A stretch of DNA of 64,000 nucleotides from the NCBI RefSeq assembly GCF_032854445.1, contig NC_088295.1, positions 60,805,249 through 60,869,248 on the forward strand, given 5' to 3'. Origin of the DNA: Liolophura sinensis. Its lineage: Eukaryota; Mollusca; Polyplacophora; Chitonida; Chitonidae. The position numbers and the translations under genes are program-made. Below, in pieces: positions 1 to 64,000 of the stretch (positions within the stretch are counted from its first letter, which is position 1; every line of letters starts with the position of its first letter). The notes under the pieces are model-generated. The model was not told where the DNA came from and ran no database searches. It worked only from the letters and a program-made list of their open reading frames with translations.

Positions 1-79
1 ACATCATTTGAAAAAAAAAATCACAAAAAGTTAGCTTGACAATAGATTCACCTGGACTAAAAACTAGATCATACTCACA

Positions 80-148
80 TCATCGACGCCGTTGTAGACA
101 TACTCCAATTTCTGGCCAAACTTCGAAACTTGTAACTTCTTAGTATTC
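80..148 (-). CDS. Internal coding exon of an unidentified minus-strand gene
   Basis: A 69-bp block reads as 23 open codons on the minus strand (key residues KLQVSKFGQKLEYVYNGVDD). It is entered through a TATATCCTCATCAG-type acceptor and left through a perfect GTGAGT donor (plus positions 74-79). Both junctions are phase 0, so the exon can be included or skipped without a frame change. I do not recognise the protein. The plus strand also reads open for part of this interval but has no splice signals. The neighbouring plus-strand gene at 771-2850 runs the other way, so the two genes are divergent or interleaved. The rest of this gene would lie to the left of the window and possibly in 150-770. 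Confidence 0.5.
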
Positions 149-547
149 TGATGAGGATATAATAATTAAATCGCTAAAACCATAGTGCTCAATTCGCTGA
201 TTGAATTTTCATTTTAGATTGAATGTGTGCTACAACATTCATAAATTTATTTTATTACGTAAATAAATGATTCTTACCAATCATACTAAGGGAGATACCC
301 ACTGGCAGTGAATAAAGTGATCATTTTCGGGAGAACTGTCCTAATTACGTTACTGCCTGTAGAGTTCATGCGTGGCACACTATTGTTTGTTCCGTGGGTT
401 TTACAAGCTTTTACAACACTCCCATCACTGCCTACCAATAAACTGCCTTCAAACCATGATTTAACTCTGCAACAGCTACCTAATCAGTGCAACTTACAAA
501 AATGTGTACACAAATTATTATTATTTAAACTAAGTTTAGTACGAGGT

Positions 548-600
548 AAAGTCTGCCAGCAACCCATAAACCTGACCGCCATCATTTAAGTGAAACATTC
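548..600 (+). repeat. Old, internally deleted SINE fragment
   Basis: The words GTCTGCCAGCAACC, ACCGCCATCATTTAAGTGAAA and CATTCT match the 3' half of the window's main SINE. The segment between the CAGCAACC box and the tail core is missing, and the A-rich end has decayed. Confidence 0.6.
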
Positions 601-770
601 TATTTTTGATAGAGGTAAGAAGATATATTGTGGGAGAGAGATTGATGTCCAAAGCTTTAACAGCGCTAGAGAATCTGTAGGGGGACATATCCATATTACC
701 TAACCTGCAACGATCAACCCTAAGACAGCTGAACAGCAGTGCCCCGGGTTGTGATCTGTCATTGCCTGAG

Positions 771-841
771 GGTGTATCTTTTCCATGAAAGAATCACTGG
801 AGATCAAACTTTCCTATGAACGCGAAGTTAAAAACAAAATA
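771..841 (+). CDS. Penultimate (or first) coding exon of a plus-strand gene
   Basis: The 71-bp block reads as two bases plus 23 codons, including MKESLEIKLSYEREVKNKI, and ends at a strong GTAAGT donor (842-847). The frame has a TGA just upstream (767-769), so the exon either starts after the CCTGAG acceptor at 770 or translation starts at the ATG at 785. The donor is phase 0, which matches the phase-0 acceptor of the terminal exon at 2671. If translation starts at the ATG, the two exons give a 78-residue protein. I do not recognise the family. The charged, Lys/Glu-rich composition suggests a soluble protein. Confidence 0.5.
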
Positions 842-2670
842 GTAAGTACAATTTCCAAAACAAACAGTTTTAAAGCAGTGTCATACAAATCTACTCATTT
901 CTGCAATCAGATTTTTTTTCTCTTTGAATGTTACTGATATTAGGCAGTTTTATCAAATCTGAAATGATATTCAAGTTAATGCATATAATCTGCATTTATA
1001 TATTTGTTTTCACATGTAACAGAGAAAATGTCTAGGAGTTTTATGAACGCATAAAATTCAGAATTTCAAACGACCTCTTCATAGTTTGCCTTCACGTTTG
1101 GTCAAGCATTAACACTCAAAACTGACCACAAACCTCATTTTTACTTCTCACGCTTCTGATAAATGATTTTGCCTATTAAATTTTACCTCACAGGTAATCA
1201 TGTGATTTTTCATGATGGTGTAACGTTGAGATATGAAAATGAAAATGAAAGAACAATAATATGTACTAGTATGTATTAAGCTGAAATGGTGTCGTGATGC
1301 TGTGTGCTCTGTGACAGAAGACGATTTGGCCTTTTAATCTTTCTACCATAGCCATATTATACAAGTGCATTTTTTTTCGGGCATTTGTTATTGGAAATCC
1401 AGGTGGGCGAAGTATTGATAAATGCATAAGGCGAACTATGTCATACATTATGACAAATGATATGGCAATGAAATTCAACCTGTGCGGACGAAATGGTAAG
1501 ACATCATTCAAGGACACAAATTTGTTTGACATAGTCTTCCGTAAGTATGTTGTAAACGTCCATACATAGATTCTTTGAAGGCGCAAGGGTGTATGACTTG
1601 AAGAAGATATGTATCAGTAATGCAAATGTGGTCATGTGTTATGGAGGACAGTTAGGATGAACCTTTGTCAGACAGCTTTTTGGCGGAGTTACGCCCATTC
1701 AGTATCCTATGATTCTACCTTTTGTATATATTACCCTATTTCTTTCACCTCTGCAACCAGTATTTTGAAACATTCTCACAGAACTATGAGTTGTAGAGGA
1801 ATACCCTGCAGTCTTGTGAAGGGCTGATCTTAAGTCCCCCATCAAATGAGTTTTAGCATCATTTTCATAATAATTGTGTGCATAAATTCCATTAAAAAAG
1901 TGCTTAATTGATTGAAAATGTTGAAGGTTTACAGTATTCACTTCTTTATTCTTATACCTTTAATATACTGCCTAGCATAAATGCATTTCTGTTCCTTGAA
2001 ACACAGAATTTAGGATTTTTAAATATTTAACACATAAATGAACCCACGAGAGTTAAACTATATTTACAATTTTGTTCAGTTTTTGTTAAGATGCATGTAC
2101 ACTATTCTTAATTAATAACTGCGGATGGTTGTGGGTTTCCCCCTGTCATCTGTCTGGTTTCCTCCCACCATGACGCTGGCTGCCGTCGTACGAGTGAAAT
2201 ATTCTTGAGTATAATAACATGAAATAAATAAATAAACTGAACTCAACATTTTGCACTACGTGTATATTACCTTTCATCAGACTCAGTACTAGTCTTGCAG
2301 AGTTATGTCCCTTCGCACTTGATGCCCCACTTGCGTTTAATGAATTTTTAATGTAAATGATATATATTCCATTACAATTAAACTAGTGACCTTATGATCA
2401 GCAAAACCTTTACTATCAATTAATTAGTTTGGGATAGGTTAGCCTTTTATAACTTTCACATGGAAGCAATTTTTCTGGGATATGCAATTAACATTGCTTT
2501 TGGTACTGACTCTCTTTTGTCAGTAGTCATGCAGTTTTAATCCATCCCGAATTTTGACAGACATTCACAGCTGTGGAGTATAATATTGTGTAATTAATTT
2601 TGAGATAAATGTTTTAATGAACACCCGTTAACAAAAGTAAACAACAAGTATTATATTTCCTGTTTTACAG
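842..2670 (+). other. Probable intron, 1.8 kb, no further gene seen
   Basis: The interval lies between a GTAAGT donor and a pyrimidine-rich TTTCCTGTTTTACAG acceptor. It is AT-rich and holds a truncated SINE at 2121-2236. Open stretches around 1270-1590 and 1640-1940 occur on both strands, have no splice support and look non-coding. Confidence 0.45.
2121..2236 (+). repeat. 5'-truncated SINE
   Basis: It starts at the GCGGATGGTTGTGGG box and runs through the pyrimidine-rich centre, the GCCGTCGTACGAGTGAAAT core and ATTCTTGAGTA to an AAATAAATAAATAAA end. The tRNA-derived head is missing. The tail core has several substitutions, so this is an older copy. Confidence 0.85.
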
Positions 2671-2850
2671 GATCCATCAAAAAAAAATCCTCAGACGGAA
2701 ACATGTACAAGACAACAACTCGAGCGTGCTGTGTCCAAGTGGTTTGTCGGTTCAAGAGACGGAGATGGAGATGGAAGGAGGGCTAGAAGATCTTGCGGGC
2801 CCCTTATTGCACCCACCGTGATGGAGGGTGCAAATAATACAGAACTTTAA
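2671..2850 (+). CDS. Terminal coding exon of an unidentified gene
   Basis: Directly after a strong acceptor (TTTCCTGTTTTACAG, ending at 2670) come 59 open codons and a TAA stop at 2848-2850. Readable blocks are DPSKKNPQTETC, RQQLERAVSKWFVGSRDGDG, RRARRSCGPLIAP and the C-terminus EGANNTEL. The codon pattern is coding-like, unlike the surroundings. The middle is a basic, possibly helical segment (LERAVSKWF) followed by an Asp/Gly then Arg-rich stretch that could be a flexible or nucleic-acid-contacting tail; that is inference. The phase-0 start joins the exon at 771-841. A poly(A) signal follows 103 bp after the stop. I do not recognise the family. Confidence 0.7.
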   Translation, partial: DPSKKNPQTETCTRQQLERAVSKWFVGSRDGDGDGRRARRSCGPLIAPTVMEGANNTEL

Positions 2851-2952
2851 CCAAGACATTACTATTACTTTGTATGGATTGCTGAAAATTAGCCGTGGAA
2901 GTCAACTGTTCTGTCACAGCATTTTTGATGAACCTCGTGTCAAACCTCAGGC

Positions 2953-2958
2953 AATAAA
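2953..2958 (+). promoter_or_regulatory. Poly(A) signal AATAAA
   Basis: A canonical AATAAA lies about 100 bp after the stop codon of the terminal exon at 2671-2850, the expected spacing for a short 3' UTR. Confidence 0.55.
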
Positions 2959-3290
2959 ACCTAATATTCGATAGGCATATCTGATTTTGTTGCCTTAACT
3001 GCAGTATTAAAGGATTGGAAGTAAATGAGATTCAAATGAAAGACCATTCCCTACTTAATAGAAGTTTTGGAAATTTTATTTATTCAGTTATTAAGTCTCG
3101 AAGGAGCATTTGCTTTGATTGGTTTGTTGGACCATTTGTCTTGTTTCTGTGGTCTACCTAGCCTGTACGAGCCTCCCTGGCTCATTGCAGAACACTGGCG
3201 CTTGACCCATAAGGGTATGTTCTTGAATCTGGCTCTCGCTAGATCTGCTGCACTTTTACATCTACTTTTGACAGGTATACTTGGCAATTA

Positions 3291-3366
3291 GGTATGGTGG
3301 TTCCCCCAGGCAATACCTGGTTTCCTGCAACCATAAATTAGACAGTCGTCATTTAAGTGAAATACC
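3291..3366 (+). repeat. Diverged SINE 3' segment
   Basis: GGTGGTTCCCCCAGG, CTGGTTTCCTGCAACCATAAA and GTCGTCATTTAAGTGAAATA follow the same order as the main SINE's centre and tail core but are strongly diverged. The open stretches on both strands at about 3070-3290 immediately upstream may be the older head of the same insertion; no gene is supported there. Confidence 0.5.
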
Positions 3367-3429
3367 ATTGCGTACGTCATAAAACACTGTCGTTCAACAA
3401 TCAAGTAGTAAGGTACGCTGGCTAGTGTG

Positions 3430-3680
3430 AACGAGAGTATTTTTTGTATGGTGGGATGGGTGTGGAAGGAACTGTGTATGCCCATGTGCAGCCTACCTGG
3501 GACCCACTGAAAGCCCACATACATGCAGGTGTCAGCCCACCGACACCCCATGTTTGACCCAGTGGGCAGCTTACTTTGGACCCATTTGGAACGTGTGGTC
3601 AAAATGGCATGGGCATCAGCTGGGCAGCCCAACTAGGCCCCAATGATCAGCCCATGCGAAACCCATGTTTGACTCATTTG
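3430..3680. repeat. Internally repetitive GCCCAT/GACCCA-rich segment
   Basis: Short words (GCCCAT, GCCCAC, GACCCA, CCCATGTTTGAC) recur at irregular spacing; CCCATGTTTGAC occurs near 3548 and again near 3662. This looks like a decayed low-order tandem repeat. No coding signal was recognised. Confidence 0.5.
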
Positions 3681-3689
3681 TGTTTGTTG

Positions 3690-3815
3690 GCTGAGACAGG
3701 ACAATTGGGTTTATTGCAAAAACGTCAAAATTAAAACTATCCCTCTTGACCGTGGGGGAGGAAATCGTTTTGGTCTTTGCACAAATATAAGTCACGATAA
3801 AATGTCCAGAACGCC
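3690..3815 (-). pseudogene. Scrap of retroelement reverse-transcriptase C-terminus
   Basis: The minus strand reads a short block with KRDSFNFDV preceded by a TYICAKTKT-like stretch. It aligns with LYLYKDEQG and KRDNFNFDI in the clearer fragment at 27610-27975. The DNA around it also matches that fragment. Only a short part of the domain remains, with no frame continuity at either side. Confidence 0.5.
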
Positions 3816-4422
3816 TGTGTTTTCTTTTCCTTTTAAATGCCTTCATTCAAGTTTCTCGAATATGATAGTTCTCTGGTGATTTGCCTCATGATTGTGTATA
3901 TTTCCAACTAACCTGGGGCTAGGGGCTGTCTCGTCATCGTGTTAAATTAGGTCACAACGTTGGATACATGACCACGAGCAATGCAGAGCCGAATTGAGAC
4001 ACTTATATTATTATCGGCAACTTGTATAGCATGGCACACTGCTTGAATACTACTTTCACTCATTCGCCTAGCGCATACCGTGCGTCTTTTCAACATAACT
4101 GAAAAGTGCTGACTGCCCCTCTTCTTAAAATTTGTGGCCGGTAAAATATTAAAAAGTCATTCAAATCATCAAGGATTCTCTATCATTCATGGAGATGTAC
4201 AAGAATATGGATAAATACCATTGGCCTTTTCCCAATATGATATACATGCATACGTGTGTCACACGTGGAAATGTTCCCTACCGCTAGGCAAAGATTGGTA
4301 AATTACCCATGTCTTTTCCACCCCTACTGCACTGGTCGACATCGTTTAAGACCAACATCGAGGTGTATGACATTAAGCTATTGTACGAGGAATGATTGAT
4401 CAGGAGGCACATCGAGGTGGCT

Positions 4423-4653
4423 ATCACATCGATTTTGAGGCCGCTGTGAGTTCAAGTCCAGCTCATGATGGCTTCCTCTCCGGTCTTACGTGGGAAGGTC
4501 TTCCAGCAACCTAGAGATGGTCGTGAGTTTTTCCAAGGCTCTGCCCGGTTTCCTTCCATCATAATGCTGGTCGCCGTCGTACAAGTGAAATATTCTTGAG
4601 TACGGCGTAAAACACCAATGAAATAAATAAATAAATAAATCACATCGATTTTG
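4423..4653 (+). repeat. Target-site duplications of the SINE at 4438-4638
   Basis: ATCACATCGATTTTG occurs at 4423-4437 directly before the SINE and again at 4639-4653 directly after its A-rich tail. The last 13 bases are unambiguous; the first AT could belong to the tail. Confidence 0.85.
4438..4638 (+). repeat. 5'-truncated SINE with intact target-site duplications
   Basis: The copy begins inside the tRNA-derived head, just before the B-box-like GAGTTCAAGTCC. It continues through GGCTTCCTCTCCGG, the CAGCAACC box, the Pro-rich-looking centre, the tail core and AAATAAATAAATAAATAAAT. The A-box part of the head is missing, yet a 13-15 bp target-site duplication flanks the element exactly. The truncation therefore happened during insertion and is not later decay. 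Confidence 0.92.
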
Positions 4654-4725
4654 CCGACGGGGACCCTTAAATTTCCATCTTGAATTAACAGTTACAATCC
4701 ACATATATTCAACAGTACAACAGTT

Positions 4726-4763
4726 GTGTATGTGAGAGTGTGTGTGTGTGGGAGTGTGTGTTG
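4726..4763. repeat. Short TG/AG microsatellite
   Basis: Imperfect GTGTGTGTGTGTG runs interrupted by GAGAGTG and GGGAGTG. No other signal nearby. Confidence 0.7.
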
Positions 4764-5359
4764 TCTAGTTCAAAAAGAAGGCGTGATGTGAGGCTATTTT
4801 CCATTCCTAAAAGTAACCGAATCACTCCTGGGTAGTCAGCGCATAAGCCCACAAGAGTATTCTCCCTTGAAAATTCTTGGAGCCTTCAATGCGTACAATA
4901 CGGACGCCGTGTTCAGAATCTTTGGTGAACTGTTTCACTCTTTAACTAATTCGTCTTAGCCTGGGGCTCGGGGGTGTATAAGCATCGTATTGAGGAAAAT
5001 CGCCATATTGCCTATATGAACAGTGTCAATCAAACTGCAACGTGTATCCATATTATTTTGTATTTTAATAGGAGGATTTTGGATATTAAATTCTCATAGC
5101 ATTCCTAGTGCCTTCCCAGCATCACCGGCGACTGTTGACCGTTTTTCTTCACGAGACCCTGTCCCAATTTCTTTGTACACACTCTTAGTGCCTTATGGCA
5201 TTGTGCTAGGCCTTCACTTGGAAATTGGTCAATTAATTACTGACCTAGAATGTGTATAATGTTTAACGAGTAGCATACAATTTACATCTCGTCAGCAATA
5301 TCTAATGTGTATGTTAGACTCGGCAATGAGCTTTGTGGTCGACAAGTAGTACATAAATG

Positions 5360-5450
5360 TTCAACTTGACACCTATCATAACTACCAGTGACCGTTTGCC
5401 AGCTATCACACTGCTTTCGCTGCTCTTGTTTTACTCTCTCTGCTGTACTT
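5360..5450 (+). repeat. Dispersed repeat R, copy 1
   Basis: It contains CCGTTTGCCAGCTATCACAC followed by a GCTGCTCTTGTTTTACTC block. The same order recurs on the plus strand at about 9225-9310, 39020-39110 and 57920-58025, and on the minus strand at about 18730-18830, 25005-25100, 34490-34600 and 62375-62480. At 34.6 kb a piece resembling the sequence downstream of the reverse-transcriptase scraps lies just beside it. R could therefore be an untranslated or terminal part of that retroelement; this is inference. Confidence 0.6.
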
Positions 5451-5455
5451 CTTTA

Positions 5456-5995
5456 AAGGAGAAGAAAACTTAAATATCAAACAAATGCCACTGAAAAGAG
5501 TATGCATTTCCTCGCAGGTGCATGCCATACAAAAATTCTAATATGTAACTCAAGCTGATAAATTATAAATAAAGTCAGCGCCAAATTCCGCTGTGGGCGA
5601 TTCCATTTTGCCTAAAAACTAGTCCTGAAGTCTTCAGGAGGAAGAGAATTGTTGTCGGAAACCGCCGAAGTGCAGTTCGTACATTTCCGGTAGAACTCTT
5701 CTTCCCAGAAAGTAGCGAACAGTACAGTTCGTTTTCCGCCTGACGATCGGGAAACCAAAATGATGGTCGTAGGTTCCGAGTTTACACGAACAAGCCGGCA
5801 GTTTTAACGACTCTCCATGGCTGACAGATAACACACCCACAGCATAAATTACAGGATTTTAAAGATGGAGGACGCGATTTATGCCAGGTTTGCCGTTTTC
5901 AGGCTTTACGTGTGTGGCGAGGAAAAATCGCAAAAATATGCAACAGGCACCACCAGATAGAACAAAAATGTACTCTTTAAAGTTTTCTTCTCCTT
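5456..5995. mobile_element. MITE-like element with inverted ends and TA duplication
   Basis: The left end reads AAGGAGAAGAAAACTT and the right end is its exact reverse complement. Both are flanked by TA (5454-5455 and 5996-5997), the target-site pattern of Tc1/mariner-type transposition. A second inverted block lies further in: AAGAGTATGCATTT on the left against AAATGTACTCTTT on the right. The 540-bp body has no transposase; the open minus-strand stretch at 5634-5840 is not recognised. The element sits inside a copy of the dispersed repeat described at 5360-5450, so it inserted later than that repeat. The superfamily is inferred from the TA duplication only. Confidence 0.75.
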
Positions 5996-6649
5996 TATCT
6001 GTATTGGTGGTGATTGAAATAGAATGAAACACCTAGCCAATCAAGGTATATAGGGTCACACACAGAGCTCTTTGGGCAATTATTTACACAAAGTCGGAGA
6101 GACTGGCTTGTCAGAGACTGTTCGATCTTACCTAAACGAGTCATCAACTTTCTTTCCAAAGCAGTGTTGTGTGTCAGTATTTGTTTTCAACATGAAGAAA
6201 AAAACATGCACGGGACAGCGTTGCATAGTTTTAATGTTATTGTAGATTAAATGTGAAGAGAATTTTTTAATCTAACTCTGCTTGAACGATGATTCTAAAG
6301 GACACGTAGTTTACCACCATTTACGCATGTTTATGAACAGTCAGAATAATTTGACTAGAGGACGCATTTAACTGGTTGAATGCTTAAGTCCTTAATTATA
6401 TTGCATTAAAAGGACTACAACACCGTTTACATGTATCATCAAAGAAATTGCCGAGATCATGACAATCAATGAAAAGGTCGTGTCCTGCCATTTTGCATAA
6501 AATAGTCCGCATTTGTCAAAGCTGTTGTTATTGATCAATACTTGATCGAAAGTTGAACAGTTAGCATGCTTTCAAAAGATTGCGCATTAACAAGGTCAGA
6601 ATATTACTCTCTGCTAGACCATGCAAGTTTTGTTTTGATTATCCACTGG

Positions 6650-8057
6650 AGGTCTGACACCATAATTTTACAAGTTGATAGTGGCAACTATGGTGTGTCG
6701 CACTTGAGTGGAATAATAGTTTTTTAGTTCCAGAAAATATAATAAACCACGGGATTGATTCAGATAAAAGAAAGTTGATTGATACGTGAAACTGATCCTA
6801 TCATACGATAAATCCAAAAGGTACTTTCAAAGAAAAACTTAATTAGCCCAAAGATGCGTGTATAATTCAATATATAATAATAAAAGTATAACACAGACCA
6901 AAGACAGATAATATCATTTTGTAACAAGATTTTCTTTGTATCTCTCACCATAAGGCCAAAGAAAATAAACATGAAGCAAAGACAACGTTAGGTTTTATCT
7001 AATTTACTAGTAATTTCCAGATAAATTTGTTAATTTAATAACTATCGGGCTTTGTTTGCTTGGAAAATGCCTCGGACGGTTTCTGAGCCTAGTTTCACAC
7101 TCTCGATGGTCAGAATATATGTTTAATTTTCATCACCGACGAGATCTATCCTTCGCCGCACTCATCGTTATTCTTAGCAAATGACATGTTTACAATTCCG
7201 CATGTGTAAGTTAGGCATCAGTTATATTCCCATAACATGTATACTATCTCAGAGCTCCACTGTGTTAGGAGCTTTTGTGAAAGTACAGCTCTGTACCATA
7301 CACACGTTTCTGAGATAATTAAAAATCAAGTTTTTTTATGTTTTCAATGGATTTGTATAAAGTGTTATTGCTCGATCATATTGTTAAAACACCGGTTCTC
7401 TGTAAATGTCAGGCCCTTGACCAATAATATGCCGAGTTTGAACAGTCCTTGTTCTTTGGACTGTATCAAAAGTGAGGGTATTTGTTAAGCATCTCTCAAA
7501 GGGCTACAGTTTACAACTAAAAGTACTGCTTCTATAATTATAGATCTAAACCGAAAGTTTTCTCCTACTGTTATAAATTAGAAATCAATAAATGTAAATT
7601 CGAATAATACTGTAGACTAAAGAATGTAGACAGAATTACCTAAGGAAGTCTGATGTAATTTAAGGCTGTAAGAGAAAGAATCACCGACATTAACTTTGCA
7701 AGCTAGAAATCCATATGAACAAATTTGGTAGACCAACTACATTACCAACTGTATGCAATCCCGTAACAGCATTTCAAACGCTTTGCGGAATTATAAATCT
7801 AGCCTCAAACAGACACTTGCATACCAGCCGTCAATCAATAGGAACGTTCCGGGTCAATAGTAGCAAGACCGGTTGCCAAATCGACGGTTAACACAAAACT
7901 ACAAAAGAACTTAGAAAGTATATCAAGTACGAAAATAGGACGGAATCATGCAAAGAGAGGCGGTCAACGGTGTTCATTGATGTAAGAAAAATGTCAGGTA
8001 TGCTCTAGGTGACTGGGTGAAACAATTATTTAAATCGTTAATCATGCTAGAATGTAA
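6650..8057. repeat. Segmental duplication A, copy 1
   Basis: About 1.4 kb aligns in order with 10612-12030. Shared anchors include TGTCGCACTTGAGTGGAATA, CACAGACCAAAGACAGATAA, AATTCCGCATGTGTAAGTT, AGGCCCTTGACCAATAA and ATTTAAATCGTTAATCATGC-type words. Many substitutions and small indels separate the copies. No intact gene is seen; the open frames near 7237-7488 and 11349-11588 are short and unrecognised. Confidence 0.8.
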
Positions 8058-8074
8058 GACTGATACAGAGAAAA

Positions 8075-8310
8075 GAAAAACTTAATTTGCTCAAAGCTGC
8101 GTGTATAATTCAATATAAGAAAATAAAATTGTAACACAGACCAAAGACAGATATCATTTTGTAACAAAGCGTTTTTTGTATTGCTGACCATAACACTTAA
8201 GAAAAAAATTAAAGCACAGACAACGATGAGTTTTATCTAATTTACTAGTAATTTCCAGATGAATTTGCTCATTCAATAACTATCAGGCTTTTGCGTGCTC
8301 GTTTGGAAGA
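8075..8310. repeat. Third, partial copy of segment A core
   Basis: The AAAGCTGCGTGTATAATTCA, CACAGACCAAAGACAGAT and TAATTTCCAGAT anchors of segment A recur here within 30 bp of the end of copy 1. The region therefore holds a partial extra copy. Confidence 0.7.
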
Positions 8311-8439
8311 TTAAAGAAAATTAAGAAAATTAAGAAAATTAAAGCACAGACAACGATGAGTTTTATCTAATTTACTAGTAATTTCCAGATGAATTGCTCA
8401 TTCAATAACTATCAGGCTTTTGCGTGCTCGTTTGGAAGA
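8211..8439. repeat. 130-bp-period local tandem duplication
   Basis: The 100 bp at 8211-8310 recur at 8341-8439 with a single 1-bp deletion (GAATTTGCTC against GAATTGCTC). The spacer at 8311-8340 is itself built of AAGAAAATT repeats, which may have promoted the duplication by slippage. The near identity makes it much younger than segment A around it. Confidence 0.92.
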
Positions 8440-8611
8440 TGCCGCGTACAATTTCTGGGGCTGGTCTCACACTCTGAAACAAACATTTAAATCGTTAACC
8501 ATGCTAGATTGTAAGTTGTCGATGATAAAATATGTATCCAAAGTTGCGATTGATTTAACACGATGAATATACAGCCCCTAGCTACGGGTTAAGCGGAATT
8601 AGACACAATCC

Positions 8612-8911
8612 TAAAGCAGAGCAAAGGCCTCCGTTGCTCAGTTGGTTAGCGCGCTAGCGCAGCGTAATGACCCAGGAGTCTCTCACCAATGCCCACGCTG
8701 TGAGTTCAAGTCCAGCTTATGCTGGCTTCCTCTCCGGCCGTACGTGGGAAGGCCTGCCAGCAACCTGCGGATGGTCGTGGGTTTCCCCCGGGCTGTGCCC
8801 GGTTTCCACCCACCAGTGCTGACCGCCGTCGTGTAAGTGAAATCTTCTTGAGTACGGCGTAAAACACCAATCAAATAAATGAATAAGTAAATAAATAAGT
8901 AAAGCAGAGCA
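8612..8911 (+). repeat. Target-site duplications of the SINE at 8624-8899
   Basis: TAAAGCAGAGCA is found at 8612-8623 and again at 8900-8911, flanking the element with no gap. Confidence 0.9.
8624..8899 (+). repeat. Full-length tRNA-derived SINE
   Basis: The head starts AAGGCCTCCGTTGCTCAG, with an A-box-like TTGCTCAGTTGG and a B-box-like GAGTTCAAGTCC about 60 bp later. The body follows (GGCTTCCTCTCC, GTACGTGGGAAGG, CAGCAACCTGCGGATGG, GGGTTTCCCCCGGGC), then the tail core GCCGCCGTCGTGTAAGTGAA and an AAATAAATGAATAAGTAAAT end. A 12-bp target-site duplication flanks it. SINEs of this kind are transcribed by RNA polymerase III from the head and copied by a partner LINE or similar element, which the sequence does not identify. 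Confidence 0.93.
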
Positions 8912-8984
8912 CCACTTATTCTGCCCATATTTACTTACAGATTCTGTCCATATTTACTTACAAGATAATTATACTCATTGTAAA

Positions 8985-9055
8985 ACTTGCGAAAAGAGGG
9001 AAGCGTTTTGGTTTTTGAACAAATATAGGTTCAGATAAGATGTACCATCTGGAGA
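8985..9055 (-). pseudogene. Reverse-transcriptase C-terminal scrap
   Basis: The minus strand reads GTSYLNLYLFKNQNASLFS. This corresponds to GTSYLE in the retroelement at 20.3-22.8 kb and to SYLDLYLYKDEQG in the fragment at 27.6-28.0 kb. Only about 20 codons are recognisable. Weak DNA similarity continues near 9480-9560, matching 12290-12330. Confidence 0.55.
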
Positions 9056-9224
9056 GTCTGTGGATTATTTATCCAGCGAAGATGCGTAAATACATTGTGT
9101 ATCTTTCACAGCTATTGCTTTATATATGGATTGTTTAAAGCTAGCAGGTGATCAGTATACAGTTTAGTGAATGAGAAAGATCGGACTTGATGAGGATTAC
9201 TCTTTAACAGTTTCTGAGTCACAA

Positions 9225-9310
9225 AAAGACTTAGAGGTAAATTGACAAGAACCGTATTCCTCCGGTTTCGTGTGTCCATTTGCCAAAGATCACACTGTCG
9301 TCGCTACTCT
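9225..9310 (+). repeat. Dispersed repeat R, copy 2
   Basis: GGTAAATTGACAAG, GTGTCCATTTGCC and ATCACACTGTCGTCGCTACT are shared with the other R copies, for example the reverse complement of 34490-34600. Confidence 0.6.
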
Positions 9311-9719
9311 GGTGTTACTCACTTAACGAGGGGGATGTAAAAGCATACATGTTTATTACATCAACATGCCTAGTGTCTGCATGAACAGTTGTGTTAAATT
9401 AGCGTGACAGAGATACCGAGATATTTGTGTTTGACCTGGATATCATCCAAGAAAGATTCAGTGAAATAGAAGCCGATAAATGTTTTGATTGTATGTGATA
9501 GGCTCTATAGGCTATGCTGGTATAGTCAAGCGGCGGCTTCACATCGGCTGTTTTGATGCCCTGAAAGGGGTATCTGACATCACATAAGGAATATAGAGGT
9601 GTAGAATTAATTCACTACATACTCTTTCAAAATTATCCCTGATCCATTAGCTGAATCCAAGCTTAAAATCCAAGCATTTGACCGCCTCTAAAGTCAGTAA
9701 AAACAAATCTATCAAAATA

Positions 9720-10620
9720 AGTGAACATGTTTGATGCTTTATGTTTACAGTGGTCTTCTCCTGAGGTTATCTCCATTTAAGAAGGTCTCTGTCATTAAAC
9801 AACATGCTTTCTGATATTTAATCAGCGTGGCTTCGTGACACACAATTTATTTAGTTACTTTATCCGTTTCTCTTCTCTTCCAAAACAAAGTTTTTCACAG
9901 GGGAAAACTGGAGCTTTCAGCATTACTGACCGCTAACTAAATTCAATCTCGATAGCAAATACCAAAATTCCGGCTTCATTTGATTTGGCTAAGCAAACAC
10001 TGTTGATTCAGTGTCTTGGTTTGACGTCTGATGCGGATATGTAGTCTTTTCTTCACAGCGAACTGGGATGGAATATAACAAGCTGCTGCATGAAACACGC
10101 GCCCTGATCCATTAGCTGAATTTACACACCGCATAAAGACTCTGATAACTTTATTCGAATCTTTACTTTATCAATTTCAGTGTGTTTTAATTAGCCGCTT
10201 AAAAATTATCAGATGCCTATTTCTTGTTTAGTTCTGAAGTGGAGCCTTTGCCAGTCAAATGGTTCAGTCAGTCTGAGTTAAGACTTGAAAAATCATACAC
10301 GTAGACATGTATATACACTGTGCACTCTGAGTGAAAAGATATAAAGGTGAACAAAATAACTTTTCCCAACAAAAACTGATGCATCACCTTGACTTTGAGA
10401 CCAATTTTGATCAAAAGTCATCCAGTTCACAACCTTAGTTTAGGTGTGAAATATGCCAAGTTTCATCATACTCTGTTTCAGTGGGCACTAAATAGATTTT
10501 TAATAACACTATCTATCATTATAATAACCAAAAAGATGATGGTAATAATAATAGCAATAAATCATAAACAAACCGAGAAAATTTTGTTACATGTTGATGG
10601 ATGTAAAGACAAGGCCTGAC
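9720..10620. repeat. Segmental duplication B, copy 1
   Basis: It aligns in order with 12465-13180. Anchors are TGGTCTTCTCCTGAGGTT, GTCATTAAACAAC, ATTTGATTTGGCTAAGC, GCGGATATGTAGTCTT and CATGTTGATGGATGTAAAGA. Together with segment A this indicates duplication of a block several kb long. The central part resembles repeat F listed at 13340. Confidence 0.75.
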
Positions 10621-12030
10621 AGCATAATGTTACTAGTTGATAATTGCAACCATGGTATGTCGCACTTGAGTGGAATAATAGTACTGTAGTTCAAGGAAAT
10701 ATAATAAACGACGGGATTGATTCAGAGGAAAGAAAGTTGATTCATACGTGAAGTAGATCTATCAGACGATACCTTCAAAATATATTTTCAAGAAAAAATT
10801 AATTAGCCCAAAGCTGCGTGTGTAATTCAATATATGAAAATAAAATTATAACACAGACCAAAGACAGATAACATCATTTATAACCATATTTTCTTTGTAT
10901 TTCAGACCATAACGCCAAAGAAGAAAAAACTGTAGCATAGGCAGGGTTGGGTTTTATCTAATTTGCTAGCAGTTTCCAGATAAATTTGCTAATTCAATAA
11001 CTATCAGGCTTTGCTTGCTTGAAAGATGCGTCGTTCAATTTCTGGGGCTGGTTTCGCTCTCTCGATTGTCAGCATATGTGTTTAATTTTCATCACTGACG
11101 AGAGATATCCCTCGCCACAATATGTTTTTATCTCTTGTTTCAAACGCGCTCATCGGTTATTATCAGCAAATGACATGTTTGCTATTCCGCATGTGTAAGT
11201 TGAACATGGGCGATAGTCCCATAAGACGTTTACTATCTCATTAAAATATATTCCTGTGGCTCCACTGTTTTAGGAGCTTTTGGCAAAAACCAAGAGCACA
11301 TTTCTGGGAAAATCAAATTTCTTGTTTTTATGTTACTAGTGGATTTGTATGACGTGTCATCGCTCGAACCTATGGTTAAAGCACTTGTTCTTTGTGATTG
11401 GCAGGCCCTTGACCAATAAAGTCGCGAGTTTGAACAGTTCTCTTCCTTTCGACTGCTTCTTAAGAGAGAATTTTTGTCAAGCATCTCTCGAAGATCGGCA
11501 CTTTAAACCTAAAAGCTCTGCTTCTGTAGCTATAAATCTAACCGACGTCATACAAGTGGAAAATTTTGTCCGGGCTGTTTTAAATTAGAAATTCCATTAA
11601 AATTGTCCACTGAAGAATGTGACAGAATTGCCTAAGTTGATCTGATGTGTTTACAGACTATAAAACAGAGAGAGAATTACATAGTAATAATCCATATGAG
11701 AAAATTTGGTAGAACCACTACAATACCAGCTGTACGCAATCCTGTAACAACATTTCAAACGCTTTCCTGAATTCTAAATCTAACCTCAAACAGACATTTG
11801 CATACCAGGCATCAACCAGTAAGGACGTTCCAGGTCAATAATCGCGAGGTCAGTTCTCAAAACGAAGTTTAAGACAAACTACTAGGAACTAAGAAAGTAT
11901 ATAAAGTTCGAAACTAGGACGGAATCACACAAGGAGATGCGGTCAACGTTTTTCAGTGATGTAGAAAAGATGGAAGGTATGCAACTGAGTGAAACGGGTA
12001 TTTAAATCGTTTACCATGCTAGAATGTAAC
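10612..12030. repeat. Segmental duplication A, copy 2
   Basis: Direct-orientation partner of 6650-8057. It lacks the partial third copy, the 130-bp tandem duplication and the SINE found at 8.07-8.90 kb beside copy 1, so these were gained after the duplication or lost here. Confidence 0.8.
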
Positions 12031-12114
12031 TTGTCGATAATACAATGTGTATCTCAGTTGGGTTTTGGTCTGCCAGCAACCAGCTCCGGGTTAAGGGGAA
12101 TTAGACACAGTCAT

Positions 12115-12380
12115 AAAGTAGAACGCCAGAGACTTTGAACGCTGTGTCCATTTTCACTTTCAAGAGAATTATACTCATTTTAAAACTTAAGAAACTTGGA
12201 GTGAAGGCTTTTGATGGAATAACCTTGACACAGTTTTTTGCAGAAATAACTTATGACGTTGATTGAAATCGTCACACAACCTATAATCAGCTGTTCCGAT
12301 GGCCTGAAGCAGGAATCTAACGTCAGATACTGACGTTAGTGTAATTCCATGCAGAAGTGTAGAAAAAAATGAGCACATAC
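12115..12380 (-). pseudogene. Decayed reverse-transcriptase C-terminus
   Basis: The minus strand reads CDDFNQRHKLFLQKT, matching CDDINLRYKLLVQKL in the fragment at 27.6-28.0 kb. After a frame change it reads SLHSKFL and NGHSVQSLW, matching LHSKFLKF and YGQSVQNLW there. The order and spacing fit the end of the same reverse-transcriptase family. Frame breaks make it non-functional. Confidence 0.6.
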
Positions 12381-12464
12381 TATTTTAATATTATCCGTTA
12401 ATACAACCTTACAATCCAATATTTAACAGCCCCTAAAGCCAGTGAAAACAAATCTAACAAAATA

Positions 12465-13180
12465 AGTAAACATGTTTTATGCTGACTGTTTACAATGGTC
12501 TTCTCCTGAGGTTGTCTTCATTTTACAAGGTCTTTGTCATTAAACAACACGCTTTCAGGGTTACTGACCACCAGCTGAATTCGATCTCGAAAGCAAATAC
12601 CAAAATGACGACTTCATTTGATTTGGCTAAGCTAACACTGTTGGTTCAGAGTCTTGGTTCGACGTCTGGTGCGGATATGTAGTCTTCTCTTTACATGGAA
12701 CTTGGACGGAATATGAAAAGCTACTGCATGAAACATGCGCCGTGATCCAGTCAGTTGAAATTACAAACCGAATAAAGAATCGGATAACTTTATTCACAGT
12801 CTTTACTTTATCAATTTCAGTATTTTTTTAATTAGCCGCTCAAAAATGATCAAGTGCCTATCTTTTGTTTAGTTCGGAAGTGAAGCCCTTGCTTGTCGAA
12901 TGGTTCAGTGTCAGTTTAGACTTGACAAAACATACACGTAGACATGCATATACACTTGCACTCTGGGTGAAAAGATAAAAAGCTGAACAAAATAACTTTT
13001 CCCAACAAAAATATGATATGATATGTCAAGTTTCATCACATTCTGTTTCAGTGGGCACTAAACAGATTTTTAATAACACTATTTATTTATAATAATAATA
13101 ATGATGATAATAATAACAATATATAATGAACACACCGAGAAAATTCGTTACATGTTGATGGATGTAAAGACAAGGCATAA
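12465..13180. repeat. Segmental duplication B, copy 2
   Basis: Partner of 9720-10620. The A-to-B distance differs between the two copies (about 1.7 kb against 0.4 kb) because of the insertions and losses between them. Confidence 0.75.
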
Positions 13181-13319
13181 TTATCTTTCCTTGCTCAGGT
13201 GCTTGCAGATTTGGATTCTGGTGAGTATGGAACCCACGGTGATCTGGATTGATTTCCAAGCTTATACACAAAATAATCATATTCCCTTGTCATACCGCAG
13301 TCAAACTTCAAATCCCTAT

Positions 13320-13620
13320 TTCACCAATGTGTTCACTATAGTCGTGGTTGGTTTGGTTATGCTGGCAATTGCTACCATTCGACAAATCAGCTTTTAACCT
13401 TGCTGAAGATTACGGATTCCATCACGTACTGACAACGAACCTAAAGTCTATCACTGGAGCAAATAGGCAAATAACCAATTGATTTGAAGTAGCCAGCTTA
13501 ACCAAATCTTAAAGCGGACGTCAGAGCTACGTTGTTGATTCAGTGTCTGAATGGAATTGATATCTGTAACTACTTCTTAATACGAAGCTCACAAAATCTA
13601 CCAGACGTGTATTCTACCTC
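13320..13620. repeat. Array repeat F, copy 1
   Basis: It contains a run ending in ATCAGCTTTTAA, then CACGTACTGACAACGAACCT, CCAATTGATTTGAAGTAGCC and AAAGCGGACGTCAGAGC. The same order recurs at 15650-15900, 25500-25770 and 29860-30110. The first 70 bp read as a hydrophobic peptide ending TIRQISF-stop, paralleled by TFRKITF-stop at 15.66-15.72 kb. Confidence 0.7.
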
Positions 13621-14269
13621 TGTCATTTACTCCTATTGACATCAAACCTTCATTATCCAAATTGTTACCTCCCATACCATGAAAATTTCCATTTCATGTA
13701 AATATCTTCATTGCCGCAGTTAAATATGCTCACGCCAAGTGTTTTAACGTAGACCATTCGCTGTTAAGAAATAAAGGTTCTGCCTTTAAAATAAAAGGTA
13801 ATTTTACGTCTAATCTGTAAATATGGTTATGCCAGAAGCTAATACTGGTACTGAAGCGTAAAATTGTTCAAGTTCTGAACATTTATTCACGAGTTCTGCA
13901 CTTCGTAGAGCCTTGTGTAATAATCGCTACTGTTCAAGCGTTTAGCAAAATATATCCACTACATTTAACTGGAATTGAGTGGCGCTAATTGGCCTGCCAT
14001 CCTGCCAAATAGTTGGATTATTCGTAGGACTAAATAAAGATGCATTTAAAAAAATATGATACAATTTAAACTTTTGGGATTAAAAGTTTACAAATCAAAC
14101 AGCAACTTTACATTTTGTCGTCTTACGAACGACATGATTTAAAGTTCTTCTTCGTACGCCACTCACTGAATTTTGTACTAACCTGCACGATTTGAGGACT
14201 GAAAATCGCTGCAGAATAAACAATCATTGTACTATAATTTGGAATGAAAACTTGTTAAGGTTGGGAATG

Positions 14270-14420
14270 GAATTCCTTGTCACGTTTCCCAGAAAGCCCT
14301 TGTAAAGGCTCTCGTTTTGCGCATTCTGTCAACAGTATCACATTAACCTCATCCAGAGAAAATTTGTTGATCTAGTGGAAGGAGTGCGTGGCCAAAACTA
14401 ATTCTCGGCTTACACTGTCT
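14270..14420. repeat. Array repeat D, copy 1
   Basis: It contains GCGCATTCTGTCAACAG, GGCCAAAACTAATTCTCGGC and nearby words shared with about 17690-17780, 23455-23600 and 30850-30960. Reverse-oriented relatives lie at about 28265-28400, 33330-33470 and 38565-38700. Confidence 0.65.
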
Positions 14421-15650
14421 GTTGGTGCCGTTATAGATTTTTCTTACATCTTTTCCAGTAGGCCCACCACGAAATAGATTGCCTCGATGTTGATGGTTGG
14501 AAATAAAGAACTTTCACCAGTAAAAGGTCACAAACTTCAGATTGAATCATACTGAATATAAAATATTATGTGATGACGTGAAGGAAAAACTGAATCATTT
14601 ATAAAATATAAACGCCACGAGTTAAGTTTGCACTATGGTGGATATAGCAAAAGTCCGGTTCTTCGTCTGGACAATCAGAGAAGACTTGGGCGAATGACAA
14701 GGAGGATAATCAGTGGTTTTATAGAAGACTGACAGCATCATTGTTGCTGCATGCGAATGTATGCAAAAGCTATTTTGATATTAAGAGGTTCCAAGGGGCA
14801 CTGTTCAGGTACGGGAATGTAATGTGAGAAGGTATTGCTGTAAGTTTTACTGCCTCCATGCCACATGCCAGAGGTTCTGTGTGTTAGTTTTTCATAAGAA
14901 TAACATTGCCAGCAAGCCTGTGTCATATCTTGTCGATGGCGTCTTGTTAGTAGATTAAAACCATGACTTTGAATGTAAGTCAACGGATAGACAGATTACA
15001 CTTCTATACTCTTCAAAGAAAGTACACAGGCGCCAGTATAAAACCTGCTAGCCCGATTTTATTACCCTGTCGTGAACTGCATTGACGTCATCTTACTGAA
15101 TTATTCAGTGATAAACTTTTGAAATATAGCGTCACAGAGGATTTACATAAATTGATTTCGTCGGTTTGTCAGTTTACATTATTATACCCTTGGTAGAGAG
15201 TTATAAATATTCCCCTTTTGGAATGTCTTATTTTAGAAACAAATGACACCAAAACGTCTCTCTCTTACAGACAGCTTGTATACACTAATGTCACCAGTCA
15301 TAAAAGAACTAAAAAAAATACCAGGCCAGAAAAATGTATGAACTTTCTAAAGAACATTCGCTATTTAGTCTTACGTTGTGCATTTAATCTCTCATTGATT
15401 TTTGACGCTCAGTGCTTGATGAATGGTTTCACTTTGACAATTTACAATAGTCCACCATATGAACATGAAGACGTTGATACAATCGATCATCACTGTGTGG
15501 ACGTACTGCGATATCCGATGTTTGTCAGGTCATAATACTGATTATTAAAAAGCAAGAAGCTAATGGAGAACACCAGTTGTTGGCGAGGTAACTCGTCTTA
15601 TTATCGTATTTCCTTGTCATTTTTTGAATGGGTCCTATCACTATTTTACC
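14420..15650. other. No gene supported
   Basis: AT-rich interval between array repeats. Open frames at 14738-14983 (minus) and 15218-15535 (plus) lack splice signals, recognisable motifs and a convincing codon pattern. Confidence 0.4.
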
Positions 15651-15900
15651 AGTGTGCTCTCTATGCTTCGTAGTTGTTTGGGTTACTTTGGCAGTCGATA
15701 CCTTTCGTAAAATTACATTTTAATCTGTCAGCCAAATTACAGATTCCAGCATGGAATTACCACGAACCTGAAGCCAACTACACGAGTAAACTGGAAAATG
15801 CCGAATTGATTTGATATAACTCGACTTAAACAAATCTCAAAGCGGACGTATAACACCGTGGATTCAAGGAGCGTCCTGCATCAGTCTCTCTCTAACCTTG
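15650..15900. repeat. Array repeat F, copy 2
   Basis: Shares GCAGTCGATACC, ACATTTTAATCTG, AACCTGAAGCCAAC and CTCAAAGCGGACGT-type words with the other F copies, in the same order. Confidence 0.65.
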
Positions 15901-17690
15901 TACAGCTTCCACAGATTAATACAGCTTCCGACAAACCTTCGGCCTGTGTTGGACATGTTCTTCGATATCGTCTAGTCTAGTTTAGATTTACTGGGCATCA
16001 AATGATCTGATTTCCTAATTTTCAAAATGAAGATGAAAAAAGGCGAAGAGTGAAGATGAGTATGTCATAATGCTACACTATCGAAGAAAATTAGGGCTTC
16101 TGTGAAAAAGCACGTTTTTTGAAAACATGAACGTAACATGTTGTGCAAGTAAGAAATGGGAGAACATATTCCGTAACCACGGCCATTCGCTAAAGTTTCT
16201 TATAACGCCTACCATTGTTCAAGCAATGAGCATGTACTGATTTTAGCCATCAGTTACAGTTAAGCTTGATTTTATCAAGAAAAATGACAAAATACAGAGA
16301 GCTTCCAAAGTTGGCTGATTTAAGTCGGTCTTACGTGTTAGTAGAAGCTTGCTGTGTTTATGGATTACCTGTCGTCTCAAGAGCTGAACAATTATATTTA
16401 AATACGATTCAACTAGGACCTTCAAAGCAAAGGATATGTTTAATAAAATTTAAGATCCTGGGTATTTTCGTCAGTGTACATAATAGAAGATTTAGATGTA
16501 GGTAAAATTCCCTTAAATACAGAACACAAGACATATATTTTTCAATAATTTTGCAATAACGTTTCACGTTAATCTTTTGAAAACCCGTCAAAAGGCCGAC
16601 ATTAATTTAATCACGAAGGCTTTTGTTCGTTTAAGGGAAGAATTGTGAATAAATTGAGGAGCAGCAAACAACAGACGTCATAATGAAATTATCTATATCA
16701 CTGTCCATGGATGAAAGTAACAACAAAGACATCTTTGATCAAGATGGGGATAGTTTCATATTAGATCAGGTTCTTCTGAGTGTCATCTAATAAACCTGCA
16801 GTAAATCCCTGTAAATTGATGACATTTATCTTGGCCTCGAATGCAAACCAAATATAAAGCATGGGTGTACAATATAATATACTGGCAATAAGTCTGTGAA
16901 ATTAGATAGCATTTGGGCGATTGACAGGGAACATTATCAATAGCCTTTTGGAAAGCTGACAGAAGCGGTGTGATTCACTTTGGTGTTAGGTTCTAGTAAT
17001 TGTATCCCCTCATCTTGCACGCCATGATCTATAGAGTGAGGATATAGGTGTAACCTCTGGGTCTGCATGAGGTAAAATACACTCTGCTACAAGCCACGAC
17101 TTACAGGTTTCTGATGACGTTTGTCTACAGGCCTTCAACAGCCAACAGCCACCAAGTGACGTGGACAATATTGGTGTAACCAAAGCAATACTTTATCTAC
17201 ACGTATGAAGCTACATGATTGCTTTATCTATTTGTCTTGACTGAACAAATGCCTCGTGGTTTTCACCACGGCGAGCAGCTTCTCCTGTACAAGTGAATAG
17301 CGACTTTTAAGTTGAGTGATAAACTTACTGATGACCTGCTCAGTCTCCATAATTTTCACACAGGTCAGACGTCTTTAAATAAAGAGAATGTCTAACATTT
17401 TACATGTACAATTGCAATCTTAATGAGCGTCAACCGCAAATGTATATGGATATATATAATACATATGGATTATGTCATCTCAAGAGTTGAACGATTTTAC
17501 TTTACTCCGATTCCACCGATAGGCGGAAGGAATGTATTATATTAACGAAGGTAACTTTTAATAATTTTCCATCATCCTGCCCAGCTGCATGTAATTAAGT
17601 CAAATGCACTTCCATGGCAAGGATTTGACTTGATGTGACGGTTGAATAAAGACAAATAACACCAAGGTTTGAAGGTCAGATTTAGAAATT
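15900..17690. other. Gene-free repeat-derived interval
   Basis: It holds two copies of a conserved short block (see 16356-16411). No host gene, RNA gene or complete mobile element was recognised. Confidence 0.4.
16356..16411 (+). repeat. Conserved short block, reads YGLPVVSRAEQLY
   Basis: GGATTACCTGTCGTCTCAAG recurs nearly unchanged, with a shared continuation, at about 17467-17515 and 26141-26200 (plus) and at 26845-26895, 33890-33940 and 39280-39325 (minus). Four of these copies read as similar peptides (YGLPVVSRAEQLY, YGLPVVSTTNRLYF, YGFPIPSCANRLYF, YRLPVVSRAERLYF). This suggests the block was once coding in a repeat family. No domain is recognised. Confidence 0.6.
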
Positions 17691-17780
17691 CCTGTCACGT
17701 CTCACGAGAGCGCGTGTAAAGGCTATCGTGTAACTTTTCCTCATTCCGAACATATTGTGTTGAAGAATATGAGAAGTTGA
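17690..17780. repeat. Array repeat D, copy 2 (short)
   Basis: CTGTCACGTCTCACGAGAG and GTGTAAAGGCTATCGTG correspond to CACGTTTCCCAGAAAG and TTGTAAAGGCTCTCGTTTTG at 14.28 kb. Only the left part of the repeat is clear. Confidence 0.5.
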
Positions 17781-18399
17781 AGCAAATTCATTGCTTTCTG
17801 CGCCTATGAGTGCACTGAAAGATTATTCTAGCGTAGTGACGGAGAGGCCAGAGCCACATGATTAAAGTACTGATAACAATGAGCGGACAGACTCCGGTTT
17901 AGTTCTGTCAACTGTCAAACGGTACCTAATCAGCTTATTATACATATCCGTTGAATTTGGTGTACAAATCACGAGGGTAAATGTTACCGGCTTGTATGCT
18001 ATATTCCCAAGGAATCTAAAAGTAAACGATACCACTCATATACCATTGAAAGAGCGCACGAAGTCAATAATTACCTTCAGCCTGGACAACGGAATACCCT
18101 ACTACTGTATAGGCAGCCTTTGGAACAATCGTGCCGTTATATATCCATCATCTGTGTGAAGATATAGACTTATTATGTCTACAGATGCGGGAGAGAGAAT
18201 GAATAAATAATTCAGAATTTAGACTGTATATGCAGTGTTTTAATCCTATCATGAGCCATATTTATGATCATGTCAAGCCTTTGTGCACGACTGACGATAG
18301 GCAGCTGTGCTGAGGAGGATCGTATTCTAATGAACAAGAAGTCCACAAAAATGAAAAATTGACCTAATTTTGAACCCAGCAAAGTGTATATAATATGCA

Positions 18400-19190
18400 A
18401 AATCGTGATTATGTTGTGACTGGTCATATGAAATATGGTCAATAAAAATGTTATAGCATTTTGGCAGTAACAAATATACATATATGATGCCTTTTCCTTC
18501 TTTGGTTTATCTTTATTGTTTATTATATTGCTAGAAAATAAATCTCAATATTGTTAACGTTTCTGTGCGATGTATGGATATTCATACCTGGCAATGGTTC
18601 TCAGCGAAATAAAAACTTCCGTATTGATGCATATTCACTCCTACAACAGAACACGTCTACAAGGATACAAGAAGTGGACTCATAACGTACAAAATAATCA
18701 AAATAATAAAACATAATTAAGGTGTACAGCACACAGAGAGTACTGACGACAGAGTGATAGCTGGCAAATGTTCACACACCCGGTGAAATACGGCCTCTTG
18801 TCAATTTATCTCAGTTAGGGTTTATTTCTAACAGTTCATGTCAATGCATAAATGTAGCATAACACAAAAGACCAGACAAAATCTCCCACTAACAAAACTT
18901 TTCCGCTGAGCCTGTTTGGTCAACTGAAAGGTTAATTTCCGAATTAAGTGCAGGTTATTGCTCCAAAGGTTCAATATCACCATCTCCGCATCGGCCGCGG
19001 GTATTACTAGTCAGTAGATCTTCATTGACCGGAAATGTTCCCAGTTGAAAACAATCTCTAACCAGTTCTTGTTTTTCAGCTTTTCCTAAACCGTTCATGC
19101 CCATTCTACTTAAAACAATATACATTATTTTGTGGCTGTTATTTCAGGCCATCGACAATCAATCCTTCCATCAAATCTGTCAACAAGCTG
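18400..19190. repeat. Array repeat C, copy 1, with embedded minus-strand R
   Basis: Anchors: TTGGCAGTAACAAATATACA, TTTGGTTTATCTTTA, AACAGAACACGTCTAC, TTGGTCAACTGAAAGGTTAA and TAGATCTTCATTGACCGGAA. The same order is seen at 24585-24990, 28680-29170 and 31700-32260. A minus-oriented copy of repeat R lies inside at about 18730-18830. Confidence 0.75.
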
Positions 19191-19199
19191 TGACATCGC

Positions 19200-19800
19200 T
19201 TTTGAAGTGTTGAATGGCGTCAAATACAAATAGTAGTGTTGTAAGCACCTTATTCCGTCACCCTAAATGGCTACACAGAAATTTCAATACTCTACCCGTC
19301 CTTTTCTACCAATGACAACTCCACAGAAGATTGAAAGATTAAATGGTTAGTATCCAGATTTACCATATGTACTTAGCCTAATTTGCAAGATTTGGATGTA
19401 ATAAACATATTACGGCTATGGCTTATCGGAAGCGCAATATAATGAATTAAACCCATAATAACAAAAGACTTACCACCCTGGATGACCCCAGCATTTAAGA
19501 CCTTAAAACACAAGGGAAAGTGTTCGCCATGTATATCAAGAATAAATGTGTTAAAAGTGTGGGGGTGGGGTGTTGAAGTGTATTGATTCAATGCACAGGA
19601 CAGTGACCATCTCTTCTCAAAGATCAGTTTTACGCTACTCGATGAGCAGAACTACGTGGGCAAAATTCTCGACTTCCGAAGGTGTGAATGACCTAATACA
19701 TTGTTCTCACATACTCATTGGTGGGAATAGGTTGGCTACGTGGCCGATTAAAATCTTTTAAAAAATGATATGGTTTAAAAACGATCACAATTTTCAGCTT
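19200..19800. other. No gene supported
   Basis: AT-rich with short open frames on both strands only. Nothing recognised. Confidence 0.4.
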
Positions 19801-19804
19801 CTAA

Positions 19805-19975
19805 TTTATTTATTTGATTGCTGTTTCACGCCGTACTCAAGAATATTTCACTTATACGACGGCGGCCAGCATTATGGTGGGAGGAAACTGGGCATAGCCA
19901 GGGGGAAACCCACGACCTTCCACGGGTACTGACAAACCTTACTACTTACGACTGGAGAGGAAGCCATTCAGCTTT
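19805..19975 (-). repeat. SINE, head missing
   Basis: From left to right: TTTATTTATTTGATTG (tail), CACGCCGTACTCAAGAATAT, TACGACGGCGGCCAGC, ATGGTGGGAGGAAACTGGGC, GGGGGAAACCCACGACC and GGAGAGGAAGCC. The copy stops before the B-box, so the tRNA-derived head is absent. Confidence 0.9.
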
Positions 19976-20257
19976 TAAGGTTCTTCTATGTACTGAATGT
20001 TAGCTCACCCGACTCATAAATCTCTGCCAATTGATGCAAGACATTACGGTCTTGAATTTAAACCATTATAGCTATTATAGACGTGTTGACCGTTTTACAT
20101 GATAATATGTGTTCTCTTTTGCACTTCGTCGTATTTGTTACGAAGTCCGTCTTTAAATATTGTTTAAACGCTTATACTTATAACCTGCGCATGCCCCGAT
20201 TCTGTTGGTGGTTTTTGACCCCCGAGGCGAGGCCTCTGCCCAATTATACCAATAGCT

Positions 20258-20900
20258 ATGAACTACAACAATATGTATAGGAATAACACTAGGAATAGTG
20301 GTGCATGTTCCCAGGCCGAGTCAGTAAATGATTCCTTTGCACTAAGACCCATTTCCATCCAAATATCGGATATATTTGAGAACATTAAACACGGTATTTC
20401 CACCAAACCGTGTTCTATCCAAGTGAACAATTGTTTGACACTGAATTACCAAAGCAAATATTTAACTATTTCCAAATGTGGACATACTAATTGTCTTACA
20501 TGTCCATCATTTGATACATCCGCCATTTTTATTTCCTCACTAACTGGTAAATGTTATTCTGTTAATTCCTACGTTAACTTAAGTTGTATTGCGTCCAACT
20601 GTATTTACTTGGTAACAAGCAAGAAGTGTGGTCAGCAGTATGTTGGGAAGACCACCCAGAAACTACATCTACGGGTGAACGGGCACGGAAGTCTGTGCGC
20701 AAGAAACAATTGCTAATAGGCAAGCATTTCTCTGCCTCCGACCATGACTGGGACCATTTCAGCATTCAAATAATAGAATCGGTTTATCCATCAACAAATG
20801 AGACAGATGTCGAATTTGAACGTAAAATCCGTGACCGTGAGCTTTTCTGGATGCTAGAGATTGGTTCAGTCTTCCCATATGGGTTAAATGATAACGTTAT
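20258..20900 (+). pseudogene. GIY-YIG endonuclease domain, one frameshift
   Basis: The ATG at 20258 opens a frame with an N-terminal variable region, then KCGHTNCLTCPSF (Cys/His cluster, about residues 72-84) and the GIY-YIG core, NCIYLVTSKKCG and QQYVGKTTQKL, with the conserved Arg in LRVNGH. The frame then shifts by one base near 20683 and continues as KSVRKKQLLIGKHFSASDHD, DHFSIQIIESVYP and RELFWMLEIGSVFPYGLND, the usual C-terminal half with the conserved Glu/Asn region. This nuclease nicks target DNA for integration in related elements. A frame at 20083-20280 also reads into this region (PLPNYTNSYELQQY), so the true N-terminus may lie further upstream behind another frame change. Confidence 0.82.
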
Positions 20901-21549
20901 GGGAATCGGCAATGTAACATCTAGCCAACCACATGACTCCGTCATAACAAATTTATTCAAATACCATAAACGTAGACCTCGCAGTCATGGTAGGAGGAAG
21001 TTCAACAGAAACATGATTCAAAAAAACGTTACAGTTAGCTATTTAGTAGGATTGTCGTATGACACCAATAGCATGCATGCTCTACGCACAGTATTATATG
21101 CACTGCCAATGAACTTGCTAAAACAGGTAGTTCAAGACGTATCCAATAACATACACAATTTTAATGTTCCACCTTACCTTGTACGTCTGTGTCAAGACAT
21201 ATCTTATTTTCGATTGTATCGCCCTGTAACTACAATTGAAACTCAACACAATCGACTCTTTCTGAAGATAAAGTATTTAGACAATGGCCTTGATTTAAAT
21301 AACCTACCAAGCATCTTTAATGAACCTGATGTTCGTAGTGCTGTGCCTAATTATTTTAATATCCAAGAGCCACCTTGCATATCCTATGAGAATACAAAGT
21401 CTATCGCTTCCAAAATTTTCAGTTATTCCCAGGCCATCAAGGAGTTCGATTTGGCGACGTATACTTCTGGCGGCCATAACTGTGATCGTGAATCCTCAGT
21501 TTTTACCTACGACAAATGTAAACATGTCCTGACTGGTGACTTTAATATT

Positions 21550-22815
21550 ATTAAGAATCACGATCTAAGGAATCTCTTTATGAGGGGTCCTAAGTATAGA
21601 GAAAAGAGAAATGTCAACATTCGATCAAACAAAAACAATATCATCTTGGCACTTGAGGAGTATGTTAAAAAATGGTCAAAACGGGAGAAAGTGGATTCTT
21701 CGGTACTTGTCTTTGGAGATTGTCAAAAAGAAGGCTAGTTTAACTATACACCGTCTAGACATGGATGCTCTACCTAAAGTTAAACAGGTTCTGAAGGATC
21801 CCACTGTGCAAAAAATACTCGCTGACCTTCATAGTAAATATGTCATCATTGTAGCAGACAAGGCTCCTAATAATGCCATCTTTATTTGCAAGAATTATTA
21901 TTATCAAATTGTTGTTCAAGAGCTATGTGCATCTCCAAGGACACCCAGGTATTCTGCTACTACATGTGCTCTGGGGGAACTATTTAACAAACACAAAACC
22001 TTTCTTAACGAAAGGCGCATAAATATACCTACCCGTCACACAGAAATACCACAACTTTACTGGATTCCTAAAATGCATAAATCCCCATACACGGCTCGAT
22101 TTATTGCGGGTTCAAGAAGCTGTATCACCAAACTCTTGTCAACCCTACTTACGAGAGCGTTACAAGAAGTAAAGTCATTTTGGAATAAGTATTGTTGTGT
22201 CATAAGAAAAAAATTCAGGTGTCAACTGCATGTGGATTGTTAACAACTCCAAACGTCTTACTGAAGAACTTGATGCTCATATGCATATACCGTACAAAGA
22301 CGTATCCACATGGGATTTTTCTACTCTCTATACTACGATTCCTGACAAAGACCTTATTGAAAGAATATCGTCGTTAATTGTCTCGGTATTTACTAAAACA
22401 GGTCACCGTTACATTACCGTCAGAAGCAATAAGGCTTTCTTTAGTTCTACTCTTTATAAAGGTTACCACTCATGGGATGTTACATTATTTACTGAATTAC
22501 TTGAATTTCTCATTAATAACATCTATGAGAAATTCGGAGATACCATTTACCAACAGTGCATAGGTATTCCAATAGGTACCAGTTGTGCACCTCTTTTGGC
22601 AGAGTTTGTTTTCATATGAATACGACTACATGCAGAAATTACTTAAAAGTAATATCTTTAAAGCTCGATCCTTTTCATTTACGAAGCGGTATATTGATGA
22701 TCTACTGGCGCTAAATAACCCCCATATTGCTGAAGCGGTGAAGGAAATCTCTCCGCCTTCATTGGATTTAAAGGAGACAACAGGTAGTCCTGATGGTACA
22801 TCTTATCTGGAAAGA
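21550..22815 (+). pseudogene. Penelope-like reverse transcriptase, broken frame
   Basis: In order: RNLFMRGPKYREKRNVN (start of the RT region), then a frame change near 21690-21715, YVIIVADKAPNNAIF (fingers), PQLYWIPKMHKSPYTARF (RT2), a frame change in an A7 run at 22207-22213, STWDFSTLYTTIPDKDL (motif A, catalytic Asp kept), QQCIGIPIGTSCAPLLAEF (motif B), a one-base change near 22610, and FTKRYIDDLLALNN (motif C, both catalytic Asp kept). It ends in PPSLDLKETTGSPDGTSYLE. The enzyme would copy the element's RNA at a nicked target. All catalytic residues visible are intact, while the frame is not. The thumb and C-terminal segment seen at 27.6-28.0 kb are absent here. Confidence 0.85.
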
Positions 22816-22819
22816 GGGT

Positions 22820-22965
22820 TCCAGAGGCACAAATGACACACCTTTCCTCCAGGAACTTCTTAACTTCACAGACACTCAGCTCCTTTATTTTCCCCACCGT
22901 TCATGCATGTGTACTCTATTTTTTGTGAAACATGTTAATGTACGTGTGATCAAAAATAGTTGAGT
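22820..22965. repeat. Segmental duplication E, copy 1
   Basis: CCAGAGGCACAAATGAC, TTTTTGTGAAAC and GTGATCAAAAATAG match CAGAGGCACAAAATGACC, TTTTTGTGAAAC and GTGATCAAAAATAGC at 26345-26490. It begins where the retroelement stops. Confidence 0.7.
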
Positions 22966-23148
22966 AACATCTCAAGTGATCCAATAGGACTTCTTTGGCC
23001 TTCACCAGAAAAGAGCTACATCTTGAAACTCCCCTTTTGAGGTCGCTATTCCCGTTACTGTTTCAGGAATAGCTAAAAGGGCCTACACAACAGTATGTGT
23101 AACATATGCGCAAAAGGTTGGGCATGAAATTAATGTATTATTTATAAA

Positions 23149-23210
23149 CTGATTTATCTGATTGTTTTACGCCGTACTAAAGAAGGAAACCCACGACAAT
23201 CCGCAGGTTG
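23149..23210 (-). repeat. Internally deleted SINE
   Basis: TGATTTATCTGATTG and TTTTACGCCGTACTAAAGAA are followed directly by GGAAACCCACGAC and ATCCGCAGGTTG. The tail core and the pyrimidine-rich centre between these blocks are gone. Confidence 0.75.
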
Positions 23211-23454
23211 ATGACTGACATTTCAAGTGAATTGACCACATGACAATTTGTGTGTAATTTTTTTGTTTTCAGACAAGATACCAGTATAAAGCATTACTGT
23301 TGTAAGTAATACAAATAACAATATCAATTTGCAATAAGCATTGTAAATTTCGATTACTAAACCACTGTTGAAAACTACCTGATGAGTGGGTCAGAATATG
23401 TGTGGATAGATGTTACCGCAGAAAAAACAATAATATTCCAAACTCCTCATCACC

Positions 23455-24360
23455 TTCCCGGGTGTGCCTGTGTGAAGGATGTCTTGTAGTGCATTTCGTC
23501 AACAGACACAGATTAATCGCGTGAACGTGTTGATCCCGAGGAAAAACTGCGAGGCCAAAGTAATTCACGGCTTACAACCGCTCTTGTAGCGCATTGATGG
23601 ATTATTTTAGTGTATGTGTTGACAGCTGTCCACCAACAGCTAAAAAGATAAAAAGCTATTGTCGAAACCTCTGCAGGCATTGGTCAGACTGAGAGAGAAG
23701 CGTCTAGTTTAGATTCCGGTAAAGGCCAAACGCTGCCTAATCTGCTAAGCTAAAATATCCGTGGACTGATGAAAGACGCCGTGGTCTGAAATTCAAATCA
23801 TGGGAGTAATGCATGGCGTATATCCGATTTTCTACGGCCATCGAGCAATTCTCTTGACGTCCTTTAATTAGGTATCTCCGGCCTCTCTGTGTGTGTAAGA
23901 CATCAAGACCACTTTTTGCTGGTGTAGATGAGTGAAACCAGACATTCATAAACCAGCCGTCCAGCAAAATAAACGATCACGAAAACCATTATCTCAGAAA
24001 CGTACACCCTGCTAGTTTATAAGTTGTCAATAATCAAAATATATATGTTACTCTCAGTGCAAACTGTTCATATATCCAAAGCAGAAATTAGATTCGTTTG
24101 CAAGTCTACATGTAAATCGCCAATGGCAGCATAGTCCATTTTATGACAACTTCTGTGGCAAACTAGTCTGAGAGGAATAAATTATTCTGATTTAAAGCTG
24201 CAGCGACTATATTTTTTGTGTAATTATGGTCTGGCGAACCAAACTGCGGGACTTGTTTCACTTTCAAACCCACAAGGATTAAATGTGTAAGTGACCAGGT
24301 GTGCGGATTATATAAATTATACATTGTAAAACACAGCCTGTCCATACACCATATAACGTT
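23455..24360. repeat. Array repeat D (long form), copy 3
   Basis: Aligns with 30850-31570. Anchors: TAATTCACGGCTT, GTAGCGCATTGATGGATTA, TCTGCTAAGCTAAAATAT, ATTCAAATCATGGGA and ACACAGCCTGTCCA. Array repeat C follows directly in both places. No coding remnant was recognised. Confidence 0.75.
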
Positions 24361-24411
24361 GGTAGTAAACTGTAAGGAAAACAGAGACGGAAAAAAGGAA
24401 TCTTGACAGTC

Positions 24412-24457
24412 TTTATACGACGTCGGCCAGCGCTATGGTGGGAGAAAACCGGGCACA
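24412..24457 (-). repeat. Short SINE scrap
   Basis: TTTATACGACGTCGGCCAGC and TATGGTGGGAGAAAACCGGGC match the SINE tail core and centre only. It lies between the D and C repeats and is absent from the paralogous place near 31.6 kb. Confidence 0.75.
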
Positions 24458-24584
24458 GGAAATACCGTAGGAAATACCGCCGTACATGTATATTCAAAGA
24501 CTCCAGCCCAACTTCATCACTTTTCATGGTAATTAATGCACACATACAAAGATTTATTTTTATATTTAACTGTATGGGCAATTA

Positions 24585-24990
24585 ATGACAGTAAGTTAAG
24601 TAAACAAATGTCAACAATGTTACGTTTTTGTGCAATGCAAGTTCATGTTCATACATGTAACTGTTGACGGTAAAAATCTGCGTATTCATATGGTATTTAC
24701 TCATACGGCGGAACACGTCAGTTAAACTGCAGGGAGTGGACTCATGCCGTCTGAAAGACTGGGTGTAATCCCTCAGTATCAAAGCTTTCCCTAATCCCGT
24801 TTGATCAACTGTAAAGCTAATATCCGAATTTAATGCGGGTTGTTGATCGGCCCTCTGAACACCGTTATAGTACGTAACATACTCGTTTTGCCTTCATCGC
24901 TAGGCGGCACAATAAGTGTTCATCGGCCGAAAATCCATTCCGTCTCGTCATCTCTAGGAGTTGCCTAAACCATCCACGCCAAGTAACACT
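24585..24990. repeat. Array repeat C, copy 2
   Basis: Shares CATACATGTAACTG, GGAACACGTC, TTTCCCTAATCCCG and GATCAACTGTAAAGCTAAT with 31700-32260, and weaker similarity with the copies at 18.4 and 28.7 kb. Confidence 0.75.
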
Positions 24991-25004
24991 CACAATATAA
25001 TAAA

Positions 25005-25100
25005 GACGTACAGCATAGAGAGAAAAACCACAGCAGCAATGACAGTTTGGCATCTGCCAAATGGTCACACGTAACCAGCGAAACACGACCTCTTGTGAGT
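25005..25100 (-). repeat. Dispersed repeat R, minus orientation
   Basis: TACAGCATAGAGAG, AAACCACAGCAG, CAAATGGTCACACGTAACC and ACGACCTCTTGT follow the reverse complement of the R copies at 5.4 and 9.2 kb. Confidence 0.65.
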
Positions 25101-25499
25101 TTCCCCAATCCCCCAAACGGCACAAACCACAAAAGAAGTAAGAATGTATAGATTATAAAGAAAGGTACGAAACTTGGAAGGAATTAAGCAAAGAGAAGCA
25201 GACAGTTTTGAATTATGGTGGGAAAACGCCAGAAATGTTCCCCGCAATTCAATGAAATATATTTATATATTGATGCCATATACCAATGGTAATAATCTAT
25301 TGAGTAAAAAATGTCCCACAATCTAAACCTAGACAAAATCAGATCTAATTTTGCGTTCTTGAATTTAAACTACCGTAAACACAGGGACGTGTGGATGGTT
25401 TTACATACTACATATTCACTATTTCTTTCTTTCTTACTGTAGCTCATCAACCGCTTTATCGCTATGTAATCAGTTCATGTTTATGCCTCAGAACTGATT

Positions 25500-26080
25500 T
25501 TGTTGTTTTGACTCTCAGCACCCTCTAGGAAATCATCTTTTGAGCGCAAAATTCCAGATTTCAGCTTGGATTGACTCGAACCTGCAGTCAGTCTCAAGAG
25601 CAAATTGTAAAATGCAGTCGGGTTAAACAAATCCTGAAGCGAACGTCGTAGTCACAGTGATGATCCAAAGGTCTGGTAAAGAATTAATACCTGTAATCAT
25701 TTCTTGAAGCTAGACGTAAGACAACTTACCAAGAAGAGGGATCCTCCGATTAACCGCCATAGATGACACTTTTCTCTTAACTTTCAGCACCGCTTAAAAA
25801 TAAATACTACGTTGGGAATTGTCCAGAAACAAGAAATGAATGCAACATGCTACAAAGAAAGAAAAGACAGAACATGCATTCTCCTTTTCTTTGTCCCGAC
25901 CAGAAAGCTACTAACGTTGCTTACCATTGTTCATGCTATGAACACACGTGTTTTCAGTTTACTACCAATAATAATTACGCTTGTTCTTCTTGTATTCAGA
26001 AGAGTGTTCAAATATGTACATGTATCTAATAAGTCACCTAAATATAAAACTAGCCAGACGCCTTGGGGAAGAGCGACCCC
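25500..26080. repeat. Array repeat F, copy 3, with following segment
   Basis: GACTCGAACCTGCAGTCAG, CTCAAGAGCAAATTG and GGTCTGGTAAAGAATTAATA match the copy at 29.87-30.1 kb. The following TTACCATTGTTCATGCTATG and ATTCAGAAGAGTGTTCAAAT match 30.5-30.8 kb. Open frames at 25812-26174 are unsupported. Confidence 0.75.
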
Positions 26081-26344
26081 TGACATTTCCCAGATCCAGT
26101 TGTACGTTCATTGGATGACAATCATCAGCAGACATTTCCTGTATTTATGGATTACCTGTCGTCTCAACGACTAACCGATTATACTTCAGTCCGATTCTGG
26201 TGAATTATTGCCGCGTCGACAATAAGGGAGTTTTAGATCGAACTTTTTTGTGACTGAAGGTAAAAATAGTCCTAATGTATCATGTGACTTGTCAAAAATG
26301 TTAGGGAACTTCTGTCTACATCGATATACCGATTACCTGTCTTG

Positions 26345-26490
26345 CCGTGTTTCAGAGGCACAAAATGACCTTTCCTTCAGAAACTAATTCCTCAAAACAC
26401 CCAGATTTGTTCATGTACTCCAATTAATTTTTGTGAAACTTTTATAGACGCACACGTTAAAGTACATGTGATCAAAAATAGCATTTCAAC
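26345..26490. repeat. Segmental duplication E, copy 2
   Basis: Partner of 22820-22965. Upstream of this copy there is no retroelement, so it shows what lies at the site without the insertion, or a different junction. Confidence 0.65.
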
Positions 26491-26601
26491 GCGCTATCAG
26501 GCGATGGCAGCTTTCCAGTTCTTCCCCTGAATCCAGAATTCAGAATAAGAATAATGCGGCAATGATTACACAAGAGCCTTTGCATAGGCTATCTTAAACC
26601 C

Positions 26602-26694
26602 TCCATGGTTTCCTCCTACCATAAAGCTGGGCGCCGTCGTATAGGTGAAATGTTCTTGAGAACGACGTAAAACATCATTCAAATAAATAAATAA
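26602..26694 (+). repeat. 5'-truncated SINE tail
   Basis: TGGTTTCCTCCTACCATAAA, GCGCCGTCGTATAGGTGAAA, GTTCTTGAGAACGACGTAAA and an AAATAAATAAATAAAT end. Several substitutions. Confidence 0.88.
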
Positions 26695-26844
26695 ATTCGC
26701 ATACATTTCATAACTAAGATAACATAACGTTCATAACGCTGAGCGATTTAAAAGTTTCCATCCAGTTTGACAGATGGAAGGAAAGTGATATTTTACATAA
26801 TACATTTCTTCCACTTTGAAGGATGTAAATGGCGATTCGATAGA

Positions 26845-27165
26845 ATCGGACTGAAGTATAGTCGATTAGCACATGAGGGTATCGGGAATCCATAAATAAG
26901 TGAACTTTTGCTTATGACGGGCACCGTATGACATTGCAATTGCAATGTAAATGTAAGCGTCATATCTGACATTCTTAAGCCATTTGTAGTTCGTAAAGGG
27001 CGTTTCAAGTCGATAATCGCAAGATCCATTTCCAAAACAACTTTTAACATTAGCTCCAAAAGACAAAGGTATGTAGGAAATTATACAACTAGGAAATAAA
27101 GCCGGTAACACACGAGAGAAAAGCGGTCAACAGTTTTCAATGATGCCGGGCAGACAGTGCATATT
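26845..27165 (-). repeat. Repeat remnant with two conserved peptide-like blocks
   Basis: On the minus strand VLEMDLAIIDLKRP (27000-27050) and GFPIPSCANRLYFSPI (26845-26895) read in one frame. DLAIID-like blocks also occur on the minus strand near 7840-7900 (as DLATGLATID) and 11825-11885 (DLAIIDLERP), and on the plus strand near 62605-62690 (DLAIIDVENSYW). Recurrent similarity in one frame points to an old coding repeat. No domain is recognised, and DNA-level homology alone could explain it. Confidence 0.5.
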
Positions 27166-27299
27166 CCTGGCATGAATCCCATATCAAAGTTCAAATGCGT
27201 AGTCCATGCATGAGTTCCAGGTCAAATAACAATTAAACAATGTATCTAGGTCGCGCTTTGATTGCGGCTGTTCATGAAGGCATCTCCGCAGATGTAATG

Positions 27300-27600
27300 A
27301 GCATGGCTGCCTTTACGGCCCCTAGCCCCAGGTTAAGCGGTATTAGATACAGTTCGAAAATGATGAGCGTTACGGACCTTAACGGCACAGATTGGGATGC
27401 AAACGATTACGGCTTTCCCGTTAGCATGTAAGGATCTCATACTATAAGAGGCGCCATCTATGATGTTATACATGACATGCTAATCTTTACAAAAGCTGTC
27501 TACAAGATAGACGGTTACTCTCCGCAACCAGCGCCATCTATGTTGTTAAATACCATGTACGCGATAGATATGTACATAAGGATAACAGCACCGTGTATTT
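27300..27600. other. Sequence downstream of the RT fragment, with local duplication
   Basis: CCCCTAGCCCCAGGTTAAGC (27319-27338) resembles blocks at about 8577, 12083 and 34640 that sit near other RT scraps or repeat R. It is probably part of the same element's 3' region. GCGCCATCTATG occurs twice (about 27451 and 27530) with shared flanks, giving a local duplication of about 80 bp. Confidence 0.5.
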
Positions 27601-27609
27601 GGTTGATCA

Positions 27610-27975
27610 CAATGCAGATCGCCAGAGATTCTGAACGCTCTGTCCATACCTGCCAAAAAGAGTGTTATATTCACTATAAAATTTGAGAAACTTAGAATGA
27701 AGGCGTTTGATGGAGTATCCTTAACAAACTAGTTTTTGAACTAACAACTTGTAACGCAGATTAATGTCATCACAATTTATGGAAAATCTGAGAAACGCTA
27801 CAAGGCGAGATATGTATACGCCATATGCAGGACCTTTTGGTATATTGCTATCCAAATAAGGATAATTTGCAATATCAAAATTGAAATTATCCCTTTTGTC
27901 GTAAAGGCGGCGTGAAAGGAGACCTTGTTCGTCTTTGTACAGATATAGATCCAAATAAGATGTAGGCCTACCATC
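27610..27975 (-). pseudogene. Reverse-transcriptase C-terminal fragment (Penelope-like)
   Basis: The minus strand reads SYLDLYLYKDEQGLLSRRLY, DKRDNFNFDIANYPYLDSN, IPKGPAYGVYISRLVAF, NLRYKLLVQKLVC, then one TAA stop, then GYSIKRLHSKFLKFYSEYN and LFGRYGQSVQNLW in the same frame. This is the thumb and C-terminal part that follows the YIDD motif in this RT family and is the segment missing from the element at 20.3-22.8 kb. The opposite strand, the distance and the clean stop show that it is a separate insertion. The reading frame is otherwise well kept. Confidence 0.8.
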
Positions 27976-28505
27976 AGGAATATATGTTGTCTTTAAAGTT
28001 TTTCATTTTCTGTTTTGTTAATTTTGAAGACGTCTGACCAGAATGAATTTTAAGATCTAGTTATGATAATTACATATGCAATGGTTACGGATCATATGTT
28101 GTCTCTTTATTTTGACTTTTAGAACCCTGGATGATCGTTTAAACTGGTCATCAATGTATTTATCATTCAAATTGAAGCTGTTATGTGCATAAAAACGGTT
28201 CATCGTCTTGGTTTCGATCGAGACCAGGACGCTTTTCATCTGTCAGTAAAAACAGAAAGAATAATCAAGTCGTGAATTAGTTTGCCCTCGCAGTTTTTTC
28301 GTTGGATCAACACGTTATCTTTCTGAGGTTAAAGTGATTCTGTTGACGGAATGCGCTACAAGAGATCATTTACTCAGGTACTCCCGGCAAGGTTATAGAG
28401 TCTTTCGATTATAATTGTTAATTGTGCGGCTGTCGATAGAATTGTTATTTGTATGAGATACAACAGCAACATTTTACTCTTGTTTTTTTAATAATTCGAA
28501 TTTAT

Positions 28506-28612
28506 ATTTATTTATTTATTTATTTATTTTATTGTTGTTTTACGTTGTATTTAGGAATATTTCACTTATTTGACTGCGGCCAGCATCATGACTGGAGGAA
28601 ACGTTCCCACGT
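28506..28612 (-). repeat. Diverged SINE, 3' half
   Basis: A TTTATTTATTTATTTATTT end, TTTTACGTTGTATTTAGGAA, CACTTATTTGACTGCGGCC and TGGAGGAAACGTTCCCACGT. The centre and head are missing, and the join to TTCCCACGT is an internal deletion. Confidence 0.85.
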
Positions 28613-28679
28613 TCGATCGAATTTATAAGGCTGTACAGTATCTGCAGAGTTTTGACCAGTTCATTGACCAGTGATTGCT

Positions 28680-29170
28680 CCAAAACTATAACGTATAAAG
28701 TTGTTAGTACAAATTTTAAAATATTTTGACAGTAAGAAATATACACATATGCTGGCTGTTTCTTCCTCGGTTTATCTTTACTGTTAATTATATTAAAAGT
28801 AAACAAGTCCCAATAATGTTGTGTTGCTGTGCGACGCAAGATTATAACTGGTAACGGCCCTCAGCAAAGTAAACACCCCCGAATTAATATGACATGTTTA
28901 CTCGTACAACAGGACACACCTATTAAAGGCTACAACGTTTAAAACACTGGGAGAAATCCAAGAGTAACAGAACGTTTTCGCTGAACCTGTTTGGTCAGTT
29001 GTAAGGTTAATTTCCGAAAATTAAGTGCAGGTTGTTGCTCCGTAGACTCAGCATCACCGTGATGTAAACACCCCCGTTTTCTCCACAATGCTCGTAGGCA
29101 TTACTAGAGAGTAGATCTTCATTGACCGGAAATTTACCCTGTCGAGTGAAATCAATCTCCAACCAGCATA
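28680..29170. repeat. Array repeat C, copy 3
   Basis: GACAGTAAGAAATATACACA, CGGTTTATCTTTACTG, GTAAGGTTAATTTCCG, GTGCAGGTTGTTGCTCC and TAGATCTTCATTGACCGGAA match 18.4-19.2 kb in order. Confidence 0.75.
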
Positions 29171-29859
29171 GATCAGATTTGTAAGCAAGGTGTGACAGGG
29201 TTAAGGAGAGTTAAATGGTGTCAAATGCAGAGAAGCTGCTCATTACGTCAGTTTGAATGACAAATTGATATTAAATTCTATACCCTTCCTTTTTCTTAAA
29301 AAGTTATTAAGTGTATGTACATTTCTTGTGTCTTCTCGTGGCAGGGTGTCCATGCCGACAAAGCGCAGCCTCCATTGAAGTGTCATGCCAAAGACACCAG
29401 ACATTACATGACACCTACTTCGGCGATAACTTTTCACATTTGTTATTGTTCAGGTTCTTTGTTCATGGGGTGTTGTGGACGGCTCACTTCTGGCGTATGT
29501 ATTTCATATTATCAATGTACAGTGTAAATCTGCATACATATATTCAATCAGTTAACCTACGGGATATACATTGTTTTACCCAATGAGTTAATAATGCTAT
29601 GTATTAACAGGGTTGAGTCAATTTAACTTATACTGTCGACTCAACCAACAAAATTTCTGAACACTGTTAAACTGCAGCTTTCTTTAGATATGTCTGTTAA
29701 TATAGCATGGTGAAGTGAAATAAATTTACACAAAAATGTCTCAATAGCAAAGGGAAAAATGTTCATAAGACATAGTAAATGCCCAGAATAAACTTGTTAA
29801 AAGTCGTTTAGAATGCATTACGCAGTTCATGGATCACATGATTTCGCGGTCGATTCTCT

Positions 29860-30110
29860 CCGGGAATCACCTTTTAATCGCAAACTTGCAGATCCCAGCT
29901 TTGACTGACCTCGAACTTGCAGTCAATCTCAAGAGTAAATTGGCAAATACCCAATTGATTTGATGTAGCCGGCTTAAACAAATCCAAAAACGGACGCTGG
30001 AAAAAACTCTGTTGACTCAACGTCTGGTAAAGAATTAATATCGCTAACTCATTTTCTAGTCTCGACTTGGACAACTTATTAAGAAGCGGGGTCCTCTGAT
30101 TGGCCGCGAG
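29860..30110. repeat. Array repeat F, copy 4
   Basis: ACCTCGAACTTGCAGTCAATC, CCCAATTGATTTGATGTAGCC and GTCTGGTAAAGAATTAATA. Closest to the copy at 25.5 kb. Confidence 0.75.
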
Positions 30111-30140
30111 TAAATATGATGGTGTCATTAGTCGTCACTA

Positions 30141-30380
30141 AGGGGCCTCCTGTGGCCGGGGGAGTTGACCCTGAATGACCCTGAAGCCTCCCACCACTGC
30201 CGTCGTTGTGAGTTCAAGTGCAGATAATGCTGACTTCCTTTCCAGCGTGGGAAGGCCTTCAGCAACCTGCGGACGGTCGTTTGTTTCCCGCTGGCTCTGC
30301 CTGGTTTCCTCCCACAATAATGTAGGCCGCCGTCGTATAAGTGAAATATTCGTGACCAATCAAACAAATCAATAAATAAA
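30141..30380 (+). repeat. Near full-length but damaged SINE
   Basis: It begins AGGGGCCTCCTGTGGCC, but the A-box region is rearranged (GGGGGAGTTGACC). The B-box-like GAGTTCAAGTGC is kept. CAGCAACCTGCGGACGG, GCCGCCGTCGTATAAGTG and a shortened ATATTCGTGACC end follow, with AAATCAATAAATAAAT. Part of the tail (TTGAGTACGGCGTAAAACA) is deleted. Confidence 0.88.
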
Positions 30381-30849
30381 TCACTGCCACTGCCGTTTTT
30401 GAAGAATACTGTTTTAGGAACATTCAGTCAAGAAATTAATGTAACATGTGACAAGAAAGTAGAAGTAAAACACACAAGTTCCTTAATATTGCCCTTGCCA
30501 GAAGGTTGCTAATGTTGCTTACCATTGTTTATGCTATCAACATCTATGTATATGCTTTAAAGGGATACAAAATCGACGCTGACTGGCTGACAGTTAAGAT
30601 AGGACTGACAGGGTTAAATCTTGCATTTTGGGCCACACTTGAATAAGTGCACCCTACCTAAAATTCCGCTTAGGGCAAAGCAAAGCCTGGACTTGTCTAT
30701 CTCTCACACCAATCAAAATCGATTCTTTACCCCTGTAACAAAATAAAGCTATTTTTTATACAGAAGAGTGAGTATGTAATTACTGCAAGTCCGTCGGTCA
30801 CCTTAAATTTAAAACCAGCCAGACTGTAGCATGTCATGTAAATTACGTA

Positions 30850-31570
30850 TCCTAAAACACTCCTCGATGAATGGAACAGTGTATGTGTAGCGCATGCCGT
30901 CAACAGGCTTACATGGGAAAAACGGCAAGGCCAGAACTAATTCACGGCTTCTACTATAGCGCATTGATAGATTAATCTTGCGTATTCGCGGACGGTCAAC
31001 ACCCGATAGGTACAGAGTATAACTAGCTTTTGTATAATAAAATGTCGATAACTATGCAGGGATTGTTCAGACTGAGTGCACAACGTCTAGAGTAAATCAC
31101 ACAGGCTGACTAATCAGCTAAGCTAAAATATCAGTGGATTTCTGAAACGCACCGTGCTCGGGGAATTCAAACCATGGGAATAAAGCATGATTTATCTCCG
31201 ATTTTTCGAAGGTATATCTGCCCGGGGAGAACGAAATGACCCTTTCATTGAGTTTACTCTTTGGGTATTTCAGATATTTTCGGCATCTCTGTGGAAGACA
31301 TGTTGAAATCCCTTACAATGTTTGCAAGTGTAGATGAGTGAAAGCAGAAATTGAAAGTCTACATGTAAGTCGCCCATCAAAACATACTCTATTTTAGGAC
31401 TGTTAACTGCCAGCTTATTTTAACAGGAACCAATTCTTCGGATCTACATGGACAGCTTTTCCCGTGTTTATATGCCCGACGAGCTCAGGACCGCTCGTTC
31501 CATATTTAAACGTTTAGGGATTAAATGTACACTGTAAAAATAAGCCTGTCCACTATCTATACTCTAGATG
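30850..31570. repeat. Array repeat D (long form), copy 4
   Basis: Partner of 23455-24360, followed in the same way by repeat C. Confidence 0.75.
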
Positions 31571-31699
31571 TACTATGTAAACCTGTTGATGAGCCGCCAT
31601 GGAAAAACGGTAAGTGAAAAAAATATTTTTTTTGAGAGTTCATAATATCATTTAGGCTGTGGATCTGGATAACCTGGCTGAAATATCTTGTGGGATATT

Positions 31700-32260
31700 G
31701 CCATATTTGAAGATCCCAGTCTGCTTTTTAAAACTTTTTTAACAGTGAAGAATACACACATACAATGGCTTTTGTCCTTTGATTTAACTTTACGGTTAAT
31801 TAATAATTAGTATGTTAATGAAACAAATCTCAACAAGATTGTGTTAACGTGGGACGTAAGGCCATACCCATACATGTAACTGGTAACGGTAAACTTGTTC
31901 GCATTCATACGATGTTTGTTCCTGCAGTGGAACACGTCTAGGAGACTTCAACGTGTCAACTCATGACGTCTAAAAGGCTAGTTAGGATTCCACACTATCA
32001 AAGCTTTCCCTAATTCCGCTTGATCAACTGTAAAGCTAATTTCCGACGTTAATGTAGGTGGTTGATCGGCTCTTACAAGATCGCCATAAAGCGTAAACTG
32101 CCGTGTTTAGTCCGCATTTCTATAGCCGACATTAAACCACAATAAGTCTTCATCGACTGAAAATCCATCCCGTCACATGTAAACAATGTTCATTCAGTTT
32201 TGGGCTTGCCTAAATCATCCACGTCACAGTCACTAGCCATACCATTGGTGTTATTTCAGG
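31700..32260. repeat. Array repeat C, copy 4
   Basis: Partner of 24585-24990. CATACATGTAACTGGTAACG, GGAACACGTCTAGGAG, GCTTTCCCTAATTCCG and GATCAACTGTAAAGCTAATT are shared. Confidence 0.75.
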
Positions 32261-32269
32261 CCAGCGGAT

Positions 32270-33100
32270 GCTTTTAGCTACAAATCAACCCCTTCACCCC
32301 CATCTCCGATGAGTCAAGAAGGTTCAGTGTGTACAGAATCATATGAAGTACAGATGTCAGTTAAGCCGCTCATTTCATGTCTGAGTATCAATTTAAATTC
32401 TTCTCTTTTTAAAGGCGGCAACTGCGGTTGTAAACGTTTATTTCTGAAATGTTTTGGGCGGCTCCGAGTACTTGCATATTTGGACGTTGTCTCTTTGTCT
32501 GCTTGTCTGTCAGGAACTTTACTTCATAAGTTACACAGGTATTGGCATGAAGGTTTATGGAAAGGTTGGCCTTGGTCTAAAGACCAATCCATTAAACCAG
32601 CACTAGTGCGCATCGGGATCTCGATAAAGGAACTTTTTTAACGGCTTGTCTCCAATGTCAGAGTTTGTACTCTTGTTGTAGTGCCTGGCAGAGTATTGCC
32701 TATCCATTGAACTTATCGTGCGCTTTAGTACTAGAATGAGAGGTGTCTGGATTATTACATAGGGAATTTTAGATCAAGCACAGCAGGACATTTTGACAAT
32801 TCCCAGAAAGGGTTGGGGGTGAGTGTCTTAGCACAAGTGCGGCCTATCTCAAAGAAAACGTTTGAAATTCAAAGGGCCACAGGTGCATTCTAAACGATCT
32901 CTGTGAAATAAGTTCAGAAATTATATTAAGGCATATAAAAGGAGAAATTCACAAGAGATTCCGCACTGACGCTGAAGTTATTTGAAGAACGGGAAAAACA
33001 TGACTCCGCTAGAGGTCGCCCTGACCGCTTGCAATGCATTATTCCGTTTTCCAGACAGAGACGCTGACTTCCTGAATATTGGATAAAAGCCACACTTAGA
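32270..33100. other. No gene supported; one unrecognised open frame
   Basis: The plus strand is open at 32309-32641 with Cys-rich and hydrophobic stretches and a C-terminal part (HRYWHEGLWKGWPW) of unusual composition. There is no acceptor, donor or family match I can name. The rest of the interval is blank. Confidence 0.3.
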
Positions 33101-33124
33101 TACCCGCATGATTTGCATTCCACA

Positions 33125-33470
33125 TATCCACGGCGTCTTTCATATGTCTACGGATATTTTTGCTAAGCTGATTAGCTACCTAGCCTTTGCCATTGAATAT
33201 TTCTTCATTCTGATCAATGTTTTTGTGTACACTTATGTATGGGCAAGTTATACAATAGCTAATTATGTCCTGTGGCTGTGGATTGTTGACAGTTCGTGAA
33301 TACACAAGAATACTTCAATTAGTTTTGGCTATGCTGTTTCTTTGCAAGAATCACAACTGATTTTCTGACGAGATCACAATTTCCTTGTGCACGGAATTGT
33401 CGTTACGATACAGTCCATCCAGGTTCTCGTGGGAGCATGACCAGGTATTGTAAACCAAACTTTCAAACTT
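33125..33470. repeat. Dispersed segment shared with 38330-38700
   Basis: TATACAATAGCTAATTATGTC and TTAGTTTTGGC correspond to TATACAATAGCTAAATATGTC and TTAGTTTTGGCC at 38.47-38.58 kb. The right part is the reverse orientation of array repeat D. The open frame at 33108-33299 is hydrophobic but falls inside this repeat. Confidence 0.6.
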
Positions 33471-34480
33471 CTCTGCTATAGACGGTAAAGTTATTGTTCA
33501 TTCTGTGGTGACATCTGGTCTACACACTGTTCCAGTCATCATATTCTTTTGCTCAGCGTTCTTTAAATAAGGTGTTTCCATTCTGCTTTATAGTAACAAG
33601 TGTATTTATATCGCTAAAGCAGCAATAGTTAAATTGGAATTCTTATTTAAAATTAGCATATGAATCACATTTCAATATATTCCGAACTGCGAAAACTTTG
33701 TCAATACAGTTATTCCGTAATATAAAGTTAGGACGACTGTTCTCTAAAGGTATTTTACTAAAGCTTTTCTTCACCCTACGAAAGCACAGCACCCTGTCTG
33801 GCAGCTGCCGAGGCAATCTTGTGTTTAAAGTGTATCGAACCTTTTCTTAAGCTTTGAGAGTTGTAAATCGCACTTCACCAGGACAGAAATGAAGTATAAT
33901 CGTTCAGCCCTTGAGACGACAGGTAATCTATAGACGGAGGAAACGTCTTATGACCTACATCTTCCCAATTATATATTTAAAACGTCAGACGTCTCTCCTG
34001 ACTCTTTCACAATGTCAAAAGTTTACAGAAGATCACTCGACTCGTACAGTGCTCTAGGTGGCTCGTTCCAGTGGCATTCTAGTGAAATCTCCCAGCACAT
34101 GTCCTTTGGCCATATGTTGTGTTTGAATCGATATTACATCAGTTACATCAAGGCTACCTTGTACATTTAAGAAGGCATACTTTGTTCTGGGACCTCACTG
34201 GTAGAAGAGCGTAACTTGCGTTGGAACTCAGCTCGAATTATCGACCAAAGATGTGATTCCTTTAGGAAGGGCCTTTTTTAGTATAGCAAGAATACTTCCC
34301 AAAGACATCATAAAGTTTCTTTATGGATAACAACTTCTGGTTTATCTCTTTCAAAGTTTCGATTCTCTTTCATCGTTAGCATCGTTATCAAGCCCGGTTG
34401 TTACATGTAGTTAGTATCCATAAGGAATTTTTGTGACGTTGCTCTGACAATTTTTACATGTAAATACCTCTTCGATATAA
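33470..34480. other. No gene supported; one conserved short block
   Basis: The only feature is the minus-strand copy of the GGATTACCTGTCGTCTCAAG-type block at about 33890-33940. Confidence 0.4.
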
Positions 34481-34489
34481 TTAAAATCG

Positions 34490-34670
34490 CACAGCATAGA
34501 GAGTAAAACCACAGCAGGGTCGACAGTGATAGCGGGCAAATGGTCACATGTAACCGTGAAATACGACCTCTTGTCAATTTACCTCAGTCAGAGTTTTATT
34601 CTAACTGTTCATGTGAAGTAGCAATTTTCACGCCCCCTGGCACCATGGCTTAAGCAGAATCAGGCACAAA
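34490..34670 (-). repeat. Dispersed repeat R with adjoining element-end block
   Basis: The minus-oriented R copy (CAGCATAGAGAG to TCTTGTCAATTTACC) is followed by GTAGCAATTTTCACGCCCCC and GGCTTAAGCAGAATCAGGCAC. This last block resembles the one downstream of RT scraps at 12.08 and 27.32 kb. Confidence 0.6.
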
Positions 34671-35193
34671 AATGAGTGATGTTAATTGCAACTTATTAAA
34701 CATAACTGGTATAGATTATTCAAAATGCTGTCATTTAAAATACAATCACATTCCCTAAAGAGGTCTTACCAGTGTAAAATTTAAGGTACTACATGTAATG
34801 TGCATACAAATCGGATAGCTGCTGTATTGACATACTTTTGGGTCAATCTCTCATTTTTTGTCTAAACGTCCAGGCAAATAGCCTGCATATTTCCTTTTTC
34901 ATTATGGTTTACACCCCATTTATGATGATTGTGTGCGACACGCCGATGCGTTTCGCCAGGTTATAGGAAGTTGATTGGATAACATATGCCTTTTAAAAGC
35001 ATCCAATCTGAAACTTGTATGATCAATCTGATCACAGTGTTAGACGGCGTAAATTGCTGGCTGTCGATGAATATATAAGAATAATCTATCAATACGTTGA
35101 AAGACTGGTCAGATAGTTTCCCACATGAATCTACAAATAAAGTGGAAATATGATTATTATGGACCCCTAGGCGGAGTGCGCTGAAAGGGAGCC

Positions 35194-35199
35194 TTTATT
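35194..35199 (-). promoter_or_regulatory. Poly(A) signal of the immunoglobulin gene
   Basis: AATAAA on the minus strand, about 80 bp after the stop codon of the last exon (35280). Confidence 0.5.
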
Positions 35200-35279
35200 G
35201 AGCTGCGTGTAGTTTTTCGAATTAGGACACATCCTAAAATACAAAATGAAATATTTAATCCATATGATTAGTTTATCTT

Positions 35280-35501
35280 TTAAAGTAAATCTGTGTGGGG
35301 TGGTGATAGCAGATATACAGGTCGAAAAAATCCGGGTTCTTCATAAGATGTGTTGGTCTCATTTGAAGCAATGGTTGGAGATGTTAATTTAGTACCATCC
35401 ATAGAATAAACTGTCTGTCGAGGTTTGGTTAAGCTGGCTATATCAAGCCCCATCGACATCGTGTAACTGACTCCACGTTCTGTGTCCGCCCATGTCATAA
35501 T
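35280..35501 (-). CDS. Ig receptor exon 6: cytoplasmic tail and stop
   Basis: 73 codons plus TAA. The start follows a GTCAGTGGCAG acceptor in phase 0, matching the end of exon 5; an alternative AG nine bases upstream would also keep phase. Residues 450-522 include TERGVSYTMSMGLD, PRQTVYSMDGTKL, NTSYEEPGFFRPVYLLSP and the C-terminus HTDLL. Four tyrosines sit in contexts (VSYTMS, TVYSMD, SYEEP, VYLLS) that could be phosphorylated and bind SH2 proteins. None is a textbook ITIM or ITAM. The link to exon 5 rests on phase and tail-like composition across an 8.2-kb intron and is less certain than the Ig exons. Confidence 0.6.
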   Translation of the reverse strand: MMTWADTERGVSYTMSMGLDIASLTKPRQTVYSMDGTKLTSPTIASNETNTSYEEPGFFRPVYLLSPPHTDLL

Positions 35502-35519
35502 CTGCCACTGACTACGCAC

Positions 35520-37600
35520 AGGGTATCTAGTGCCAAGGTAAGCAAATCGGTTCTGAGTTTTGAAAATAAGTTATTGAGCCTGTCGATGAAAGATGACTAG
35601 ACGATGCCTTGAGACATCACGTACGTCGTATACGCGTTTGAATGTGTTTTAGAAAAGGGAAATATATCCATCTTTTTGGCAGAAATCTCGTTCTGACGGG
35701 ATAATTTGTTTTTATTGTTATTTTTTGGCAAAGCTTTCCAGGTATAGTAACCGATTAGGCCTTAACCTCATGGATGTTATATCGGCAAAATGAACGTACT
35801 GAGGTTTTTTGTAAGAACGTGTTTCTAACAACCACGAGATCAAATAGAGTACGGGTAATCTTTCGAGGAATGGATTGATGTGATTTATTGAGAAAAAAAT
35901 AAAACGTAAAAGACAAAACGTAAACGACAACTGAGGTGAGTTTTTGAGTTGCAAGTGTCCCTTGACTGGATAGACAGTTTATCTTCATGGTATACATTCT
36001 CCACTAAGGCGCTGTTTTCATTCTAGAGAGATAGATAATAGACAAATTCATATATTTTCGAGATTTACGAATACCGTTTCTGGCTTATGTATTAAATTAG
36101 ACCTCACTATATATCACTCCTAAACTGAGAAATGGTATTGTGATTCATTTCTGACCAAGTCAAACTTAAAAACCTCTTCACAATGGTTAGTTTTCAGGAT
36201 TTGAAGTTGAAACGTCATGGATTCGTTCCAACGCCAGCTGGGCGGCTATATGTTGTACAATAGACTTCTTATTACGGACTAAGAGGTTACGTCATTCACA
36301 GCTTTCATCCCCAATTTCGATATTAGAGAAAGTATACCACTATTTAATAAGCCCTGGTGTACAAGTTGAATGCATAGAGATAAATGTCACTATTACGGAG
36401 ACAACTCGCACAGATATTCCCAGTATTTTGAAAAGTCAGCCATAATCCTGTTTTGGTAAGCAGGTCTACTCATGGTACCAAATGCATTACAAATGGTAAT
36501 GTGGCATCTCAGCACTGAGAGACATAGAGAAAGGAGAAAGGGCTGGGTGGCCCTGTGCCAGTATAACATGGCTGAATGGGGTGTCATGTCTTCAGCATGA
36601 TACTTAAGTGGCAGCACAACTTTGGTGGCATTGACTCTCCCTGCCATAAAGGAACAGAGTATACTGTATGTAAGCACACCCAGTGACACCTCGTCGTCGT
36701 GTGACTGAACAGTGGTGAAGCACGTCAAAACTCATGTATATATACAAACGTATACCTTTTGTTAATTTAATGTGTGTATTGCACGCCTCACAAACTTCTT
36801 TGGACGATACGTTGGCCACTTGACCCATCATCTACAATCAAACTTCTCGCATGGCTTCCACACCAGACTCCTCGGACAGAGAATTTGTATATTTCCACGC
36901 CCCAAGTAGCTTTGGTCGACGACGTACGCTGGATTAGCCGTTCGTGCACTCAAACATTGGTTGAAGACCGCCCGTGTTCCATCAACATGGTGTCTCCACG
37001 TCGCACGAGGGAATTAGTCAAAATGTTTTTCAAGTGTTACCGGTATCCCAGTTTTTTAAGCATCTCTTATCTGGTGTACCTGTCCAGCATTTCAGGCATG
37101 AAACCGCCCAACCCCATCTTCTTGTTTTCTATTTCGTTTTCAGCAAATAACGTGAGATTTGACTTGGAATGGATGGAATTGCATGTGTTTCTCTTTATTT
37201 CTTCCTTTTGCAATTTATTCACTCAGTAAGTGTTCACTCTCTACCAGTGACATATTATAAGGATCTACTTTCTACGATATTTACCTTGAAAGTGGGATAA
37301 GAACTTTTCGAAAGCTTCCACAACACAATGAACATATCTTTGACGCCATATGTGCTAAACCGGATTAGATTCTTACCAGTGTTTTAAATGCCATGATTTT
37401 ACTTGTAACAAAAGAGACGTATTCACAATGCACATTTATGCACAGATGTTTACCTTGATAAGAAACCATGTCACTTATAACCATCCTTATATATCGCAGA
37501 ATAACACCACATTGTACAGACTTCGAGACTACGAGTATCGTCCTTTGCTCTTCTACGTCTGCGGATAACATCAGGGTTATGTCATGACAATTGATTGTAC
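35520..37600. other. Intron sequence, no feature recognised
   Basis: Within the last intron of the Ig receptor gene. Between 36780 and 37230 both strands are open for long stretches, with a minus-strand reading that looks protein-like (VDGTRAVFNQCLSARTANPA). No splice sites or family support either strand. Confidence 0.35.
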
Positions 37601-37609
37601 ACAGATGTC

Positions 37610-37902
37610 GAGGATATTTGATTTTTTTTTTTTTTTTTTTTTTTTGATTGGTGTCTTACGCCGTACTCAAGAATATTTCACTTATACGACGGCGGCCAGC
37701 ATTATGGTGGGTGGAAACCGGGCATAGCCCGGGGGAAACCCACGACCATCCGCAGGTTGCTAGCAGACCTTCCCACTTACGGGCGTAGAGGAAGCCAACA
37801 TGACTTGAACTCACAGCGACCGCATTGGTGAGAGGCTTCTGGGTCATTACGCTGCGCTAGCGCGCTAACCGACTGAGCCACGGAGGCCCCGAGGATATTT
37901 GA
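37610..37902 (-). repeat. Target-site duplications of the SINE at 37622-37890
   Basis: GAGGATATTTGA at 37610-37621 and again at 37891-37902, both directly abutting the element. Confidence 0.93.
37622..37890 (-). repeat. Full-length SINE, youngest-looking copy
   Basis: On the minus strand it starts GGGGCCTCCGTGGCTCAG, with A-box-like TGGCTCAGTCGG and B-box-like GAGTTCAAGTC, and continues through the whole body to the tail core and CACCAATC. It ends in a pure 24-A tail (24 T at 37622-37645 on the plus strand) in place of the AAATAAAT pattern of the other copies. The perfect 12-bp target-site duplication and complete structure make it the best reference copy in the window. Confidence 0.95.
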
Positions 37903-38329
37903 AGGACACATGACTACATTTAAAGGTAGATACCCATTGAAATGAATTATTCCCTTCACCCTGATATGTTTATCTACAGAATTCAGGATACAAACAACGT
38001 GCTTTGTATTCCAGACCAATACGCCTTTAACCCAGGGCAAGGGGACGTGTTGAAGGAGATCGTCACATTGAATTTATTGTGATCCCAATAGTTGCCATCA
38101 TAGTGCAACTGAAATACATATTTTATCGTCGTAAACATGGAATACGATCTGAATGCTGATTTCACTTATAGAACATCCCTTGCGCCTTTGCAACGTCATT
38201 GGAAACTACCGACTGCTTTTCTTTGCATGATTCCGTCATAATTCCGTACATTATATATTTTTAGTTCTTTGGAGATTTGTGTTGTACATCGTTTCGGGGA
38301 TGGGGCTTGCTCTTATTGACCTCTAACAG

Positions 38330-38700
38330 CCATATTCATGGCTGATACAGAAATGTCTACAAATACGTTTGATGGGCCTTATTTGATTGCCTTTGGCATT
38401 TACCATTATAACCTAATATTCAGGCGCTCTTTCTGATCAATACTTTTCTACACACGTCTGTATCGGCGTGTTATACAATAGCTAAATATGTCTTGTAACA
38501 GTGGGCTGTCGGTGAAAGCGCAAGGATAATCCATCGATGCGCTAACCGACGATGAAAGCCGTGTATTAGTTTTGGCCTTGCAGTTCTTCCCTTGAATCAA
38601 CAAATTCTTTTGCGATGAGATTAATGTGAGACTGTTAACGGAATTCGCTACGCGAGACCCTTTAGTCAGGCTATATTGATAACGTGACAAGGAATCCTGA
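38330..38700. repeat. Dispersed segment shared with 33125-33470
   Basis: Same order of blocks as 33.1-33.5 kb. The right half (GGCCTTGCAGTTCTTCCCTTG to GGAATTCGCTACGCGAG) also matches 28265-28400. Intronic position. Confidence 0.6.
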
Positions 38701-39019
38701 ACCCAACTTAGCGAGTTTTCTCTTCCAGTTACGACAGAATTACTCATGATTCTTATAATCACCTAGTCTACATTCTGTCCATGTCATCAAGTCAATTCGG
38801 TCAGTATTTTACATGTGATTATTTCCATGTAGTTCTTAATTAAATGTGATGACAACATAGCATTGGCCTCTAAAAAATTTCATTTACTGTTTGTTTGTTT
38901 TTTTGTACCTAGTTCTGCTGAAGACACTGTGCTATGACATGTGTCTAGGTGGCCACTATTTAGGGTTTACATGAGCATGATTAGTTGAAGTCATACCTTA
39001 ACAGATATACATGAAAACT

Positions 39020-39110
39020 GACAAGAGATCACCTTTCACTGGCTACGTGTGATAATTTGCAACTATCATACTGTCGTCGCTGCTCTGGTTTTGCTCTGGC
39101 TTAGCGCTAA
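39020..39110 (+). repeat. Dispersed repeat R, copy in the receptor intron
   Basis: TGACAAGAGATCACCTTTCACTGG, ATAATTTGCAACTATCATAC and GTCGTCGCTGCTCTGGTTTTG-type words in R order. Confidence 0.55.
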
Positions 39111-39474
39111 AAGTATTAATTGTATTATTTACAATTTAAGCAGTTTAAAACGATGAATTAAAAGCTAAAAAATGGCATGTTTGAAATTTTACGTAAAATG
39201 CTCTTAATATACAGTTCCAAAAATTGTCTCGTTCACTGCTGTTTAAATGTATTTATTTATACAAATTATCTGTAAAATCCAAATGAAGCATAATCATTCA
39301 GACTTACAGGCGACATAAACATATAATTCATAGTTGCAGAAAGAGAATCGTACATGTATTTTATAAACGAATGCGTTAAGTCACCGTGAAGGTTAAAACA
39401 GTTATAATTTCTAGGACAAGAATGTCATTATGAGGCACATACATTCCACCTGTTTTAGCTGTAAATATTAGTAG

Positions 39475-40260
39475 TAATTTGTGATAATGATAGTTAGGGG
39501 TCCACGCTAGTATCCTAGCAGGACTCCTCTTGAAATCGTTAGGATTATTATTAATATTATTTGTCAAGTCGTAAAGTTGCAATATCTCCAAACCTGGCAA
39601 AGGTAGAAAAACCAAATTCGGGAGGCTTACTGAGGAAGATATAAAACAACTTTTGACGTTTTCTCCAGTTTTTCCAGTTATGTAAGTTAGCGGCCACTTT
39701 ATTTTGTATTGATCAGCTAAAAAATTGTTTTCCAAAACAGCTAAACCTGTCGAGATAAACTTTTCGCTTACAGCATTTAGATTGATCTCCCTACCCATAT
39801 TGTAAAAACTTAGTTTGATACCCAAATAAGGCCAAAACTTACCAGTGAATTTGGATCAAAAATAGGTCAGTTTTTAAATCTGCTTAAAATCATTAAACAA
39901 ACACACTCTCTAGTGCCCCTTGACGTCACAATTATAAATCTCCAAAAATTGTTTTTCTACTTTGTGTTGTATTCATGTTATGGCTAAAAACCAACAAAAA
40001 TTTGACAAAATCATCCTATGTAAATAACACGGGAGCATCGTGCTAGACTGCATGAAACCATTGACTGCAGTTTACCATAGGAACGGGCATCAGCTTTTAA
40101 AACAATGTATTCTTTCTATCTTTTGTCCTCGGCTACCAGCAGAAGATCAAAGCCTCTTGGTCTCTACGCTCGTCTTCAGCACTTGGCAAATATTAAATGA
40201 TGCCTGGCAGTCTCGGGTTCAAATCCAGTACATAACCTTTTTCCACTTTTTCGCGTTTTT
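39475..40260. repeat. Direct duplication G, copy 1 (SINE-free)
   Basis: It aligns with 40530-41425. Shared: AAAATTGCAATATCT-like, TCCAAAACAGCTAAACC, AATAAGGCCAAAACT, TTTAAAATCATTA-like, GAGCATCGTGCTAGACTGCAT and GTATTCTTTCTATCTTTTGTC. At the place where copy 2 has a SINE this copy reads CCCATATTGTAAAAAC uninterrupted. The open minus-strand frame at 39376-39825 (149 codons) lies across this repeat and is not supported as a gene. Confidence 0.82.
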
Positions 40261-40529
40261 TCTTTTTCCCCCTGCTTATTTCTGCTATTCAGCATGCAAT
40301 TTATACAGAGCGTACAGAGGCAATCCCTTGGAATTGTTGTCCTCAAGCCCCAATGGACATCATATCTAGCTGCCTGGGGTTCAAATGCAGTTAATTCCTG
40401 TCAATCTTTTTCTGTTTTTTTTTCTTGTTTATTTTTGTTTTGGAAAATTAATGTACACTAGATCTTTGGTCCAAGTCCAGTCTATTCCTTATCAGTCTTA
40501 GCAAAGAATATTTAGTAGTTTGAATTTCA

Positions 40530-41425
40530 AATCTAGTTGTTATTATTCTTATTCAACTAGTAAAATTGCAATATCTAAAAAAAGTGGTAAGGGTAGTGAA
40601 AACAAACTTTACAGTCGTTATGAGTAACATATGAGGCAAGCGGCTTTCTGCTGTTTTACTAGTCACTTGCTTTAGCCATCATTTTGATTTTTTTTAATGA
40701 ACAAAAAAAATGTTCGTCTCCAAAACGGCTAAACCCATCGTGATGAAGTTTTCGTTTACAGTTTTTACGTGGATTGCCCTAGCCATGGTACAGCAACCTT
40801 TGGATGGTCGTGGGTTTTCCCACTGCCCTGTTTCCTCCCTCCATAATGCTAGCCGCCGTCATATAAGTGAAATATTCTTGAGTACGGCGTAAAACACCAA
40901 TGAAATAAATAAATACTCATAGTACAAAAAACTTTAGCTTAGTATGAAAATAAGGCCAAAACTGACCAATGAACTTGACTCAAAAGTAAATCAATTTTTA
41001 AAACTGTTTAAAATCATTACTGAAAAACACACTATCTGGTGCCCATTGAAGTCGAGATTACAAATCTTCAAGAATTATTTTTGTACCTTGAGGCGTTTTC
41101 ATGTTTTGACTGTTAAAACCACCTAAAATTTGACATGACAATCCTATGTAAAGAAGACGGGAGCTTCGTGCTAGACTGCATGATACCATTAACTGTAGTT
41201 TACCGTGGGAACGGTCATCAGCTCCGCGACAATGTATTCTTCTGCTTTCTGCTCCCAAGTACCAACTTTACAACAATGTATTCTTTCTGTCTTTTGTCCT
41301 CGGGTATCAGAAGACCAAAGCTGCCTAATCTCTATTCTAGTCCACATTTCTAGTAAATGATGATTGGCTGTATAGGGTTCAAACCCAGTACATTCCTTTA
41401 CATTTTGTTTTCTTTTTTACCATTA
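40530..41425. repeat. Direct duplication G, copy 2 (with SINE)
   Basis: Partner of 39475-40260, interrupted by the SINE at 40791-40914. It also contains a local repetition of ACAATGTATTCTT (41229 and 41271). Both copies end in a GGGTTCAAATCCAG/GGGTTCAAACCCAG block that resembles a tRNA B-box; whether this marks an older SINE is unclear. Confidence 0.82.
40791..40914 (+). repeat. 5'-truncated SINE inside duplication G copy 2
   Basis: It starts at the CAGCAACC box and ends in AATAAATAAATA. Flanking CATGGTAC and CATAGTAC form an 8-bp target-site duplication with one mismatch. The uninterrupted paralogous site in copy 1 confirms the boundaries. Confidence 0.9.
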
Positions 41426-42274
41426 TGTTGAACGTTATAGACATGAGACTACCAGAAGTGATAAAACTCCAGTCGCGAGGACCCTTCAATAAGATAACAG
41501 CCTTACATTAAGTTGAAAATGGCATATAATGAGGAACTGCTTAATGAAAAGTAATTGCAGTAAAATGCAAAAGAATAGTGGAAATGATAAACAATAACAA
41601 AAGAAATAAATTTAACGTCATTGCAGTCGTGTAAATGTCGCTTTGATGGCTGTATTGTCTCGACACGAGAAATGTTATACATATACCCAAGATGCGCAGC
41701 AATTCCCAATAGCTGAACAGTGTGATGATGAAGTTGATGTTAATGTAATGCCCATGTTTGAAAATTTGAGCATGTATTGATGCTTGTCTGAGTACACAGG
41801 TGTATCAGATTACGCTTGTCATTTTTCTAAAACGCCACTGATAGCGTTCCCTGTGAGTTACCCGAATGTTATCAAATTAGCCCGGAGAGCAGCCAAACAT
41901 ACATCCCCGGCAACCCTTCACACGTCCCTCTCGTGGTTTATATTCGGGGCCACGATGCCTTTGATCAGTTGACCGAGACTCACCCGCGGCTGATTAGATA
42001 ACTTCTGCTATTTAAAAGGACCTTAGCTGGAAATTGCGTCATTATTCTAATCAAAACCGATTTGTATAGATAATTTTACTTTGCAGGGTAGGGGTTGTTC
42101 ATAATGGATAACTACTGGTCTCTCCACACAATGCTTTGCTTGCTGCGCTTTATTGCAAGTCGTTTTGATATTTATTTGGAATAATTGTACATATGTAACA
42201 CAACGGCAGGAATTGTATCCTTCGGTATTTTAACAATTTGCAATCAGCATATATTACGCCAATTCAGCTTCACA

Positions 42275-42381
42275 ACGTACGTGGGAAGGTCTGCCAGCAA
42301 CCACCATAATTCTGGCCGCCGTCGTATAAGTGAAATATTATTGAGTATGGCGTAAAACACCAATCAAATAAATAAATAAAT
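42275..42381 (+). repeat. SINE with internal deletion
   Basis: ACGTACGTGGGAAGG, TCTGCCAGCAACC and then directly ACCATAATTCTGGCC: about 65 bp of the centre are missing between CAACC and ACCATAAT, a short repeat of ACC at the join. Tail core and AAATAAATAAATAAAT end are intact. CTTCACAA flanks both sides as a possible short target-site duplication. Confidence 0.9.
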
Positions 42382-42506
42382 CAACTTCACAAAACATGCC
42401 GTTTATGGTTTGGCTATTCCAATCACCCTATCTCTAGCCAGACGCCAACTGCAATTAATAGCCCTTGTTGGGTCAGCATTAGAGGAGTGAGAACAAATTC
42501 TTTCTG

Positions 42507-43181
42507 GACTTCGATAAGTTTATACTGTGCCATTACGTCGATGAGTTCATACTGTGCCATTAAGTCGATGAGTTCATACTGTGGCATTACGTCGATGAGT
42601 TCATACTGTGGCATTAAGTCGATGAGTTCATACTGTGGCATTACGTCGATGAGTTCATACTGTGCCATTAAGTCGATGAGTTCATACTGTGCCATTACGT
42701 CGATGAGTTCATACTGTGCCATTAAGTCGATGAGTTCATACTGTGGCATTAAGTCGATGAGTTCATACTGTGGCATTACGTCGATGAGTTCATACTGTGC
42801 CATTAAGTCGATGAGTTCATACTGTGGCATTACGTCGATGAGTTCATACTGTGGCATTAAGTCGATGAGTTCATACTGTGGCATTACGTCGATGAGTTCA
42901 TACTGTGGCATTAAGTCGATGAGTTCATACTGTGGCATTACGTCGATGAGTTCATACTGTGCCATTAAGTCGATGAGTTCATACTGTGCCATTACGTCGA
43001 TGAGTTCATACTGTGCCATTAAGTCGATGAGTTCATACTGTGGCATTAAGTCGATGAGTTCATACTGTGGCATTACGTCGATGAGTTCATACTGTGCCAT
43101 TAAGTCGATGAGTTCATACTGTGGCATTACGTCGATGAGTTCATACTGTGGCATTAATTCGATGAGTTCATACTGTGCCAT
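42507..43181. repeat. 27-bp minisatellite, 25 units, with higher-order repeat
   Basis: Twenty-five units of 27 bp, each containing GATGAGTTCATACTGTG. Almost all variation is at two sites: TAAGTC or TACGTC, and TGCCAT or TGGCAT. Units 2-12 (42858-43154) and 13-23 (42561-42857), counted from the right, carry the identical series of variants. This is a perfect 297-bp higher-order duplication. Because 27 is a multiple of 3, both strands stay open: the minus strand reads (MPQYELIDL/MAQYELIDV)n from an ATG at 43181 to a stop at 42423 (252 codons), and the plus strand reads a Ser/Tyr/Cys-rich repeat for 300 codons. The array lies in intron 5 of the Ig receptor gene, on whose strand the MPQYELID reading lies. 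No splice site or recognised signal supports translation. Confidence 0.93.
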
Positions 43182-43674
43182 TATTTGTGCAAATAAATAT
43201 TCATTAAATTCTTGCTCTCCTGTTTTACATTTCAGTGTTATATATCATATCTCATTATACTTTACTTATTTACATGTTGATAAATATGGCCGCATTTTTG
43301 TTAATCAACTTGTTAAAGAGCCATTGGAATGGACGGAAAGTGTCACAGACAAGGAAAAGCCTTATATAAAACATTATTTATTCATTTGATTCAATTTAAA
43401 GCCCAAGAAGATGAGACGCTCATCTTTTGAGCAGGAAAAGAACTGTGAACGTGATTAAACTTAAGAAAATTCGCGTATATCTGCCGACTGGCAGTGGATA
43501 GTCATCGTCGTTTGGAGTGCTTAATCTGCCAGTCAGCTCAAAGTCAGGACTACAACAACAGGCCATTAAACAGTTTATCCAACGGAAATATTCCTAGACA
43601 ACACGACTGGGATATTTAGTGGGAAATGTCATTTCCACTATCACGGTAAACAACACCACACAGCCAGTGTGTAC

Positions 43675-43796
43675 CAGCGTTTTTCTTGGTAGACGCCGCT
43701 TGTAAAAATTGGAGATTCCCAAAGTAGGTCTGTAGCTATGAATGCGGCTATAGTTTTCAGCCGGTAGAATGTGTGAAGTGTGATGAGATACACTTG
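43675..43796 (-). CDS. Ig receptor exon 5: juxtamembrane tail
   Basis: 122 bp. The CATCAACGCCCAAATCAG acceptor leaves two bases that complete the phase-1 codon of exon 4, and the CTG|GTACAC donor ends in phase 0. Residues 409-449 read SVSHHTSHILPAENYSRIHS, YRPTLGISNFYKRRLPRKTL. This is basic and Ser/Tyr-rich, as expected just inside the membrane. YSRI fits the YxxPhi sorting motif, which in other receptors recruits the AP-2 adaptor. If the donor is not used, the frame runs on to a stop at 43594, giving an alternative short tail with an extra hydrophobic stretch. Confidence 0.6.
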
Positions 43797-43859
43797 CTGA
43801 TTTGGGCGTTGATGGCGGAATGTGTAAAGCCAAGGTAACTGGTGTAAGCATACATGAAC

Positions 43860-46800
43860 TTTAAAATCTTGACTTCAAACAGCTATCGTCGTCGCAGCGA
43901 GCAAGTGATTTAAATATGCGAGACGATAGGACATAAAGACTGATATAACTGTGAGTACACTTTTGGAAACTGGCCTAAGATGAGTTAAGATATCGGGTAA
44001 ATATATGGAAAAGAAAATTATCAATGGATTCTGGCTCTTTAGTCCATAGCGACGCAATGGCTTCAGCCGGAAGTCGTGTGGGGCTTGCGCAGTAGCGTCG
44101 CAGATTTGTAGCCGCCATATGTCAGGGTGTGCATGCATGTCAGATGCCTGGCAACATGCCCGATTTCCCCGTCTTCATAAGTGAAAATTAGGGAGTAAGA
44201 CTTTTGCTGTGGCAAGATTGGAGAGTGCCCGCTTTTCCTCCTCACAAGAACGCAGTGAACTACCTTCAATACATAACAGTATTTTATTAACTGACAGGTG
44301 TAACATCGTGACAACTATGACGAAACATAGGTACAAATATACATATAGCCGACAGTCACTCTGCTCTAACATTCTGTGCCGATAAAATTTTTATAGTATG
44401 GATTGTTACAGAGCACCTTATTAATGTCGACGGATGCAGAAAATATACCGATGCATAAGCAATAAAAATGTCGACAGTGTGTAACATATATCAACGCATA
44501 TACAAGAGAGGTGGATGTTGGATGTTTATAGTTGAACTACAGAGCTATATGGATGATTACTTTCTTTAAAAGTTGACAAGCATAATATGATTTAAAAGGT
44601 ATCCGTGTTGTGTTATCTAACAAGGCAGTCTAATACATATAGGCATTTTAAAAATGTGATATTTAGGCAAGATCATGAATACCTTCAAGAAAAACAAAAA
44701 TGTGTTAAAATACTTTGGAAATTTACAAGTGGAAAACAACTCTCTGCGCAATATACTACGGTACAGAATGTCTTCTATGGAAGTAAACCTCGGAATGCAT
44801 CCTGGCAGCTTTTCACATAATGTTGTTATTTCTGTATGTATTTATTAATGCAGGCATAATGGCAATGTGGATCAGGATATATATCTCCACATGCCTGATT
44901 TTATCTGCAAAGCCGCAACATATCTAACAAAATTTATTCCAGTGAATTTACAGAATCACAGCAATGCAAAATATTTCATATAAACAACTTCCACTATCAA
45001 TTGACATTAGGTGTAAATTCGTTAACAGTATTATTCTTTGTACAACCATCTACTTTGTTCCATCTTACTGTAATATTCCATTAACCTATAAATGTTAATA
45101 TACTATATACATAATAAAAGTATGTCCTTTTCACCATCATAAAAAAGAGTATGTACCGTACTTATTCCATTACTCTACTAGTACATTATCAATAAACCGT
45201 TACATATAATTATATACATGTGAAACTAAAACAATTATAGATACTAGAAAGGTAGGGTTTGTAGGCTTTGTTTATATTGAAAAATAACATATCTTTCAAC
45301 TTCCTATTACCGATAACCTGTTAAATCTGATATCAGAGAGGAATAAAATATCAATGTAGATGAAAGCCAAAAGCAGCCATATTATTTCTCATTAGATGAA
45401 TGTATTGCTGCAGCTAGATCACTCTCAGACAATAATAACTTGATCAAGGGATAATTGGATACCAGACTAGTGATCAATGGACAATGTATATTCTTATGTC
45501 CATTACATTCTGAAGCTAACCCAGGTGTCATATAACATTTAGTTTATAGCATAAATGAGTTTACTGGTCCACTGAACCGCGACAAGTCTTTTGTCCTCAA
45601 CATTTGTTTGCGCCAAATATTAACCGGAACGAAACTTATGGAGCATTAGAAACTTTGGGTAAAACAATTATTGTCGGTCCAGATAAAATCTATGTTATAT
45701 CAACAAAGGCAATTTCTCTGTTTTCTCAGCGAACCAAGTCTTCGGGTTCGTTCAGACAAGAATCTTGAAACATTAATTGCTGCAGACAGATTGCTCTGGG
45801 TCATTCGTATTTGGTGATATCAAACGTGAAACGATCTAAAATGAGCGTAAGGAAATCATGCTGTTGCGTAGCTGTCTGTGTACAGCGTCTGCTGAACGAG
45901 GTTACAAATAAGATACAGATGGTTATTTAACAGAATCCAGAATGACCAATGAAAACGACTGTATCGTCGAAAGCCGTGGTGTGTTGTTTTAAAATTACCA
46001 TTACTGCTACTTTAGCCAATGGAAACTTGTACTCGTTTGCCAATGTATTTTCTTCACACGGGGCGTTCATTGACTAACACAGATTACGTCACTTGTGTCA
46101 GAAAAGCAGTTCTACAAAGCTGCCCCAATACTGCGTCGAGCGTATTTACGATAACGACGTTTCTCTTCGCTATGCGTTGTTATGGAAGTCACAATTTGCG
46201 ACTGGTTTGTAGAACGGTCATCTGGTGTCTTTGTACAGAGCACAGAATCGATAGAAAGCTTAAGAAGACCGTATAAAGTGTTTGTTTTCATACTGTGTAG
46301 TCCGTTTTACCGACATAAATCTACTGACTTCTAGCCATACTATCAGAGAGAAAAGATCTACATGAAATATCCAATTAAAAACGTTGCCTTAGCGTTACAT
46401 GCCAGCCTTTATCTTGGGCTTACAGGTGCATTATTTGTTCATTTGGCTGCAAAATTATCGGCTGGCACATGTTTGATATGTCCTTTTATTATGTACATGT
46501 ACATCAGTTAAACGGGCTTATATACATAAAATACTTACTCTAAAATTATTTCCATACATAATTACAAAAATTGTGGGTTATAGTTTTGAAATTTGCCCTC
46601 CAAATCTATCAGGAACAAACCCTTAAAATTTATGCGAATACCACTGCTTCACTTTGGCAATTATGCCATGCAAGCACAATAGTGTCGTGCTTGTAGTTAC
46701 TTCATTACTTACTTATTACTTTTTTGAGCGCTTTATATCCAGTTTATTTCATAACCCTTAATTCTCCTAATGTCACGTAGAATTCCAGTATGGTTTGCGT

Positions 46801-47140
46801 CTGTTCGATTCCATTTGCACGTTGTATCTCGTCCTAGGCTTTGACACCTGCAAACAAGTATAGCTGTGATAATATGTATTCACGTGGTTTAAACAAATGC
46901 CTAAACTTTACTTTTGGGCCTTACTCCGTTAATAGTACAACATCAACCGCTTGTCAAGCTTTTAATTTGCCTTTATTGACGTGCATAAGCGTAAAGATAT
47001 ATTCCATAAGACCTGATATTAATTCACCTGGAGACTTTTCAACCTTTCCGTTTGACACAGACACGTAGATGTACAACACAGATATCATGCACACCTCATT
47101 CCAGCAGAGTACTATACATGTACAACTCCTTTTTGAGAAT
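43860..47140. other. Intron 4 of the Ig receptor, no supported feature
   Basis: AT-rich. A plus-strand open frame at 46841-47068 contains two N-glycosylation-like sequons but has no splice support. Nothing else was recognised. Confidence 0.4.
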
Positions 47141-47141
47141 T

Positions 47142-47222
47142 TGATTTATTTATATGTTTGATTGTTCCTTAACTCCATACTCAAGATCTTTTCACTTATA
47201 CGCCGGTGGTCACTTGTATGGG
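47142..47222 (-). repeat. Diverged SINE tail in intron 4
   Basis: TTGATTTATTTATATGTTTG, AACTCCATACTCAAGATC and TTTTCACTTATACGCCGGTG match the SINE tail in order with many changes. Confidence 0.75.
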
Positions 47223-47373
47223 TGAACTTTTTACATTTTCAGTACCGGTACCATTTTTCTTGATTACCACAGGACCTTTTATAGCAGAATCAGCCAATTC
47301 TGATGCACCAGTAAGTCTGCAGAAATAACAGCCATAATCTGTTAATTGCAATGTACAAGGAATCCTACCATAC

Positions 47374-47505
47374 CCTGATATCGAATTGGCCTGCCGTTGT
47401 CCTGGTGTTCACATCTGCGGTAACACAGCACTGACATCAGGGAAACAACCATGGCGAAAAACATGGCTCCAGCAACGATCCCACCGATTAAAAGGTAACG
47501 AAGAA
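47374..47505 (-). CDS. Ig receptor exon 4: transmembrane helix
   Basis: 132 bp, phase 1 at both ends. The acceptor TTTTTTGTTGTACTTGCAG is strong; the donor is GTATGG. Residues 365-408: YLLIGGIVAGAMFFAMVVSL and MSVL form one hydrophobic helix of about 23 residues containing a GxxxG-like Gly/Ala spacing. CYRRCEHQDNGR follows, a positive stop-transfer signal that places the following residues in the cytoplasm. Confidence 0.85.
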
Positions 47506-47765
47506 CTGCAAGTACAACAAAAAATATGCACAACTACCTTACAAACGTAGATTCTCATGTGTATCTGATATGCATAATGTAATCACCAAAAGAAGAATAC
47601 ATGAAGTATCCAAAAGCCTTTAGAGAGAGGAGGTTGGAACAGTCTAATTGTTTTACCGATGAAAATTGTGAGGGTGTATTTCAAAATGACATTCTTAAAT
47701 ATAAGTAGAGGTTCAACTGACAACTGACACAACTGACGTAAAACATTTCTGATTTCGATACATGC

Positions 47766-48056
47766 GTGAAAAGATTTAAGAGACAAATATTTGTTTTACC
47801 ATCTGATTTTTTTCGTTCCGCTGTTCGTAACCTCTCCAGTCGATATGCGGACCTATCTGAGGAAAAAAAGAGAAAAATGCCGTTACAAGTTTGCAATAAA
47901 ACTCAACAGAGTCTCGATATAAGAGGATTCATAAGCCAACCTCTTAAAGAGCAGATAAATAAAGCTGTTGCTATATATAACAATAAGTTTTTTGGCATTT
48001 ACTCCTGGAAAAACCGAGCACTTAGTAGTACAAACACATACGCTGAAGTTTTGTAA
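47766..48056 (+). CDS. Unrecognised open frame antisense to the Ig gene
   Basis: Ninety-six codons on the plus strand inside intron 3 with no ATG at the start (GTG). The frame has a coding-like mix of charged residues (LSEEKKRKMPLQVCNK, FISQPLKEQINKAVAI). No acceptor, donor or domain is recognised. It could be a fragment of an unknown mobile element or chance. Confidence 0.22.
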   Translation: MKRFKRQIFVLPSDFFRSAVRNLSSRYADLSEEKKRKMPLQVCNKTQQSLDIRGFISQPLKEQINKAVAIYNNKFFGIYSWKNRALSSTNTYAEVL

Positions 48057-48286
48057 TTACCGAAAATTAATATTAATATATAAAATATATGGAACAGAAA
48101 ACGTTATTAAACAAATGTTTATAACTTATGAATACCATAAGTAACGGAGTGAAAGGGGCAGGACATTGGTTACATTTTAAGGAATGCAGAGATTCCCAGA
48201 TGATATGATAAGAGTTTATGCTAGAAGCAGGTAAACTCTTACGGGTATCGCATGGGGAAAGAAAATAACAGTCGAACTTGTCATAC

Positions 48287-48607
48287 CTTTTACTATGATT
48301 CGAACAGCCCTGGTTTCGGTATGCTCCCGTCCGTAAATAAAGTTAGTCGTGACACACACGTAAGAACCACTGTGGTTGGCAGTCAGGTTGGTCAGTTTCA
48401 GTTCTGGTTCCGATGCCATGTTCACCAGGCCTTTGGAGCGATCTTGGCCATTCAAGGGCAGGTAACTCCAGGCGAACCCTGGACGAGGATTTCCGCGCGC
48501 TCGACACATGAACATAACGTCATCTCCCTCGACTGCGACCATCTCTTGTGCCAGGGGCATGTCTTCCGTGTTCACTCGTGTGTAAACCTCCGTGTCCCGG
48601 ACGGAGT
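48287..48607 (-). CDS. Ig receptor exon 3: membrane-proximal Ig domain
   Basis: 321 bp, phase 1 at both ends; acceptor TTTCCTCTTGTAG, donor GTATGA. Residues 258-364 form an I-set/C2-type Ig domain: VEGDDVMFMCRARGNPRPGF with Cys292, Trp304 in FAWSYLP, and LTANHSGSYVCVTTNF with Cys342, which would pair with Cys292. NLT and NHS are possible N-glycosylation sites. The domain leads directly into the transmembrane exon. Confidence 0.9.
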
Positions 48608-50026
48608 CTACAAGAGGAAACAGAAATATATACAACTGAATGAAAATATAAAATAACCAACAAAATAAAAACGCGTTATGTTCTATTTCATTCAATCTGC
48701 ATTGCCTAAAACTCGACATTATCCAGCATTCCAATTTTCAAACTTTCTTTCAAAATAACTTTACGTTACCCTGGGCAATAACTTTTTCGTCTCATAGGCT
48801 TTCTTTGCAGGGTTGTGGGCGTACAATGCATCGGTGTGCAGGGCTGCCATTCTTGCCTAACATCGACGAAGGAAACAGATATTCACAACCATTGAATTTA
48901 CAGAGAGCTGAATATAGGCTACAAGTTAAAAGAAGCACACCATAGTAAGATATTTTACTCCAGTATCCAAAGATTTAAACTTTATCATCGTTTCTGATAC
49001 TTTTTCACTGTTTTGTGTCTTTGTAGTCTAATGGAATAATCGCAGTGACTGATTATTTACCGTATGCACGTATAAATGGTGAATGGGACACCTTACGCCA
49101 TTTTTTTGTAAATACAGTTTGAATTTACTTTTTGAATGAGGCTAACCTGCACTGCAGTAGTCCCAAACATTCACCTAAGTTTAGACAAGACAAGATTAGA
49201 GGTCATGCAAACTTACGTGGCTGAGCAGTAGCTACCAACGGCGCTGTTGAGACGACATACCCTAATATGCAAAATGTTTATTGAATCTGGCAACTACTGT
49301 AAAATAACACCTTTGAGCCACGTTAATTTGCGAGAGCCCCACCCTGTCTCGCCCAAGACTTAGCGAACTTGCGAGACTCCCGGAATGTCGAACTGGCTTA
49401 CCTGCTTTGTCACATGTACTAGATAAATGAATAAATTTGTTTAGAAGCAACAAAGTAAATTATAAGTTATTTGTGTACGATATAAACCGGACGTTTTATA
49501 AGAGTTGATCGACAAGTTTGTAGTTGTTTATAATCTGCAAATCGATGTTAACACCCACACTTTCAATTGAAGATTTGTCGAAGTTGATGCTCTAAGAAAG
49601 CATCACGTATTGAATGTTTCAGCTATTCTACTTTGAAAACACATTTATGATCATTAAATTGGTTAAATTGTTCGTAGCACAGGTATGTAGAACTGGAGAG
49701 ATCAGCAATAATGTATTCTGGGATTTCGTGCATTTCGACTGATGTGTCGCAGTGGTGATGTTTTCAGTGGTGTGTATGATGATTTTATTTAATGTTGTCT
49801 TTCTCTTAACGTATAAGAATGGTTTGTATAGAATGGGCGTTATGTCTCAAATTTTCCAACCGAAACAAGCCAATTTCCAGCGTGGATCATCATTCTCTGC
49901 TGGTACACTACAAAGCTTGTAAAATACCTCGTTGTAAACAGCTCTACGGAAACGTATCAAAAATATAACAAAAGAGTACGCCACTTGCTTTTGGCGGGCA
50001 TTGATTCTCATTTCATTTCATTTAAC

Positions 50027-50183
50027 ACACGACGTCCGCCAGCCTCAAGGCTAGAGGATAATGGCCAGGGCCGGGAAAACCCACAACCATCCGTTCGTTG
50101 CTGGAGAAGTTCCCACGTACGACCGGAGAGGAAGCCAGCATGAACTCACAACGACCGCATTGGTCAGAGGATCCTGTGTCATT
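50027..50183 (-). repeat. SINE with lost tail, in intron 2
   Basis: CGACGTCCGCCAGCC, GGGCCGGGAAAACCCAC, ATCCGTTCGTTGCTGG, CACGTACGACCGGAGAGGAAG, ACTCACAACGACCGCATTGG and a broken head. It lies in the same orientation directly before the next SINE. Confidence 0.85.
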
Positions 50184-50195
50184 GTTTTATTTTTT

Positions 50196-50397
50196 CATTT
50201 ATTTATTTATTCACTTGGTGATTTACACCGTACCTAAGAATATTTCACTTATGTGACGGCGGCCAACATCATAGTGGGAGGAAACCTGGCAGAGACCGGG
50301 GGGAAGCCACGACCATCCGCAGGTTGGTGGCAGACCACCCCGCGTACGATCACATTCGTGAGAGGCTCCTGAGTGATTGCTTTGTGTTAACGCGCCA
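50196..50397 (-). repeat. Near full-length SINE, in intron 2
   Basis: A TTTATTTATTTATTCACTTGG tail, CACCGTACCTAAGAATATTT, TGACGGCGGCC, GGAGGAAACCTGGC, GACCATCCGCAGGTTGG and GTGAGAGGCTCCTGAGTGATTG. The copy ends near TTAACGCGCC, inside the tRNA-derived head. It lies about 40 bp from the 3' end of exon 2. Confidence 0.88.
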
Positions 50398-50439
50398 AAC
50401 ATTTGGCCTTCATCTTCACGGGATACAACGTTAACTCAC

Positions 50440-50769
50440 ACTGCACATCGAGCACCCTCTCGTCAGACAACTGTACCACCTCTTCCTTGGCTTGTTGCTG
50501 GACCACACACTTCACCTTCTGGTCAGCACTCGTTATCATGATAGCTAAGGTGCTCTTCCCAATAGGGGAGCAACTGCCAGACATTTTACTGAAGCTCGTT
50601 ATGCCGGACATCTCCACTTCCTCCATGGAGTGGCTGTGAGTGTTCTTATACACGAGCCACTTGAACGACCCCACCGGTCTGCCCATCGTCCCTGTACACG
50701 TGAATGTCACGGGGCTGTTTTCCACTAATATGGCAGGCTCTTGCTGAAGCGATGGAACCGAAGGCTCTT
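50440..50769 (-). CDS. Ig receptor exon 2: middle Ig domain
   Basis: 330 bp, phase 1 at both ends; acceptor TTCTTTGTTGCAG and a perfect GTGAGT donor. Residues 148-257 form a C2-like Ig domain: ILVENSPVTFTCTGTMG with Cys172, Trp185 in SFKWLVYK, and STLAIMITSADQKVKCVVQQ with Cys235 as the disulphide partner. An extra Cys214 (GSCSP) has no obvious partner. The first codon (GAA) is completed by the last base of exon 1, and the last codon (TAC) by exon 3. The pre-Cys segment lacks the usual D-x-G-x-Y-x-C; ADQKVKC replaces it, which is common in membrane-distal C2 domains of nectin-like proteins. Confidence 0.88.
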
Positions 50770-51629
50770 CTGCAACAAAGAAGCTGATACTGTTATAATG
50801 ATAACATGTCGGGATAAAATCGCAAGATGGTGACCAAAAGTCCAACACTGTCAATACCACTGACATGTTTTTAATGGAACGTGAGATATAAAGTGTGTAG
50901 TCTGGCATTTTATGAATATCCAGCGACACTTTGTATAGTTTAGACTAATTTCGTAGGCAATTTGTGTGATCATCTGAGACTGAGTCATCTTAGAACTGTC
51001 AGTTTCTTAGTATTGGTCGGAATCTGTGTATATGATTTATTTGATCAAAACGTATTGCAAAACGTAATCAAATTTATCTACAGCCAAGAAACATTCAAAG
51101 GATTCAAAGGATTGAACGAAAGAAATAGCAATCATAGAACTCAATGCAAAGTCTAGGAAAACATGACAACTTTACTGTAGTCAGGTTTTTTTGGAACACG
51201 GATGGAATTATTAAATTGCACCAAAAATCACATCTCTTGACATCATGAGACAGACATAAAGACTTTTCTGGCATGTAGAGGGAGAATTACGGAATGCACT
51301 TATGTGATGAAGAGTACAGTCTACTCAGGCAAACCAACCATGGAAAAGAGTCTTGTCAGAGAGTACTCACATCACCATTTTAAATTTTATATGAAGTTAA
51401 AACACATTGTGTACACAATAGTATTCATTCCATTGTTTATTATTTCGCCAATGATTGGAAAAACATCTCTGCTTAAATTGGCTGTTTTGTTACCGCAACA
51501 TTGTTAGCAAAGACTAGTTATGATATGTCGCTTCTAAACACCATTCCAACTCTTTTTGGAAAAAAGCAATTTTTTTTCTGACGAAAATGACACGGTGGTA
51601 AAAATTTCGGCTTCGCTGAAAAAGCTAAC

Positions 51630-52071
51630 CGTTGAGATGAACTTGCACCTTGGGTTTGTGCGGTGTTCTCCCGCCGTATACTTGGACCTCGCACTCGTAT
51701 GTTCCCTCGTCTATGCACTCCGCAGGCTTGATCTCCAAGATGATCAGCTTGAAGGTTCCTTTGGTCAATATCGTTATGTTCCCTTTACTTGCAAGGCTCT
51801 TGTCCACAAATGTCGGTGGCAAATCGACCAGGTCCTTGTTTGGAATCTGCGCAATAAGCTTGAAGGTGTCGTCGTAAGCGGTTTTACGATACCAGTTGAT
51901 ACCCAGCACGATATCGGTTCCAGTGGCGCGATAGGAACATTCCACGGTCACGGGTTCTTTTCCCATCGTGGCCACTTTTGGAGACGGGGCTCGGACCATG
52001 ATCATGGTATCAGCGAAATGTACTAAAAACAAACAAAAGAGAGTACCGGAAATTAAATATACTGGAAACAT
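51630..52071 (-). CDS. Ig receptor exon 1: signal peptide and V-like Ig domain
   Basis: From the ATG at 52071 the frame gives MFPVYLISGTLFCLFLVHFA, a good signal peptide with probable cleavage before Asp21. A V-like Ig domain follows: EPVTVECSYRATG (Cys45), GINWYRK (Trp60), KGNITIL with an N-glycosylation site, and AECIDEGTYECEVQVYGG (Cys127, the D-E-G-T-Y-E-C box). The donor (AACG|GTTAGC) ends in phase 1. Alternative: a strong acceptor-like TTTGTTTGTTTTTAG lies at 52037-52023, so the Ig exon may start at 52022 in phase 1 with the signal peptide on an unseen upstream exon. Both cannot be true for one transcript. Confidence 0.78.
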
Positions 52072-52109
52072 ACACACACACACAATGCCGTGTAGTAATT
52101 CTACAGCCA

Positions 52110-53200
52110 ATAAATAATATGTAAAACAATTTCAGGACCACTTGCAACTTTTCACTTCAAGCTTTTCTTAAGGTTTCCTGCAAGTTAAAAGAGTAATGGG
52201 ATATCTTCCCTGCTGAATCGTTACTCGGGTATAAACTGACTTTACCATTGCTCTCCGGCATGCAATGCGCGAGTTTTATGTTACCAGTTTGCCGACAAAG
52301 AGAAACATGGCAAAAATAGGAGTAAAAGAGGATATTGCACAATGAGGTTGAATAGCATAAATAATATACTACTCATGAGACACAAAATCATCGAACACCG
52401 ATGACTAGTCCTTAACATGTACATTCTTATCTCCGTGTTATTTTTAATTACATGTACTTTTATAAAATAGGTTTCGGAATTTTTAATCAAAAACAAAAAT
52501 ATTAAAAAAAAATTTTAATCGCTTTTGACTATATTTATGTCGGTTTTGACGATATTTTTATCGGTCATGAACAAATCCGTTTGGTTCACATTTTTGTCAT
52601 TTTAACCACATTTATCACGTTTGACCCAATAGTTGTCCATTTTGAACATATTTTATTGCTGTTAATACAACAGTTTTCGACCTCGTGAGAAACTTGAGAT
52701 TGTCGAATTGCACGTTTGCATGATGACACAAAAACGCCAAAAGTATGTGTGTCCTAAATGAAATCCTTACGTAAATTATCGCAAAAACAGAATTCATTGA
52801 AGCTTAGATGATCCCCAGTGTGCAATGATAACACAATGTAGCGTGTCAGAGGGCAACTTTGTGTGTAGATCACCACCATTCATTCTCGAAAAAACAGTCC
52901 TATGATACGGCGCTTTGAAGAAACAGCCGGGTATTTGGCGGAGACGTAATGCATCCCCAAGAGGCTCTCAGCATCGGAAAAATTGGTCCAAGATTCATTT
53001 AGTGTTCTTTATTTGATTTCCTTCGGTGTTGACTGAGCCTCGGAAGTAGACGGTAATAATATCCTGTAGAAAAGCTGGCAAACACAATTTCTATTTCACG
53101 GTGTTCAATTTGCTTTTTACTCGGTCCTTATATCGCTTCTTGTCGTCCGTGAAGATCTATCAGAAGTGTATATTGATCCACCCGTAGAAGTAATTCGCTA
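52110..53200. other. No gene supported
   Basis: AT-rich sequence upstream of the Ig receptor. It contains runs of A (52501-52515) and TTTTGACNATATTT-like repeated words around 52515-52650. No promoter motif could be supported. Confidence 0.35.
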
Positions 53201-53219
53201 ATGTCTAAAAAGAAAGGAT

Positions 53220-53960
53220 GCCATTGTGGTTAGCCTAGTCTCCGGAAGTTCCGCTACATCTTGCAGCCCGGTGTACAATGCCGACAAAAACTCGCTCTCA
53301 AAGCAAGTTATTGCTGACTATGTTTACCTTGGCCTTAGAAATAATATTACATCGATTGGGACAGTGTTTCATTTACTCGTGTCGGCACAGTCGTCGGTGA
53401 GTAATTCGGCATGAAACGTTGTCGTCATGCAGCGCCCCGTGAGCCCGTTAGTGTTGGGAGCGTCGACGATTCCTGCTTTCGGGATAAAAGAGAATTGGTT
53501 GGGTGAAATTGAAGACCGTGTCCGCGCCTCTGCCCATTTCATTAAGGGACAGATGAAAATAGTGAGCCAAATGAAGTAGCATCAAACATTTCCCGCGTCC
53601 CTCAATCCGACCAAAAATGTGATTCCAGCAGCCCATATCGTTTTCACCCTGACGTTGTGTCGCCACTCCGTGCTCCTTCCTCTAATGGAACTAAGACTGG
53701 GTAAATAGAATTTCGCGGGTCTGTAAACCCATGTGCATACAGGTCCTCCCCTGCAAACAAACACGGCTGGATAATACCAAACACAAGGGTCGGTGAAATT
53801 AAATTTCGCACCGGCGAATTAAGAATAGTGTCTGCGGGGTATTTGTCCTCCCCGTACAGTGGAAGGTTCGGTGTAGGGTCACCCTTTGACTGAGTAGCTA
53901 TAAATGCTGAGGCGCCGTGTCCTATTCCCGTTTGTGCGATCACAAGACAGCTAGACTTGC
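53220..53960. other. GC-richer block upstream of the Ig receptor gene
   Basis: Base composition is less AT-rich and CpG more frequent than in the flanks, and frames are open on both strands (for example minus 53644-53943, PVLVPLEEGARSG). I recognise no protein. It could be a promoter-proximal region or an exon of an unknown gene. Confidence 0.3.
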
Positions 53961-55330
53961 AAACACGGATTCATTAAGTTCCTTTGTGAAACACAGAGGC
54001 ATGAAAAGCATCATTTCCTAACACATTTTATGACCCAGATGAAGGGATGTCAGCAATGGCCCGTTTTAATCCAAACAGAGTGATGATGTATCAGTGAACG
54101 GACACGAGTTTACTTACGTAGTAGCAACTCATCCTATCACAGTCATGTCATGTCTCTCGACTGAGGAGTGAATTGGAGGGAAATTACATTCTCTTGATAA
54201 CGGAATGGTTCGTAGAAGGTGGCTTTTTGGTGGGCTTTGGGCAGGGTGGGGCCTCAGAACGCCAGACGAAAGGTGCGAGTAGTCATTCAGCCTGTCAGTT
54301 GCGGCGTTGAGACTCAGTATTTGTTGCTGTATTTCTGTAGATTTGCCGATGGTACAAAGTAAAATGTCTTTTTTTTCTCGATAAAATGACAATTATAACT
54401 GTTTCGCTAATCGTAGTGTAGTAGTGTTTACAAATGTCTAAGGCCTAACCAAATATTGATGATTTTTGATATGTTACGATTTAATTCTGCATTCGATACC
54501 ATTCAACCGATTGGACATAAAATATTATGTGAAAGTTGTACATTTTCTAATATCTTGTATCCGTTCGTCTCTCTTTATAACTGCAATGATGTTAACATGT
54601 TGACGTTCATGTGGTAAACTGTCAATATAGAATTGATACCCACTGTAATCAACTGGATTACAGAGCAGGTGAGCATGTTCATGGTCTATGTACTAGTTGT
54701 GTAGTTCAAGAAGCTAAGCAGAGAACTCTACTTGCACTACTTATTACATATGTATGTATTCAGAATTGTAGTAGATTATTCTCTAAAACCAAAATAGAGA
54801 TAAATCTCACACATCTAGCAAGATAGAACGGTGATTCTGGGCTGATTAGATCTAAACCACCATTCACTGCTTCTCTTCACGCTGCTCAGGTGCACATCTT
54901 TGAACACTTTCTTACTTCTTGTGGTTTTGCTGAAACTTGGTTTACAAGTACTGACCTGGAACGTGTAGTATCGTTGACGATTGGAATACAGATGTTAAGA
55001 TGCGAGGCCTAGATATAGGTCCTTGTTTTTGTATGTCATTTTAATAGGTTTCGTGGTACGATGTTTTTTTTTCTATCTCGGCGGCAAAGAATACAGAGCT
55101 TTCGGTGTTTAGTCCCTCAAATCCTGATCAAACCAGACTTAAACACAATCCATCTGGCTCCATACAGGGTGAGGATGGTCGAGATAGTATCATTGATAGA
55201 TGTTTCACGTATAATTTGTGTAATATTACGTCGCGGTACTTGATTTGCCCTTGGGTACTGTAAGATTGCGGCAGCATGGCCCACCCTGATGGCGTATAAT
55301 TCTTCATAGATAATTACACAGCTTAACTGA

Positions 55331-55583
55331 TTTTATTTATTTATCTATTTGATTGGTGTTTTGCGCCATGCCCTAGAGTAGTTCACCCAAAAGACGACGG
55401 CCAGCATTATGGTGGGAAGAGACCGGACTGAACCCAGGGGGAAACCATGACCATCCGCAGCCTCCTGCTAGCCCTTCCCACGTACAACCAAAGAGGAAGC
55501 CAGCATAATCCGGATTTGAACTCACGGCGACCGTATTGGTGAGACTCTCCTCAGTCATTGCGCAGCGCCGACACACCGACATC
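55331..55583 (-). repeat. Nearly full-length but diverged SINE
   Basis: TTTTATTTATTTATCTATTTG, TGGTGTTTTGCGCC, ACGACGGCCAGCATTATGG, ACCATGACCATCCGCAGCC-like words, CACGTACAACCAAAGAGGAAG, TTTGAACTCACGGCGACCG and GTGAGACTCTCCTCAGTCATT. The A-box end is damaged. No target-site duplication was recognised. Confidence 0.9.
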
Positions 55584-55619
55584 AATTCAGCCATGGAAGC
55601 CACCACTGTAATTCAGAAC

Positions 55620-57900
55620 GACATTGGCTCATGATATCCTGCTGGTTGTTTAGTAGTGTAAATCTTTCCTTCCGAGGAAAGGCAAATTTATCAGTCATTC
55701 TTGTAAGAATTAACGATGCATTATGGGCAAGTTTTGAGATCGAATATTTTAGACAGTAAGGGTTCTATACGTTCGTTCATGAAAGGTCATTTTATGTAAC
55801 GAGACCTCAAGACAAACATCATTTACAGGTACCCTGGAGCATTTAGATAAAGATAAATCGATCCTTATGTAAAAGGCGCGAAAATTGTAAACAAGCTCAA
55901 CATGTATATGAAACAGTGCTAGCACTAACGCGTGCCTTGGTGCTTATGAAAGCATTAAAGAAAGCTAATAAGAGCAGGCAGCATCGTGACAAGGTCGTTT
56001 TTGCGGCATTTCCTATCGGTTGAATTAAACAATACAGTGCATAACGCCGCAAATGGGATTTCATTTACCGATGTTTCGGTGATAAGATCTAAACCCGAAC
56101 AAAAAAGGTTGGTGCTTCCCTGGACACGGGATGAGACAATCATTCTAAGAACCCATCGCAAAATTTTAGCACGAACTGATGTATAATTCATTCCTGAGCG
56201 ACAAGGAGGCATTCCGGAATGACACCCAGCAGAGTCCAATCGCATGTCTTTTGTTCATTTCGTCGCCAACGTCCATCAGTTGAAGCAGGCAATTTCCAGA
56301 CGCGCCATAACACAGGTCCATTATTCAAAGCAAAGGCGAATTCGTTTCACTAATAGTTGCCTTGCTCGCCACAGACGCGGACAAGAAGCCGGAACTTGCT
56401 ACTGTCTATTGAGAGATGATCGAACCGTGTCGTGCAATCGGATCATCTCGATACGGAGTTCTAATCTCCGAGTGAGAAATGCCTACTCATCAGCTGTGAT
56501 AGGGCAAGTAACCAACTAGCCACCAAGGCACATACTTACTGTTGGGTGGAACACTCCACCACCAAAAGTTCCACACGCAGTTCACACCAAACATTTACGT
56601 GTTTCGATACTACCTTTTCCCAGACTGTGTCCCCGAACTTTCTTGAAATACAATTGTACACATAATTAGAAAAAGCGGAAACCAAAAATTACCGTTTAAT
56701 GCTATGTATTGGAGCACACAAAACATTTGGAACACAGACATCATTCCTTTCCCATGCTTTTATGCAATCAGTGTATTCCAGTGCAAGCATGTACTGAAAA
56801 AGTATATATTTACACAGATCTTTTGCGTTGACATGTACACGTACCTGTTTGAGATGTCAAAGTGTTTACCTGCCGCATATACATAGCTTTGGGGATATAG
56901 TAGTTGTTGCTGTTCCAATCACATATCCTACATATCGACTTATCCACCTAATGGCTTATCATTTATGTGTTACGAAAACTGGATGAATGGTATAATTGGT
57001 ACGTGATTGTGGAAAAACAAGTAACCCTAGGGAAATGACTTAATGTGGATTATAATTATGTTGTCGATATAACATGCCATGTAGAAATTAAACCTCAAAT
57101 AGTCCTGATTTATGTTAGCGTTGTAATCAATGGTCTCTACCAAATACTACAAACCATGTTTTCACAAAAATACAATATCTCTAATGTAAATAAATAAATT
57201 TTCCCTAATGAAAAACACGAGCAATTGTCTGCATATGAATATATGTGTGGAGCATTTTGCCTGGGGATTTCGCTCCTCATGGTTCATCTACGCTGCTACA
57301 CAAAGTCCTCAGTGTGGCGAGTTGTTACGTGTTTGACGCATAACGGACAAGTGGGGAAGATGTGGATGATATGGCCAATATGTAACTGCTGGAAAATCAA
57401 CGATTCTCCTTTATTTTCACAGCGAGCACGGTTGATGAATAATTCAGTTGACAGAGACCATTACCAGAGTATGACTGTTCGAGCCGTGTGGCTACATGTA
57501 ACGCCCGGGGTAGAACACATCCAACAATAATCGCTACACCTCACGCAGGCATACCGCGCTGTCAGGAAGGAATACACCGCTCAGGAACATCCTGCCGCTG
57601 AAGACAGATTAAGATTAGGAACACAGCGACTATTAATTACATTGAACGGAGCATGGCAGCGGTTAGAAGTGTTTTATGCGAAATAATGCATGAATAACTA
57701 ATTCATGTCAAGAATAAAGGTGCGAATCAGAGAGATACTACGGCTGGTTGATTTTGTGACATTACAGCATTTTGAGTAATCATAGCCCAGTGACGTCTAA
57801 TAAATTGCAGTTTAACCTCACTGTGTTTTTCTGCTTAAGTATTTGTGGCAGGGGACGTAGAATTTTCAGCTTTTTACGGGATTATATGAGCAGTTAGAAT
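55620..57900. other. No gene supported; several open frames of unknown meaning
   Basis: Open stretches at 55986-56186 (plus), 55955-56245 (minus) and 56244-56519 (plus, ATG) overlap on both strands in a slightly GC-richer block. A strong acceptor-like CTCCTTTATTTTCACAG at 57404-57420 leads into a short frame (RARLMNNSVDRDHYQS) ending at 57530, which could be a terminal exon. No family was recognised. Confidence 0.3.
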
Positions 57901-57919
57901 AATACCTTAACATGTACCT

Positions 57920-58025
57920 CTCAGGTATATTGACAACATATCGTACATGTATGTCACCGGTTACGTGGGACCATTTGCCAATTATTACCCTGTTGTCACT
58001 ATTCTGGATTTACTGTCTTTGCTAT
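57920..58025 (+). repeat. Dispersed repeat R, diverged copy
   Basis: TGTCACCGGTTACGTGGGACC, ATTTGCCAATTATTACC and TGTTGTCACTATTCTGGATTT keep the R order. Confidence 0.5.
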
Positions 58026-58465
58026 AGGTCTTTGTTAAATTCCAAAAAAAGAGTGTGTCCGTAAGTCAAGTGATCAGAAGGATACATTGCAATGAGTCAC
58101 AGGTTGGTCTTTTTCTTTAAAAGAAAGAAAATACGACAAATCAATCATACCTCAGTGGTACAGCCCTTCACTTTTTAGATTCAACTCCAAGCATATGAGA
58201 TGATAATAGATATTTGTTTTCGCAGACAATTACCATCTGTACGCTTGCCAGTTGAGCCTCTCTTTGGGCCAGGGATTAGAGACTTTCATATGGCCATCAG
58301 CTTTGTGATTAAAACATATTAACGGCGTATGGATAGCAATTGCCGGCGGGGACCAATTTCTAAAGTTAAGGCTCGATTAAACTTCCCAACAATCCGCCAA
58401 CGACCGTGATCCTACTTGACAAACAGCAAATCAATATGAGGCTTTGATCTCCCCGAGGGCCTGCT

Positions 58466-58744
58466 TCACGCCGACCGACTCGTCGACACACCGTCCGGCA
58501 AAATTAGTACCGTTAAATGCCTTACCGGCAGCTCACGACTCCAGCAAACGACAGAGAAAAAATGCAATAAAAAGGTCGCAGCCTGTGGCTTACCCCAGAA
58601 CGGAAGTCGACTAACGATATTGTCCGGACATCGATTTTGCATACACATCTGGACATACGTTTTCCCTCTTACACCGCGTCTCTTTTCACCCAACAACTTT
58701 AGTATTTCGCTTCTAAATATAACGTATTTATTCCTAGGCGCCAT
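58466..58744 (-). CDS. Possible first exon of an unknown minus-strand gene
   Basis: ATG at 58744 opens MAPRNKYVIFRSEILKLLGE and runs through a Cys/basic segment into a hydrophobic stretch (ATFLLHFFSVVCW). A good GTAAGG donor follows CTGCCG near 58528 in phase 0. No downstream exon was found, and the phase does not fit the Ig receptor exon. Weak candidate. Confidence 0.22.
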   Translation of the reverse strand: MAPRNKYVIFRSEILKLLGEKRRGVRGKTYVQMCMQNRCPDNIVSRLPFWGKPQAATFLLHFFSVVCWSRELPVRHLTVLILPDGVSTSRSA

Positions 58745-60635
58745 GCTTACAATCCATTAATTCATTTCTTGGCGTCTTGAATCCTGTTTCAGCCTAATTT
58801 CTATAAAGCTTGATCTCTTCCCAATTATTTCAACGAGATTGGGTATGCAATTGTTTACGCGACACTGGGGTTCTGTAATGCTAATGCTGCTCAACCTGAT
58901 AATGAAACATCACTGGATGGCGACAGCTACCCTAGACAGCAAATCTTGAATTCACAAAGTTGCCACGAGGAGGTGAGTGGAGGACGAGATTTGTATTTTA
59001 CTTCCGGCGTCTTCAAATTAATAAGACTTTTTTCCCGTTTTTCAAGATCTGCCAGGTCTCTTGTGCTGCATTGCCTGTGTGGAGGCTCTCAAAGCATTCG
59101 ATTCCGGTAAACACATTCCTTGAAAAGGCAGGTTGTGCAAAAATGCAACGAGATGGCCCATCACTTGCAAGATTATTGTCAGATAGAAAACCATCAATAT
59201 GTCTGTGACAACTGCTAACCATCGGTAAACTGAAAACGGCGTCATCATGATATAACGTTTGTCTCTGACAGAATGTCACTAGTTGCTTTCACTAACCTAT
59301 AGCTATTGACGAGCTCCGCCCTGATTGTGGCCACACAGTCTGCACAGATAATTAATTATACATATTTAATATACATTCAGTATATTTTCACTACTGTGTT
59401 ATTTCAGAATTACTGCACCCTGAAGAACAAGAACTTATGTGACAAATCCTATCTTCGCCTCACGACGTCCTTACTTTGTCCACCCACAGTCTTGGTGCAT
59501 GATTTTGAAGCTTGAAAACAACTTACATTTTGTCAATTACATGTCCGTTGATCAAACTGTTCTACTTGTTTGTTACATTTTTAATTACTGTATAGATACA
59601 CCTAATTCAGGAAACTAAAAGAAAACAGTGTAAAGAAAAACATTACCCAAGTTTGCGATCTTTTGAGTAATTTCCTGCTGACTGAATTCATCAAAGTAGT
59701 AATACAATTTAATGAAACTGGAAGAGAAACCGGTATGTCAAGATCTCTACAGCAGATATCTCAAAAATCAAAATCGTGCACCATGCAGTGGCACAGGGAT
59801 TTGCAATATCAGTATGGGAAACAACAACTCTATACAAATGCTATGTTTTCTTAGTGAAACTCAATAATATTGATCGTCTTTATGTTCAACTTCTTGTACA
59901 AAGTGACTATAAAATTCAAAGCATCTGAATCAGGTAGATGATTTGTACTATAAAATCTGTCCTGAATGCCTTTCAAAGACCTGCCTTTTGCACGGATTGG
60001 AGGTATATGTATTCAGCGCTATCTCTTCCACAGACATGTCCGCAAATATATGCTCACAGATTAATCTCTGTCTTCAGGAATTTAATAATTAAGATCAATT
60101 TCCTCTTACCCAGATTTTCTATTTCTTAGGTAGGTTTTGAACTATTCTCTTCAAAGAGCGTTCGATACGTATATCAGGTTTGGATAAAAGGCAGCAGATA
60201 TTATACTCAATCCTACTCAAGATGGAATGGAAAATGATTGCATATGGTCTTAGACTGTTTGCCAGGGAAATGGCGGCATTTTTAATCAGGGAACGGCGCC
60301 TCAGGGAATGTCTTAAGTGCTTCATTTTAAAATATTTCACAGAAAAGCAAGTGGTTTTTTTCCTTTAAATTGTAATTTCTTATCACATATTTTTTTTTAC
60401 ATTTCGACTAAATTGATATAGTCTTTACACATCTTATTTATACCGTGTAATGTTCTTATCTTTTCGGGAAAATGATTATCGCCAGGCGTTAAACTACAGT
60501 TGAAAAAAGTTCACATTTGAGATTTTTTCCACTTGGAGTTCCAGAAAACTCGAGGTGTCATTTAAGAGTTTGCCAAGATCGCGTTGAAGAGATTTGCAAA
60601 TTAGAACAGCTTGGAAAGAGTCTTAAACCGTTTGC

Positions 60636-60938
60636 TAGCAAACATGGCGGCATGTGACAAGCAGTGAATCGATGGCTATATACACAGCTTATTGCAAACG
60701 TTATTTCTACAGCAACAGCAGTCACAGGAGCACGTCTTCTTCGGGCAAATTATTAAGTTCCTTGGTGGGACACGCTGGTCATAATCAATCGGGGATGTCG
60801 TACAAATTGGAGTCGGGCATGGCTAGTATATCCGGTCAAACAGTGACTAGTTTGGGCGCCCTGTCATCCTGTGCCTATTCCACTCAATTATGTAGCTATC
60901 AGTTGGAGACACAAGGGCGATTGTCCGATGGGAAGTGA
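60636..60938 (+). CDS. Possible terminal exon, Ser/Thr-rich C-terminus
   Basis: After an AG at 60637-60638 (CCGTTTGCTAG) the frame is open for 99 codons to a TGA at 60936-60938. It reads MAIYTAYCKRYFYSNSSHRS, SSSGKLLSSLVGHAGHNQSG, MSYKLESGMASISGQTV and ends ETQGRLSDGK. The composition and codon pattern look coding, like an intracellular tail of a membrane protein. No upstream exon was found, and no poly(A) signal lies close by. I do not recognise the family. Confidence 0.38.
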
Positions 60939-61324
60939 ACGTTGTCCTGATACATAGATGGCTAGTACAACTTCTTGCTCAAGGATCAGTCTTAATACAG
61001 GAGACCTTTAATGATGTCGTCTGAATGTACATCACCCGTTGGATCGGGTTCTCGAGTCTTAGTTTGGTATATCCATATTTAATTGTTTCGAAATGCGATT
61101 CAGCGGCGATGACACTGAGTATACAGGAAAATCCTGATGGGCTTCACAGAAAGGCAACATAGATCAGACTTTATATTGGCACGGATCGTAAACTGGGATG
61201 ATTAATGTACACAAATCCTACACAATCACACTGAGCGATAAGTATCCGATTCCAGCAGTCGGCTCTAAGTTGTCATGCATTGTACAAAGCATAGAATAAC
61301 GGGAGCTAGGGGAGAAAGAAAGTA

Positions 61325-61327
<3 letters not shown>

Positions 61328-61420
<93 letters not shown>
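61328..61420. repeat. (AT)n microsatellite, 93 bp
   Basis: An uninterrupted alternation of A and T over about 46 dinucleotides. It is self-complementary, able to form a hairpin or cruciform and likely length-polymorphic. Confidence 0.97.
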
Positions 61421-61421
<1 letters not shown>

Positions 61422-61799
61422 TTAAACACTACAATGTGTTGGGAGATCTGCTGAATGTCTAAACACTGCTCATTCAGCCTCAATTTAGGTTTTGATGAAA
61501 CACGAAGTGTAAACTGTATCGAATGAAAGCATTTATTCTCTCACGATTTGCAAGTATAAACAAGTTCACGAGTACTATACACAGAGCCCGACAGGCAATT
61601 TAACAATCTAATCCTTCATTTAGTGCTTAAATCCATGAATAAACCAAGAGAAACACCGGCTAGACGCCGATTTTCATAGATGTTAACCTTTGCATAATGG
61701 TGACAGAAATGGTAAACTTGTGCTCTCCTGTCTTTGGTTTACACTCGTTTCATCTGATGCCTATTATCAAACTGAGAATATTTTGCGGTCGATCCGTCT

Positions 61800-61870
61800 A
61801 ATGGGTTCTCCCGGAAAGCGACACGCCGTTGACTAATGAGACCGCGAGTTCGAATCTGGCCCCCGCTGAT
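61800..61870 (+). repeat. Possible tRNA-like repeat head
   Basis: GAGACCGCGAGTTCGAATCTGG resembles a tRNA B-box region with T-stem. The preceding sequence gives no convincing A-box or cloverleaf, so it is more likely a scrap of another tRNA-derived SINE than a tRNA gene. Confidence 0.25.
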
Positions 61871-62284
61871 TCGGCTGTATCTATAAATCAGAGAGTTTAT
61901 TAAGTACGTGGCAAAGACTGAGATCTGGTAGCTTTATTCCATCGTTGATCATGCATTACGCTAGTCGGAGACCACTCGCCACTTCCACCAGTAACTGCAC
62001 ATACATGTATATGTTCGCCACATAGAAAACGGCCCGTCTCTTACTGGCTAAAAACTGGTGCTTTATTCCCGGCACCCTGGATTCTTTCGTTCAGACTACT
62101 TTGTTAAATTCTTCTAAAATGTGTTAATACCGGTTATTGTTTTCCATAATGGGCCTAATCGGTTTGCTTTATACTTAAAAAAAAACAGCGGTCCGTTGAT
62201 AAATTACGCCTTCAAGTTGTTTGAATGTCCCGGAGTGCATGTTTCGTTTGACATGGCGATTCCAGTTATTGACTGAAGAGGTTT

Positions 62285-62345
62285 CATTGATTGATTGATT
62301 GATTGGCCGATTGATTCATTGAATGAATCATTCATTGATTCATTT
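62285..62345. repeat. ATTG/ATTC short-period repeat
   Basis: TTGATTGATTGATTGATTGG passes into ATTCATTGAATGAATCATTC, which is close to palindromic. Low-complexity sequence. Confidence 0.85.
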
Positions 62346-62374
62346 CTTCATAAATAATTCTAAGCGTAAAACCG

Positions 62375-62690
62375 GGGCAGCGACAGTTTGATCGTTGGCA
62401 AATGGTCACACATAACCGGTGAAATAGGGCTTCTCAAAATTTACTTCTCTAGGTCTTTTTTCTAAGAGTTGATGTAAATGTTTAAATAGTAGCAATTTAC
62501 ACATCCCTGAGCCATTTTCAAGTATAAGAAATTTGTTATGGCATCAGTTACAACAGCACAGAAACGGTTTATGCAAATCCACTGACGAGCATTAAGCATG
62601 GGACCTTGCGATTATTGACGTGGAAAATTCTTATTGGTTGACGGCTGGTACACGAATGTCTGTTTTAACGAATAGATGCATAGATTTTCT
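62375..62690. repeat. Repeat R (minus) joined to a DLAIID-type block (plus)
   Basis: The R copy (GCAAATGGTCACACATAACCG) is followed by GTAGCAATTTACACATCCC, as at 34.6 kb, and by a plus-strand block reading DLAIIDVENSYWLTAGTRMS that matches minus-strand blocks at 7.8, 11.8 and 27.0 kb. This shows that these pieces belong to one larger repeat. Confidence 0.55.
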
Positions 62691-63339
62691 CCCACTAAAC
62701 AAGTTGGAACAACTAGTGGGACACGTGGAGAATCTGAAAGTTGAGATTTACTATCACGTGGTAAAGTGAAGTCAATTAACCGAAAAATAGCTTTTCACAA
62801 TGAGCACCTGATAAAGAACTAAAGCATCAATCTTGTCTTCACAAATGCTGAAGACTTGTAATCTTCAATAACTTGAAAATTGAGAGGTAGGCCTACTGGT
62901 ATTGCACCAATATCTCTGGTATGAAAGACGAACACCTTTATCTCTGATAAAAGACCCGCGTGTCGTGCTTTTATAACTAATTATAGTCTATTTCTTTTAG
63001 AGTGTCGCCTACATTCAGTAGTCTGTAAAATCAGTCATACTCGCTACCAAAGTTTAACCAGTGTCACGTAACAACCCAAGCCCTACACACCGACATGTTG
63101 AACGTGCATATTATTACAAGGAAAATACATTTAGAATACTTTTCCTATTTCATAATGCTAAACTCCATAAGCTTAGTTTCGACACCAAGAACTCGTTCCC
63201 TCGGGGGACGTCATAATTGTTCAAAAGCAAGCTGCATGCTGGACAATGGGCGTGGAGAGTAATTTATTTTTCAATGCTTGCACCAACAAGCGCATTCGAG
63301 ATCACACTCCTTTCCACGTGATCATACGGTGCCGTGATA

Positions 63340-63497
63340 TTTATTTGATTTATTTATTTGAATTGTGTTTTACGACGTACTCAAGAATATTTCACTTATA
63401 CAACGGCGGCCAGCATTATGGTGGGCTGGAAATGGGAAGAGCCCGGGGGAAACCCAGGACCATCTGAAGGTTGCTAGCAAACCTTCCTACGTACGTT
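63340..63497 (-). repeat. SINE, head missing
   Basis: TTTATTTGATTTATTTATTTG, TTTTACGACGTACTCAAGAA, ATACAACGGCGGCCAGCATT, GAGCCCGGGGGAAACCCAGG and CAAACCTTCCTACGTACG. It stops before the B-box. Confidence 0.9.
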
Positions 63498-63656
63498 GTG
63501 AATCTGAAGTGGCGTAATTGCAATTGCGAATTGTTAAAAAAAATTGTATTTTCAGATATCCATATCTACTAATGGTATAAAATCATGCCCCTACCTGTAT
63601 CTCAATTAATCAAAAAATCCAAGATAAAAGTGAACTATTTACTCACGTATTAGCTA

Positions 63657-63902
63657 ATGAATATTAAGTTACTCTGCATGACGGTGCCCACGAAAGACAG
63701 AGTTGGAAGAAGTAATTTAGTATGCCAAGGCAAGCGGTGGCGTTTCTGTACAGTTGAAAGCAAAGCACGTCACAACTCTTCGTGCGGCATATGGGAAGAA
63801 GGATGTCATTGCAGTTTAATATATCAGCTTATGCTTTGGGTCACCCAGCGTCGACAACACGGCGAGGAACCCACGATATCTATTTTTGCAACCCCTCTGA
63901 AT
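63657..63902 (+). CDS. Possible 5' coding exon running off to the right
   Basis: The ATG at 63657 (and a second at 63678) opens a frame that reads MTVPTKDRVGRSNLVCQGKR, SKARHNSSCGIWEEGCHC and continues to 63926, where AATCAAGTG meets a GTAAGT donor. The open frame itself runs on to 63971. The Cys-rich middle is notable but no domain is recognised. Everything downstream is outside the window. Confidence 0.28.
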
Positions 63903-64000
63903 TCTGTTATGCAAAATCAAGTGGTAAGTGTGAAAAGTAGTCATCCAAGATCAGGTGACGTAATGCACTAGCCTCGCTTTCGATGTCGCTGTTGTGAAAG

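Follow-up and report, generated by a model that had tools for sequence, protein, structure and literature searches.

A decayed Penelope-like element, very probably of Naiad type, with its GIY-YIG nuclease ahead of the reverse transcriptase

The locus described here raises the question of whether a GIY-YIG nuclease and a reverse transcriptase (RT) that lie next to each other on one strand belong to a single Penelope-like element (PLE) with the nuclease in front and, if so, to which kind of PLE. The window, i.e. the whole stretch of DNA that was analysed, is 64 kb long (G000:C1:60805249-60869248) and comes from a genome of 609 Mb. An earlier note on this DNA had listed nuclease motifs and a Cys/His cluster upstream of RT motifs and had proposed a Naiad-type element. 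When the sequence was read, all of these motifs were found on the + strand and in the order stated: the Cys/His cluster KCGHTNCLTC upstream of the nuclease (20474..20503), the GIY-YIG core IYLV...YVG with YVGKT (20603..20647), and the RT motifs A (DFSTLYTTIP, 22314..22343), B (GIPIGTSCAP, 22563..22591) and C (RYIDD, 22687..22701). Motif B was located by a pattern match; with up to two mismatches allowed, the pattern gave a single match in the window and none in any of 100 shuffled versions.

Window positions 20168-22811 (+) hold one PLE copy with the GIY-YIG nuclease ahead of the RT, the bounds being set by another copy of the family. In blastn, this stretch corresponds to positions 25-2676 of a family unit of about 3665 bp from copy L011, with 94.3% identity. 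The span 20258-22815 given previously was right as to the presence of the element and its strand, and too short at the 5′ bound when compared with the other copy. The reading frame of the window copy is broken. Its N-terminal part and the first half of the nuclease lie in frame 2 (20336..20686, +; 89% identity in tblastn with the nuclease ORF of copy L005), the second half of the nuclease and the linker in frame 1 (20680..21624, +; 90% identity with the L005 ORF), and the RT domain is spread over three frames (21628..22812, +; four pieces of 86-93% with the L005 RT ORF). The frame changes near 20680, 21710, 22209 and 22607. Additionally, the copy is 3′-truncated and stops about 1 kb before the family 3′ end. 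With these four frame changes and the last ~1 kb of the unit missing, the copy is dead. It also departs from the family at two residues, carrying Ser in place of the first CCHH Cys, in the region of the GIY-YIG core, and Arg for the second Cys of the CxC linker, where it reads C-D-R (21481..21489, +). The catalytic E near 20839 and N near 20887 are retained in 20 of 20 copies. Against the Pfam GIY-YIG profile, the nuclease piece of the window scored 18.7 bits (E 0.0021), under the cut-off of 22.6, and the broken RT pieces gave no RT-family match in Pfam, PHROGs or solved structures, where only weak, unrelated or unnamed matches were obtained.

With frames this broken, the linkage of nuclease and RT is not self-evident from the window alone, and a GIY-YIG gene and an RT element might have inserted independently and come to lie side by side by chance. 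A DNA search of the genome with 20258-22815 as query gave 1739 first-look candidates, and scoring 40 of them gave 49 match rows. The other copies for which the earlier note had proposed to look are present: at least 10 other genomic places match the nuclease-to-RT stretch over its full length, from base 1-5 to base 2549-2554 of the query, with 92-94% DNA identity. In copy L005, the nuclease-linker ORF (1571-2872, 433 codons) and the RT ORF (2873-4255, 460 codons) share one frame and are separated by a single stop. This copy likely carries an extra base near the start of its nuclease-RT frame, because 12 of 20 aligned rows show a 1-nt gap there. The L005 nuclease scored 25.9 bits against Pfam GIY-YIG, above the cut-off of 22.6; the RT ORF of copy L004 scored 17.3 bits against RVT_1 (E 0.0042), below the cut-off of 29.6, and no match to the RT was found among solved structures. 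From the full-length genomic matches and the single frame of L005, we conclude that nuclease, linker and RT are one gene, in that order. Chance adjacency is ruled out by the recurrence of the whole unit, and the same order is found in a second, diverged family of this genome (L031, see below), which leaves two independent insertions with a practically negligible probability.

The anatomy of the family was examined in 20 fetched copies, the window copy among them. As these were selected among the top matches to the nuclease-RT query, they are uninformative on how frequently the order is kept. One of them (L013) is the L005 locus, and the L005 frame served as the yardstick for codon-position and residue counts. 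Twenty diagnostic residues, including those of the Cys/His cluster, the GIY-YIG core, the catalytic R/E/N, the CCHH set, the CxC linker and the RT aspartates, are each retained in 17-20 of the 20 copies. The three Cys of the Cys/His cluster are kept in 19, 17 and 19 copies, and the CCHH residues in 17, 19, 19 and 18. At the first CCHH position, 17 copies have Cys, one copy each has Trp and Arg, and only the window copy has Ser. In the linker, which reads NCDCES, the first and the second Cys are each present in 19 of 20 copies, with Arg at the second found in the window copy only.

The family unit of ~3.67 kb has head-to-tail pseudo-LTRs and a terminal repeat of 37-40 nt, unit positions 1-39 recurring at 3626-3665. 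In 6 of 20 copies, a 5′ extension of 136-677 nt repeats the 3′ end of the unit, head to tail. The 3′ end lies just past the 37-40-nt repeat in 15 of 20 copies, whereas the 5′ start is variable and lies more than 100 nt inside the unit in 8 of 20. Border repeats, pseudo-LTRs and 5′ truncation are known PLE traits (PMC9033089, PMC12910113). No second nuclease of either type was found in the ~1.1 kb after motif C, where the search returned one chance match of 14 residues (E 0.71). A hammerhead ribozyme was found neither in window 17000-26500 nor in the pseudo-LTR copies L016, L021 and L018. Four canonical PLE loci of the same genome (L040-L043) were without one too, so that its absence does not discriminate between the two kinds of element.

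Canonical PLEs bear directly on a second alternative, namely that the element is a canonical PLE whose C-terminal nuclease was moved ahead of the RT by rearrangement or tandem insertion. Partial tandem and inverted copies are common among PLEs, a canonical tandem would place a nuclease upstream of an RT, and canonical PLEs do occur in this genome. The canonical motif-B pattern was found at 7 genomic places (0 with a reversed control), and in 7 of 7 a GIY-YIG-like nuclease follows the RT on the same strand; these nucleases were identified from their motifs and a weak resemblance to the nuclease of the window family. A 2024 study of a canonical PLE describes the C-terminal nuclease of that element and cites Craig et al. 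2021 (PMC11167929). However, the order common to many copies and the single frame of L005 rule out a rearranged canonical element, the unit has no nuclease after the RT, and both its RT and its nuclease are strongly unlike the canonical ones of this genome. A rearranged canonical PLE is therefore highly improbable.

The difference between the RTs is clearest in a maximum-likelihood tree, in which nuclease-first (9 rows) and nuclease-last elements (5 rows) are separated with 100/100 support. The earlier note had considered that the RT might group with those of C-terminal-nuclease PLEs; this is not so, the in-genome canonical RTs lying across the 100/100 branch. The tree is built on 14 of 17 stitched rows (the fragment at 9 kb of the window and the canonical L044 and L046 were left out) and takes in 7 of the 20 fetched family copies. 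Its rows were stitched from tblastn pieces of broken copies with X at stops, and some, including the window row, begin with 17-43 residues read out of frame. Support is weak at 8 of the 11 inner branches of the tree, L031, L045 and L001 form long branches, and only one row was taken from outside this genome. In the same genome, the host telomerase gene was also located. That the two groups of RTs are homologous is indicated by hhalign (96%, E 4.9e-9, 8 versus 5 rows). The presence of nuclease-first and nuclease-last PLEs in one genome offers a clear in-genome comparison of both layouts.

Between motifs A and B, 73 residues were counted in 6 measurable family rows and 47-53 in 5 canonical rows, some of these rows being stitched over breaks. 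By their length only, the extra residues fit an insertion-in-fingers domain, which Craig et al. reportedly described in 2021 for PLEs with an N-terminal nuclease. The title of that work states that such PLEs dominate many invertebrate genomes. The window-type motif-B pattern was found at 170 places (0 in the control) versus 7 for the canonical pattern, a count that concerns the RT motif alone and patterns that are not equally strict; it agrees with the 2021 title and adds a family to a picture that is otherwise unchanged.

When the genome was scanned with Pfam GIY-YIG, scoring of all 124 candidates left 10 matches with an E of at most 0.001, and none of the canonical-locus nucleases is among them. 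Seven belong to the window family, and one resembles the host SLX1 nuclease. A further match, L031 (G000:C1:16661085-16664318), is a second, diverged nuclease-first PLE family, with 57% identity to the window family in the nuclease and 37% in the RT. The last, L032 (G000:C12:13366217-13369366), is a GIY-YIG protein of a different type (YILICQGCGKQYIG...), unlike either PLE group in the genome. The sole relative found outside the genome is an RT fragment, L001 (JACCHT010000015.1), on a contig assigned to the bin of a Bathymodiolus mussel symbiont. No nuclease was found on the 8000 bases of this contig that were examined, so only the RT places L001 with the nuclease-first elements; its motif A-B distance is 60 residues, measured across a break. 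Because the contig carries an animal-type PLE RT fragment, the symbiont bin probably holds mussel host DNA. This relative is the one hint that bears on the mollusc-like genome proposed in the earlier note. Among viral contigs no relatives were found in a scan that may omit records near this genome.

The window contains further pieces of the same kind. An inverted and more diverged 3′ fragment (26949..27992, -) matches unit positions 2640-3661 with 86% identity and begins close to the point in the unit at which the window copy ends. An inversion that split the window copy might leave such a fragment, but it is more likely a separate, older one, because the inverted part shows 86% identity and the 5′ part 94%; the inverted fragment is also 84-87% like other copies that match most of its length. 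At 9011..9216 (-; tblastn pieces of 60-71%, blastn 68%) there is a short piece of RT from a related copy that has diverged further, and at 12111..12276 (-; unit 2852-3019, 75%) a short piece of the same kind of element, from its C-terminal end. Elsewhere in the window, a dispersed SINE-like repeat of ~150-250 bp occurs on both strands in copies ~75-93% alike (4442-4640, 8696-8892, 19804-19966, 37626-37888, 63338-63495 and others). A 27-bp tandem array of 24.9 copies at 42511-43183 is open on both strands (273 and 337 codons). Exons for immunoglobulin domains were detected at 48216-52131 (-), with Ig_3, I-set, V-set and C2-set_2 above the cut-off. These exons are perhaps one host cell-surface gene and show that the genome is animal-like, and no further.

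The living ancestor of the family would have encoded one protein of ~950-1000 residues, a size estimated from broken copies, with Cys/His cluster, GIY-YIG nuclease, CxC linker and RT in this order. By analogy to known PLEs, the nuclease would most likely nick genomic DNA and the RT would copy the element RNA into the site from the nicked end (target-primed synthesis). Head-to-tail or template-jumping synthesis, likewise known from PLEs, would then produce the partial tandems seen as pseudo-LTRs, in which the 3′ end is constant and the 5′ end varies.

The copies are dispersed in the genome, and their later decay is neutral. Over the 171 pairs formed by 19 copies, pairwise divergence averages 6.2% (2.9-14.2%), with a star-like pattern. 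Changes seen in just one of these 19 copies fall evenly on the three codon positions (377/381/380), while the 40 changes common to at least 3 copies lean to the third position (11, 10, 19). By this count, each of the 19 copies has at least one in-frame stop or gap, L005/L013 having one stop. Because private changes are even and shared changes lean to the third position, the data fit a burst that arose from one coding source or a few, with neutral decay afterwards.

The flanks of the insertions were compared in 19 copies, one further copy with a cut-off 3′ flank being left out. The same diverged tandem repeat was observed on both flanks in 5 of 19 copies, a raw count rather than an excess over a genome background, and one that includes a weak case (score 34 versus a control maximum of 26). 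Such flanks were not seen in the other 14 of the 19. A microsatellite insertion bias has reportedly been noted for Naiad elements. It is possible, though rather unlikely, that the present lineage prefers minisatellite arrays. If true, this would widen the reported microsatellite bias to longer repeat units, and target choice could be tested by the repeat phase at the junctions.

With regard to the kind of PLE, Craig et al. are said to have divided the elements with an N-terminal GIY-YIG nuclease in 2021 into Naiad (invertebrates) and Chlamys (algae and others). Naiad elements reportedly show an N-terminal nuclease, a CCHH set, a CxC linker, a longer RT stretch between motifs A and B, and pseudo-LTRs. 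Of eight features reported for Naiad, five were found in the window family (N-terminal GIY-YIG in one ORF, CxC linker, CCHH, pseudo-LTRs, no hammerhead), and no feature that was tested failed. The Naiad assignment of the earlier note is supported, on the basis of this anatomy and of the split of the RT from the in-genome canonical PLEs. On these grounds, the window very probably carries a dead copy of a Naiad-type PLE. The label comes from anatomy, which leaves room for an N-terminal-nuclease PLE outside Naiad, either Chlamys-like or of an undescribed sister clade. Such a lineage is improbable in view of the CCHH residues in 17-19 of 20 copies, which Chlamys is said to lack, the animal-like host and the related RT in mussel-associated DNA. 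A classification table lists both PLE/Naiad and PLE/Chlamys among its entries (PMC10941475). The family may be a new one of a known kind, unless it is already catalogued in Repbase, Dfam or the 2021 data.

Compared with known systems, the family is most similar to Naiad. By what is reported of Naiad, both share an N-terminal GIY-YIG nuclease with CCHH, a CxC linker, a C-terminal RT lengthened between motifs A and B, pseudo-LTRs, no detected hammerhead and many copies in an animal genome. In-frame UGA (selenocysteine) is said to occur in some clam and spider Naiads, whereas the window family shows no sign of its use: the 20 aligned copies contain 46 in-frame stops, of which 11 are TGA, and 0 of these 11 lie at Cys positions. 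None of the tested features differed. Chlamys, which is reported from algae, spike mosses and slime moulds, shares the nuclease-first order but is said to be without CCHH, which the window family has. With canonical PLEs (Penelope/Poseidon, Neptune, Nematis, Hydra), the family shares a homologous RT and the pseudo-LTR structure. Their nuclease is weakly similar (tblastn E 2.5e-5), with CxxC-like, YxG and HxxxxxH residues in both. Neither hallmark of canonical PLEs, a nuclease C-terminal to the RT and an RT that groups with C-terminal-nuclease PLEs, was found in the window family. Canonical PLEs carry the nuclease at the opposite end, their RTs fall on the other side of the fully supported branch, and their stretch between motifs A and B is shorter by 20-26 residues.
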